From contig JASANE010001774.1 in NCBI GenBank assembly GCA_030248225.1, forward strand, positions 53,517 to 117,516: a stretch of 64,000 nucleotides of DNA, in the 5' to 3' direction. This stretch comes from Trileptium ribeirensis. Taxonomy: Eukaryota; Nematoda; Enoplea; Enoplida; Thoracostomopsidae. Below the pieces are notes generated by a model, which was not told the origin of the DNA, made no database searches, and saw only the letters and a program-made list of their open reading frames with translations. Each line of letters opens with the position of its first letter. Within the stretch, counting starts at the first letter, position 1. The position numbers and the translations under genes are program-made. Positions 1 to 64,000 of the stretch are shown piece by piece.

Positions 1-470
1 TCGACCGCTTGAGTTTCCATAGTTTTCAATTGCTCGAGGCGTTGAGACCCATTCGATAGGGCCTAAAATGAGTAGCAACAAAGCAAAAGCGGATTACACT
101 TCTGGCAGGTGACCGGAAACGTGGAGAAAATGTTTGAACGAAGCCAATTTTTTCGCTTCAATTCCCAGGGGGGGAGACCGTTGCACACGTTGAGAATCCT
201 ATGACTGAAGTGGTAGAGCCGTTTTGATGCCTTGGAATATCAGGTGGTTTTAGCTTGTAGCGATGTCCACGTGTACTGGAATTGCCATCGCGAAACCGTA
301 GATTGTAAGGCAGATTCGTATTGTTTGTCATAATTTGATAGAGTAGGATCAAGTCCGCCCGTAGTCGACGCGTTTCAAGAGCGATTGCAGCTGCAGTTCC
401 CAAAGCCGATCAGGATACGGAAGATGACGAATACTGGGCAACAGCTTGGTTAGCCGTGCGGGCAGACATG

Positions 471-597
471 TGCGCGGGTACGGGTACCCACAGGCCGGGC
501 AGTGTACGGGCTCAAATGTTGAGTGTGGGCGCATTTGTGTGCGGGTACGGGTACCCATGGGCCGCGCAGTGTACGGGCTCAAATCTTGAGCCCGCGG
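471..597. repeat. Two-copy GC-rich tandem duplication, ~67-bp period
   Basis: Two copies share GCGGGTACGGGTACCCA, then GGCAGTGTACGGGCTCAAAT or a near match. They start near 471 and 538. Each copy contains a GGGTACGGGTACCC near-palindrome. The differences between copies show the duplication is not brand new. Confidence 0.7.
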
Positions 598-3218
598 ATA
601 ATGGGAGCTACATGACGTGAACATGTTACATGCTTGGTACTGCTCGGTATTGTTCAAACGATGAAGTGGCATCATTTGATGAGGCTTATCTAAAAGACAA
701 TCAGTGTATGCTGTCAAGAGAACTTGGTGGTTCGCTTTAGTGGTTGCTTCGTGGTTGAATTCGATGAGTAAATCTAAGTTGTCATCGAAAGGATTAAACT
801 GTTCCTTTATTAGGAGCTGTTAAAAAGGCTTAGTATTTCTTTTTGGTGGATGATATCCAGAAAACTTGGCTGTTCTTTTTAGTAGCTGCTTTGTAGTTCA
901 ATTTATATATTGAGAAATTCGACGGTGTTATCGAAATGGTTATTGAAGGTACAGTGGATATTTTGGCACTATTGGAGTTAGCTCGACTAGTCATGTCAGA
1001 AAATGCCCATTTCAGCCATATTTTTCACGGTTTTTCTCGATTTCTTGGGTTCCCAATGGATGTATTTTCATTTATGTGAAATCGTAAGTCTTACACTAAG
1101 TCTAAGTCATTAGCCAATTGAGGTAATTTTGCCACCTTTCGACTCAGTTCGTCAATGCGGTTCGAATGATATATAAAATTATACGTCCATCGAGAATTTT
1201 TTCGTAAAATTTGGGCATCATGGGGGAACCCAAACAAACCGCAAAAAATTTGTCATAAATGTGGTTAAAATGGACGGCCTCATCTAGCTGAGCCGAATGG
1301 CACGAAATTTCCGGTTGGAACTTCAAAATTATCAGTTTCAGGTTGGGGAAATTGTAGGAATACTCCTATTTATTTTGCGCTATCGTAACGGCCTTGTTTA
1401 TAAATATCCTTGTAAAAACCCATTTCCTGACTAGTTGTCGTCGTCAAAAAGTTAGCAAGCGTCCGTTGTCTATTAAAGTGGGCAACTTTCTCCGCCGTGT
1501 GACATGGGGAGCCGTAGTCTTTGACTGGTACAGCTTTCAGGATAGGATTAGGAAGCAAATTATAGGTTTACAATGTCTTGACCTCGCGAGCCTAAAAAAC
1601 CTGGCGAAAAGCAAGAGGTATTTTTTTCGGGTACCCGCGTCTAACTTGTATACCTTTGGTGCCATATTACTGTAATAACACTACTCTGTCGGCGAAGAAC
1701 TAAAATTTGAATTACCCGAAATTATAAATTAACCGAAAAATTTCTTGTTTTTTGCGTTGGTGCTAACTTTCTGAGAGCAAAAACTACCGTGATTAAGACA
1801 AGTTTTTCTTGAGTTTATTTCGAAAATTGACGTCCGATTTTGACGTTTTAGCACTTATAAAATCAAATCACACTCGTCCATCGATAGATCGTCGATCGAA
1901 GTTGTCTTAATTTCATCAATCGTAATGGTCCAGCGAAAAACGAACGGCCAAAATCAATGAATCCGAAAAATAAATTTGCGTACGTGCTTTAGTCTTCGAC
2001 CAAAGACGTTGGACTTTTAGCATTTTTGCTGGCTGCTGCTTCCGGTTGCGGATTTGATTTGCTTTGTAGTGTTACAATTGACGTATTTTGACGCTAATTC
2101 GATGCCTGGCCTACGCCCCATATCTCTCTATGCCCGTCAGTCAGACGACTATCGTGGTCAATAGTAGCTTCGGTCTTGTCTCACAGCCTGTTGTCAGCGG
2201 TTGCTGTTCTTGTTGTTGGTGCTACAACTAGCAGTAGTTGTAGTAGTATAAGCTTAGCGAAGACTAAACCTACTGTGGAATTCATTATATTATTGTTGTC
2301 GCAGTCGTTGGCACCACCACGACATGGGTTGGGCATTTGTCCGTAGAGCCAGAGCCTTTATGGGATTATTCCGCAGCTTCGTGGAATAAAACTGCACAAG
2401 CTAGATGAGATATATCTAGAGTGTTTATGGTAGACGAAATCAGTTTAGGAGGATGATATTATTGTCTTAGTTTTCAAACAAGCCTTGCCTAGCGTAGCGT
2501 ATTAATTTGTGTATCGAGTAAGAGTATTAGATATATATATATAGTCATGTATTGTTTGAGTGGTGTTTTCTTCGTTTTGCATATGCCACACAATTTCGAT
2601 GGCATTCTGCAATGAATGACGTGAAAGAAACGTCTTGACAAGGGACAAACGTTTATAAGTAGGATTTCGGTTACATTTTAGGTGGTAGTACAGCTTTTAC
2701 TCAACTGAAGTTGAAATCTCACGCTTATATACGTACTATTTTGCTTATGTGCAGAACAGCCAGCTATTAGGAACATTTTTGATCTACACGTTGAGTTTAT
2801 AGAACCAGTGTTCTAGCTAAGCTGTTTTTTACTGTTTTCCACACTTGGCGGTGCTATGCTCACATTGCGGCCGATCCTTGCTGATTTGCGTTCATATTGC
2901 ATCGGATCCGATCCTATCAGGTACGGCCAAATTATACGCCTACTGTATATAGTGTGTATATAAGATTTTTACGTCACATTAGCCGATTCGGATACGATAA
3001 AATTGCACATGTTCGGATGGCATTGGATGCAATGCGAACAGGTCCTTAAATGTTACTTGGTAACGCTTACATTATCTAAGACGCAGTCATAAGGATTTTG
3101 ACTGCAATCGTGTAGTCAAAGATTTAACCAGATTTCGAATTGCAATCGGTAGTAGTTGTTTAGCACCAAGTGGAATATTCAAGGTCTGATCAAGACAGTG
3201 AGTCGTTTGTGGAGCACT

Positions 3219-3470
3219 CATTGAGCGGAGCGAGGCGTAGCCGAGCGAAGCGTTTTTATTTTCCGTCTGTGACCAAAAAGTCGATGTCCGTTCGTGCGTG
3301 CTTTCGTCGCGTTGAATCTCCAGAACCACTGAACCGATTTAAAAATTTTTTTTTGTTTTATAGCTTAACATCTGGGAATGTGCACCTGATATATATATGG
3401 AGTTTCAAAATTTTGCATAATGAATTAGCTATAAGCTAATTAGTTGCCTGTAATCAGCTAATTAAGGCAC
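3219..3470. repeat. Dispersed-repeat-like segment ending in AATTAGCT hairpins
   Basis: The segment contains a purine-rich GAGCGGAGCGAGGCG / GAGCGAAGCG run, a poly-T stretch, and a perfect hairpin with arms AATTAGCT (3423-3430) and AGCTAATT (3434-3441). Related GAGCGAGC motifs recur near 21.82 kb and 57.62 kb, so this looks like a degraded mobile repeat. The class is not determined. Confidence 0.35.
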
Positions 3471-4439
3471 TTTTGGTTATATCTCGCTATATACTTGGAA
3501 TAGAATCGTTTTGTTTTGACCAATATAGGATTTTCGGGGTCAAAAAATGTAAATATGATACTTTTTGACTCATATGATCATTATCTTGCCAATTAATAAA
3601 TTATGCTAATTGGATTAAGTTAGAATTAAGAATTAGAAAGTTGTGTTCAATTTTTAAATAAATGGTAGAGTTTATGTTTCAACAGAACATTATAACAGTA
3701 TCGAAGCTCGACAGCAGTGAGAGGTTTGAAACATAAACAAAACGTAATCCTGAAAGCACTTGCAGAGTGGTTCATAATGGCAACCCCTCGGTCCGCTCAA
3801 AAATATGTACTTCCACTACGACTTGTATATATGTAGCCACCGGTGATCTATCCCTCACCGTGTTAGTGCAGAGTTCTGATTTAGCAAGAATGTCGTCGCT
3901 ACAGTGATTAGCATGACTGTCGAAAACTGACCATCTAGTTGAATGCTTTTTAGTGTCTCCACGCGGTAATAGTCCGCAGGTAGTGAAGTTAATAGGTTTT
4001 GACTACTAGTCGGATTTTTAGCTCAATTTCCTACCGGCGGCCATCTAAATTTATGCAGCTAGTTTGGACTACTTTTTACAAACGACTTCTGAACAATTGC
4101 ACTAAATAATGTGAATATTGTTGTAATTGGTATGTATATAATTCTGGAATTGGGCCATACTTGCCCCAGGCGACTATATACATTCTCTCATCCTTAGTTT
4201 TTCGTTGCTACATGCGTAGTAGGTACTTGGTTTTTTGTTTTACGTTAGAGCAGAGTTCTAACCAATGGTTTCATTCCAAGTATAATTTGTCTCCAAAAAA
4301 ATTTCGTACATTTGCGTTACTAATTAATTGGGTGCTCAAGCTATTTTTGGTGTTACACTTTAAAATGCCACTCACTGGTCTATAATTGCAAATGCTAGCT
4401 TTACCACTGGCACTTTGCGCTGTTTACACTGGTAACAAT

Positions 4440-4614
4440 CAGCAAATAACCGGAACCGTACATTTAAACCGGAACCTGGTCTTCGAAACTTATATATGTG
4501 GAAAATTTCAAACAAAATTTTTAAACTGGGATTCCGGTTCCGGTATGGTTTTTTTCCCTTTACCGGAACACGATTTTCGCCGGAACCGGAATTCCGGTTA
4601 CTCCCTGGTAACAA
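4440..4614 (-). repeat. CCGGAA-rich dispersed repeat, copy 1
   Basis: This is rich in GGAATTCCGGTTCCGG-type words. Read on the minus strand it matches the copy at 12255-12415, including a shared TTGAAATTTTCCACAT segment, and its TTTCGAAGACCAGGTTCCGG part matches 14413-14432. At least three copies in two orientations lie in the window. Confidence 0.7.
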
Positions 4615-7499
4615 TGTATGAGCCTTAACGCAACTGTAAACAATCGCGAAAACGTTTTTATTCAGCGCCCAGTTCCGTCAGCTTTTGACTACGCTCACCG
4701 GCTGTCTGGTTTCCTATTTAACTAAAGTTTCGGTCGTGTTCATTCACACTGTTTTCGATTAGATCCGAACCAATACACCGTGGACAATTTTTTCTTCGGA
4801 TCCGTATAGACTAATTTGTCATGAAAAGAACACTCACGGTGCGTGGTAGGCGCAGCATTGATGTTGTTGTACCGGATCAGAATGGCTCCGCTCGGACGCA
4901 GTGTGAACGCACGAGGTTAGTTTCATGCTGGGAAATTAAGACGCTCAAGCAAAAATCGAACTAAGCTAACCGGAATGTTAAGCGCCTAGTTCGGCTAATT
5001 CCCAATTATCGTAAAAATTGTTGCACTTTAATGATAATTGAAAAAAGAAAACAAAAACACCAAGCCAAACCATAAACAGAATACTCAGGCCTAGCTATGT
5101 AATAAATCGCCATTATACTAGTCGCCACAAGGTTATAATGCAGAAACTAACAGAAAATAGTTTGGACCGTCGGCGTCGCAGACTTCAGCTTAGACATAGC
5201 CGATAGTAATAAAAGGCACAACTACGTGACTATCTTTGAAGCATAATGGGTTACGTATGTATCTATGCGCTGAGGATTTGCTAAAAATTGCTGATTTTTT
5301 CGAATAACAACATAATCAACAACCAAAGCAGATAAATCATTTCATTCCGGCGCTTATATTTGTGGGCAAAGTTTGGCGTTATTCACCAACGTATATGACC
5401 GTTATTGTGCACCACTTTAATGTTTTATTTTCGGTCTAAATAATATTTATGTAATTTGCACAAAATTTGTTGGTTTACTTTGTAGTCATCAGAAGTAAGT
5501 CAATTTAAAACACTTTGAATTTCACATGTGAAGTTTACCCGTATCATATTTTCATGGCGATTATCCATGGCATCCCTTGTAAAGTTCGGATTAAACGAAT
5601 GTCAAATTTGCATAAATTATTATTTAGCTATATATATGTAATTTTAAACAAAGCATACATGATATTTGTTAAGTATATACAGGAACCGGTTCACCTAGTC
5701 ACTTCGGGTCACATATGTAAACGGAGAAACTGGTCACGGTAAGTGATCCGGTGCTGACCTGATCTGATTCGGAAGCTGACAGTTTCTTTCTGAACTGTAC
5801 TCAACATGACAGGACAGCTTCTTTTGCCTTCTTCTTTGTCTGCTGTGCTGTTCCTTAAAACACAAGCAGGTATTTCGCAGAAAGTCCGATTATTTTCTGT
5901 ATGTATATATACTTATATATGCATACAATAATTAGCCTCCGAATTCCGGGAGGCTTCTGAAATAGGGGTCGCAAATTCGTGGGCTGCCTCCTTATCGGCA
6001 GAAACCGCTTAAAACTCTGGGAGTCGGGGGTTACCAATAGCGGTAGCAGTAGGCAAGACAGGATGTCTCCAAGTCCTCCCGCTCCCCTCCCCCCGTGTTC
6101 CGGAAGTCTAAATGTATATTCATACAAACATACACGCCTATATACGTGTCTAATTCCGTACCATGGAGTTGGTGAATTATTTTTCTGTCATGCCTTTGCT
6201 TCTGGCTTGACTGCAAGGATCGGCACCTCCATGTCGTGCCGGGTCTTCTCCATTCGGTAGCCCAAAACCCGAATTAGGATTATTGTGGGCAATGTTTAGT
6301 TTGTACTTGTTCTTGCAATTTCAGCATCAACAACACCAAGGACACATAGCTATAATATTATAAATTTTGGTGAACCGACATTGTCGCGATAATATTTCAC
6401 CGCCGCGTGTCTCCCTTGTTTAATAATGGTCAGACAGATATAGTAATCATGGATTGTATTGGCTTTAGTTGGGCTGGTTTATGGTTCAGTAAAGCGATTA
6501 GACTGGTTGTGCCGACTGTGATGTGTCTTGTTGGTCGGCTGTGTCTCTAATGGTGCCGGTCCGGTCCGGCCCATCTCGCCTACACGAGTTGATTGCTTTA
6601 TAATAGTGGTTTTATTTTATATACTATTAGGGAAGGTTGATTTTTTGTTGTTGTTTGTTATAAAAAATTGCCCAAACGAATGCATGAAACGTTTATATCC
6701 ACAGGGTCTATAACGTTATTATTAATCGGTGTTGTGGTGTATATTTTTTATGCGTTCAATTTTTGAAAGGTTGTGGCTAAATTTCAGAGCAAACTACCCG
6801 TTTTGAAATGTGGAATTATTAGGTGTGGTTGACATGGAATACTTTAAAACTATGAAAGTGCCTTAAAAGTATGAAGTTTAAAAGTACCTTTTTATAATTG
6901 GTAGCAACTTTTAACGAATATCTTTGGCTTCTGCAAATTTATGCCATCAACTGGGTCATAAGCTACCGTGACGTCGGGAACAGTTAGTCGTTGGAACTCA
7001 TGCCTGTGATCTGAAAGAAAAAGATCTAATGCTTGGTTTATATATTTATAGTCTTATTAAGATATAAAATTTCTATTTAAGATATTACTTATAGCTTGAG
7101 TATGTACGCTCCCTCCACTCTCTTATGAAATTTTATTGGAATACGCGACCGTTTTGGTCTTCCAAAATAGACGGACCCCGTCACCCAGTTTTGTGGAGCT
7201 GGATCGGACCTCTTAGCTTTGAGGGGATGGGTCGGCTGGACCAGTTACGGTTATTTAATCTACCTCATCGAAGTCGTGGCTGTGATGTCTAACATACAAA
7301 GCTGATAGATATAGATTGGGCTGGACAGTTTGGATAATGTCTCGACCATAACAGACGACACAACGCATGATTTTCCTAATTTTTAGCCAAGTAATTGAGT
7401 TATAATAATGCATAATTGTCGTTTTAGGAATTAAGAAGCATCTTAATATCTGCTGATTAGAGGGGAGGATTTCGGCCCGTGGGTCCAACACCTGGTTAC

Positions 7500-7790
7500 A
7501 AAAGGGCCGGACAGGGTGAAGTTTCGCTTCGTTCTCACCTCAGTCAAGGACCGATTGATTAGTACACCGTTCGATAATCTTGGTTTGCGTTTTAAGAATT
7601 GTTCACTGGATTAATGCATATATATGCGTTTTTATCATTATATCGCATGTATGCTTTATATGGAGCTTGCGTACACCGGATTATAAATGGGCCAGGCAGG
7701 GAAACTTTGCAACTCCGGGGCGGTCCGACCTCGATTCCCTACGGGCCGGGCAGCAAAATTTTGGCCCGTTTTCACCTCTACTGCTGATCA
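7500..7790. repeat. GGCCGGGC-type dispersed repeat copies
   Basis: Two GC-rich stretches (near 7505 and 7687-7786) share GGGCCGGRCAGG and a tail CGTTYTCACCTC. Similar modules appear near 17155-17260, 27110-27190 and 49830-49980, often next to AT microsatellites. They look like copies of one short repeat family of unknown class. Confidence 0.45.
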
Positions 7791-9430
7791 ACAAAACATG
7801 ACTAAAATATCTATTATGTATATATTTATACAGGATATTTGCCAATGGACATTGAAACTCGACTGTCTTAGTATTATACATGGCTAGGATATGGTCTCAA
7901 AAATCAATTACTGCAAAAGACGCTCTACTATTTTGCTTTGTTTTAATGAGTTGCCTAGACGTGATGAGCCGTAGAAAGGCAATAATGGAAATTAATATTG
8001 GAGTTGGAATGTAGTTAACAGCGTGGCAGGAAACGAAATTGTATCCTTCTCACTGTATCAAAACAACACACAGTAGCTAAGTTCTTTAGCGAAACCTTGT
8101 TTTTATGGATTTTGGCCGCATATGACAAGACTATGGTGGAATTAGGTTACATATGCCATTTTATCAGCTAGAGATGAGACCAAGCTACTCTAATTTGTTT
8201 ATTAGCCAGTCATTTTGGTTGTCTACATTTCTTCCAATATATATACATGTACAGGTGTGCGGTGAGGTCTCCCGCGCCTCTCGTCACCGATGTAATCATC
8301 TACCGGCTGAACTGAACACCGGTGCACACCACAAGTACGGCTTTGATATGAAGCAATCGGGACCCTGACGCTACCGTCAGAGATTCGTGGAAACCCCGTC
8401 CCTTCCCATAAGAAATTCCCGCATCCTCCGATATGCCTACACACTGTTATGTGCGAGCCTGTCTAACGTAAGTGTTGGCGGCAATGTTGTCCAGTAACCG
8501 CAGCGTTTTATGTAGGAGAATTGATATTCATTAGAGAATTGATGATTGCAAGCAATTTATTAGACGAAAAAACATTATTTTGGTTTTGTAGAGTTTCTGG
8601 TTCTGTTGCGAAATGCGTTCTTTCTTGTTAACGAAACAAATGATATAGATTATACATTTACTTTTTCTTGTTAATTTATAGCGGCGTGTTTCTATCACAC
8701 GTGGAAGATTTCGTAATGACCATGACATTCACTTACTACATATATAAGTATACACTTGGGCACATGCGTAAGGGGTACGCTATAATTCAGACGTGAGGGG
8801 GCGCTAGAAGGAAATTGCATGGGCCAAAAAGTATTAGTGTATTAGTGTAGCATTTCTTACACGCAGCAACAACTAAACGTTAGCTTGTCTATCGCCTAAT
8901 TGTATACTGCGTGCTTCGGTGATTCCAAAACTCGATTACATGCAATCATCCTAAGCTGCAACGGCTCTTTCTTGCATAGAACATATTTCTTACATAGAAT
9001 TTTATGTATATATTTTAAAACGGTATCACGGATTTCTATATTTCCTAACCACACCAGGTCAGAACAACAGCTCAAATGCTGAATCCGGGTTACCGGGTCA
9101 ATACTGAAGCTGGATTACCAGACTGGTATATACGTACCGGAATCGAGTAAGTACTGATGCATGGTTTCATCTTGAAGCCAAAACCCCAGCAACTCCACTA
9201 AATTCAGAACATGTGTGGCTGGAGTTTATGCAAATCTGTAAATTTTTGAAGTTCAATAGTACTGCAATATTTGGGCATTTGTTCAACAACGTACTAAAAG
9301 TTGTAACTTTTGCTTAATTAATAGAGCACGTTTTCGCTATTTAGCTTATCCGTCTATTATACTATTCTTAATATTATGCTGTACGGGCTGCAGAATATTC
9401 TTTTCTTTCTCTATGTTTGTAAATTCGATA

Positions 9431-9438
9431 TATAAATA
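9431..9438 (+). promoter_or_regulatory. Possible TATA box of the three-exon gene
   Basis: TATAAATA lies about 240 nt upstream of the exon 1 ATG. The DNA between is GC-richer, as a 5' UTR might be. AT-rich words of this kind are common in the window, so the call is weak. Confidence 0.25.
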
Positions 9439-9678
9439 CAAAATATATATTAACTCACCCAATAAAAGCCAGCGTCAAAGATTTTTCCATTCCTCGTCGC
9501 TCTACAAAACTGGTTTTGTGGTCGCTTCGCGTCGTCGTCGCGTTGGATATGTTTTCCGGGGAACTGCGCTGCTCCGTCTTGTCTTCCACGTTCGGACTCT
9601 GCCGCGGCCGCAATTATTACGCAACTAGCCGATACCACCAGCCGAGATAGCATCGGCGATCGTCGTCGAACAATTACA

Positions 9679-10696
9679 ATGCTCAACGGAAGTATGAAAT
9701 CGGTTGACAGTAGACCCGATTACGATGATGATGAAACACGTAGTTTTAGTATTACAACCGGTACAATGACTGGACCCGGTAAGGTATTAATGAACGGGGC
9801 ATCGGGTGCGGTTGGACAGCAAATTGAACTTCCGCCGCCGAAGACGTTTTTTATCGATGTTAGTGGATATGGCGGTGATCAAAACCTTCGCGGTCTGGTA
9901 GCGACGTTCCCGCAGCATGATGAAGGCATATGGGAAGCGGGAGAGTCAACTGAGGACGAACAAGTGAATCCAAAAGAGTCGGAACCGAGGCAAGGCACCC
10001 CTGACGTACTTGCTTCGGCGAAAAGGCCCGGTCGGAAGGTCGTTATCAGCTCGAAAGAGTCTGTCACGACAACGTCGGGCGCGCATAGTGGCGCGTCGAC
10101 ACCTACGCCTGGTGATTCTTTAGCGTCGAGACCTGCCAGTCGCCCACATAATAATTCACCACGAAGTGAAGCACCTGTGCGATCGTTACCAGCTGGCGGA
10201 CCTGCTCCGAGGGGTCGCTTCCGTACCGCTGCAATGCAACATCAATTCAAACAGGTACTGCCGAGATCGCAGTCAGCGGGCACCGCGGCCAGAGCGATCA
10301 CATACTTGGCCTCAAAGCCGCGCGGTGGTCGTGAAATTACCGTCGAATCGTCGGGCGCTCAAACCGACCCAGTTGCGTTTGCGAACTGGTGGCACCCGCC
10401 GCTCGACGGTGAAGCGCTCGATCCGCCAGGATCTGGAGCCGGCATCGGAAGCCAGGCGTGTTTTCATGTCGTACCGCCGGCGCCCGACGACGTCGACGCC
10501 CGACGCCGTCGCTCCGATCTATCGGTGCGCCTGGCCTCTGAGCACGGACCGCCGCCACGTCTTCCGCCGTGCGTTAAGTCTGTGTTCGATGTTATCCCAC
10601 TGCCACCGGTGCAGCGCGCCCACTCTGAGCTCGTCTCATCGGCAGCGGCAAGATGGTGGTCGGCATCGACGGATTCGTGTTTTTACTTTGTCGAAG
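9679..10696 (+). CDS. Unrecognised three-exon gene, exon 1 (coding start)
   Basis: This is the first coding exon of a plus-strand spliced gene. It starts at ATG 9679 and runs 339 full codons to a strong 5' splice site (GAAG|GTAAGC), leaving one base of a split codon (phase 1). The protein opens with an acidic patch (DYDDDE), has a segment PKTFFIDVSGYGG near residue 55, then a long Ser/Pro/Arg/Ala-rich, probably disordered region. No catalytic motif, signal peptide or membrane segment is visible. GC content is clearly higher than in the flanks, and no other long frame in the first 30 kb matches its composition. A second, 181-codon frame overlaps its 3' half (10166-10711) and is treated as a shadow. 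The coding call rests on length, composition and the exact phase match to exons 2 and 3. The function is unknown. Confidence 0.8.
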
Positions 10697-11569
10697 GTAA
10701 GCAAGCGTTGACGTAATTGTATGTGTTACGCATGTAACGGCGGCGGCTTGAACACATGACCAGCGGGCGTTTTGTCCAGCATATTTTTGGAATTTTGTTT
10801 GAAAATTCCTGTTCCGTATGTCATCTTCTTGATTTTTCAGAATTTGTAAGCAATTGATGTTTCAGATAAAATTCATTATAACCGCCGGGTTTGCTATGCG
10901 CTAGGTAATAGCAAGCATTAATTGATTCTATGCTGCTGCGGTGTGTTTTTAGTAAACTCATCAACTGCTGCAGCAATCATTATGGTTTTTTATATGATAT
11001 AAAGGGTGATCCAAATCCTCTTTCTGAAATTGTAGTCGTTTTGTAACAGGTTTGCTGGCTCTAACTGCGAAATTGGGATGTCTAGATTTCCCTGTTTTAT
11101 TTTTGCCATGTTGGTCCGGTTCCGGTTTGTTGCTGTTAATTATCTTATACCCGCTCTAATTTCTAAGTCTAGAACATCTGCAGCTTTTCAAATACTTCTT
11201 TTGGAAACTATCCTAGCGCGCTCTCGCGTCCTTTCAATCCAGAAGGCAGGCATTCAACTCCCGCCTTCACCGAGATTTTTACATTACAGTCGTTTTTGTT
11301 CCAAGCAAATAAATAATTTTTCTAACATATAAAACATTATGGGAATAACATTACTGTAGAGGGAAACCTTACTGTGTGGTTTAATCTATTGACGTGAATG
11401 CATAAACGTTCAATTTATATTCCAAAGTCGACACTACGTATAGGTTCACAAATATTAACGAGCAGAACTGTAGATCAAAAATATAACAGGTTTCAGGCTG
11501 AACTTATGGCCTCGATTGTCGAAACCCAGCGGTCTCTACGAGGCATCTAGTTCTTATTTTTTGCGCAAG

Positions 11570-11570
<1 letters not shown>

Positions 11571-11620
<50 letters not shown>

Positions 11621-11665
11621 CATATGTATATATACATATATATATGTATGTATATATAATATATT
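11571..11665. repeat. (TA)n microsatellite
   Basis: A nearly perfect TA dinucleotide run about 65 bp long, followed by TA/CATA/GTATA variants. Confidence 0.9.
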
Positions 11666-12254
11666 ATTGCCGTGTATCATCGTTTCATACGAATGGCGAG
11701 TGCTGTTGCCTAAATTTATTGTTGAGGATATAAATTCTTGATATATCATGGCTCATGGCAGTGTTTGAATGGGTCTCTGAAGATGATCCTGGATAACTCA
11801 CACTACCCTAACTTTACCTAATATATACGCTTATCATTATTATAGTCACTAGCTAAACTATATTATAATAGGATGTACGTAATAGCTGGAACGTGATTAG
11901 TCGTTGTTTTAATTTGCTTCTGGATTTAGTCTATGGCAAAATACTCAGGATCAACCCGGCAGATGTTCAGATGTAATCGGAGAGTCGCAGCAAGATGGCA
12001 GGCGGCGCGTATATTTGGCTGCATTTGGCAGATAGCAAACAGCGTTTGGGCCTGTGGTACTTTTTGGGTTGTTACGTTATATGGTCCAAAAGGCGTAACG
12101 CAGTGTCGGATTTTTGGGACAGTATTTCAGATTTTAGTCCAATGTGTGAGACCACTTTAGATGCAGTTGGGTTATTTTTTTGTCAAGTCAGTTCGCGAAC
12201 GCGATGAATGTGGACGTGAACAAGAACGGCTCACATATGTTTCACTTAGGTCCC

Positions 12255-12415
12255 TTGCAGAGAGTAATCGGAATTCCGGTTTCGGTTCCGGCGAAAATCT
12301 TGTTCCTGTTGCGGTTCCGGCAAAAACCATACCGGAACCGGAATTCCGGTTCAAAAATTTTTGGTTGAAATTTTCCACATTTTTGATTCATCTGTGGTCT
12401 AAACATATGTAATAT
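12255..12415 (+). repeat. CCGGAA-rich dispersed repeat, copy 2
   Basis: Same family as 4440-4614 but in the opposite orientation. It contains GGAATTCCGGTTTCGGTTCC, CATACCGGAACCGGAATTCC and TTGAAATTTTCCACAT. It lies just upstream of the TIR element in intron 1. Confidence 0.7.
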
Positions 12416-12531
12416 ATGCAGTGATCAAGTTCCAATACAACCAAACAAAAGAAAAGATTAACTCAGCACATTGCCATGTGAAATGGAATAATTTCAGAAA
12501 TAATTTTTCATCTTAACCCTACAGGAGTATA

Positions 12532-13642
12532 GTAGGAAAATAAAAACCAAAATTCTTACTTTTACGCAAACAATCTTTGAATGGCAGTATTTTGAGTTGT
12601 TTTTTTATTGTGTCTGCTCGCCAGTAAAAGTGTAACATCCCTGCGGTAAATTTTCACGCTTTTTGCGACTCATTTCCATGATATTAGGATAAACGCGTGG
12701 GTTTTTTTTCGCTACGAAAGTAGCAAAATAAAAACCAGTCGTTGCGAAAAAAAACCACGAAAAAGGTTGCTGGGAGTAATACTTCCACGGTTTTTTTTGT
12801 TTTTTTTTTTCTATTTTTTATTCATCAGTAAATTCAAAACAACGCGTAACAAAATACAAGTTCAATATCCCGATCTAAAACTGCTGCAGTCCGTGCTTTT
12901 TGAACAAGACATATCGGGTTGCAGCTGTTTTTTCATGTTCAAATCTGTACACCAATTCATCAAATGTCTCGTCCACTTTGAACATAGTTGGGGATAATAG
13001 AAATCGATTCAACGTGACGTTCTGTACGATATCGCTGCGCTTTGGAAATCGCCAGCGTTGTATTCCAGGTTTCATTCCTTTTGTAGTCGGCGGCACAGCT
13101 TCCAAAAATTCCAACGACGCAGAATCGACGAGGCCACTGTCGTCCCGAGTGATCGATAAAATTCGACCCCAATAATACTTCGCTGGCTTAGCGAAGTACA
13201 CCGGCACAAATTTCCCAATATCCCCATCATCAACGGCTGTGGCGATTTGAGATACCCTCTGGACCGCTCCTTCGTATCGAAATTCGTCTTCAGCCGCTGC
13301 GGCACCGTCGTCGTCAGTACTTTCCTCTGATTCTGATGATGCTTGCTGACGTGGCTTACGCTTCTTCATCGGCTCCTCGTGATCTTCTGATTGTAGCTGC
13401 TGCGGCATCTGAGAAAACTTGGCCGATTTTGCAAACTTGCTCTGGCGACGTTTGGCGCTCTTTGCCTCAGCGATTTTTCCGTCTATACATAACCCAACTT
13501 ACTCGATATGAGCATAACATATGCTTTCGAGACAGTTGCATTTAACCGTGTTAATGTTTTGAACTTATACAGTCAAACTGGACCAATATGATGGTGGTTT
13601 TTATTTTGCTACTTTTTACTGTGGCTTTTATTTTCCTACCCT
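12532..13642 (-). mobile_element. TIR-bounded DNA element (~1.1 kb) of unassigned superfamily
   Basis: The left end reads GTAGGAAAATAAAAACC from 12532. The right end reads GGCTTTTATTTTCCTAC up to 13639, its inverted copy with one mismatch. A related motif, GTAGCAAAATAAAAACC, recurs just inside both ends (near 12719, and inverted at 13594-13610). The 7-mer GAGTATA flanks the pair (12525-12531 and 13643-13649) and may be a target duplication, although three extra bases (CCT) sit before the right copy. The element carries the antisense ORF at 12875-13408. No transposase is visible, so it is probably non-autonomous. Confidence 0.55.
12875..13408 (-). CDS. Antisense ORF inside the TIR element, unknown protein
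   Basis: The ORF is 177 codons from ATG 13408. The same frame is open upstream without another Met to about 13499, adding a Lys/Ala-rich stretch, and a possible acceptor (TATGTATAG) lies there, so the true protein may start in an upstream exon. The N-terminal third is Lys/Arg-rich (KKRKPRQ), then strongly acidic (residues ~24-43, SSESEESTDDD). The remainder looks globular, with GKFVPVYFAKPAKYYWGRI and later a W-R-F-P-K-R-S-D-I segment. That spacing recalls the small barrel-like tail domains (pattern 'W-x-W/F-P-x-x-x-D-I') seen at the ends of some invertebrate transposon-related proteins. This is an inference from memory of the pattern, not a search. It could be cargo or an accessory protein of the element, or a captured host exon. 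Confidence 0.5.
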   Translation of the reverse strand: MPQQLQSEDHEEPMKKRKPRQQASSESEESTDDDGAAAAEDEFRYEGAVQRVSQIATAVDDGDIGKFVPVYFAKPAKYYWGRILSITRDDSGLVDSASLEFLEAVPPTTKGMKPGIQRWRFPKRSDIVQNVTLNRFLLSPTMFKVDETFDELVYRFEHEKTAATRYVLFKKHGLQQF

Positions 13643-14403
13643 GAGTATATGTTAGCCAAAGAATGTCAGCTCGATGTATGTTATAGTTATTTAACACATT
13701 CAAAAGTCTGCGGGGTATGTTCAACTCGGGTTCAGAGTATGGATAATTTAGAGTTACTTAGCTGTAAGCTTTGCTAATATAAGCGGCGTCAAGCACTAGC
13801 CGTTGCGTTTGTAAACTTTGTAAATCAGTCTACATTGAAGTAAAGTAACATATGTGCAATGCAGCCAGAAAATGAGTTCTTGGCAATGAACTGTTTTTAT
13901 TGAAACTGTGCGAGCAGTATAACAGCTTAACTCATTTATTGCATTCTGATCGGAAAGTTATCATCATTATCATCTAGCTGACGGGCACTGGTTACCCAAC
14001 GCTAGCCTATGCCTCTGATCACTGACTAGAAAACTATAGTATCCCTTCCGTTGTTTTCTCTTAGAACAGTATAAACCAATAACTTTAAGTTTCCTGAAAA
14101 TAACTTGTAACAAACGTATGTGTAGTGAAGGGAGCTAAAACTAAAGCATTTAGTCTACGCTCCACACAAGCACGGTGAATATGATACAGTTTAAGCAAGG
14201 CTGCATAGTGGAAGACATTTTTGCTCTCGGGATCCAAAAATCAACATATTGATCGACAAATAAACATTATTAGCTTCCTCAGTTTCTTCAGTGTTCCAGA
14301 AAAGCAATAATGCCATCGTAATACATTAAGCTTAACGTAAAAGTTATTTTTAATACATTATAAATTCACTGTGCCTTCATTTCTCCCTTCATCTGTTTTA
14401 CTC

Positions 14404-14490
14404 TATATAAGTTTCGAAGACCAGGTTCCGGATCCGGTTTAAATGGACGGTTCCGGCTACTGGCTCCGGTTATTTCCTGGTCCCCTTGAG
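14404..14490 (-). repeat. CCGGAA-rich dispersed repeat, copy 3 (partial)
   Basis: It contains TTTCGAAGACCAGGTTCCGG, also found inverted in copy 1, followed by GGTTTAAATGGACGGTTCCGG-like sequence. It is a fragment of the same family. Confidence 0.6.
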
Positions 14491-15574
14491 GTTGCTACAG
14501 TGGCTGCGACCGTCTTGGCAAATGATTTAAACTTATAATAAAAACCAGAAGTAGCTTAAACGGAAAAATCAGAGTGAGTTGCGTTGAAAAGACACCAGAA
14601 AACCGAATGTTGAGTATTTGTTTTCCCATATATAGGTCAATATATATATATGTTTATTTCTTTATTTATGGGGCAATATCTTAGCGCTGTTAAGAATGAA
14701 GCACTAGTGAAATGTAATCAATATGAACGTTCCCTCACATCGTATTTATATAAATAATAGCTATATTTATCGACGGGTTTATGTGTTTGTTTATGCTGGA
14801 AATGGTTCAAATGGTCGTCGGTGTGTCCAAATGGTACCTAAGGGCGATTCTAAGTGGGCTTAGTTGATTTTTGGAAGTTTTCATGACCGGGGCATTGCTC
14901 GATTTATAAAGTTTAGGAAATTTACCACTTTTGGGGGGTATAAATATCCAATAACCGAGAACAGTGCCGTTTTATTGCCTCGATTTGGGTGGCGATGGAT
15001 TTTATGGTTTTGTGGTTTTTTTGCGTTTGTTTTGAATTCTTTCTAATTTTATTCGTTTTTTTTTGCGATTTTCTTTCAGATATGTAATCAAATGATAAAC
15101 ATATCTCATGTGGTTTATTTAGTGATGATGTGACTGCTAATTATCGTGGGGAGTGTGAGACCAAAAATATTGGATATATATTAGTTTTGTGTTGCTAAAA
15201 TACCGTTTTGTTTTCGTATATATTGTTCCGTTTTGGTTTCGTCTAATTCGGACGTTTTAACATAAGTTTAATTGGAACTGAATTGAGCTAAGTCGATAGG
15301 TGCGAAAATTATTGTATGTTCAAATTCGGTTATTTTCGCACTGCGAGGTTAAAAGAAAAGCCTGTTTGTGTTTTGCGATGCTAAAATGCCGTTTTGTTTT
15401 TCGTATATATTGTTCCGTTTTGGTTACGTCTAATTCGTACGTTGGGCATAGGTGTATTCCGCATTGTATTGACGAGCCGAGACGATAGGTGCCAAAATTA
15501 TCACTGTATGTTAAAACTCGGCAATCATATATTTATATATTATATACTATTACTATAATGTTTTGTGTATGTAT

Positions 15575-15630
15575 ATTATATATATATATATATTAACATA
15601 TATTCGTAATTTTATATATATATATACATC
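15575..15630. repeat. AT microsatellite pair
   Basis: Two TATATA-rich runs separated by a short spacer. Confidence 0.7.
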
Positions 15631-15814
15631 GGCATCAGTATTACTACATTCTACGACTGAGATGGGCAAAAATACCAGGAGTCGCTGAATTTCACCTTAC
15701 TTTGGTCGGAGATAAAAACTTTTGGTAACAAAATCAAAAATTTAAGGGGCCAAACGTTCGAGGATGGCCGTGGCCAATATGGGTTAGTCCCACTTCCCCT
15801 ATAGTGGAAACCCG

Positions 15815-15872
15815 GGACTAAGCTTAGTCGTAGCCGTAGACCTAGGTACAGACTTAGCCTTAGGCTTAGACG
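15815..15872. repeat. Degenerate CTTAG/TTAGGC-like hexamers
   Basis: The stretch reads ...GACTTAGCCTTAGGCTTAGAC..., three successive hexamers one base from TTAGGC, preceded by further CTTAG/CTAAG words. Similar degenerate runs occur near 1.09 kb, 22.99 kb and 23.85 kb. It is not a telomere. It may be an old interstitial array or a repeat that happens to carry the word. Confidence 0.4.
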
Positions 15873-17149
15873 GACGAAATATATACGTATACGATTGTTT
15901 CTGATGGCGAAAAGACTCGGAAAATGGAAACGGTTCAGAAAATAGGTTTATATTTAGGACAACAATATTTTTCCGTTTTTTTGTTACCAATTGTCCATCC
16001 ATGCTGCCGTATGTATAACTTTATGTGCCATTCGAAATGCGTTAACCAACTGAGCCGAATTGGTTCATGGAATGATGAGTTACACCGCGACTTAGACATA
16101 GGCTCTGTGTTTAAGCACTTGATTGTTGGTAATGCCTTGTTAATGCATGAACCGACTTATTTGTTTAACTTGAGTATCGTTGAACTCTTCTCTTCATGCA
16201 ATTCGATAGATGTATAAAATCTTAAATGTGGGTTTTTTCGAAAATTTTGGGTACCAAGGAAGGTTTATTGGTAAATCAGAAATTTCGAAAATGAATAAAA
16301 ATTTCATTATAATTACTGCGCCAACGGACATCTTCTGAACAGCCTTTTCGAGTCTGAGTCTAATGATACCAAAAATGTTGTCATGTGTTCAGACTTGCCG
16401 AATTTTGGAGTGGGGATTGACCGAAACGATTCTAAAATACTACTGACTGACATTATTACCGTTACGTGATGGCTAAAGTACCAAACACTGATCTCAATGA
16501 CGATCATGTGTTAACAGGTGAGAATTTTGAGCCGCAGCACAGTCTAGTCGGTCCGGTTACAAACGGATCGAAACGTGATGTAACCACGGGCCCGGCTTAC
16601 GCCAATCGTTTTCTGATCCATTCCGGGGATGACCCTGCCCGGTCCGTTTCGAAAAATTATAGGCTCAAACTACGAAATGCACGTGTGCATGTAATGTATG
16701 TGCTACCCTGTATGCCGCAGTAATAGCACTTATAACACCTAAGTATTATAGCTGTTACTTTTATCAAAAATAGGTCGATGTTGCTATGATATTGAACAAG
16801 AATTAGCAATTGAGTATTGAAACCGGATATTCTGGGTTTTTTCTTTTTTTCTGATAGTTAAGATACGACGTTTTGAAGAGCTAAAACATATCTGTTATTT
16901 TTAGTATTTCGCTAGCAGATGCCGATTTTACGAAACAGGTCTATAAAACCATAGGTTTGTTTTTTAAAATTTGCCGTGCGGCTATTTCATCTGCCTTGTA
17001 ATTTTTTTGTGCGGTCGGTTAAATCAAACGACGGCTCTCGACACCGATTAATGGATTGTTCTTTGGAATCAAAATAGACAGTCTGATATCAAGAATTAGC
17101 CTTATTCTTACTGTTACCAGTCGGCTACAAGAATCCATGGATTCAAAAC

Positions 17150-17265
17150 ACGCGAGGACGGGGCCGACCGTGGGATTAGGGCGGCGATTGACCTTGGCAT
17201 CAAACGGGCCGGGTCGCCGAAAGAATTTAGGCCAGATCTCACCTGTATTATGTGTGACATACATT
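17150..17265. repeat. GGCCGGGC-type dispersed repeat copy
   Basis: A GC-rich insert in AT-rich intron DNA (GGGGCCGACCGTGGGATTAG, ACGGGCCGGGTCGCC, then TCTCACCTGTA). It matches the layout of the copies near 7.7, 27.1 and 49.9 kb. Confidence 0.4.
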
Positions 17266-18255
17266 CATCAATACCTACGTCAATATATGACATACAAATG
17301 ACATATATATGTTTTTGAAGAACATAGACATTTCTACGTAGTGATATAGTGACAATTTGTGGCCACAAACGCCTGACATTTTCCTTCCATCAAAATTTAC
17401 TATGCCGTTACTATAAAATGCATTGTGATTTTCTCATCATAGCGCAGTTACACTTTTTCAATTCAACTAAAATTTATATGCTAATCTTTTGGAGTTTGGA
17501 TTGTGAAAGACGTTTCGGTTAGGAAAACTGGTTTCAAATAGTTGAGAAAAAGAACTTGGCCAGAGCTAAACTTAAGAGCTTTGGCATTCTACCCGTATGC
17601 CGTGCGTGATAACTCTTTGGAAAATAATATTGGTTACCCACCATGCCGTGCCCCCCAAACGGTTTCATAATTTAGCTTACGTCCTGGGCCAAACCTCGAA
17701 GTTTAACAAATTTTCTGTTTTCCCTTCCAATGTAAATGGTGACCTTGCCACCCTCCCGCGGCAATATAAATCCTGTGCACTCCCCACGCGTTCCTATCAT
17801 TCTATGCTCGAGTTGCGTAGAAGCGGATAATTAAAATTATATTCGATTTAGCTGTTGTTACCACTTATTTCGGTATATATTTGAATTTTGAACGCCTGGA
17901 AACAGAACATAATTTTCATGAACGTGTCACTCTCAGTTAAACAGTTACATACCTTGATACTGGTAATTTACGGTATGTACGACGGCGTTATTACGGCTTT
18001 GATTTTTCGTAGAGAACACTGATATGGTATGTTTTGTAAACTAGACTGTGGATGATTAAGTTTGACTTCGGCTCCTTGATGAATGGGGCAGTCAGCTTAA
18101 AATTAATTCGCCGTTTTGTGTGACGTTCTCAGGTGATCTGTTGCTATGTGCCACGAACTTTTGGAACCAATAAACTAGCTAATAATATACAAGACCTCTT
18201 CAGGTATGGAATTCATACGAATACAAGATTTCATATTAAATAACCTTAAGATAGA

Positions 18256-18606
18256 CTAATGATTGTCGTTTGGCGTACGGTAAAGTTTTTGATATAACAA
18301 GAAGTAGTTCAATTTAATGTAAATAATTGTAACACAAGCTTTGGAAAAACACACAGTGCATAAAGTATTATGGGCTGCACGTAAGCTTATGGTGTTCAGA
18401 GCGCCACGTGTCGAAATTCTGTTATAGCCGTCCGCTGAGTATTCATCATTGCCTGAGACGCCTAAGGTGTACTTCAAAGAAGCGTCAAGAACCGACTCAA
18501 TTCCGATTCGAATGTGGGTGTTTAATTTAATTTGGGCGGTTCCCAAATGCTGATATTTTGAACGAGACCCGTGCATTAAATTCAAGTCGTCAATGTATTG
18601 ACACAT
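18256..18606 (-). CDS. Doubtful antisense ORF in intron 1
   Basis: The 116-codon frame starts at ATG 18606. The first ~85 residues have an even amino-acid mix (...GIESVLDASLKYTLG...), unlike the random frames around it. The last ~30 residues look like translated noncoding DNA. It may be a gene or transposon fragment, or chance. No family is recognised. Confidence 0.15.
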   Translation of the reverse strand: MCQYIDDLNLMHGSRSKYQHLGTAQIKLNTHIRIGIESVLDASLKYTLGVSGNDEYSADGYNRISTRGALNTISLRAAHNTLCTVCFSKACVTIIYIKLNYFLLYQKLYRTPNDNH

Positions 18607-19439
18607 TTTGAATTATTTTAGCAAAACTAAAATTTTTTTGGAAACTATTTTATTACTGAAGTAAATACATAAAAATAATTCTGCTGTAATTGATAATTCC
18701 ATAGAATTATACATATATTAGGTTGCGTGCCCGTACAACGTTCGCGGCACTCACAATTTTAAGTCTGTCCCAGTAACGACAATTTGAAAACCTTAACGCA
18801 GACAGGGTACAAGTACTTGGGGTTGACGGTTTAAGTTTTTTACTCGCTACTAACTGTATCTAGTAGGCTTGTGCGCGATTGAAATGCAATTTTCCCGTTT
18901 GTGAATGGCTTAATTATAGTACAACTGTTCCACATATGGATTCCTAACTATGCGTCGTTATTTTCAGTCGGCATGTTTGATGATTCCGGCTATCATATCC
19001 TAATGCTTTTATCAAACTTGACTGCATAATGTCGTTTTTGTTGCGTGTCCCTGTATTTTTTTAATGTTTGCAAGGTCCATTTAACAGTTGGGTCTATCAT
19101 GTAATGTATTGCAATGTGAGCGTAGAACTTACGCGCTTAAGTCTTGAACCCACAGGTAGCGAAGAACTGCTAAAAGGTACTGGTTACCCGTAACACAGAG
19201 GTGTTCGCGATTAGGCCAAGTATGGGCTGAAATTTTGTGCTACGGGTAGCATGTAAACCCGCTGGTAGAGGCTATCCTCAACGTGTACAACCCTCCATGC
19301 TTAGTAGTGAGCACTATTATTGTAAAACGACTAGAGGGCTCCGTTTAGTGAGTGCTGTCTAGAAGACATAGTGCACCCATTTAATGAGCAATGGTCTGAA
19401 AACACCACGGTTATCTTGAGCAAGCGCTTTCCAAATTAC

Positions 19440-20400
19440 TAGCTTATTTCCTTATAGTTGGCGCTTCAGGGTTTCCTTTATTGGTCAGTTACGCTGACAT
19501 CTAATCAAAACGTGTAAATTGTACCCGTATTGGGCGCTGTTTAGCAGAGTGGATGGGGCATTGCATATCTAAAAGGCTTTTTAGTTGGGTATCTGTTCGA
19601 AAAGCTAAGCTATATGTTGGCTAAGTGCTGTAGCAAATATTATGGGTTGGGGGTCTGGTAAATTTTATAATGTCCTGAGTGGCTCGTTGGGCGCTAGCGA
19701 TATGGGCGACGAAAGTAGGTCACCTTCTCTGGCATTGCCTCTTTGGAGAAACCCACTAATACAGAATTATTATGTGACTAAATGTAAGAGAATGGTTTAA
19801 ATTCAATAATGATGAGCTTCCGATGTAGGTTTTTATTTGCGGTGTTCGCGGGCTCGAAAAAATTCTCAGGTACTGGCTTAGTTGTGGTCGTGGACAAGCC
19901 TCAAATTTTGGATCCCTGAAAACTTGGCGGTTTTCTCCGGCACTCGTCGCAGAAATTACTAGAATTCATTTACTGGTTTCTTTATTGAGCAGTGTGTGCT
20001 GTCATGGAAATGACTAAATTGTTCTCTTTATTGGGCGCTGTTTAAAAGACTGGATGGTTCATCTACTGTATTGGGCGCTATCTAGAAAGCTGAATTAACT
20101 AATCTATTTGGTGCTTCGATGCTGGTGGAATTGATGATTGGGTTGCTCAACTTCACAATGTCCTTAAGTTGTAAAGCTTCGGTATAGGGTGGGTTATGGG
20201 TAGAAAGGGAGGTGGGCGACGAAAGGCGGTCACGTTCTCTGTGTCGTGTAGCCTGGGCAGTGAAAGTCGCTGACAAAAAATTCACTATCATAAAACTAAA
20301 TGCACTAGAATGGTTTAAAGTCAATTATGATGAATTGTAAAGCGATCGGTGTAGATTTACAACTTTACCTAAAAATTCTCTGAACCCGCCGTGACGGGCC
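19440..20400. repeat. Old direct duplication, ~510-bp offset
   Basis: Several blocks recur at a constant offset: GGGCGACGAAAG...GGTCAC near 19703 and 20214, ATGGTTTAAA.TCAAT.ATGATGA near 19793 and 20312, and TATTGGGCGCTGTTTA near 19528 and 20029. The copies are strongly diverged. No coding potential is seen. Confidence 0.55.
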
Positions 20401-20448
20401 TAGTGGCGGTAGACAGGCGCTTTAATTTTCGCGGGTTCAGCAATTTTT
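20371..20448. repeat. Inverted repeat with CTGAACCCGC arms
   Basis: The arms CTGAACCCGC (20380-20389) and GCGGGTTCAG (20431-20440) are perfect complements, and outer AAAAATT / AATTTTT extend the pairing. It may be a foldback relic at the edge of the preceding duplicated block. Confidence 0.5.
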
Positions 20449-20643
20449 ATCGCACATACCTCCGTTTTAAGGCGGATGAATCGATCGAACTGTGACGAGG
20501 GGTAAGGTAGTGTCAAACTTATACTCTACAGCTGTTTGCGTTTTACGAGAAAAAATTCGAGCAGACATCGACGGAACTGCAGCTGCCTCCTGTTGAATAA
20601 TCCAGTAGGCACATAGAAAATATGTTCCTTATTATGTCTTTAG

Positions 20644-20925
20644 AGCCAAGAACCAGTAGTCCGTCATCGGCAGCGTCCCACCGCTTGACTACTACGCAAC
20701 GTGACGTAACAACGGTAGCCAGTAAACAACCACCCTTGTTGTTTGATCTCCCACCGGCAAGACCTCATAGCGCAAGTCCTTCGCATCTTTCGCCCCAGCT
20801 GCGAGTTGGACGGTTTGATTCGTACGAAGCCCGCGGCGCTCAACAACAGCAACTATCCCAGCAGTTCGAACAGTCCAAAGCCCCGAAAAAGTTGATCGTT
20901 ATTGCCGAAAGTCCGCAAACACCAG
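20644..20925 (+). CDS. Unrecognised three-exon gene, exon 2
   Basis: This 282-nt internal exon is bounded by an acceptor (ATGTCTTTAG|AG) and a consensus donor (CACCAG|GTGAGT). The two leading bases complete the split codon left by exon 1 to give Glu. The exon ends again with one base of a split codon, so both flanking introns are phase 1. The encoded ~94 residues are Ser/Pro/Gln-rich (PRTSSPSSAASHRL, a short poly-Gln-like QQQQLSQQ) and end in a hydrophobic patch KKLIVIAESPQTP. It is probably disordered, continuing the style of exon 1. The exact phase match on both sides is the main support. Confidence 0.75.
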
Positions 20926-21358
20926 GTGAGTGACGAGTGTGAAATGGTCATTATTATTACTAGTAGTCGTCGAGCAAAAGCGAGTTGTTCAAACAACCGC
21001 CACGAGGTGTTTTTAAGGCTCCTAAATTTTTACAAAAACGACTTGAACGTTGTTGCTTGAGTGAATTCTTATATTTAATCGACACATTTTACTGAGTAAT
21101 CATGATGTGTCTTGAAACAAAGAAGATTATTCATCGTCACGACTCATTTTTTAAAGTTTCGTTAATTAATAATCGAATATTTTAAAAAGTTTTCATAGCA
21201 TTCATCGTAATAAGGTTAAAAAGCTCGAATGATGTGTATATATGTAAGACCAAGGACCTGGCAAAACTTGCCGTTTCTGTTTAATTTTTTGGTTTGTTTA
21301 TTAACTAGAGTCCCCGTGCCTAGCTATGTCTTTGATTACAACTACTGATCTGTTGTAG
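20926..21358 (+). other. Intron 2 (433 bp)
   Basis: Bounded by GTGAGT and ...CTGTTGTAG. AT-rich, with nothing else recognised. Confidence 0.7.
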
Positions 21359-21780
21359 ACAACCAGGTAACAACAACTGCAACTTCACAATCGCCGCCAG
21401 TACCCGTTGGCGTTAAATTTAGACATTCAAAGCCTCGACAGAGCCCTACAATCGCTTCAGCTTCATCGAGTGCAAGCGCAACACCGCACGCATCTCCGTC
21501 GAAGAGCAAGCCAGGTACGCGGCTAAAGCCTTCGTCTGAAACCGCTCAATCTTCAATTGATCTCTCGGCTACCGCTTCTACAACAGCTCAAATCATCCAA
21601 ACTTCTTGGTCCGGAGAAACAGCTACCATTGGAGCACCAACAGCAACCACAACTGCAACGGTAGCCGATACAATGGAGAAATTTGTGATTCCACAACAGG
21701 CGAAAGAATTTGGAGCGACGCCGTTTACGTCTAAAAAGGTGAATGGTCTTCAAGATGGTTTGGCTGGATGTGCAAAATGA
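21359..21780 (+). CDS. Unrecognised three-exon gene, exon 3 (last visible)
   Basis: The acceptor GTTGTAG|AC supplies two bases that complete the exon 2 split codon to give Asp. It then encodes a Ser/Thr/Ala-rich stretch with basic clusters (KFRHSKPRQSP, SPSKSKPGTRLK). There are two possible ends: splicing at 21738 (AAAAAG|GTGAAT, phase 0), with later exons unseen, or read-through for 14 more codons to a TGA at 21778-21780. With the read-through, the protein would be about 573 residues. No polyadenylation signal close downstream decides between them. If the donor is used, the gene could extend over the repeat-rich DNA that follows. Confidence 0.7.
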
Positions 21781-22950
21781 GACGTAGTATGACACGCTGA
21801 CGATGATTTCCCGTTTAGTTGAAACGGAGCGAGCGGAGTTCCCATAAATCTGGGCTCTCCAAATTGGGGATTTGAACCACCTGGCATTACAAGTTACTCC
21901 TAGCAAAAAAGGAGTGCCCCCAGGTTCGTAACCCCTGGCAAAATTTTGGGCTCGACCGGTTCGTAACGCCTCGTTGCAATTTTTTGTTTTTAATCGTTCC
22001 GTACATAAAATTTGATCAAAACTCGTACTAAATTTCTAACTTGAAGCCAAATATTTCTTAAATTTTATCAAAATTTGTTTCAAAATTAGGTTTTTCGCTC
22101 CATTAACATTATTTTGGCTGTGTTTGTGACACGATTTTTAACTGTTTTTCTCTTGACGAAATGCCCCCTGGAAAAATCGTGCGCTCCGGGTCGAAGCCAG
22201 GGGCAGCGGTTCATGCCCCTTGGCAAAATTTTCAGCGAATGGAGAGCCCAGCAAATAGATTTGCTAGCGGCTAAAATCGTAAAAAGTTCTTTTTATCCGT
22301 CTGTAGAGATCATAATTCGTCACCGGATGAATTTATCTTCCTAATTTTTTTTATTCAGTTCCATATTTTATTCTAAATTCAGTCTATTTGTGTCCTTTCA
22401 TTAGATACTAAATCATTAAACCACGTCCCTCGGGTCAAAATAGCGCCAAATGGGTCAAGGGTCACATTTTGTGAATTTTGGCGATTTGGATCTTTATCTT
22501 TCGCGCCCTATATTTCGAGATATAGGCTTCGTAGCGATAAAATGGATACCTTCTCTCATCGAGAGCCGCAACTTTGCTGTTATGCATTTTTTGTCAGAAC
22601 TGCCGTTATCACGCTACTAGCGTAAGCTTAAAAATACCCCAAAAAGTTAAAATCTCAAAAAATTACAGAGCAGTTTTTTGTTTGGTGGAGTGAACTATGG
22701 GATTTTAGGGTTATTTAACATGTTAATCAACTTGGTTTCGTTATTTTCACCCCTATGACTGCGTTATTAACACCGCAGTATGGTGCCGTTGCGAAATTTG
22801 GTCAATTTTGGCACCAAAAATAGTCAAAATTCACCACTTTTCCAATATAGATGTATGGTGGTCAATCGAACGTGTTTATAGGTTTTCGGGGTTAAATACT
22901 ATAGAAGCAATTGTATGTGCATGGTATGCAGCAAGTAAGGCAAGTTTTAG

Positions 22951-23160
22951 GGCACTCGTGTAGACAAAGCCTGTACAGCAACAAAATATATCGTTATCTT
23001 TACTTAACGCCTAAGCCGTAGTCTAAGCTTCGCCTTTTGTATAAGGCTTACCCTAAGACTAAGTCGTGGATTTGCCCCCACCCCCCGCTCTAAGCTGTAC
23101 TTTTTTCTAAACATACATCACTCATTGTGGATTACTGCAGAGGCTTTCTACACGAGTGCC
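22951..23160. mobile_element. MITE-like inverted-repeat element, 210 bp
   Basis: The left end is GGCACTCGTGTAGA-CAAAGCCT (22951-22972). The right end is AGGCTTT-CTACACGAGTGCC (23141-23160), its inverted copy with a 2-nt gap. The interior has CTAAG-rich hexamers. No clear target-site duplication was found, so the element class is open. Confidence 0.5.
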
Positions 23161-23847
23161 AATGGTCTGTATGCGCAGAGAGATAAACACGGATTGTTTC
23201 ATCTTGCTTTGCGAGTTACTAGTGTTTGCTATAGTTCGCTAAGTTACGGACAAAAAATAAAATTGGTCTCGAAAAATTTGTCCTATTACAGTTTATTTGT
23301 ATCGTCTAATTTTTTACGATTAGTAGTGATTCACCGACACTTCGGAAAAGGTTTGTTTTCTGCGTGCAACTGCATAAGGCAGAGCAATGGATAAGCATCT
23401 GCACTTAAGATAAGTCGTTGAGCTAAACATTCATTGGTTCTAAAGTGACACTTTAGATTACCACAGTGGAAGTTGGAAACGACTGTCGTTCTTCTCACGC
23501 TAGCGAGCGAACAGTGATCAAGCAGCCAACGGTCATTTCTGGCACCCGTTGCTGTATGCCATGTTAACCGAAGTAATTAAAAATATATATCTCTAGGACT
23601 CTCAATACAATATTGGGTGATCGTAGTTATGAATGGATACATTGTTATGTGGGTAAAAATTTAAAAATAAAAAGCTTTCGCTGTCTGCACATAGTTTGCT
23701 AACTGTATCATGGTTGTTTATCTTTGTTATATTCAAATCAGCCGTATCCAGCGACGACGATTGAAATGAACCTGGTACCTAACCCCCAACGGAATTAGGG
23801 ACGTAACTTTTGGGGGCAGAAGTAAAACGTGTGCAATGCCGTTCCCG

Positions 23848-23940
23848 GTATACTAAGCTACGGCCTTTGTATGAGCCTTCACTTTTTAAGCCTAAGTCAA
23901 GCGGCTCCCGGCCCGAACCCTACCCGCCCACTAAGCTGTT
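23848..23940. repeat. Diverged copy of the CTAAG-rich interior of 22990-23098
   Basis: The order TACTAAGCT.CGGCCTTTGTAT.AGCCTT...AAGCCTAAGTC...CCCGCC.CTAAGCTGT.C parallels the interior of the 22.95-23.16 kb element with small gaps. It is therefore a second, terminus-less copy about 850 bp downstream. Confidence 0.5.
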
Positions 23941-24083
23941 CTTAGCGATATAACGGCCGGCCTTTGAAGGCGACATGGGCCATCGCGATTACTTGAGTAT
24001 ATTTTTTCAAAGAAACCGCCACGCCCACTTTAGCATCATGTCTTTTTCGGTGTGAAAGCTGTGTGGTGGAATAAAAGCTGCTG

Positions 24084-24298
24084 GGCATAAGTCTAATATC
24101 GGGGCCCAAGAAATGAAAAAAATTTTTTGCTCCGATTTGCCTAAAATTTTGCATACGGGGGTTTTCCAGTATGGGGAATTCATTTTTGACACTTTTAGCG
24201 AAAAAAAATTTTTTGACCAAAAAAATGTTTTTTGACCCAAAAAATTTTGAAAAAATTTTTTTTGCCCAAAATCCACCCAAACCATTCTTTGACGCCAA
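24084..24298 (+). repeat. Merlin left TIR
   Basis: Left arm of the inverted repeat, ending near GACGCCAAC. Small indels in the A/T runs distinguish it from the right arm at 25037-25254. Confidence 0.85.
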
Positions 24299-24454
24299 CA
24301 GAAAAATCAACATATTCAACTTACTTTTTGGATTTGATGCAGTGCAGCTTGGTGAGCGCAACTAAGCAGCATCTCTTAAATTTCGTCGAGAGTCCTTCTT
24401 CATAATACACTTTGCGCTGCGTGCGACTGGGCGCTGCGTTGCTGGCTGTCTTAG

Positions 24455-24930
24455 CTAATTGCAGGGATTCCTCTCTGCAATATGACGCAGCATGTTGAGG
24501 AATGCAAGTTGAAATGTTTGACCGTAGCGTTGGCGCCACATGAATTCATCCAAGTGGCTGGGGACCATCGCGTCAGTTGTGCCGTACATTGCTTTGAATT
24601 TCTGTTTTGCGTTCCGCCACATGCATTCAACATGGTTGGTATGCGCCCCCGTAAGCGGATCAACAAAGTGGTGCGAATGGTTAACGGTTTCGTGGAAGTA
24701 CCCCAAACCGTTGAGACCATTATATTGGCATGCTTTTGGGGGCAACGCCACTTGAAACCAGCCACACAGGCATCCCGTGTCATGGTCATTTCACGTGCAC
24801 AAACCGGACACTCTACTTGAGTGTGTATGATGTTATGCCGCTGCAAAAATGCAACGGCAGCTCGTTCGTCCCTTAGCTGTTCTGTTATCTCAAAAACATC
24901 CATTTCCAAAAAGCATTCGGATCCAAACAA
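24455..24930 (-). pseudogene. ISXO2-like (Merlin) transposase, deleted and frameshifted
   Basis: Read on the minus strand, the 5' part has an N-terminal segment with a zinc-ribbon-like CPVCAREM...FKWRCPQ, as in ISXO2/IS1595 transposases. Within the next ~20 codons the family homology jumps to another frame, giving HHFVDPLTGAHTNHVE..W, then SHLDEFMWRQRYG and a C-terminal MLRHIAER. These are the hallmark C-terminal motifs of the DDE_Tnp_IS1595 domain, including the final acidic residue of the triad (E in NHVE). The roughly 150-residue middle, which carries the first two catalytic Asp in relatives, is absent, and the two parts are out of frame. The copy cannot encode an active enzyme. The TIRs could still be used in trans. 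Confidence 0.88.
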
Positions 24931-25036
24931 AAACTAAGCAGGCGGTAAACGATGAAAGTGTTACAAAATTAGCTAGCGTGAGAAAAAGTAAACGAAATGT
25001 GAGAAGCGTGAGAAATCAAAAAAATTCAAAAAAATT

Positions 25037-25254
25037 CGTTGGCATCAAAAAATGGTTTTGGGTGAATTTCGGCAAAAAAAATTTTTTTCAAAATGTTTTG
25101 GGTCAAAAAAAATTTTTTTGGTCAAAAAATTTTTTTTCGCTAAAAGTGTCAAAAATGAATTCCCCATACTGGAAAACCCCCGTATGCAAAATTTTAGGCA
25201 AATCGGAGCAAAAAATTTTTTTCATTTCTTGGGCCCCGATATTAGACTTATGCC
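25037..25254 (-). repeat. Merlin right TIR
   Basis: Inverted counterpart of 24084-24298, abutting the right AGCTGCTG target duplication. Confidence 0.85.
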
Positions 25255-25262
25255 AGCTGCTG

Positions 25263-26996
25263 TACATAATAGTAAACCTTGATGGATTACGATATATATA
25301 TATATATATAATATTTGTACATACACATTAGTGTTTTTATACATTATAAGTCGGCATTTTATTTAACCTAAAATATACAAAAAATAGACATTTGTTTGTA
25401 AACATCGCCAGGTACAATACATATTCTGCGCATGATTATTATGAATACTTTTTAGTTAAATACACCTGCCCGATATTTTTATATACAACACATATTACTA
25501 GCTATGTAATTTTTTTGAATTTGAAAAAACCAGCATTGTAAGCTTAAAACTGTTCAGTCAGTATTCTAGTTTGATTCGAGCTATTTTTTTCTGTATTTTC
25601 GTGAATTATAGTGTATTTTTGAGAGCTGTCTTTCTAGTGGAGTAATAAATAATATTAGTTTTCCGTTTTTGTGTATGTAGCACCGCGGACATCGACAACA
25701 AGGATTTCATTGTTTATGTTCTATGGTTTGAAATAAGTGGTTTTAAAGGTTTTTAGAATAATGCATCTTAAAAGAGTAAATTGAAGTTAAATTTATGTTT
25801 CATCAAGGGCTCCATTGATATCCGCGTTTTGAGGTTAATTGTAGGGTTTAAGGACTTTTATAGACGTTATATATGGGTTCGGGGTTTACGCTTCAGTGTG
25901 TTTTTAATGTTTCTATTGTTGGTTTGAGGGGTTTTTTAGGTGTAGATTTAAGTCTATAGACGTTGCCCGGAGATGCTTTTTGTATCCAGTGGCAGGATTT
26001 TTATGGGCGAAGTTTTGTGAAGTTGAGATGCAAAAATTTTCTGCTTTCGCCTCGCAGGTATTTTTTAACTTTTGAGAGTCTGTCTCGGACAATCGAAGAA
26101 CTAACAGTCGTAGCTTGCCATAATGCTCTCAAGCAACGGAAATAACCGAAATTCTTAACGTACCAAAAATGTATCGAGAAATTAATGTTTATCATTGAAT
26201 GTGTCTGTTGTATGATGCGTTTTACTGATGTATTAAATGTGCTGTGCGGCTATCACGTTGTACATGTTCGCCCCGCCGGAAAAAGCCGGCTACGTCGCCG
26301 TTTACGTTGCCAGTTTAGTAGAGCTTAAGTATCAATTTTTGTAATTTTAGTTTTGGGGTGATCATCATTTTCAAATCTCCCTAAGCCATCTCAAGTAGTA
26401 TAAACCTATCACAGTGTTCTTGAATTTCAGGAAGCGTGGTACAAAATATGTCAGACGTATTCAAATGTGACAAACATGTTTTTCAAACTTTAATTCAACA
26501 AGTTAAACGTATAGACGACATTAACGGTCCGTGTCGTAGTGGAAAATTCGAATTTCTCAGGTCGCTGAATTCCGTAATATTTTTAACGTGTTTGCTTAAT
26601 TTTTGACTCTCCAATCTGCTGGTATTGTTTATAGCGTTTACCCCAGTGCATAGCTGCTAGTGGCATCCTCAAGTTTGGACCGTCTATGATTTCGTATATT
26701 TTCAATATAATGCTATATATAATTTGTCAAAGCTGCCGAAAATGATGGGCTGATTTTTATGAAACGTATTTGTGACTGCTAAACATCGCTCCCTTGTAGT
26801 CATACCACTCGTGGGTTAGCCCATCTTTTAGTGTATATTAAAAATCTGAGTATCAACATTAGGCAATTTTAAACGATATCTTTGTCATTAATTTACAAGC
26901 ATAGGAGAGACGGCTCGAGTTTTTTGGTACAGATATAGTTTTGCAAAATATTAATCGTTTCAAAATAGTAAATTTGTCTTCCTATATATATATCAC

Positions 26997-27050
<54 letters not shown>

Positions 27051-28130
27051 GTATTGTGTACACTAAATTGCAAATCGTACTTATTCTGCGTTCTCCCAAA
27101 CCAAATGCACAGGAATTGGGCCGGGCCGGCGGACAACCGATTATAAAGGATTTTGTAACACTGGGCCCGGCCGGGCGGTCATTGTCTGAAAGAGCCTGAT
27201 GGCCAGGTCCAGTGCGAAACATAAAAATGCCAAATTATGCAATGCTCTTGAGTATGTGATTTATGTACTGTGCCGTGTGCTATATACCATAACACACTGT
27301 ATATAGAATTTTACATGTGTGTTTTTGCTTTTATACCACCTATTTATTCTGCCCTACGCTGTTAACAATAATCAACGCATTGGTGTTTTTGCATGTGCAA
27401 CAGACAATCCCATACTGGCTTCTCCGTAGATGGGAGGGAAGGCCCCAGCACCGACGGGATTTCGGCGACCCCCCCCACAGGTCATGCTCCCAGGTAAATT
27501 TTAGTTTCTTCCCAGGTCAATTATCACTATTTTCAGGCGACACCAAAAATGATCGCCCCATCAAGAAAAGATTATAACAAATCACGATGTCAAAGCTAGC
27601 TTGCATTTCGACTATTTATAAGACCTTCGTAAAATGAAGTGCTGACCGCAGAAATAAGTATTTTCGGTGCTTAAACAACTTAAACAATAAATATATGTAC
27701 CAAAAACAATGGGAGAAATGTTGTGTGTGCTCGAAAAACACGAAAAAATGCAATTCTAACCCCCACCCCAGTTGCCGTGGGGTACGCTTTTCCGCCATGT
27801 AAGCTGGTGGAAATTCGCCCAGGTATTTACAGTTCCCTAGCAAGGAGCTGGAAGCCTCCCGACTTAAAGCTCCCAAGTAAAATTTAGGTTCTGCGGAGAG
27901 GCCATTCATATAAACTCTCATCCACATTCTACGCGATACCAGTCACCTGCAGCAGTTAACGTGCTCAGAAAACGGAACTTGTTCAGAACGTAGTGGAGAT
28001 TGTGTGTTGCAGGGTGAAATCTTAAATTACGTCTGTGTGTGTGTGTGATAGGCCACATCTCGGGAACGCCTTAACCAATTTTCATGATCTTATGCTCATT
28101 CGAACCGGCATAGTCCATTTACCGTGCACA
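25263..28130. other. Gene-free stretch with simple repeats
   Basis: AT-rich DNA without a supportable ORF. It includes a TA run at 25290-25312, the large TA block near 27.0 kb, a GGCCGGGC-type repeat (27110-27190) and two similar blocks with GCTCCCAGGTAAATTTTAG / GCTCCCAAGTAAAATTTAG near 27487 and 27869. A TGTG run at 28033 precedes a segment CCACATCTCGGGAACGCC that looks like a dispersed repeat. Confidence 0.5.
26985..27050. repeat. (AT)n microsatellite
   Basis: Two long TATATA runs with one ATGTA interruption. Confidence 0.9.
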
Positions 28131-28137
28131 TTCCCGA

Positions 28138-29735
28138 GCTTTCTTGATTTGGGGTCTGGTTCCGGGGTCAGGAGTCAAAATGTGGGTTTTTGGCCCCATT
28201 TTACCCCATTTTAGTACCATTCACGGAAGCAAGGTTATTTTTATCTTAACTTTCGAATTGTTTCTCTGGATGGTTTTATTTCATAGTAAAATGATAAATG
28301 CCGGTGTCTCTTTTTTTGTTTTTCCATTAAGGATCTGGTTCTGGATTTATGGGGTTTCATGTACAGGGGTATGGCGTCCCAATGGCTCCTCGACCCAAAA
28401 TTTGAAAATTTGTTCTGACGTCGTGGACGGCTGATAAGTTTCACTTGGGGGTTTTCAGGCATGGGAAACTCATTGCCGGTATTGGTTTTGCTCTATGACC
28501 CATGGTTCAATGGGTATGGCGCCCCCATAATTCGGGTCAGAGGTCAAAAGGGTTTTCACCCCATTTTAGTAACCTTCACGGAAGCAAGCTTATTTATATC
28601 TTAAGTTTCGAATTTTATCTCTGGTTGGTTTTATTTCATAATAAAATGATAAATGCCGATACCTCTTTTTTGTTTTTCGGTTAAGGCTCCGGTTCTAGAG
28701 TTACGGGGTTTGAGGTATGGTGCCCCAATGGTTCCCCGACCCGAAATTCGAAAATTTGTTTTGAGGTCCTGGGCGGCCTAAAAGTTTGACTAGGGGATTC
28801 TTGGGCATGGGAAACTCATTGCTGGTATTGATTTTGCTCTGTTACCTATAGGTACGGGGTATGGCGCCCCAAAGGTTCGGGGTCAGAGATCTAAATTGGG
28901 GGTTGTCACCCCATTTTAGTACCCTTCACGGAAGCAAGGTTATTTTTATCTTAACTTTCGAATTTTTTAATCTGGATGGTTTTATTTCATAGTAAAATGA
29001 TAAATGCCGATGCCTCTTTTTTATTTTTCGATTAAGGCTCCCTTTCTGAATTTATGTGGTTTGAGGTACGGGGGTCTGGCGCCCAATAGTTCCTGGACCC
29101 AAAATTTGAAAATTTGTTTTGACGTATTGGGCGGCTGATAAGTTTTACCTGAGGGTTGTCGGGCATGGTGAACTCATTTCCTGTATTGGTTTTTCTCTAT
29201 GACACACGGTTCAATGGCGCCCCAAAGGTTCGGACTCAGAGAGGAAAATAAATGTTTTTTACCTCATTTTAGTACGCATGACGGAAGCATGATTATTTTT
29301 ATCTTAACTTTCGAATTTTTTTCTATGGTTGGGTTTATCTCATAGTAAAACGGTGAATACTGATGCCTGTTTTTTGTTTTTAGATTACGGCGCCGGTTCA
29401 TGGGGTTTTTAGATTACGGCGCCGGTTCATGGTGGAAGAACCACGGGGTTTTCATGGCACCCCCGTGGTTCTTCGACCCAAAATTCGAAAATCTGTTCTG
29501 ACGTCCTGGGCGGCTAAAACGTTGTACTTGGTGGTTTTTGGGCATGGCAAACTCATTGCTGGTGTTCATTTTGCTCTGCGATCCATGGTTCTATGGGTGC
29601 GGGGGTATAACTCTGCCATGGTTCATCGATCCAAAATTCCTAATTTTACTGTCACGTCCTGGGAGATGACAGCCTGCACTTGGGGGTTTTGGGGCATGCT
29701 AAACTTATTGCCGGTGTTAGTTTTGTTCTAACGTG
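28138..29735. repeat. ~352-bp tandem repeat, about 4.5 copies
   Basis: The landmark CACGGAAGCAAGGTTATTTT or its variants starts at 28222, 28577, 28927 and 29279 (spacings 355, 350, 352), with a partial last unit to ~29735. Each unit also has ATGGTTTTATTTCATAGTAA or a near match, GGCGCCCCAA.GGTTC and a GGCATGG.AAACTCATTG block. Copies differ by 10-20% by eye. Open frames inside it are not conserved between units, so it appears noncoding. Confidence 0.85.
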
Positions 29736-30620
29736 TGTGGTATTGTGTGATATCCCCATATAGCATATCGACGTATGCTATCGAGAGCTGATTGGCTTGC
29801 ACGCAAAAGGCGTAGGTGTACCTATGCTTCACTACGTTGTGCAATCTCGATAGAGTTGCTAGTCTTTTGGTGATATTGGGCCGACGTCGATTTTTAATGG
29901 CTGGTACCAGGCTGAATAGTTTCGAACCGTTATTATCTCTATTGGGAAGCACAAAATGGCATATATGCACTCGAGTCGCCAGTGTGAAACAATTTTAGGA
30001 CCATTATTTGCCATATATCAAATTAACAAGCCATAGCGTAATCAGGTAGTATGGGTACAAACAAGTACTGAACAGCATTGGAAACGGTGTCACATGTCGT
30101 AATGGCAGCGGCAGGGTGTCGGAGCCCTACCTCTCAGATAGACCGGTACGTACAGGCAACGGTGTCGAAAGCAACAATAGCATAAAGGAACAGTGTAGGC
30201 GACAATGTCCCAACACCCATCCCCTCTCAGAACGGTACATAGCAAATCTACAGTTACACCTTTGCCTTTTATGCATCAGACATGAGGCTACAAGCCTCCG
30301 TCTAGGGTGGGTGGTGTGGTAGCCCTGCGACTAGCCTGACGATAGTACAGACCCGTCAAAAACAAATTTAATGAAATTTATTATCATTGATGTTGAATAA
30401 ACGAAATTTCGACGAAGTGCAGTTTTGACTGAAACCCTTTGATTGTATTTTTTTCTGAACGACGTGACTGAACTTGGTTTAGAGTTAGCTGCGGTACCTA
30501 TTTCTTAGCATTGTAAAATATGAAGTGTAAGTGTCGCATTGCAGTACATGCATTTGGGGATTTTGTATGCGCGGTGTTGTTAATTTGTCAACTCAACCGA
30601 CTCCGAGTGCAACTGTGTGA
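29736..30620. other. Gene-free stretch before the retroelement
   Basis: No ORF or recognised repeat. If the retroelement has a left LTR it should lie in or just after this stretch, but I found no segment repeated downstream of 41.76 kb. Confidence 0.4.
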
Positions 30621-30627
30621 CTTCCAA

Positions 30628-30669
30628 CCAATAAATAGAGTGAGGCTAAACACAATCGTGCCTATAAAT
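30628..30669 (+). promoter_or_regulatory. Possible retroelement promoter (CCAAT plus TATA)
   Basis: CCAAT (30628-30632) and TATAAAT (30663-30669) are 30 bases apart, about 490 nt upstream of the Gag start. CGTG and CACG flank the TATA word symmetrically. It would suit transcription start near 30.69 kb. Inferred from motif spacing only. Confidence 0.35.
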
Positions 30670-31036
30670 TGCTGAACGCACGGCTGTCAATCTGCTGAGA
30701 AGCTGAACAGTAGCTGAGTTGTCTAGTGCGTTTTCCACTTTGATATGGCATTGTATTTGTAGCTCAGGTTCATATTGTGTTTATGCTTGTGCTATGTTAC
30801 AAATACATGTGTTGCTATTAGTCCAAAAAAACGATCATGTAGTCAGCATCAGTAAGATCCCTTACGACACTCCTCCCGATAATACAGCACCACTATCGTT
30901 CCTTTCCAATTAACAGTTAAGCTGTTAAATGTTGCGCCGCCAACGTCAGTACTATCAAAGATCAAGTTACGCGGATATCCACAATACAGCACCAATAACA
31001 ATTCAAACGCAACGACCTATACGATTACGAACGGGA

Positions 31037-31065
31037 CAGCTATAGCTATTTCTATAGCTGCAAGT
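31037..31065 (+). promoter_or_regulatory. Leader hairpin adjoining a candidate 5' splice site
   Basis: The arms CAGCTATAG (31037-31045) and CTATAGCTG (31052-31060) pair perfectly over 9 bp with a 6-nt loop. Three bases later comes GCAA|GTAAGC, a good donor (GT at 31064-31065), about 90 nt before the Gag ATG. Together with the acceptor at 37547-37548 it could produce a spliced mRNA for the third ORF, with the hairpin tuning donor use. Confidence 0.4.
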
Positions 31066-31079
31066 AAGCCTCATCATGT

Positions 31080-31103
31080 ATTCTAGTCTGAATATACAGG
31101 GGC
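31080..31103 (+). repeat. 24-bp inverted repeat, left copy
   Basis: ATTCTAGTCTGAATATACAG followed by GGGC. The exact reverse complement occurs at 44770-44793. The similarity stops sharply on both sides. A perfect 24-base match at this distance is not expected by chance. Confidence 0.9.
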
Positions 31104-31153
31104 AAATGAATAAATGGAGCGTTTAAATAAGTAAAAAAGGATATAATAAGAGC

Positions 31154-34100
31154 ATGAGAAAAATGCGGTTAGCGACTCCGACTTCTGATGCCGGAATAGA
31201 AGATTCAGTTTACATGGATGCCACCGTTATAGAGGCGGATATTAGGCCGAAAGTGCATTTAGGTGGTACAGGTGTTACATCTACTTTGCCAGTGATAGAC
31301 CCCGTTAGGGCTGAACAGCATACAGTGGCGGCGCCATTGCCGACTGCTCAGGTTTCAACTTTCGATATCCCGTCAGTATCTACAATGGTTCAGTCGGTAC
31401 CAGTTGTTGTGTCTACCTCGGTTATATCAGCTCCAACTTTGGCGACTGTAGTCTCGACTGGCCTTACGACTGTACCAACTGGTACTGCTTCTGCTGCGTG
31501 TACACATTGTTCGCATACGCACGCTGTCGCGCCTGCCCCTGCGCCAGCGCCAGCGACGGCGACTGCTCCTGCCATGCCACCGATTGTGGTTAACGTGCCA
31601 CCTCCGAAGGAACCGGTTAATATCGAAAGGTATGATGGCACATCAGACTTTGCTACATATTTTCGTAGGCTAGAAACGGAGTTTGAACTAGCAGGTGTGG
31701 AAAAGTCAAGTGATAAATTTCGTACACTGCGTAAGAAGTTAACGGATGCAGCTCGCAGTTTTATTGAACTATTAATGACTGGTCCAGAAGCGCCGGAGAC
31801 ATACGAAGACCTAGTGTATGAGCTGCACGAACGGTTTGCAGAAAGTAGAGAATTCGTAGATGAAGTCCAGAGGTTCCAACAAATGAGTCAAAGAAGTTCC
31901 GTGGCCGATTTCGCGGATGAGTTGGAATTGCAGTGGCGCAAGCGAATTGTTCCGTTGGAACTTGGTGATAGACACGCAGCCAACCTGTTGCGCAATACGT
32001 TTTTGCGAGGAATACGACGTGGGTTACGTTCACGCCTGATCCATGGTGATCAGTGGTCTTTTTATGAGTTGAAACGCCGAGCCGTACAAATTGAGCGCAC
32101 AGAAAAATTATTAGCGGGACCCGAGGAGGATGGAACTTCGCCACGATCCACAAATAGATCGGTTTCTCAACGGTCTTGGAGACCGAGCCAAAATGCTAGT
32201 GGTAGTGATGGAGCGACACCACGACGGAACAATGGTCGGCAGGCTCCAATGCGCATGAGTAGCGGAAACCAAAGTAACGACGTGAGAAACGGCCGCGTAG
32301 TAGAACGAGTTTCGGCAGCCTCGATTGTGTGTTATGACTGTGGTGCCACAGGGCATGTTCGTTCGCGATGTCCATATCGTGATGCACGCCTTCGTCAACA
32401 GGAACGCGGTATAGCGCGAGAAGGGATTTCTCGATCACCGCCAGTGCAACGTTCGTTAAATAATGCGGAATCCACAACGCCTAAGGAACTGTGGAAGTGT
32501 TACTTATGTGGTAAACCAGGTCACTTTGCTCGTGATTGTCGTCAGCGATCTGTGAACGTAGAGAAACAATTGACTGGAGATAATAGACGCCGTCCGGAAG
32601 CTAAGGCAGTACAATCTGTAGCTTTGGAGGCAATCGTTCGCCAAATGAATGATGTAGAGCGTCGCATGGATGGGCGGATGAATGATATTATTTCTCATTT
32701 GAAGTTGGACAGGAAAGTGGATGGGTCTGAAATCTCGCATTCACCATCACGAGTAGTGTTACCGAAGAATTCACGTCATCAAGTACTGGTAGAAAAGGTT
32801 CCTGAACGAGCCTTCGAAGAAAATTCGGAATTACAAAATGATACGCAAGTTTCGATAGCACAGGTAGAGATGTTAACTCGTCCTACCAAATCGTGTTTTT
32901 ATGTTGACGTGCAAATTGATTCGTATAAGTTACGGGGACTGGTAGATACGGGAGCTCAAATGACGATCATGCTCCAAGAAGTTTATGAGGAAAATTTTAA
33001 TCGGTATAAGTTGAACTCCGAAGTGATCCAGGTATTTGCTTTCGATGGTTCCCCAGCTAGTAAGACCCTGGGATGGTTCGAAGCATTGGTACATTTCGGG
33101 GAGCAGTCCCAGTATGTGCAAATTCACGTGGTACCGGATATGCCAGTTGCGATTGTCATCGGTGATGACATGTTACGGAAATTTCAAACCGTAATCGATT
33201 ATCAGAAAATGCGGATCCTGGTCAATGATAAACTTGTACGGTCGTGGTCTTTGGTCCAACGTAAAGAAACAACGTCTGTGGAGACTGGTTCTGGAGAAAT
33301 AATCAAGTCTGGAAAACTAACTGAAGTTCCAGTGGGTGCTTTTCATGTTTGCAGGGTATCTGTGGATACCGAAATTCCACCGGAAAGCACGAAGTTGGTA
33401 CCGTGTAACATTAACACGACTAATTATAATGGACAAAGTGTCATGGTAGAGTCCGATATAGAGATGCGATTCCAGCGACCTATACTTTGTCCGAATGCGG
33501 TAGTTAAAGTACAAGAGGGAATGGCTTGGGTACCTGTTACCAATTTAGAACAGCAGTCGTATAAGGTAAAAGTTGATGACGTGATGTCACATGTTACTGA
33601 GATAGTGGATACCGTTGCTGTTACGTCGACGGAAAAACCAGCGATGACTGATGTCGATTATTCTAAAGTCGTTACCAATAAGATTCAGATTAGGGCGAAA
33701 GAAGCTAAACGCTTATATAGGGAGTTAGCAGCGGAAATAACGCTAGATAAAGAAGCGGAATTACCAGAAGGGGTATCCCTAAAGGAAGCGGTTGCTACCG
33801 AAACCGAAAAACGAATTTTAGCGCGGTTGTTAGAACGCAATAGCGATGTTTTCGGGAGTTCCACAACACCACTTAGCCGAACGAATGTTTGGCGACATCC
33901 TATCGATACTGGTGATACCAAACCTATTCAGCAACGAATGCGACGTGCACCTTACGTGCATCGTGAGGAAATTTCTAAGCAAGTCCAGGCTATGCTGGAT
34001 GATGATGCGATTCAACCATCGATGAGTCCTTGGGCATCTCCTGTTGTTCTCGTCAAGAAAAAGACTGGAGATATGCGATTTTGTATCGATTATCGCATGT

Positions 34101-36448
34101 TGAACGATGTAACCAAGAAGGATAGCTTTCCTCTTCCACGAATTGACGATACGTTAAACGCCCTCAAAGGTGCGAAATATTTTACGACATTAGATTTGAA
34201 GTCAGGTTATTGGCGGGTAGAAATGGAACCTGAGGATGTCGAAAAGACAGCTTTCATTTGCCATGAAGGCCTGTTCGAATTTAAGGTAATGCCCTTCGGT
34301 TTAACTAACGCACCTGCTACGTTTCAAAGGATGATGCAAATCGTGTTGTCGGGCTATCTATTGGAATTTTGCCTGTGTTACATTGACGATGTTATCGTGT
34401 TCTCGCCAACGTTCGAAGAGCATTTGTGGGATATCCAATGCATGTTTAATCGTCTTCGTGATGCAGGGTTATCGATCAAAGGTAAAAAATGTGACTTTGT
34501 ACGACGAGAAGTATTATTCTTAGGTCATGTAGTATCGGAGAGTGGAATAGCACCAGATCCAGCGAGAGTTCAAAAGATTTTGGAGTGTGAAAGACCCCAA
34601 AACGTTACGGAAGTACGTTCATTCTTAGGGTTGACCGGATATTATCGTCAATTTATCGAAGGTTATAGTCTTATCGCCGCTCCATTGCATGGATTGACAA
34701 AAGGACCGAGTAAGTTTAATTCGGTAGAATCTCGCTGGACGGACCAGTGCCAGATAGCCTTTGATAAACTCAAGGTTGCACTGACTACAGCGCCTATCTT
34801 AGCGTACCCGAATCCAGTGAAGCCATTTAGGTTATACACCGATGCTAGTAACGAAGGTGTTGGCTTTATTTTGACACAATGTGGCGAAGATGGAAAGGAA
34901 CGAGTAATTCATTACGGTGGTAGAAAATTCCATGATGCTGAAACAAGATATAGCGTGACAGAAAAAGAATGCTTGGCCGTAGTACGAGCTATGGTGCAAT
35001 TCCGGCCATATTTGTTGGGTAGTTTTACTACCATCGTAACCGATCATGCTTCCTTAGTACAAATTCTAATGAAAACTCGTTCCATCGATCTGCTAACACC
35101 ACGCTTATTGCGTTTCGTAACGAGAATTCAAGAATTCGATTATGAATTGGTGTATAAACCTGGCAGACAGCACCTTAACGCTGACGCTATGTCGCGTCCA
35201 CCAATTTTGAAATCCACGCTGAATAATGAGCCAGTTGATAATTCAGAAGTACACCAGAAATTGGATAACGAATATCCTGACGAAGCGTTAGTAAAACGAG
35301 AAGCTAATCTCTTAAAGATTGTGGGCGTAGTTACGCAAAGCCCTAACGTAGTGACTGATGAAAATGACGAAATAACCGATCCACAACCTGGTCCGAGTGG
35401 AATGCAGGTAGATGTTCCTGTGGTGGAACGGGATCTGAATGACTATTTTGCGATTGGTCCGCCATGGGAAGCGGATGAAATCCGACTAGCCCAATCTTTG
35501 GACCCATTTACACGAGGAATGGTTCGTTTTCTGGAAGACCAAGAATTGGATCCTGAGTTAGCAGAGGATTTGCAACGACAGATCTTGTTGCAGGAAGATA
35601 GGTTTCACGTTCGAGATGGTGTTTTGTATTACGTGAGCCGAAAACGTAGACCTGTTCGCGCAGAAGCGTGCGAATTTCGTTTGGTACTACCTGAGGAATT
35701 TAGAGTAGTTGTGATGGAACAGGCTCACACGACAAAATACGCCGGTCATGTAGGATATAATCGAGCGTTGGCTAAGCTCGAACGAAAGTTTTATTGGGTC
35801 ACAATGAAGAAAGACCTCGAAGCGTTTATTAACGCATGTGTACCATGTGCTCGGCTTAAACCTGGTCCGAATCGTCGTGGACAGTTACAACCAATTCCTG
35901 CGATGGCCCCATTTCATATGGTAGGCGTAGATGTGATTGGTCCGTTACCAGTAACGCGTTCTGGGAACAAATATATAGTCAATTTTATTGACTATTTTAC
36001 CAAGTGGCCAGAAGCCTTCGCAACGTCAGATCAAACGGCCGTGACTATTGTTGATTTATTGCTGAACAAGATAGTACCCCGACATGGGGTACCGCGTGTC
36101 ATTTTGTCTGACCAAGGACCAGCCTTCACGTCTGAAGCGGCCAAGTTAGGAAGTCGAACGGTGTTCGCTACACCGTACCATCATCAGTGTAATGGTTTGG
36201 TGGAACGATGGAATCAAACGTTAATGGCTATGATAAAGCCACTTACTGAATTAGAGCCTAATAATTGGGATTCATATGTCGATAGCGCGCTTTTTGCATA
36301 CCGAACTACGGTACATGTATCAACGGGCCAAACCCCGTTTTTTCTGATGCATGGTCGCGACCCAGATTTACCTCTAGAAAACCCGTTATTGTCCATAACG
36401 GAAGGTGAAGTTCCGACCAACATGTACAAAAACTGTTGGATACGTTGA
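31154..36448 (+). CDS. gag-pol: Ty3/gypsy-type Gag-Pol polyprotein (Gag, protease, RT, RNase H, integrase)
   Basis: A single 1764-codon ORF with no gag/pol frameshift. Order: a Pro/Ala/Thr-rich N-terminus; a retrotransposon Gag core (~150-320); two CCHC zinc knuckles starting at C393 and C449; a retropepsin-type protease with DTGA at D598; an RT domain with FGLTNAPATFQ and YIDD at 1076-1079; RNase H with YTDAS (D1230) and a DAMSRPP end; and an integrase with an HHCC zinc domain from H1525. Catalytic residues D1593, D1653 and E1684 follow. Only 30 residues separate the last Asp and Glu, against 35 in most retroviral-type integrases, so a small deletion may have occurred. The frame stops after ~80 more residues, and the integrase C-terminus continues in the -1 frame in the next ORF. 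The order PR-RT-RH-IN defines Ty3/gypsy (Metaviridae). The long intact frame implies recent activity or constraint. Confidence 0.95.
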   Translation: MRKMRLATPTSDAGIEDSVYMDATVIEADIRPKVHLGGTGVTSTLPVIDPVRAEQHTVAAPLPTAQVSTFDIPSVSTMVQSVPVVVSTSVISAPTLATVVSTGLTTVPTGTASAACTHCSHTHAVAPAPAPAPATATAPAMPPIVVNVPPPKEPVNIERYDGTSDFATYFRRLETEFELAGVEKSSDKFRTLRKKLTDAARSFIELLMTGPEAPETYEDLVYELHERFAESREFVDEVQRFQQMSQRSSVADFADELELQWRKRIVPLELGDRHAANLLRNTFLRGIRRGLRSRLIHGDQWSFYELKRRAVQIERTEKLLAGPEEDGTSPRSTNRSVSQRSWRPSQNASGSDGATPRRNNGRQAPMRMSSGNQSNDVRNGRVVERVSAASIVCYDCGATGHVRSRCPYRDARLRQQERGIAREGISRSPPVQRSLNNAESTTPKELWKCYLCGKPGHFARDCRQRSVNVEKQLTGDNRRRPEAKAVQSVALEAIVRQMNDVERRMDGRMNDIISHLKLDRKVDGSEISHSPSRVVLPKNSRHQVLVEKVPERAFEENSELQNDTQVSIAQVEMLTRPTKSCFYVDVQIDSYKLRGLVDTGAQMTIMLQEVYEENFNRYKLNSEVIQVFAFDGSPASKTLGWFEALVHFGEQSQYVQIHVVPDMPVAIVIGDDMLRKFQTVIDYQKMRILVNDKLVRSWSLVQRKETTSVETGSGEIIKSGKLTEVPVGAFHVCRVSVDTEIPPESTKLVPCNINTTNYNGQSVMVESDIEMRFQRPILCPNAVVKVQEGMAWVPVTNLEQQSYKVKVDDVMSHVTEIVDTVAVTSTEKPAMTDVDYSKVVTNKIQIRAKEAKRLYRELAAEITLDKEAELPEGVSLKEAVATETEKRILARLLERNSDVFGSSTTPLSRTNVWRHPIDTGDTKPIQQRMRRAPYVHREEISKQVQAMLDDDAIQPSMSPWASPVVLVKKKTGDMRFCIDYRMLNDVTKKDSFPLPRIDDTLNALKGAKYFTTLDLKSGYWRVEMEPEDVEKTAFICHEGLFEFKVMPFGLTNAPATFQRMMQIVLSGYLLEFCLCYIDDVIVFSPTFEEHLWDIQCMFNRLRDAGLSIKGKKCDFVRREVLFLGHVVSESGIAPDPARVQKILECERPQNVTEVRSFLGLTGYYRQFIEGYSLIAAPLHGLTKGPSKFNSVESRWTDQCQIAFDKLKVALTTAPILAYPNPVKPFRLYTDASNEGVGFILTQCGEDGKERVIHYGGRKFHDAETRYSVTEKECLAVVRAMVQFRPYLLGSFTTIVTDHASLVQILMKTRSIDLLTPRLLRFVTRIQEFDYELVYKPGRQHLNADAMSRPPILKSTLNNEPVDNSEVHQKLDNEYPDEALVKREANLLKIVGVVTQSPNVVTDENDEITDPQPGPSGMQVDVPVVERDLNDYFAIGPPWEADEIRLAQSLDPFTRGMVRFLEDQELDPELAEDLQRQILLQEDRFHVRDGVLYYVSRKRRPVRAEACEFRLVLPEEFRVVVMEQAHTTKYAGHVGYNRALAKLERKFYWVTMKKDLEAFINACVPCARLKPGPNRRGQLQPIPAMAPFHMVGVDVIGPLPVTRSGNKYIVNFIDYFTKWPEAFATSDQTAVTIVDLLLNKIVPRHGVPRVILSDQGPAFTSEAAKLGSRTVFATPYHHQCNGLVERWNQTLMAMIKPLTELEPNNWDSYVDSALFAYRTTVHVSTGQTPFFLMHGRDPDLPLENPLLSITEGEVPTNMYKNCWIR

Positions 36449-36990
36449 CTAGCACTTGGAAAGAAGCTAGTAAATCCGCACGTTTGGCCCAAGACGCCTA
36501 TAAGCGATATTTTGATCGAAGAGCACGCATTCGTGACTTTTTGCCTGGCGATGTAGTGCTAATGCGAAGGCCGGAGAAAATCGATTCTCGTAGGATCACC
36601 AACAAATTTCATCCGAATTTCGAGCGACTATATCGAGTAGTCAAGGTACAAGGTCCTAATCTGGAGGTAATACGATTAGGTGATGCGCGACGTAAAAGTA
36701 AGACTTATAACAAGAGTCTGTTTAAGCATTTTGGTGGTGAGCCGCGCGATTATTTAGAATACGAGCAACGTTTACGCGCGATTGAAATCGATAGCGAAGA
36801 AATCGATTGGTTCTGTGGAGAATGCGGGCAGAGTTATGAAGAGGACCTCCGCATAGGTGAAGATGACGTCAACTGGATTGAATGTGATTACTGCCTCGAA
36901 TGGTATCACTTTCGATGTGTAAAATTGGAGAAAGAGCCGGAAACGACATTATGGTATTGTCCGGCCTGTGTAAAACGATTATGTACATAA
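36436..36990 (+). CDS. Integrase C-terminal extension with PHD finger (-1 frame)
   Basis: This 184-codon frame overlaps the end of the Gag-Pol ORF by 13 nt in the -1 frame and continues the integrase. Residues ~8-100 match the usual C-terminal module after the gypsy core (basic helix, LPGDVVLMRRPEK, then a small beta-rich GPY/F-like segment). Residues 125-178 then form a canonical C4HC3 PHD finger: C127, C130, C150, C153, H158, C161, C175, C178, with the conserved W173 two residues before the seventh ligand. The core W-I-E-C-D-x-C-x-x-W-Y-H-x-x-C-V is close to the H3K4me-reading class. By analogy with chromodomain-bearing gypsy integrases it could tether integration to marked chromatin, which is inferred. 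The ATG at 36436 is probably not a real start. The frame break sits at a run of five A and may be a mutation, a sequencing error or, less likely, programmed slippage. Confidence 0.88.
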   Translation: MDTLTSTWKEASKSARLAQDAYKRYFDRRARIRDFLPGDVVLMRRPEKIDSRRITNKFHPNFERLYRVVKVQGPNLEVIRLGDARRKSKTYNKSLFKHFGGEPRDYLEYEQRLRAIEIDSEEIDWFCGECGQSYEEDLRIGEDDVNWIECDYCLEWYHFRCVKLEKEPETTLWYCPACVKRLCT

Positions 36991-37606
36991 ACGGTAAATA
37001 CTATATAATTGTGCATACTTCTTATTCTATCTTTCTATTTTCCGGTGTTGAATGAAGCAGGCCAAAGTCGGGAAATGCGTATGGTATAGTCTTCGATAGC
37101 GATGAAGCAACGCTTTCACTAACTGGTTGGTTGCCAGTGCTGGCCCGTTAAAAAGATCCAATATGGTGGCCATGTGTACGTGAACAGGTAAAGTAATTTG
37201 CCTTTACTTCTTTTTCTGTCGTTTCTACTGTCAAATGGAGTGAACAATGGACAATGCATAGCGTAGCATAACAGTAATTCCTTGGCAATGGCTGAGTGCT
37301 AAGTGTGGGATCAGCAGCGTTATAGTGACGAGATAACTTCTAATGAAGATCTATTGCCGAGAACGGTCATGAGAACTGTCTAATTTCATCGAAGTAATGG
37401 AGCACTGAAGGTGCTCGCTACGCAGATGGAGTGTTAAGCATGACGTGTTCGATATGGTTTAAATGGAATAAAAAGAATCCGACATGGTGACGTTCTGATG
37501 GTGTGCTTTATAAACTGTTATAAACAATTATTGCATTTTAGATTTCAGGCGATCGTTATATACCGACGGCTACTTAAACAGCGATACGGTTTGTAATCAA
37601 TAACAA
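36991..37606 (+). other. Spacer between integrase and third ORF
   Basis: 616 nt without coding signal. It ends with a pyrimidine-containing stretch and TTTTAGATTTCAG (37536-37548), a plausible splice acceptor for a subgenomic mRNA. Nothing else is recognised. Confidence 0.5.
37536..37548 (+). promoter_or_regulatory. Candidate 3' splice site upstream of the third ORF
   Basis: TTTTAGATTTCAG closely fits an invertebrate acceptor and lies 58 nt before the first ATG and 131 nt before the better-placed ATG (37679). It pairs logically with the leader donor at 31064. Splicing is inferred, not shown. Confidence 0.4.
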
Positions 37607-40600
37607 TTGTTATATTTTGCGTTGCTCAACGACCTATTCTACAACGTCAATAATTACAACGCCACTACAACAGCTGAAATGGCGGACTCGAATTGGGATA
37701 GCGGTAGTGAAACCGGGTCCTCAGAGGGTTCTGATTGGTTGTCCGACCTTGAGTCTGAGCAGGGAGATAACCCTCTTGAGCGTTCACTTAACGGGATAGA
37801 ACCACAGTTAACTTGGTCAGAGGGACAGCAAGGTCCACCGTGGAAGGATCGTAACCACCCAGTCTGGAATCTATATGCGTGGACCAGTGGGTTAGAAATG
37901 GTGGGTCGAGAGTGGATGCACCCCGCTAGTGTAGTTGTGGTAGACGCCCGTGACCAAATTGAGTCAGCGATAGGTATTATCGAGCGTTCAGCTACCAACT
38001 TAATAGCGTGTGATATGGAGGGTGTAAACATCAGCTATCGTCAACAGCAGCAATTTCGAGAAGCGTGGGAGAAGTATTTGGACACGCCTGAGAAGGATCC
38101 GTTTGACGTCTGCTGGCGATGGTTGCCACGTAATGTACGACTCTGGGTCGATCCAAAATGGTTAGCTTATGCAGCAGGGTGGCAACGTACAGCAGCGGCT
38201 ACATTACAAGTCGCCACGATCGAAGGAGTCGTCATCATTTTCGACTTAATGGCGCTTGGTCCGGATATGCCTGCAGCGTTATATGCGTGTATTGCGTCAG
38301 AAGCACGACTCAAAATATGGTGGGCGATGAATAACGATGAAGGATTCTGGAACGTGCGTTATTTGCAATACAATCAGCCGTTCCCACATGCTAATTCTAT
38401 GGATCTGCAAGCGGCAGTAGGTCGTCGATATAGTTTACGACGATTTTTCTTTCTGTTTACTGGACGCATTCGACAAGATCCGACGCCGTATGGTACAACA
38501 CTATTGGGAGGAATCCGTGTACGACAAGTAGGTCCTGGAAATTGGGTGCTGAACTTTGAAGAGTATCGACGCTTCGTCCGATATAGTGCCCATGATGTCA
38601 TGCTCATTGATGGGGCATTGTTTATCGCACATCGGCGTGGTACGCCTCCACCGATGGGACGCCATGATGTTAATCGTTTATGGCATTTGATTGAGCAATT
38701 TCCGCGCATATTTCGAGCGTTTACAACGGATACGCGTGGCTTAACGGTGCGAGTTAACCTCGATGCCGTATCAAATCGCCGTGGTTATCAAGAAAGTATT
38801 GCCGATAAAGTGGCTCAATGTGCTGGTTATTGGCGGCCAAAGGGCCGATGGAATGTCGAAGAGCATAGCAGCCTATATCAAATTAATGACCAAGATAATG
38901 GCGAAGCTGCTTTCGTAATTGACCTTGGAGGAAACTTACATCGCGATACTGATCGATTATTTGCAGCAACGGCAGCGCAATTAAATCGACAATTGGGTCA
39001 AAATATGCGTTTGGATCCCATTGACTTGGATCATACGCCGGTTAGCGAAATTCCGGAATCCGAAATGCGCTATAATCGCGATTATCTTCCGGATGGCATG
39101 GATGAGTTTAACGCATGGTATGAGGCGGAAAAACGACGACGAGCTAAACGCAGTCGACGTCGTTCGCGTATACAGCGACACCAGGATGTCGTCGCTGGTC
39201 CTGGAGATGAAACGGAGTTAGAGGAACGTCGTGAAGACATGTTTGACGAAGAGATGAATCAGCAAGCTATCCAATGGGAAACCGAGGGAGTGTCTGTGCG
39301 TGAAATTCGCGACCGGATAATGATAGCTTATGATGAGCATTATGGCGGAGCATGTGTTGTTACCCGCCCAGCTGTATTGCAACGTTTGGATCGCCAAGTA
39401 TTACGGGTAGAAGACGCAGCTTCTAATGCTTCATCAGCTGCCACAACACCGCCTGCGGTTCGCACACCGGAACCTGCGTCAGATGACTCGGTACGCATAA
39501 TAGGATCTGTAACGGTCACTGCTAGTCCAGTAGATCCTGTCCAATACCATTCTACTTGGGTCGAAAATGAGCAGATTGCTCACGAAAACCAGCGAAAGTG
39601 CCAGAAAATGGGAGGATTAGCAGCGCAGGAAAGCCTAGCAACCCTGATGGGGATTACTGTAGCTTCGGAATCCGTGACTGAATCAGTTGGTAGAAGGAAA
39701 ACCCCTTTACGAATCGTTAGTGTAGATTCGTCCGCAGTTACGTTACCAGCCCAGGAAACAATGGATCAGTCCACATTAAGTAGGATACGGTCTGATTCAG
39801 AAACGGCGGTAGTGTCATCGAGTGGGTTAACTTTACCAGTGTCTACCGCGTCTAGTTTAGTAACAGTAGCTCAAGCAGAACCTGCGATGTCAGATATTGT
39901 GCCAATGACGGTACGACCAGTTAGGGGACGAGGGAGAGCTAGTATTATGTTCTCACCCAGCCTTCCCCAGTCGGCACGTATGCGGTTGTCGCACGCTATT
40001 CGAGCGCCGTTTCAACAACCTATTTCCGTGGTGAATCCAGCACGACCGCATGTTATGGATATGCTCACTAATCAACTAGTTACTGTCGCCTATGAGCACG
40101 TTCAACAACAAGAACAAGTTGCGGCTGTTGCCGAACAACCGCCTACTACAATGGTAACGAGTGGTCAAGAAATTTCGCCTTCGTTGCATATTGATTTGCA
40201 GTTAGGAAATTTACGTGGTACGGAGTTAGCACAAGTGCGTGAACAATTGCAACAAGCCGTACCTCCATCAGCAGTGCAATTGGATGGTATGCTGTTAATG
40301 CAACAAATGCAATTAAATACGCGAGTCGATACTGCGTTGCATTACTTGCGTCGAATGGACGAAAGCTATCGAGCTCAATTGGAAGCCCGACAAATGGAAC
40401 TCGATCACGCACATCGTCAGAATGCTGAACTCAAACTGCGATTACGGGAGAGAGAGTCGCCGGAACGCAAAACGCGGGGAACGCAAACCAAAAAGAAAGC
40501 GCAACGAACTGCAAGTCGTCAAGCACGAGCAGAACGTCGGTACGAGTACGAAAGAGTAACTAGCGAGTCCAGCGATAGTGATCGTGAAGCGAGACGACGA

Positions 40601-41758
40601 CAGCGAGGCAAACAACGTGCCTCATCAGTTATTGTACCACGACAGCGACAGGAAGTAGTTTATCATGTGGAGCAACAGTCAACATCGGCGGCAACTTTTG
40701 CGCCGTCTTTTACGTCAACGCCAGCCGTGTCAACGTTAACGGTGGCTACGGAAAAACCACGAAAGTCCAGTGATGTAGAAATCTTTGAAGAAGCTTCGGC
40801 TGTTACGCCCACGAAAGTGGTTTCGACGGTATCGGAGGAACAAGGAGCGACTGCTATAGCAGCAGTACCGCCAGCTGTGCAACCAGCATCGTCACAACGC
40901 GGTGCCGGTCAATTAGCGCTACCGAGCGAACGACGAAGTGGAACGGAAATGACTTCACTACATTTTAATGGTAATGACTTACGAACCGGTCGTATTACAC
41001 CGTTTGGTAACCGGTTAATCTACCATTATTTCACGTTTTATCAACCTGGGTTCAATGAGCCGATGCCACAACGTATGAATATGTTGTATCAGCATCTGCG
41101 TGATGAATTAAAACGCGAATTCAAGCAAATTGGTGAACGTGGACGGCATGTTAGCGAACGTGATTTGATTGACATTTTCTTCAAATGGGAAGAACGCGTT
41201 CGAAATATTATTTTTCAAAAACAATGGGACGTTATTATTACGCCAGAACTATACGATCTTTTCGTACGTCGATTAGCGAGTATGTTGCGTGGATTCGTTT
41301 ACGAAATGCTGCGGAGGCGCAGCATTGCGATACAGTATTTTCCACAACTACTTTTTACTGGCTTTAGTCGACGCAAATGGGAAAGCGACGTCCAACGTGA
41401 TATGCGACGTTACGCCGATACGCGATCAGGTATTTCGAGTCAAGTAGCCCGCATTCGTGACTATGTGTTTCCGAATACGGAATATCAGCGTCTACGAGAC
41501 GAAGTCGACAAATTGGAATGTCAACTAAATGACCAACAAACGCAGGGAGAACCGGCACGTGAGCAACGGGAACGATTACAACAGTTGATTGCTCGAGTTT
41601 CGAAACAAACGCGACAACAATTTTCAGATGCGTTTCTGAACGAACTTCAATTCGTTACGCGATGGTATGATCGACGTCACGATTGTCCAGGGCAACCGTT
41701 ATCTATGCCCTTGGAACATGATTGGCCGTTATATTTACCGAAACCACGTTGGAACTAA
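37607..41758 (+). CDS. Third ORF: DEDDy 3'-5' exonuclease-like protein with coiled coils, in the env position
   Basis: A 1383-codon ORF, uninterrupted, on the retroelement strand. Translation may start at Met25 (37679, GAAATGG), since the first 24 residues look like translated leader. An acidic Ser-rich tail (~30-60) precedes a DEDDy-type fold: ExoI CDMEG (D136, E138), a hydrophobic strand pair with IIFDL (~209-213), ExoII within WAMNNDE (D244), then MDLQ (265-268) and ExoIII YSAHD (Y326, D330). Spacing fits the RNase D/EXD1/Egalitarian group. A basic patch KRRRAKRSRRRSR (~510-524) may be nuclear-targeting. A long Ser/Thr/Ala-rich region follows, then a coiled coil (~900-950), a Lys/Arg-rich stretch, an unrecognised Trp/Phe/Arg-rich C-terminal domain (~1118-1383) and a second coiled coil (~1290-1340). 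There is no signal peptide or membrane segment, so it is not an envelope protein. Its similar codon style, orientation and position argue that it belongs to the element. The nuclease role is inferred from motifs. Confidence 0.82.
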   Translation: MLYFALLNDLFYNVNNYNATTTAEMADSNWDSGSETGSSEGSDWLSDLESEQGDNPLERSLNGIEPQLTWSEGQQGPPWKDRNHPVWNLYAWTSGLEMVGREWMHPASVVVVDARDQIESAIGIIERSATNLIACDMEGVNISYRQQQQFREAWEKYLDTPEKDPFDVCWRWLPRNVRLWVDPKWLAYAAGWQRTAAATLQVATIEGVVIIFDLMALGPDMPAALYACIASEARLKIWWAMNNDEGFWNVRYLQYNQPFPHANSMDLQAAVGRRYSLRRFFFLFTGRIRQDPTPYGTTLLGGIRVRQVGPGNWVLNFEEYRRFVRYSAHDVMLIDGALFIAHRRGTPPPMGRHDVNRLWHLIEQFPRIFRAFTTDTRGLTVRVNLDAVSNRRGYQESIADKVAQCAGYWRPKGRWNVEEHSSLYQINDQDNGEAAFVIDLGGNLHRDTDRLFAATAAQLNRQLGQNMRLDPIDLDHTPVSEIPESEMRYNRDYLPDGMDEFNAWYEAEKRRRAKRSRRRSRIQRHQDVVAGPGDETELEERREDMFDEEMNQQAIQWETEGVSVREIRDRIMIAYDEHYGGACVVTRPAVLQRLDRQVLRVEDAASNASSAATTPPAVRTPEPASDDSVRIIGSVTVTASPVDPVQYHSTWVENEQIAHENQRKCQKMGGLAAQESLATLMGITVASESVTESVGRRKTPLRIVSVDSSAVTLPAQETMDQSTLSRIRSDSETAVVSSSGLTLPVSTASSLVTVAQAEPAMSDIVPMTVRPVRGRGRASIMFSPSLPQSARMRLSHAIRAPFQQPISVVNPARPHVMDMLTNQLVTVAYEHVQQQEQVAAVAEQPPTTMVTSGQEISPSLHIDLQLGNLRGTELAQVREQLQQAVPPSAVQLDGMLLMQQMQLNTRVDTALHYLRRMDESYRAQLEARQMELDHAHRQNAELKLRLRERESPERKTRGTQTKKKAQRTASRQARAERRYEYERVTSESSDSDREARRRQRGKQRASSVIVPRQRQEVVYHVEQQSTSAATFAPSFTSTPAVSTLTVATEKPRKSSDVEIFEEASAVTPTKVVSTVSEEQGATAIAAVPPAVQPASSQRGAGQLALPSERRSGTEMTSLHFNGNDLRTGRITPFGNRLIYHYFTFYQPGFNEPMPQRMNMLYQHLRDELKREFKQIGERGRHVSERDLIDIFFKWEERVRNIIFQKQWDVIITPELYDLFVRRLASMLRGFVYEMLRRRSIAIQYFPQLLFTGFSRRKWESDVQRDMRRYADTRSGISSQVARIRDYVFPNTEYQRLRDEVDKLECQLNDQQTQGEPAREQRERLQQLIARVSKQTRQQFSDAFLNELQFVTRWYDRRHDCPGQPLSMPLEHDWPLYLPKPRWN

Positions 41759-42747
41759 AACAATATTTGTCGTTAGATTTTTCGTCAATGGGGCGCCATA
41801 ATAAACGGTAATAGTTATAACCTTAACAAGTATTAGTATAACCTTACTAATTGTGTCGTCATGGTTACACATTTTGGTGTATCGCGAACGTTTAATATTA
41901 ATTTCGTCTTCAAATACGTCGCGAATTTGATGTCGAACAATTACGGTAATGAACATTATGGAACTATCATGAGTCCTGGGTTACAGGAACTCTTATCGAC
42001 ATTATATATTTCGCCATGGTCGAGATGGACAATTTAATTTTGCCTCATCATGGTCACATACAACAATGGCAACAACATTTATAGATATTGACATTATATG
42101 AAATGAACATTGTAAAGTTAACGCTATTTGTTTATGTATTTTTCTTATATTTGTCTGGTATATACATTTTGTTATAAGAACTTGTAGGATCGACTAATAT
42201 TTTGCCTCGTCATGGATGGATAAACGATATATGCCTGCATCAATCGCATTATTCTTCACCAATAACAATATATACTGTGGTAATATATATGACGAATCGA
42301 GCTAGACTCGTTAAATTTGGTAAATTGAGGGTAGCCCGTATTGATTTGTATTACTTATTTTCAGCATAACTTGTGCTATATTGTGCCTTTAGAAAAATTC
42401 CATATTATTTTTCATTCACAAAATTTACAAAATTTCATAAAAAAATTTTTTTAAATAATTATAAAACAAAAATCCAAAAAACAACAAAAATTTAAAAAAT
42501 TCCAAAAAATTTTCTATTTCTATTTTCACTTATTTTCATTTTGTCATAATTCTTGTCATTTACGTTTGCTCATAATAAGTATACATGTACTGCCATAATA
42601 GCGTTGGGTTTCCAAACAATTGGAGCTTTCATATATATATTTGATGTTGCTTGTCATATTATTTGCCATTACTTGTTATTCATATTTGTTATTGCTTGTT
42701 TTCAGGTTATTACCCATGCCGGGACGTCATGGGCTTACTAAGGGGGG
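41759..42747 (+). other. 3' noncoding part of the retroelement
   Basis: No gene. AATAAA at 41800-41805, about 40 nt after the third stop codon, is a possible polyadenylation signal. A run of 150 nt without G (42393-42542) lies here, and the stretch ends at a polypurine-like AAGGGGGG. Confidence 0.5.
42393..42542. repeat. 150-nt stretch without G
   Basis: Not one G on the plus strand. A/T-rich with scattered C. It precedes the larger G-free tract and may be of the same nature, though A/T-richness makes it less striking. Confidence 0.8.
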
Positions 42748-42750
42748 TGT
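42740..42750 (+). promoter_or_regulatory. Polypurine-tract-like AAGGGGGG followed by TGT
   Basis: AAGGGGGG (42740-42747) directly followed by TGTTGGGG has the form expected of a plus-strand primer site abutting an LTR that begins TG. The matching left LTR was not found, so this remains a candidate. Confidence 0.4.
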
Positions 42751-42920
42751 TGGGGCTGGTGCCTTTTTCACCACAAAATTTTTCTTTTTCTTTTCACTAA
42801 AGGCCGCCCCCACGCCGCCCTGGTATTCCCTGTCGCCCTCGGCATGGCATATGAGCGTAATATGTACGTAAATATCTATATATAATTTGCTATATATTAT
42901 AAATTATAAAACTAGCTATG

Positions 42921-43690
42921 TATTTACCTATAAATATATAAAATATATTATATCTAATAAAATCCCAAAATTCACCCATACCCATAAATTACCCAAAACC
43001 TAAATTTCATACTTAAAAACCTCCTAAAACCTATTCTTTCCTTTTAAATATCACTTTGCCCAACCCATATCCCATATTCACCCACCCTCTCCTTCTAAAC
43101 CCAAAATTCTACCCAAAATCCATTTTTCTACTAAAATTCAAACCCCTCCCTCTCCCCCAAACCTCCACCAATTTCCCTAAAATTTTCATATCTTTTTCAC
43201 ATCACTACCCTCATCCACATATTAAACCCCCTTCTTCCTTTTCTTCTTTATTTCCTATAAATTTACCCTTTCCAAAAATATTCTTTTCTTCCCTTTTTCT
43301 CCATTTTTCATACATCAACCATTCCCTCAAAACTCAACCCCCATCCCCCAAATTTTAATATCCTTTTTTACTTACCACCCCTATTCATATATCTACCCCA
43401 CCCCTTTCCCACTTTTCTATTTTTCATAAATTTCCATTTTCCAAAATTCCCATTTTTCCCCAACTTTTCACATTTTACAAACATCTCCCATTTTATCAAA
43501 TCTTACTCCCCACTCCTCAAATCTTCAATACCACCTCCCCTACCTACCCCCTTCATCATATTAAAATTTCACAATCCCCCTCTCTCTACTTTTCTCAAAC
43601 CACACCCCATCTCTTTACCCCATTTCTCCTTTCAAATTTTTCATCTAAAATCCTTTTTAAATTTTATAATAAATATATAATATTATTATC
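42921..43690. repeat. 770-nt nearly G-free, C-rich tract
   Basis: The plus strand has a single G (43058) in 770 nt, with roughly equal A and C and more T. Boundaries are sharp: normal G content resumes at 43691 (CGCGGC). It is not a simple tandem repeat, since words such as CCCATTTT and CCCCC recur irregularly. The open frame 43056-43358 follows from the lack of G (no TAG or TGA possible) and is not a gene. RNA from this strand could form almost no stable structure. Confidence 0.9.
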
Positions 43691-45800
43691 GCGGCAAGCG
43701 CGTATATTTTAATATATTACGGTATTGTTTTGTTGGCGCCTATGTAGCGATATTATTATTTCTAATTATATACTTGTTCTTGTACTGAATTTTGGATGAT
43801 TATGCAATAATAATGGTTGTAGTTCTTTTAGTTTTGTTAATTACCTAGCTAATTTAGGGACTGTTTCCGGATTTTTACGGCTACGTGGCGTTTTAACAAT
43901 GACGGTTTTTTTGTATCTCTCGAGCAGTGGCGTGTAAAGATTGACTAATTTATTCTTATGGATATTAGTTCTGTTCCAGAGTAGATCGGTAACTTAGCTA
44001 GGAGTAGGGAAAGGATATACGCAGACGTCGATGTGAGTTTCACGGATAGCAAATTCTTAACGTTTTACTGTTTTCAATGCGTTCGTTCAACGTAGTTACA
44101 AGATTTGGTGGATAGACTCGACGGGTTTAATACTGTTTCGCATTCAGTTGCTTCTGTGTATTTTCGTGTTTATTGATATTACTATTTACTGGAACTATAG
44201 CGCCGGTTGGCGACATTATCGGTTTGAGCCTGTAGTTGGAGTTAGCTTTTCTGGAATTTCGATCGTGCAGTGTTACTGTTCTGCCCAGAGCTGTTCTTTG
44301 GCTAGAGTTAAGCGAGTTTCCTCGAAACGGTATAACTATTTCTATGTCACAGCATGTGCTCAACAGTGTTCAAACCAGTTTATGGCCAAGTGTTACCCGC
44401 CGCCCGTAGTTTGTGTCACGAGCTAGGTCAAGGTTATGGACATTCTCGTTAAAGAACACCAAGCAAATTGGGGATAATTATATACCGGTTTTCGGAATGA
44501 TGCTGCAATGGGTTATAACGGCTATTTGAACCAATGCGTAAAAAGGGAACGACGTTGTAACTGGAGTAAAGAGCTAATGTTATGTGATTCGAACCTGCCG
44601 TATTTTATTATTTATTTGGCGTGGTACTGACGTGTATTACGGACTCAAAATGATGTGTCACGAGTGTTAATATTGTAGAGTGTCCGAACGCATTCTTGCA
44701 ATTGGAGATTCTTCCTGCGCAGTAATATGCGTTTAATAGTTTACATTATAATTGGTTTAAAGTGGTAGAGCCCCTGTATATTCAGACTAGAATGCCGTGT
44801 TTCTGTGCGCAGGTACCACGTGTTAGGTGCGTGTATACGAACAGCCCTTCGTCATATGGTAAATAAACTATTATTACTCGTTGGCTGTTGTTGGACGCGA
44901 TAACACAGAGCGTGATACAACTTAATTGTTAACTCATTGAGCTATTAGTGCCGTTCATCAAAAGACACTAGGATTTATTATCACCACTTCCCTGGTTCGC
45001 CCAGACCACGAACTCGCGCGTCCCAGCTACTCGTAGATTTATTGGTGGCCTAACTATATTCTTTGTGTGTTATAGTAGCGCTGGGGGTCGGAGCGTCGCG
45101 TAAGCACAGAGCTACACCGCCGTGGAAAAAGATTAAGCTCCGACACGCAGCTTTCCGGACGGCTACACCCGTACGTTTATTTAATTACCTTATCGTATGG
45201 TCTTAGAATTACGCTAATAGTTTCCTTATGTTAACTTTCCCGCTTCCGAACGGCTAGCTAGGCGCGTGTTATAACTACTACTTGGTTATGGTTAAGTTAC
45301 GCCAGTGATCTCAGATTTTAATTGGGAAAATTACCTAATAGGAATAAAATAAATAACTTAGTAAGTACCCATTTGTATAGCATACATGTGGCTCAACGTT
45401 AATTTCTGCAAAACTGGGTACTAGAGTTAGCTACGATCATTTGCTATTTCTATGCCAGGTATTCACTTACAGATCCGCAATAAGGCATGAAATCATTCGA
45501 ATACTAAAAACCGATCAAATTCTGTTAGTCGTAAACGTTCGCTTTAAAATTCAAATAGAGCACAACGTGCTAGCTAGGTAATCGAATCAATCGTAAGTCA
45601 AAAATCCATAAAATAGTAATTAGGTTAAGCACTGTCGACAATCGGAAATAAATTCGCAATTGTGCTTGATGAATATCGAAGCACGACTAAAAGCGTAGAA
45701 GCTTTCGAGCGCTAAGCTTAGGTCACCTCACTCCAAGACAACTCGCTCGAGACTAAGCAAAAGAAAAAGAAACGAAGCTAACGCATGCTAGCTAATTTAG
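43691..45800. other. Gene-free stretch downstream of the G-free tract
   Basis: Normal base composition, no supportable ORF. A 92-codon Cys-rich frame at 44148-44426 has a hydrophobic start but no other support. It contains the right copy of the 24-bp inverted repeat. Confidence 0.45.
44770..44793 (-). repeat. 24-bp inverted repeat, right copy
   Basis: Exact reverse complement of 31080-31103. The two face inward like terminal repeats around the 13.7 kb that includes all three retroelement ORFs, but no target duplication is visible beside them. Confidence 0.9.
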
Positions 45801-45802
45801 GT

Positions 45803-45835
45803 AATTAGTGCTAATTATGCAAATTAGCACTAATT
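45803..45835. repeat. Perfect 14-bp hairpin
   Basis: Arms AATTAGTGCTAATT (45803-45816) and AATTAGCACTAATT (45822-45835), loop ATGCA. Related GCTAATT words occur at 3.43 kb and elsewhere, so it may belong to a foldback repeat. Confidence 0.7.
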
Positions 45836-46364
45836 GAAAACAAAAACAACAAAACTCGAAAACAAAGGAGAAAAGAAAACCCAAGGAGAGGGAGGGATAT
45901 AATAGAGAAATTGGTAACCATCCCGGGTTTTTATGAATTTTTGGGGTTTTTGGGAGGGTTTGCAGCGTAAACCCCCATGGTAGCCTGGCAAACCATAACA
46001 CTAAAAACCCCTGTATAGCCTAAAACTATATTTTTATCCCGTAATAGCTAAGTATTTTTCTGCATGAGCAACACAGCCATCCCTTAATATGAAAACAGCT
46101 ATATGGCTTGGATACAGCAGTCTTCAATTTGAAATTTTGTTTTAAAGCAAATTTACAGAATTCCATGTTTTGTAACCCAGCTTTTAATCTGATCGTAGGC
46201 ACTACTAGATTAGAAACCAAGAATATAATCTTGAACTGAAAGTGTTGTAAACATATAGGCAGGGTAGACCAATGTCAAACTGAGGGGCATCTTAGCTTGC
46301 TGCGGAATTTGAAGCAAATAATTTTGCTTTGAATCAAGAATAACGCCTCTTAAACGAAATTTGC

Positions 46365-46650
46365 GAATTTTGAATTGGTGTACGAGAATTTCGGGTACGT
46401 GGAAGTCCGGAACGTCGGAATTGGGCTTTTGAGAATCGGAAAATTTATAATCGAGAATTTGGAATTTGAAAATTTAAAATTTTGGAATCGGGGATGCATG
46501 GATAACGCTCCCGAGAATATGGATTTTGGAAGTCGGATATGTCGGAATGCGGAATGACTGCGAACAGGGGAATTGAAAATTTAGAAATATATCTATACAG
46601 ATTTGTAAATTTTGGGTTTTCAACAATTAGCCTGTGATCAGAGAACATTA
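46365..46650. repeat. G-rich, C-poor low-complexity tract (GAATTTGGAA-type)
   Basis: Irregular repetition of GGAATTTGAAAATTT, GAGAATTTGG and CGGAATG words. It is compositionally the complement of the tract at 50.95-51.55 kb. Confidence 0.6.
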
Positions 46651-49600
46651 AATATACCGCATTCGTCTCTATGACTTAATTCAAATCTAGTATACACTAA
46701 AGCTGACCATCTAAATGTCAATATACAAAACGACAAAAACCTCTTCCCAGACAGCCACGGGAAAACATACGAGGAAACTGTGTCGTCTCTACATGCTCAA
46801 ATCAAGGGTTTGTCGCTCTCATAATATAATTTTGCACTTGGCAACAGAATGCATCATCACTAGGACATCCGCACTAATGCTCCCAACGGTTTACCGCCGG
46901 AGGCTATGAACCCCTCGGCGAGAAGCGCCGACCCCACGCTATGACAAGTCGTCCAACCACCCCCTCTGGTGGCGCCGAGCCCATACAGGCCAGACATTTC
47001 GACCGGACCATCCCCTGGAAGCCGAAGGCTTGCATGATAGCCGGATTACCTGACGTCATCGATGATATCCAGATATTTTAAATCGCATTCGGTTATCCAG
47101 ATAGATCATGCATGGTATTTTATGGGGACTAGAGGATTATCCCCCTGAGGCTCGGACCCCCACAGAAAATGAATATCAGGGCTACGGTTTCAGTTAGTAC
47201 AGCGTGGTTCGTACCATACCGTAATTCGTCAATTTTTCAGGTACATATTGATGGTATTGCTTTTAGATTCAACTCGCCACGGTGATTTAAATCATTTCGT
47301 TGTATTGACGTGCAAATATTTTTCTTCATGGAGGGAATATATATTTATCATATCCTTACAGTTGTGAAAAAGAGGGAGGGAAGCGAGCGTAGTTTTGTCT
47401 GTGTGCGCCAAGGAGAGAAATTGTGAAAATTACATTTTTGTCTGTCGGTGTCACTGATAACTCATTTTCGGGTGAATAGATTTTGCATAATTTTTTCCGA
47501 TATCAAATGTGGTGATGATGTTGCATTCAGTTGAACGGAAACAGCTTTGATCCAATATTCCGGGACAAAATGGCAAAATCGTGTTTAAGAGTTGTTTTGC
47601 CAAATTTGGCTACGCTCGTAACAGTGTTTCGTCACAGCCAATATCTTAAACTTGTTTAAGGACGATGAATCCAATTTTCAGAAGAAAATTTGCCTTTAAC
47701 ATTGCATCCAATACACCAAGATGGTCTTTCTAAAGATTTTTTCAAGTGGTATAGATAAATTTTGTGTAACGTGTCGACAAATTTGGCAAATAGTGCGGCG
47801 TTCACGTTATAGTGAATCCGCTGTGTAGAACTTTTGACCCCCTGTAGTCGCGACCCTACCGTATAGACAGTCAGCGTGACACCCATACTGTAAATCAATT
47901 GCTGAGGATGTACGACAGACCCCTAGCTACTGCATTTTTTCTTTACAGTGTCGTACACACTCTTAGCTACAATTTAGCGCGAATTAACTGGAGAAGACAC
48001 CGTCTGTAGCTAATGCGATTCAATAGTCGCCTGGCCTGTGTAGTTTTTTTAATTCTCGATATTTGTATTTAGGCCATATGAAGGCTGGTGAAATAATGCC
48101 GCACACTGTTCATAAAACTCCAAAGCAGACACGGTGTGCTTGACATTGTCGAGAAGTGGTAATACGCGTAACTAGCTAATTTGAAAAAATTTATTAAAAA
48201 CATAGGGTGTCTAAGACACCCTGCTGTCAACAGTGCGCCTCACACTGTGTGGTGTACATAGGTTCCAAACGTTGGGGACATTATAGTGTGAACGTCGCAT
48301 AGGACCGAGTCCGATTGGGATTAAAAATATAATGATACGCGGTTATTTGGATCGCGACGATGATAGATTTTGTTGTCGAAATTCAACCAAGTTTGCTGAA
48401 TCCTTTGGACGCAACTTACAATTATGCTATAATTTATACTGAAACGAATAAACAAGTTGATACTAACGAAATAAACTGCATCGGCTCAGCAAAGTAATTT
48501 CATCCATATGATAGGTATATTCAAACTTAGTACTAACCAAAAAGCGAAAAATTGCAAAGTTCAAGTAACATTAACTAACTACTATCGAAAATCACCTATC
48601 AAAAACATAGACCTATCTACGCAAGGAAACATAATGTTACCAGTAGTTAGCACTTTCACAACGATATGCAAGCATCCAATTACTTAAGAGAACTATCGCT
48701 GTTCTGGACAAGTAGCTTGCGAACCCGATCCATAGTATATTCTAGTTTTGATTATATTTTGCTTTTAGGGCATTTTCAACGGAGTATTTAGGTTTTTCGG
48801 TATGCTGAATACGATGCTATAGTCACATAGAATCCAACCCGGGAGCTTATGGTGGTTTGATGGCGATAATCGGCGATCCCAATTTACCGAAAGAAGTTAG
48901 CTTATGCTTGCTTGTTTGGTTATGCTTCGTTCTCTGTGCCTCAGATAAGCTATTACTAAATTTGCCGTGTATTGTACGATGGCAATCGAGTTGTTGTTTG
49001 CTAGCTGTGCGGAGACCGTACTTTGCAGGTTGCAATCGCTACATGCGTGCGAGTGAGGTGATTCTTCTTGATACTGATTTTAAGCAAGGGCATCCCGCGA
49101 AAAATCCAGCGAAAATGTTTGTTTATAATATACGAACATTGTAGTTAAATTGAATTTTAGGATCTATGATTGCGCTATGTAACGAAACGTGATTAATGAA
49201 TAAACAAGCTGGGTTGCCTGAAAGTATCAATGAACAGACACGAAAATTACCTTCTGCATGAAATATAAACAGATCTATTTTGAAGTGCAATATAGGATAT
49301 ACCAAAATGAGCTACGAGGCAATCCTGCGTCAATTGCTGTTCTGCCGAGAGTCGGTAATAGTGTACCAGTAGACTTTGCTTAAAAGCAGTGTCGATAAGA
49401 ATGGCTTGCTAACTTGTACCAACTGCGGTTTGTGATGCTTTGCTATAGATAAATAAAGCTAATATTTTATTTGTAACGATAATCGACGTTCTAAGGAATT
49501 CTGATAATTCCTACGTTGTGAATTATCGTGATTTATTTGTAGGCTTAATGTTAGCAGTAATTGACTAGGTATATATGGAACTGCATTGCAATTCATTTTT

Positions 49601-49829
49601 CAAATGTCACACAAGTTAGCTTAATCACGATAACCAGAACATGACAGCATATCATATTAATATTTAATGAGTAATAATAAGTATGTTTTACAAGGAAACA
49701 ATTATAATAAACCTACCCGAGGCGATAGTCTTGATGTCTATTAATACTCAGACAAGACATAGCTTAGACAAGACAATTTTTGATTCAGCGAAAGAGACCC
49801 GCCAAATCTAATTTCATCTATACGGCTTT

Positions 49830-49985
49830 CCAAGCCGAGCCGAGCCAAGGCCAACTGGTATCCCGCGGAGCCGAAATTTGAAATTCCTGAGCCGACCCAC
49901 AATTAAGTCGAATCGGCCCCAGACAAATTAAATCTGAGTCGCACCGAGCCTGCTAAATTTGGCTCGTTCTCACCTCTACCGTATA
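49830..49985. repeat. GAGCCGAGCC dispersed repeat
   Basis: Contains CCGAGCCGAGCCAAGGCC and ends AAATTTGGCTCGTTCTCACC. The CGTTYTCACCTCTAC tail matches the copy near 7.77 kb. Confidence 0.5.
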
Positions 49986-50949
49986 CATGTGTTATATGGT
50001 GGCATACGTATATTGATGATTTTGCATTTGCTTGTCATTTGTTGCATATTGCATCATTGATTGTTCTGACTTCACCTTAAATTTGGCGAGTATCAGAGAC
50101 ATATAAACGTTATGTGAGGTTAATAAGCCATCTGTCTCAGCACAACATCTCTTAAATTCTTGAGCCTGATTGATCTTCAAAACACGGTAATAGTTTCTTA
50201 TTTGTATATTAAATTAACCGCTATTGGTTTATGAGTGAATAGCGGCTTCGAGCTTTACGCCAATAACGTGTGGCTTATCCAATAATGCTATTTCTTTAGG
50301 TTGGTACACCGAAATTGTTTATTTAATCAAGTCAGTTCACGATCTCAAGAGCGATGAACCCCGTTTGTACGCAAACACGATTTGAATCCTACTCCTAACT
50401 CAAAACTGTACTGTATTTAGGGCAACAACCGGCTTAGAGGTTCATGATTAAACATTGACACATATAACTTAAAAATATACATATGTATTTTATACTAGAT
50501 GACATTAACTGTGGTGGACAGCGGCCAGAAGTTTCGTTGACCGGCTGGTCGGCTGGCCGGTTACTTTTCCGGGTGGTGTACATCAGTACTGCGGTCCTCT
50601 CCAAAATTAATTTTGCAAAATTTTTCTGTGATACTTTCTGATGTATCTAATTGTGATATTTGCAACATAGTTTACATGTGAACCTGCAATACTCTTTACG
50701 CTGCAATTTATATTACTGTTTAGCAAATAGCAAGTACCTGATCTATGCCAACCAGCTGCCAAATATGGCTTACATGTAGAGCAAGGCCAATGGCAACCGC
50801 TGTTATCTGGCAGAATAACCTGACGCCCTGGAAGCTCGGCTATACCAGCCTACCCGGAAGGCCGGCTCTTCCAGAGTTTCTGTTTTGGCTTAATTACTGA
50901 CTTCAAAGCCCACTTCCAAATTTGCACAAATACTAAATTTACAAGTCTC

Positions 50950-51550
50950 TGATTGTACATGTCCCCATTTTCACGAATTCACACATTTTTCAGTTTACTC
51001 AAATCCCAAAAATTTTCGGCTCACTATTTCGAGGTTCTAAGTTCTACAATTCCCAGGTTCAATAATTCCGCTTGTACCCAAATTGTCATGTTTCAAAATG
51101 CCAATATTCCAGATTTCATAAATTTCGAGATTTTCAAAATGATTAGTTTCATAATTAACCAAATTCCCAGGTTCTTGAAATTCGGATATTTCCAAAATTT
51201 CCTGATTTTTAAATTCCTTTCTTTTTCCTAACTCCGAACTCCTAGGTTCCTAAATTACACAAATACGTAAGTTTCCAAGTTCAAATGCTCCGAGGTTATC
51301 AATTTCGGCACTACCTAAAAGCTAAATTACACTAATTTCAAGGTTCATTAACTTCTCAAAATCCTCAGATTCCAAAATTCCCGAGTTCACAAAATTCCAG
51401 TTTCAAAATTCTCAGATTCCAAAATTCCCAGGTTCCTAAAGTTCGATCAGTTCCAATATTCACAGATTCCAAAATTCTCAGCTTCCCAAATTCCCAGGTT
51501 TCTCAAATTCGAACATTTCCAAAATTCCCAGCTCTAAAATTCAGTGAGTT
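50950..51550. repeat. TTCCAAAATTCCCAGG low-complexity tract
   Basis: About twenty irregular repeats of words such as TTCCAAAATTCCCAGGTTC, CAGATTCCAAAATTC and CAAATTCCCAGG, spaced roughly 25-30 bp and G-poor on the plus strand. Open frames through it are compositional. Confidence 0.75.
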
Positions 51551-51833
51551 CATTTCATTATATTCTGACATTACCTAAATGTATATCAAATTCCCGGAAG
51601 CTGGGAATTTTGATTATATGAAATTCCCGGAATTTGGGAAGCCCCACATGGTTACCTTGGCCGCCAAGTTTGTCACAGTGAAAGCCATAACGAACATACA
51701 TCCAAAGACGAATGTACCCATTATCTTTCGTCCAACGACTGATGTCATTTACGTTTGCATGCGTTATATATAGTCCCAAACCACAACCAAATTTGCTTTT
51801 TTCCACAAAGATAGGATTGTTCGTCGACATTAA

Positions 51834-52098
51834 CCCTTTCATGCCCGAATTAATTTGTGTATCGTGCAATGTTTGACAAACTCAAGCCTGCGCCGGGGAT
51901 CGAACCCGAAACGCACGGGTGAAACTTGTGTACGCAAACCACTGAGCTATCTGAGAGCTGTTGCTCGGCCCCTTAAGGAACCTCACAATGCGAGCGAATA
52001 ACAACGCACGTTCAAATGTACGATATACGACAAACTCAGTAAACGCAACGAGTCGCAATGTGCGTTGGGTCCATTTGGGCCTAGTGGGCATGAGAGGG
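51834..52098. mobile_element. piggyBac-type MITE, 265 bp
   Basis: The ends are CCCTTTCATGCCC (51834-51846) and GGGCATGAGAGGG (52086-52098), inverted with one mismatch. TTAA flanks both sides exactly (51830-51833 and 52099-52102). TTAA duplication with ends beginning CCC is the signature of piggyBac elements. There is no transposase. A tRNA-like sequence occupies the left third on the minus strand. Confidence 0.85.
51886..51956 (-). pseudogene. tRNA-like sequence inside the MITE
   Basis: On the minus strand there is an A-box-like TAGCTCAGTGG and a perfect B-box core GGTTCGATCCC with a pairing T stem (TCGGG/CCCGG). The anticodon-loop position reads TTC (Glu-like). The acceptor arms do not pair, and the D and anticodon stems are broken, so this is a tRNA relic or SINE head rather than a working tRNA gene. 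Confidence 0.65.
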
Positions 52099-52213
52099 TT
52101 AAGAGGTCATATGTCGCCTTGTGTTGATCAGCCTTAGCTTCCATTGTCTTTAGCGTTTCATGTTTAAATCTATTCCGTTCAACGCTCTCGTCATACGTCA
52201 AATTATCATTATC

Positions 52214-55200
52214 ATGTTGCGAGCAAAGCCAAAGATGTAGCATCTTTGAGCTCACAGATATTAACAGAACTTGCTGAAATCATTGCGTTCCGTCTTTTCC
52301 ATTTGATTATCTCCTTATCATGTACTTCTTTCACATTTCCAAGAGCTATATTTGACACAATTTGCATATGTTTTGAGCAATCCGTACATTATCTAGAGGA
52401 CGTGAAGCAGAAAAATTACCACTATCAATGGCAAGATATTCCAGTATACTATTAGTGGACAGTTACCATGTTGCAAGCAAAGCCAAAGATGTAGCATCTT
52501 TGAGCTCACAGATATTAACAGTAGTTGCTGCAATCATTGCGTTCCGTCTTTTCCATTTGATTATCTCCTTATGATGTATTTCTTTCACATTTCCAAGAGC
52601 TATATTTGACACAATTTGCATATGTTTTGAGCAATCCGTACATTATCTAGAGGACGTGAAGCAGAAAAATTACCACTATCAATGGCAAGATATTCCAGTA
52701 TACTATTAGTGGACAGTTATCATGTTGCGAGCAAAGCCAAAGATGTAGCATCTTTGAGCTCACAGATATTAACAGTAGTTGCTGCAATCATTGCGTTCCG
52801 TCTTTTCCATTTGATTATCTCCTTATGATGTATTTCTTTCACATTTCCAAGAGCTATATTTGACACAATTTGCATATGTTTTGAGCAATCCGTACATTAT
52901 CTAGAGGACGTGAAGCAGAAAAATTACCACTATCAATGGCAAGATATTCCAGTATACTATTAGTGGACAGTTATCATGTTGCTAGAAAAGCCAAAGATGT
53001 AGCATCTTTGAGCTCACAGATATTAACAGTAGTTGCTGCAATCATTGCGTTCCGTCTTTTCCATTTGATTATCTCCTTATGATGTATTTCTTTCACATTT
53101 CCAAGAGCTATATTTGACACAATTTGCATATGTTTTGAGCAATCCGTACATTATCTAGAGGACGTGAAGCAGAAAAATTACCACTATCAATGGCAAGATA
53201 TTCCAGTATACTATTAGTGGACAGTTATCATGTTGCGAGCAAAGCCAAAGATGTAGCATCTTTGAGCTCACAGATATTAACAGTAGTTGCTGCAATCATT
53301 GCGTTCCGTCTTTTCCATTTGATTATCTCCTTATGATGTATTTCTTTCACATTTCCAAGAGCTATATTTGACACAATTTGCATATGTTTTGAGCAATCCG
53401 TACATTATCTAGAGGACGTGAAGCAGAAAAATTACCACTATCAATGGCAAGATATTCCAGTATACTATTAGTGGACAGTTATCATGTTGCGAGCAAAGCC
53501 AAAGATGTAGCATCTTTGAGCTCACAGATATTAACAGTAGTTGCTGCAATCATTGCGTTCCGTCTTTTCCATTTGATTATCTCCTTATGATGTATTTCTT
53601 TCACATTTCCAAGAGCTATATTTGACACAATTTGCATATGTTTTGAGCAATCCGTACATTATCTAGAGGACGTGAAGCAGAAAAATTACCACTATCAATG
53701 GCAAGATATTCCAGTATACTATTAGTGGACAGTTATCATGTTGCGAGCAAAGCCAAAGATGTAGCATCTTTGAGCTCACAGATATTAACAGTAGTTGCTG
53801 CAATCATTGCGTTCCGTCTTTTCCATTTGATTATCTCCTTATGATGTATTTCTTTCACATTTCCAAGAGCTATATTTGACACAATTTGCATATGTTTTGA
53901 GCAATCCGTACATTATCTAGAGGACGTGAAGCAGAAAAATTACCACTATCAATGGCAAGATATTCCAGTATACTATTAGTGGACAGTTATCATGTTGCGA
54001 GCAAAGCCAAAGATGTAGCATCTTTGAGCTCACAGATATTAACAGTAGTTGCTACAATCATTGCGTTCCGTCTTTTGCATTTGATTATCTCCTTATGATG
54101 TATTTCTTTCACATTTCCAAGAGCTATATTTGCCACAATTTGCATATGTTTTGAGCAATCCGTACATTATCTAGAGGACGTGAAGCAGAAAAATTACCAA
54201 TAATAACCCAAAAGCATAACAATATCAGAGACAAGCGCTATCAATGGCAAGATATTCCAGTATACTATTAGTGGACAGTTATCATGTTGCGAGCAAAGCC
54301 AAAGATGTAGCATCTTTGAGCTCACAGATATTAACAGTAGTTGCTGAAATCATTGCGTTCCGTCTTTTCCATTTGATTATCTCCTTATGATGTATTTCTT
54401 TCACATTTCCAAGAGCTATATTTGACACAATTTGCATATGTTTTGAGCAATCCGTACATTATCTAGAGGACGTGAAGCAGAAAAATTACCACTATCAATG
54501 GCAAGATATTCCAGTATACTATTAGTGGACAGTTATCATGTTGAAAAGCCGAGCAAAGCCAAAGATGTAGCATCTTTGAGCTCACAGATATTAACAGTAG
54601 TTGCTGCAATCATTGCGTTCCGTCTTTTCCATTTGATTATCTCCTTATGATGTATTTCTTTCACATTTCCAAGAGCTATATTTGACACAATTTGCATATG
54701 TTTTGAGCAATCAATTATTAGAGGAGGAAGAGAAAAAACAAAAACAAGAGGAGAAGAACAGGAGGCGAGCAAAGCCAAAGAAGCATCAGAGCTCACCGAT
54801 AAACATAGCGCAATCATTGCTTCCGTCTTTCCATGATTACCGCCCAGCCGACACAAGCATAGCCGTACATTATCTAGAGGACGTGAAGCAGAAAAATTAC
54901 CACTATCAATGGCAAGATATTCCAGTATACTATGCTGTAGTGGACAGTTATCAAATATTACAGCAAAGCCAAAGAGTAGCATCTTTTGAGCTCACAGATA
55001 TCAGTAGTTGCTGCAATCACCGCGTTGTCTTTTCCATTTGATTACCCCCCCCACCCCACCCCCAAGATGTAGCATCTTTGAGCTCACAGATATTAACAGT
55101 AGTTGCAGCAATCATTGCGTTCCGTCTTTTCCATTTGATTAACACCTAATCATGAATTTCTTTCACATTTCCAAGAGCTATATTTGCACAATTTGCATAT

Positions 55201-56062
55201 GTTTTGAGCAATCCGTACATTATCTAGAGGACGTGAAGCAGAGAGGGGGGAGGGGGCGGGGGGGAAAAATTACCACTATCAATGGCAAGATATTCAGTAT
55301 ACTTTTAGTGGACTGTTATCATGTTGCGAGCAAAGCCAAAGATGTAGCATCTTTGAGCTCACAGATATTAACAGTAGTTGCTGCAATCATTGCGTTCCGT
55401 CTTTTCCATTTGATTATCTCCTTATGATGTATTTCTTTCACATTTCCAAGAGCTATATTTGACACAATTTGCATATGTTTTGAGCAATCCGTACATTATC
55501 TAGAGGACGTGAAGCAGAAAAATTACCACTATCAATGGCAAGATATTCCAGTATACTATTAGTGGACAGTTATCATGTTGCGAGCAAAGCCAAAGATGTA
55601 GCATCTTTGAGCTCACAGATATTAACAGTAGTTGCTGCAATCATTGCGTTCCGTCTTTTCCATTTGATTATCTCCTTATGATGTATTTCTTTCACATTTC
55701 CAAGAGCTATATTTGACACAATTTGCATATGTTTTGAGCAATCCGTACATTATCTAGAGGACGTGAAGCAGAAAAATTACCACTATCAATGGCAAGATAT
55801 TCCAGTATACTATTAGTGGACAGTTATCATGTTGCGAGCAAAGCCAAAGATGTAGCATCTTTGAGCTCACAGATATTAACAGTAGTTGCTGCAATCATTG
55901 CGTTCCGTCTTTTCCATTTGATTATCTCCTTATGATGTATTTCTTTCACATTTCCAAGAGCTATATTTGCCACAATTTGCATATGTTTTGAGCAATCCGT
56001 ACATTATCTAGAGGACGTGAAGCAGAAAAATTACCACTATCAATGGCAAGATATTCCAGTAT
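52214..56062. repeat. 254-bp satellite array, about 16 copies
   Basis: The landmark AGATGTAGCATCTTTGAG starts at 52233, 52487, 52741, 52995, 53249, 53503, 53757 and 54011 with an exact 254-bp period. The next units are 54303 (38-bp insertion) and 54563, then a disturbed zone, then regular copies at about 55338, 55592 and 55846. Copies in the regular parts are almost identical. Each unit carries a small hairpin AAAGATG-TAG-CATCTTT. Short open frames recur because the units are identical, but each is closed by a stop within the unit. Confidence 0.95.
54682..55300. repeat. Disturbed island inside the satellite array
   Basis: Units here are shortened, rearranged and interrupted by purine-rich DNA (54715-54770) and by C-run (55040-55064) and G-run (55242-55264) insertions. 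A 119-codon frame (54682-55041) spans it, with a Glu/Lys/Gln-rich start, then residues shared with the satellite (HYLEDVKQKNYHYQWQD) and further open codons where the normal unit has a stop. It may be an ancestral coding version, a rearranged unit or an assembly artefact. Confidence 0.6.
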
Positions 56063-59000
56063 ATCATATAGCACAGATCCCACAGAGCTGTCTTTTGTAC
56101 TTCACACGATTGTTTGAATCTTAGTGTATAGGTTTCAAATAGCAGCCGACCAGCTTTTCTTTTGATTGCATTCGTTTGAAAAATAATGTGTGAAATATCT
56201 TCGATGAGGTAGGCTTGCATAACATCTGCTTTTATTTTTACAGGCATAACATCCGCAGGATGTTGCTTTTGCGACAGACTTGGTGATATAATACATATCG
56301 TTTGGCCTTATTGAAAAAAAGATCAAGTGAACGAAAGCCATACTTATTCTATGAGTGACTGTAGCTATCAACTATATCAGGCAAGACATCTATATAGCAG
56401 TATGTGAATTAGCTTATATACTTGGAGATTTTGGAGTTTAAAGTACTAATGGATATTTACAGTTGCTTTTATTGCCACGTTTTCAAAAATATAACAAATT
56501 ACGTTGTAGCGTTAACATAGCTGTTTATATTTTGAATTCATAAATTTAGAACCTTATTCGGAAAAATGTGTTGATGTGTTGTTTGACTAAACAGCTGCTC
56601 CATACCATGGAGCACAGCATCGGCATGTTTAGTTTTCAGTGGATCTCGTTAAATTTTTGAAAGAACATTTGTATTAGACTAAAAACATTGTCCGTTGAGA
56701 CTGCAAAACCAACCATTGCCAAACGCTACATCTAGTATGGTTTTACTATAGTAAACCTAAGTAGAGTATTAGATACCGTATCTGTTTCATAGTGCGCTGC
56801 GTGTAACCTTTATTTACAAATCAAGGGCATTGAGCTAAGAAAGGTGATGAAGAAGCTGTTTGGACTGTTAAATTTGTATCGTAGTAAAACAATATCCTTG
56901 CCGTTAGCCGGCTGTTGTGCCCTCGGCCGACCGTTTGGCTTTAACGATGATCTTGGTCCAACCCTGGTGTGTAAGAAAAATTAAATCGACAATACGCTGC
57001 TTTTACCTCCGATTTCAACATTTGTGTTAATGAATCGAGCAAAAAACTTGGTACCTGAAAAAGTTCGCAGGCTTTATTTGTTTTATAATAGACCAAAACA
57101 GTAGTAGAAATTACGATTATTCCTTGCTTAATTTCATCGCGCGCGGACTCGGCGTGCTTAATAACCTAAAAGGCACTCATTGTAAGGTAAAAACAAGCAA
57201 TAAAACAGCTAAATTTGAAAAATCACTAATTCTAGCAAAGGGTTGCCAAACCATATTCGGGCCTACAGCGGCCCAGTGAGTGCTACCACAAAAAAGTCGT
57301 GCTCAGCAGGGTTGTAATAAGCTGATTGTGGCTAGTGGTCATCATTGTTCGATCTGATGATTATGTTGCGATATATTGGCTGTGAAACAATCGTGCAAGT
57401 ATGGCCGGATTTAGCAAAGAACCCCTAAAAACCTGTTTTTTGTCATTTTGAGCGTCGGAGCTGTTCGCGTTTAACTAAAGGCACATCGTCGTCACTTTTG
57501 TTATTGAAGAAAAAAGTTTGTCGAAATCCGCACATCCGAAAATGAGTTATGAATGACAGCGACAAAAAAAATGAAATTTTAACGCCTTTCCACTTAGCAA
57601 GCGCCCTTAATAAAAACTCCGCTCGCTTGCTCGCTCTGTTTCAATAAAGTATAACATATTCGACAAATTCAATGGTAAATATAAATATGAAATATATATA
57701 TTTCTAGTCTAATCTCGCCTTGTAGTTTGGCGCAATTCTGAATTTACTGTTTGTCCCAAAATACTATATTTGCCATCAACTCTGTATTAGCGGACTGGTA
57801 GGTGCCGTAGTTTATTATCGCGCACATCCCTCTTATAAACCACATTTACTAAACATTAGATTTATTTAGACGCTAATCTGAAAAAACGAAAAACAACATG
57901 ACGTTTATAGCGTGACATTTATATAATACTAGTGAAGCTCGCTTGCGAGCCAGAATTCGAGTGGTGAGAACAATCCCCCGAAGTCTGTTGTAGAAAGCAC
58001 ACACAAACAAAGCCTACACACAGTACGCAGGTGCAGCATTATATGTAATAACGGTGACGCAGCTGCATGGCGCAACTTCCTAACACCATGCCCATACGAC
58101 CCCGGCTATCATAACCTCAAGGGTGGACCCTAAGTTTTGCAATTTAGTCACTTCTCTTGGTCAGACCCAAGAAGCTATGGAGCTTAGCAGGCCGCAGGCG
58201 CGCTTCACGGGGTGTGTTCGGACCCCGCCCGATTGGTTGCGCACGTGTCTAGTATCGGGGTATGATTGCTGAGGTCCCCCAGGGAGGTTGACACCGAAAC
58301 CTGCTCACAGGTCATAATGTCGAACCGATATTCCCTATCCTAGTCTAACGGAAGTTGTTTTGTCTAGCGAAATTTAAAGTGAAAACACGTGATACTTTAG
58401 GTTTCCTAGGTAAATTTTGAGTTCCCCTGAGTTTATTCCTGGTTGAACACTTTGTCCGTTGTAGCCATATGGCCCCCACAGGGTTCCGACAGTCCCTGAG
58501 AGTTTAACGTCGGACTACTTAGTTCACATCTTAATAATCTGATTGTGTTAATATCTAGAGATTATGTTTTCCTAGTAAATTTTGTCTTTATCTGCGTGTA
58601 CTAATTTCACGAATGAGTTCGGTAGGTAATTCGATAGGCTATTCTCGCTACAATTCAAAAGTACAAATATTCAGGGCGAACCGCACGTGTCAGGGCTTGG
58701 AATATTCCCTTCGTCAAGCCGGGGCACTATGGGTTGGCCCGTCCATTAGGACGCACTTATGACGCTAGGAGATGAGTAACACGGAACCATGTGTGTGCTT
58801 TTCAACATTTTATTCCAAAAGTGCATTACGATATAGAAACGCAAATGAGTAATTGGAGCATCATTTACAGTAGTAAGGAGTGAAAAGAGTCGTATCCGAG
58901 CTGTCCGGTCGCACATTCTTCTGCCTATTTCTACATTGGAAGATGGGTAGGATGAGCGAAAGTGTTCCCGGACATACCGGGCCAAAATCTGTATCCGCGG

Positions 59001-60000
59001 CCTTTACTTTGTTCCTTAGCAGTAACGGACTCAGTTACAACGCGGGTCGTGCATTCTGGCGTGCTTCGAAGTTCGCTCTCAGTAAGCCGCGGGCTGCACG
59101 TACTCAACGTAAATTGCGACCAACAGGGGAAGAAGAAAACAGGGTATCGCGCGGAGTAGGTGGTGCGCCAGTAAGGCACTGGCAAGATAGTCAGGCGTGC
59201 GGCAACCGGAGCACGGATACGAGCTACACACACGACATGCCTAGGCTATGGAACACAAAACAGTTGAATCGATCAAAGTACGAACTATAGTACAATTAGG
59301 CTTGAATCCGTAGTACAGGTTGAGGAATATTCATACTAAACGGACCAATTTGGGTACATTCAATACATTGTTATGAAAGTCTGGCAGTGATAACTAAATT
59401 GGGCGATCACCAAAAACATCATAATACAAACGCGGTATCCAGAATAGTCAGATGCACAAACAAAACTAAACTCCGTGCAGTATACCATCGTGGTCCTGCA
59501 AATCCTGCCTACAGACCCTATCTAGTTTATCACAACGGTTTGCCCTTAGAACAGATCCTACCCTAAGTGGTAATCGTTTCTCTCCGTGTCTCAAGCAGAG
59601 CTCGACTGTCGCGAGTCCTAAAAATCCGTGTATGGTTAGTTCGTGATGGTGGGGGTCGATTTTGGACGGACGAGTAACGATTAAAACCGGCACACTTGTC
59701 CGGGGCGTCGGTGGGTTTACCTGGCGGAGTTGCCTATAGTAACTTTTCGACAATCTCCGTCCCCTTTTTCAACAGTTCCGGGAAACTCTTAGGTGGGACT
59801 GGCTGGGCCGGTTGACTTGTTTCAGCGACTTTACCGGGCAGGGGACGTGGGCATTTCGCCCGCGGACGCGTTTGCGTCCCTTTTTGGCTGTTGTTTCTGT
59901 GTTCGGTTTCTTTCGTTTCCTCCCTTTTTTTCTTTGTTTCCTTTGTCGTTGTTTAATTTCCTATTCTCTCTCTATCGCTCATCCTAAGTTCTTATTACAC
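56063..60000. other. Gene-free stretch
   Basis: No supportable gene. A 136-codon frame at 58880-59290 overlaps an equally long antisense frame and has no recognisable domain. GAGCGAGC / GCTCGCTTGCGAGC words near 57.62 and 57.94 kb echo repeats elsewhere in the window. CCTAG.TAAATTTTG blocks recur near 58.41 and 58.57 kb. Confidence 0.45.
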
Positions 60001-60094
60001 CGTACACATCGAAATTGTACAGTGTCTCAACTGCACTGTCGAAAGTGTACAGTTGAGGTTGAGTTATTACTGAAATTTTATTAAATTTTGTCAG

Positions 60095-60170
60095 AATTCG
60101 ATAGTCGAGTGGTTAGAATTGAAAGATCTGCAGCGGGCTTAAATCCTCCGTGCAGGATCGAAACTCAATC
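60095..60170 (+). pseudogene. tRNA-like relic
   Basis: It has an A-box-like TAGTCGAGTGGTTAGA, an anticodon-like loop CTTAAAT flanked by GGG/CCT pairing, and a weak B box (GGATCGAAACTC). The overall plan resembles a long-arm (Leu/Ser-type) tRNA, but the T stem and acceptor do not pair. A relic or SINE head is more likely than a functional gene. Confidence 0.35.
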
Positions 60171-61688
60171 AAGGAAAACAAAAAGGAGAGACAAAAATGG
60201 TGAAAAAGCTAAATCGGGGCATACATAGTACATAGCCTAACGGGCACTTATGATAAATAGTGAAGCCTGGTTAAACTCAGCGATCGACTCGCTGCAAAGG
60301 AAAAACGGGGTTTTGCACTTGCTCGGTTTTGGGTCAAAATGATTCGCGAGAGGTCGCGATTTTGTCTTTTCATGTAAGTTCGGGGATTGCGATTTGATTT
60401 TTTTACATGGGGTATCGTAGAGTACCCCCAAAAGTCAACCTTAACCGGAAACGGCGATTGGGTAGGTTGTCAGTTCATTTTAAGGGGAGACTCTTTTCCT
60501 CGATCTAACTGTGAAACGTAACCACGGGCGGGTGGTATGGTGAACATTGGTGATTTTGATAGCTCGGCAAGGGTGTTACCAGCAAACGGCATCTTATCGT
60601 CGTGAATTTACCGGGATGCTGACACGCGGCGTCGTGCGGGACGGTCGGGATCTCGGGCAGTCTAGTCTACTTTGAACGAGGCTCTATCAGCCTTTGATAA
60701 TGCACAAAAACGATCATCCTAACAAATCGAGAGTGTACCTCACATCCGTCAATGGTGAGTAAAGATGCTCCTCACGGAGTGCCAAGACCTTATGCTCAAG
60801 CTGAAATCACTTAGAATTTGTTTGGTCTTTTATATTCCCCAAATTCGCTTAGCTCAAGCTGATAAACGAAATTTTGAGGGCTTCCTAAAGCCCGACAGAG
60901 GCTAGTCCCCTGTCCCTATCTGCAAAGTCAGTCCGAGCTCAAGCAGCGGCATGAGTATCGAACGGTCCACTAAGCTATAAATTTGTAAACCAGAAACGTG
61001 AATAAATAAGCCTGTCCCTATAACTAGTCGGGGAAATTTTACCGTGGTCGGCTCAGGAAAAATTCTACTACCCTAACTCAAGAGAAATAAATCATGCAAA
61101 AGCATGGACGAGAGGCGTCCATTTATGATTTGTTTGCCTATGACCACGGGGAATCAGAACTACTTCGACTTCTGTGTTCACAACTCAATACCCTCCGTGT
61201 ATTCGCTCGCGATGCCTAAACGGAACTCGACTCGAGAAGGTTTGTCAAAGAACATGTAAAAGTGTACTCAGTTGACGAGGGGAAATAAGACGTCCTCCGA
61301 CAGACGTCTGGTCAAGCTATCGAAGGTAGAAAACGTGCGCTTACTAATCAAATTTCAACGGTCTGTTACATCTCGATTTGCCGAAAATAAACCCCCATTC
61401 ACTCTGTCCTCTTCCTGACTTACAACCTTCGATCCGGGACAGCGATAGCTAGTCCCCTTCCGCGAGACGACAGATGTTTACGCGGGTCCTCCGTCGGTCG
61501 AATCCCATTCCAAACGCAAGTCGAAAAAGACAAACACGAAAGAGTAATAAAAAGCCGTGAAACCATATAACAAAGTCAAGCGTCGGAGCCGGTAAGTAAA
61601 GTCGACCGAACTCCGCGCTGCCGAAGTCGAACTGAATCCGAGAGACGACGTGGTAGTCGTCGCTTCAAAATTTTCTGCTATGTTGAAA

Positions 61689-61709
61689 GATAGCGATTTT
61701 GTCGCTATC
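61689..61709. repeat. Short hairpin
   Basis: Arms GATAGCGA and TCGCTATC with loop TTTTG. Confidence 0.5.
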
Positions 61710-62158
61710 CAATCGGAGAAGCTCTTTTGACGCCCTCTTTTTCGAGTTTAAACCCGGGCGCCCAATCGAAAAATTCCCCAAATTTTTATTTTTGACAGCT
61801 ATCGTAACCTCGGGTCCCCTTTGGAGAGAGTCGGCTTCAATCGAAATCGCCGACATCAAATTTGAACCCTCCGATTACTCGGAGGTCGACCATCTGTGAG
61901 TTTTCTCCAAAGTTCTCCGATCTTACCCCATCTGTAGTCCCAAATTCTTGTCAGAAACTTATCGAAAACTCATTACTCAGATTTATTAAACCTATTACCT
62001 AACCTAGCTTGGTCGTCATCCCCAAATGTCCCACGAAAGCTGCTAAATCACCCGTCAAATTTTCAAAATTTTAAATCTTTTCGCTCTGCAACGTACTTAG
62101 AGTAATCTGGAATACGTCTTTTTGGTGTTCTGATCCTCATCCATCAAATTTTTCCCCT

Positions 62159-62208
62159 AGCTAACTCGCCGACTTAAAGCCAAATTCCTGCTATTTAGCG
62201 AGTTAGCT
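62159..62208. repeat. 11-bp inverted repeat
   Basis: Arms AGCTAACTCGC (62159-62169) and GCGAGTTAGCT (62198-62208), 28-nt loop. Confidence 0.6.
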
Positions 62209-62278
62209 GCCTCATCCATCACCTAATTAAGCTTATTTGGAGGGCATCTGGGGCTAAATTTTATCGCCCCATCCATGG

Positions 62279-62305
62279 ATAAACGTGCAAACATTGCACG
62301 TTTAT
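62279..62305. repeat. Perfect 12-bp hairpin
   Basis: Arms ATAAACGTGCAA and TTGCACGTTTAT with loop ACA, 70 nt from the preceding inverted repeat. Confidence 0.7.
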
Positions 62306-62639
62306 ATGTTGGCTTACAAGATAAAGCCAAACATTCCTAGCATTCTCGGCATTCCTAGCTAAATTTCAAATGTCCCGACAGGACGTCTTCGGACGTCCCG
62401 AAGGGGGGAACCGAAAGAGGGAATGAGCCGATTTCGCGGCCTGGGATGCAGCACATTCCTACGTATCCCGTGAACTATCCGGGATCCCATTCAGGAACTC
62501 CCGGAGCCCATGGGAGGGCCCTAAACCTACCCCCCGTCTTTCCTAGTCCTATGTGTCCAGTCCGTCCGTAAAACTCATAAATTTAACAGAATTTTGTATG
62601 TCCTGTCCCTACATGTCCTGTTTTTTTGTGTCGTCTTAC

Positions 62640-62860
62640 ATACTATATATATATCTATATCCACAAACACATACACATACAATACTCATGAGCACACACT
62701 ACACATGAGGCACACAGGCGACCCGAGCGACAGAAAGGTCGCTCAAGTTCACCCTAGAAACACGCAGAACCACAACAACATCAGCACAACAACACAACAA
62801 CAACAACGACAACACCACATACACATACACACACATGTACACACACATAACACACTCATG
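62640..62860. repeat. CA/CAA-rich simple-sequence tract
   Basis: Runs of ACACATACACATAC, CAACAACA and CACACACAT words. G-poor on the plus strand. Confidence 0.75.
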
Positions 62861-63062
62861 GCGACAGCAGCGACGACAACCGACCAAAGAAGTCGGTTAG
62901 AGAGAGTGAAAAAGAAAAAGGAAACGGAAAGGAAAGGGCACGGGAAGGGAATCGGGACAGGGGGTTCCCGAGAGAATTTCGAGGGGCTGGGGCGAAATTC
63001 GGTCCCAGGACGAAAAACGGGGCGGAATGATACCAAACACGAGGGGGGTAGACGCAGTGGCG

Positions 63063-63146
63063 GGTTCCGACATATATTAGCATACGGCATAGATATATTT
63101 TGGCGCATTCGCCAAAATTGGGTTCCGACATATATTAGCATACGGG
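63063..63146. repeat. 59-bp tandem duplication
   Basis: GGTTCCGACATATATTAGCA plus TACGG occurs at about 63063 and 63122. Confidence 0.75.
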
Positions 63147-64000
63147 GTTTCAGCGGGCTTTCCTGTTCTAACGGTTGGGCGAGGCGACGCTCGCCGGGCA
63201 TCGTTGAACTCGCCTTGGAAAGGCGATTCAGACGAGGGGTGTTTTCCCTGCCTTAACGGCAGCGGGTAGAGGGGCACTAAAATCACGACCGTTAAAGACT
63301 GTTAAAGAGAGTGTCGGCAAAAAGTGGGGGCGCATTTTCGGCCGTCCCGGGTTAACGGGGCGACTGATGGAGACCCGCCGGGCATCGTTGAAGATGTCTC
63401 GACTTGGCGAATGCGATGAGGGGCGTTTTGCCTACTTTTGGGTTGGGGTTAAGTTTTCGGTTGGTTTGTACCCACTTGCGGTCGATATGCCAAATTTGGG
63501 GGCAATTTTACGGTCATACCGGGCTAACGCGAAGTCGGCCGCAGGCCCGTCGAGTATCGTTGTATTCGCCAGGAGCGGGCGAATAGAATGAGGGTCGCAT
63601 GCGCACATTTAGGCTCTGGGGTCAAATACGAAGTTGGTACAAACAGGCGGAAGTTTATGTTGAATTTCCGTGGTACGGTACAAAACAGGGAAATGAGTGA
63701 TCTAGCGGCGGAATGACTGGTCTGGTCGGGAGCCGCGTGGCCTCGTCAGATGCATAGGTGGGTAGACTACTTGCAAGCACGCGTACTTTCAATCACTAAT
63801 CCGAGGGCCACCAGAAAACCGGTTGTTAGCATGGTGGTCAGGCAATTTTGGGGCTTCAAAGGGTGCTATAAAAAGAAAGGTTTTGGTACGGTGGGGCGGA
63901 CCAATAGACACAGCGAGTCACGAAGATCAAGCGGTACACATATATATGCATAGCTATATTTCCATATAAGCCTAGATTGGGTCCACTCGGGACCATGGTC

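What the first reader, a model, noticed from the sequence alone, without database searches (positions are those of the whole stretch)
37607..41758. Retroelement-linked 1383-codon ORF with a DEDDy 3'-5' exonuclease domain in the env position
Seen: an uninterrupted ORF 617 nt downstream of integrase, same strand, with D136-x-E138, D244 and Y326-x3-D330 in DEDDy order, a basic patch, coiled coils and a ~265-residue C-terminal domain of unknown type. Known: this exonuclease group includes RNase D, WRN-type and EXD1/Egalitarian proteins, and the last two touch RNA localisation and the piRNA pathway. Third ORFs of gypsy elements are usually env-like, and this one has no signal peptide or membrane span. 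Inference: the element may carry its own nuclease for cDNA/RNA trimming or error removal, or to disturb small-RNA silencing. I do not know of a described gypsy element with this ORF.
Basis: partly seen in the sequence, partly recalled or inferred. Interest (0 to 1): 0.88.

Follow-up and report, generated by a model that had tools for sequence, protein, structure and literature searches.

The report
Retroelement with probable captured nuclease gene
A jumping gene of the retrovirus-like kind, present in many copies in one unnamed eukaryote genome, carries an extra large gene that is kept about as strictly as its replication enzymes and probably encodes an RNA/DNA-trimming nuclease; similar extra genes have been described in tiny freshwater rotifers.

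Summary
The 1383-codon ORF is real and belongs to a Ty3/gypsy-type LTR retrotransposon, not to the host. It lies between pol and the 3' LTR and is repeated (44 matches, some of them pieces; seven full-length stop-free copies). All 20 loci read, window included, carry pol-tail sequence upstream; three insertions have paired LTRs and 5-bp target duplications. dN/dS is 0.040-0.091 (21 pairs), like pol (0.057-0.085, 10 pairs). A conserved 3'-splice-site-like sequence suggests spliced expression, like env. The DEDDy reading is probable, not proven: the bare motif occurs in 1045 of 2000 shuffles; standard searches are negative and both AlphaFold models unusable. A DEDDy profile with cheap long gaps puts all five catalytic residues in register (1 of 600 shuffles does); stricter gap costs lose this. 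The kind is known: Juno and Vesta gypsy-like elements of bdelloid rotifers carry RNase D-like DEDDy ORF3s (PMC5408684). New here: a large ORF3 without detected relatives in the collections searched, a PHD-tailed integrase, pol-level constraint, and two LTR-end/primer-site-like relics. Host unnamed. New variant of a known kind.

The parts
31154..36448 (+). gag-pol frame (gag with two zinc knuckles, protease, reverse transcriptase, RNase H, integrase); homology to other copies starts at about 31170, so the 5' part of the element is missing or replaced here
   Evidence: ORF list; Pfam (RVT_1 6.7e-38, RT_RNaseH, H2C2, rve, zf-CCHC, RVP; the gag model itself is below its cut-off); copy comparison
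36436..36990 (+). integrase C-terminal tail with a PHD finger, in another frame here; part of one open gag-pol frame of 2072 codons in copy c4
   Evidence: Pfam PF00628 6.7e-08
36991..37678 (+). spacer between pol and ORF3, variable with indels among copies except for short conserved blocks
   Evidence: 12-row alignments
37153..37174 (+). LTR-end plus primer-binding-site-like relic 1
   Evidence: 86-91% identity over 22-24 nt to the LTR end/PBS of other copies; conserved block
37476..37492 (+). LTR-end plus primer-binding-site-like relic 2
   Evidence: 12-14 nt identity to the LTR end/PBS; conserved block
37536..37548 (+). 3'-splice-site-like sequence (TTTTAGATTTCAG followed by GCGATCG)
   Evidence: third most conserved 20-nt block of the spacer; TTTCAGGCG in 12 of 12 rows, TTTTAG in 11 of 12
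37679..41758 (+). ORF3, 1359 aa from the first ATG (1383 codons from TTG 37607)
37901..38662 (+). probable DEDDy exonuclease domain, residues 99-352, with D136, E138, D244, Y326, D330 and a stretch of about 45 residues after ExoI that the compared DEDDy proteins lack
   Evidence: dN/dS 0.024-0.034 in alignment columns 101-400
39131..39169 (+). basic patch, residues 509-521
   Evidence: sequence
40280..40456 (+). coiled-coil-like stretch, residues about 892-950 (by eye)
   Evidence: sequence
40925..41755 (+). C-terminal domain of unknown type, residues 1107-1383
   Evidence: no Pfam family over cut-off
42739..42747 (+). polypurine tract (TAAGGGGGG) next to the 3' LTR
   Evidence: same in window, c2, c4 and c6; c3 differs at its 3' LTR start
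42748..45145 (+). 3' LTR, 2398 bp, TGTTGGGG...CTCCGACA, with an internal C/T-rich stretch

Best explanation
ORF3 is a third gene of a Ty3/gypsy-type LTR retrotransposon, needed for its spread. Shown: position between pol and 3' LTR, presence inside complete insertions, constraint like that on pol. Inferred: it is translated from a spliced subgenomic RNA using the acceptor at 37548, as env is in retroviruses. Inferred: its N-terminal part is an RNase D/EXD1-like DEDDy 3'-5' exonuclease, probably active because all catalytic residues are kept, brought to the element's own RNA or cDNA by the basic and coiled-coil-like parts, where it trims 3' ends during cDNA synthesis or RNA processing. Inferred: the gene came in by recombination or template switching between retroelement RNAs, leaving two LTR-end/primer-site relics upstream.
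For: Repeated, with seven full-length stop-free frames; pol tail upstream in 20 of 20 loci read; the start of ORF3 downstream of three of three sampled pol places whose contig went on; LTR pairs and 5-bp TSDs in c2, c3, c6; dN/dS 0.040-0.091 over 21 pairs against 0.057-0.085 for pol over 10 pairs; conserved acceptor; with gap costs 9/0.25 a DEDDy profile puts its five catalytic columns on D136, E138, D244, Y326, D330, done by 1 of 600 shuffles (20 of 600 hit four or more) and by none at equal score, and 6 of 1000 shuffles and 0 of 24 decoy windows score as high; ExoI is also the best local match to plant EXD1-like proteins and to a host exonuclease gene; PBS/LTR-end relics; precedent in bdelloid elements.
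Confidence: 0.55

Rival explanations
1. ORF3 is a real, constrained element gene whose N-terminal part is not a DEDD nuclease; the motif is a chance resemblance and ORF3 is an unknown structural, RNA-binding or envelope-substitute protein.
For: Standard profile and sequence searches negative; bare motif in 1045 of 2000 shuffles; hhalign at chance; one decoy outscored ORF3 in Z against the EXD1 profile; structure models unusable.
Against: Five blocks in correct order and register in the gap-tolerant profile test; ExoI chosen as best local match in other comparisons; this region is among the most constrained.
Confidence: 0.28
2. The domain is DEDD-derived but works by binding, as EXD1 does: it sequesters or steers small-RNA precursors or the element RNA, and so blunts host silencing or localises the RNA (the Egalitarian parallel is recalled, not tested).
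For: Best local matches are to EXD1-like proteins and share the D-x-E-G-V form; large non-catalytic part with basic and coiled-coil-like stretches; EXD1 and Maelstrom are called catalytically inactive, RNA-binding derivatives in PMC5408684.
Against: All five catalytic residues are kept in 7 of 7 full-length stop-free copies, whereas a binding-only protein would be free to lose them; the host and its small-RNA pathway are unknown.
Confidence: 0.15
3. ORF3 is a host gene next to or inside one retroelement by accident.
For: The window copy alone could be read so: no 5' LTR is recognisable here.
Against: 44 matches in the genome, pol tail upstream in 20 of 20 loci read, LTR pairs and TSDs around pol plus ORF3 in three insertions; the five host PF01612 matches lie on other contigs.
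Confidence: 0.02

Closest known systems
Juno and Vesta LTR retrotransposons of bdelloid rotifers with DEDDy ORF3 (Rodriguez, Kenefick and Arkhipova 2017, PMC5408684)
   Same: Gypsy-like PR-RT-RH-IN pol, ORF3 after pol, RNase D-like DEDDy exonuclease said to keep its catalytic residues, TG...CA LTRs (abstract, outline, passages and sections 8 and 13 seen).
   Different: The paper gives LTRs of 159-551 bp, a dUTPase domain, and DEDDy ORF3s without coiled coil or TM, and found sampled variation (env-like and GDSL ORFs, not DEDDy) mostly neutral. Here: LTR 2398 bp, no dUTPase match, PHD finger after integrase, ORF3 of 1359 aa with long extra regions, dN/dS at pol level. No sequence comparison with Juno or Vesta ORF3 was made.
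Terminons / Athena Penelope-like elements with DEDDy ORFs (PMC5408684, PMC6431247)
   Same: A retroelement carrying a DEDDy 3' exonuclease gene (passages seen).
   Different: Penelope-like reverse transcriptase at telomeres, up to 40 kb; that they lack LTRs and integrase is recalled.
EXD1-like and RNase D cellular exonucleases (PF01612)
   Same: Order and register of ExoI, ExoII and ExoIII residues in the gap-tolerant profile.
   Different: No significant score by standard methods; an extra stretch of about 45 residues after ExoI; the plant EXD1-like proteins often carry a KH domain (PF00013) and lack the Tyr.
env genes of gypsy-type elements
   Same: Same position; probable spliced message.
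   Different: No env family matched; signal peptide and membrane span not tested here.

Membership tests
Ty3/gypsy-type LTR retrotransposon | gag, protease, RT, RNase H, integrase in this order | tested here: met
   Pfam order in 31154-36448; gag by zinc knuckles, the gag model being below its cut-off
Ty3/gypsy-type LTR retrotransposon | Paired LTRs with TG...CA ends, PBS, PPT and a short target duplication around the ORFs | tested here: met
   Copies c2, c3, c6 for LTR pairs and TSDs; PBS after the 5' LTR end in 6 of 7 copies scanned, PPT in window, c2, c4, c6; not met for the window copy itself, whose 5' LTR was not found
Ty3/gypsy-type LTR retrotransposon | RT phylogeny inside Ty3/gypsy | not tested
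   No tree was built
ORF3 as gene of the element | Moves with the element and is under selection as an element gene | tested here: met
DEDDy 3'-5' exonuclease (PF01612, RNase D/EXD1-like) | Significant sequence or profile similarity | tested here: not met
   suggestive only
DEDDy 3'-5' exonuclease (PF01612, RNase D/EXD1-like) | ExoI D-x-E, ExoII D, ExoIII Y-x3-D in order with the surrounding blocks | tested here: inconclusive
   All five in register with gap cost 9/0.25, two with 11/0.5, none with 11/1
DEDDy 3'-5' exonuclease (PF01612, RNase D/EXD1-like) | DEDD (RNase H-like) fold | tested here: inconclusive
   AlphaFold pLDDT 40.4 and 37.2, no fold match
DEDDy 3'-5' exonuclease (PF01612, RNase D/EXD1-like) | Metal-dependent 3'-5' exonuclease activity | not testable with these tools
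   Bench assay needed
Juno/Vesta DEDDy ORF3 group | dUTPase in pol and short LTRs | tested here: not met
   No dUTPase match; LTR 2398 bp
Juno/Vesta DEDDy ORF3 group | Sequence grouping with bdelloid retroelement DEDDy ORFs | not tested
   Those sequences were not fetched; the protein searches listed no relative

The most novel reading that the evidence does not exclude
A gypsy-type element, unlike the described Juno and Vesta elements in build, has made an extra exonuclease an obligatory replication protein: a 1359-residue fusion of an active DEDDy nuclease with its own RNA-binding and oligomerising parts, expressed like env from a spliced RNA and kept as strictly as reverse transcriptase. 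It would be an LTR retrotransposon with its own 3'-end trimming or proofreading nuclease, acquired by priming-site template switching that left two primer-site relics.
Probability: 0.3. Interest if true: 0.82.

Novelty: new variant of a known kind. Interest (0 to 1): 0.62.

Why it matters
Apart from the rotifer cases, whose use is unknown, neither my recall nor my paper searches gave a reverse-transcribing element that carries a 3'-5' trimming or proofreading nuclease. A family in which such a gene is under pol-level constraint, with several intact copies, gives direct material to ask what the nuclease does for the element (end trimming, error removal, or escape from small-RNA silencing), and argues that nuclease ORF3s are recurrent and selected rather than chance cargo.

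Tried and rejected
Rejected: host gene by accident. Rejected: ORF3-less sister copies, at first suggested by 40 of 55 pol places without a listed ORF3; both lists are capped (34 of 992 and 55 of 10031 candidates scored), and of the four such places I read, three have the start of ORF3 and one contig ends in the spacer. The other 36 of 40 were not read.

Led nowhere: structure prediction and fold search; protein-wide searches with the full ORF (7990 candidates scored) and the domain (2098 candidates), which need shared 5-residue words; IMG/VR scans with ORF3 and pol; NCBIfam; tRNA search for the primer tRNA in 27 loci; Rfam on the window; host identification by mitochondrial COX1 (not completed); a genome count of the acceptor pattern (not completed). 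The programmed-frameshift idea for the recurrent 2-nt difference near 40450 was dropped: it is a GA-run length difference in 5 of 20 rows.

A shuffle control was faulty (it re-read one result) and is not used; one search replaced it. The strict motif was written after seeing the sequence and is not used as evidence. Gap cost 9/0.25 was the first setting tried, chosen because of the visible long insertion; the two stricter settings were run afterwards and are reported. The failed positive control used a plant protein (P0120) that itself lacks the ExoII Asp and has gaps at the ExoIII columns, so it is a poor control. Rows dropped: two of 13 copies asked for (L016, L019) had no anchor, leaving 12 rows with the window; one search used the same 12. 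In one search rows L009 and L014 have a one-residue gap that shifts my fixed positions, and L011 is in two pieces; these three are not counted. For pol dN/dS five copies were taken, for ORF3 seven, all with open frames.
Full report
WHAT IS THERE. The ORF at 37607-41758 (+) has 1383 codons from a TTG and no stop. The first ATG is at 37679 (1359 aa); upstream of it copies carry indels, and the ATG context is kept in the aligned rows. [quoted passage not shown] In copy c4 gag-pol including the PHD finger is one open frame of 2072 codons, so the frame break near 36436-36448 belongs to the window copy.

IT IS PART OF A MOBILE ELEMENT. The window lies in an unnamed 687-Mb assembly (that it is a eukaryote is my inference from size and content). 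ORF3 has 44 matches there, some being pieces of one copy; seven are full-length and stop-free at 95-100% identity. The tool scored 34 of 992 candidates, so counts are lower bounds. All 20 loci fetched, window included, carry homology to the pol tail directly upstream. Copies c2, c3 and c6 have paired LTRs (5' LTR starting TGTTGGGG, ending CTCCGACA) and 5-bp duplications GTTTT (c3), GTATT (c6), CAAAT (c2), read by eye; for c4, the fourth copy fetched that far, the LTR start was not matched, and c3's 3' LTR start is altered. LTR pairs are 98.4% and 92.5% identical (c3, two pieces), 98.4% and 97.7% (c6), 90.2% and 91.4% (c2), 91.8% in both pieces (c4). The window's 3' LTR is 42748-45145 with a polypurine tract before it. 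Its 5' side is unlike the other copies before 31170; in 24000-31200 only short matches of 36 and 65 nt to LTR sequence were found.

CONVERSE TEST. Among 55 pol places listed, 15 have a listed ORF3 downstream and 40 do not, but both lists are capped. I read four of those 40, about 1 kb or less each: in three ORF3 begins after pol at 91-95% identity (one with an internal deletion), and in the fourth the contig ends in the spacer. I saw no pol copy shown to lack ORF3; 36 of 40 were not read.

SELECTION. For the seven full-length stop-free copies, 21 pairs give dS 0.11-0.28 and dN/dS 0.040-0.091. Columns 101-400, 501-600 and 801-900 are most constrained (0.014-0.034); columns 1-100, 601-700 and 1301-1386 least (0.15-0.20). 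A 950-codon pol segment in five copies gives 0.057-0.085 over 10 pairs. Downstream flanks are mostly 80-90% identical in DNA (pieces 77-93%) while the seven proteins are 95-97% identical to the window's. ORF3 is thus held about as tightly as pol. Copies were chosen for open frames, which favours low values for both genes alike. The bdelloid study found sampled env-like and GDSL ORF3 variation mostly neutral; DEDDy ORFs were not in that test.

EXPRESSION AND ORIGIN. In the variable spacer, blocks stay conserved over 12 rows: ATAAACTGTTATAAACAATT and TTTTAG[A/C]TTTCAG followed by GCGATCG before ORF3 (TTTCAGGCG in 12 of 12, TTTTAG in 11 of 12), a pyrimidine-rich block at 37018-37037, and two short blocks resembling the LTR end plus primer binding site. 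The latter, at 37153-37174 and 37476-37492, match the LTR-end/PBS junction of other copies over 22-24 and 12-14 nt (pairwise E-values on short subjects, weak taken singly). The core TGGTGGC or TGGTGAC stands at both places in 9 of 12 rows and at one place in 3 of 12. Inference: ORF3 is made from a spliced RNA, and the relics are left by recombination or template switching at priming sites; selection for some use of these blocks is not excluded.

WHAT IS KNOWN. Rodriguez, Kenefick and Arkhipova 2017 (PMC5408684; abstract, outline, passages and sections 8 and 13 seen) report RNase D-like DEDDy ORF3s in Juno and Vesta gypsy-like elements and in Athena elements of bdelloid rotifers, at least two acquisitions, activity not shown. 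Two reviews repeat this (passages seen). My searches for other cases (titles and abstract starts in the listings only) showed none, within an open-access library. So the kind is known. Differences here: long LTR, no dUTPase match, PHD-tailed integrase, a large ORF3 with basic and coiled-coil-like parts, no relative found, pol-level constraint.

VERDICT. Element gene: near certain. DEDDy exonuclease: probable. Trimming or proofreading role: inference. New variant of a known kind.

Noticed in passing
window 36436-36990: PHD finger at the C-terminus of the integrase (PF00628); a paper search with PHD finger, gypsy, integrase and ORF3 terms listed nothing.
   Followed up: partly
window 37153-37174 and 37476-37492: Two conserved blocks that look like the LTR end plus primer binding site inside the pol-ORF3 spacer.
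   Followed up: partly
window about 40445-40456: The GA-dinucleotide run in ORF3 is 2 nt shorter in 5 of 20 rows (L010, L014, L015, L016, L020), breaking the frame at the same place: repeated slippage, shared ancestry or sequencing error.
   Followed up: partly
window 52209-56063: Satellite-like tandem array of a 254-bp unit, 99% matches over the first part.
   Followed up: no
window 28199-29399: Tandem array of a 353-bp unit, 3.4 copies, 79% matches.
   Followed up: no
window 24454-24751 (-): ISXO2-like transposase fragment (DDE_Tnp_IS1595, E 7.5e-9), flanked by an inverted repeat of about 224 bp at 24076-24299 and 25038-25261.
   Followed up: no
window 31080-31103 and 44770-44793: A 24-nt perfect inverted match between the sequence just before the truncated gag and the 3' LTR, perhaps a trace of the event that removed the 5' end.
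   Followed up: no
L033/L034 (G000:C15565): Sequence upstream of copy c14's ORF3, first LTR and then gag-side sequence, recurs downstream of it, as in a tandem pair of elements sharing an LTR.
   Followed up: no
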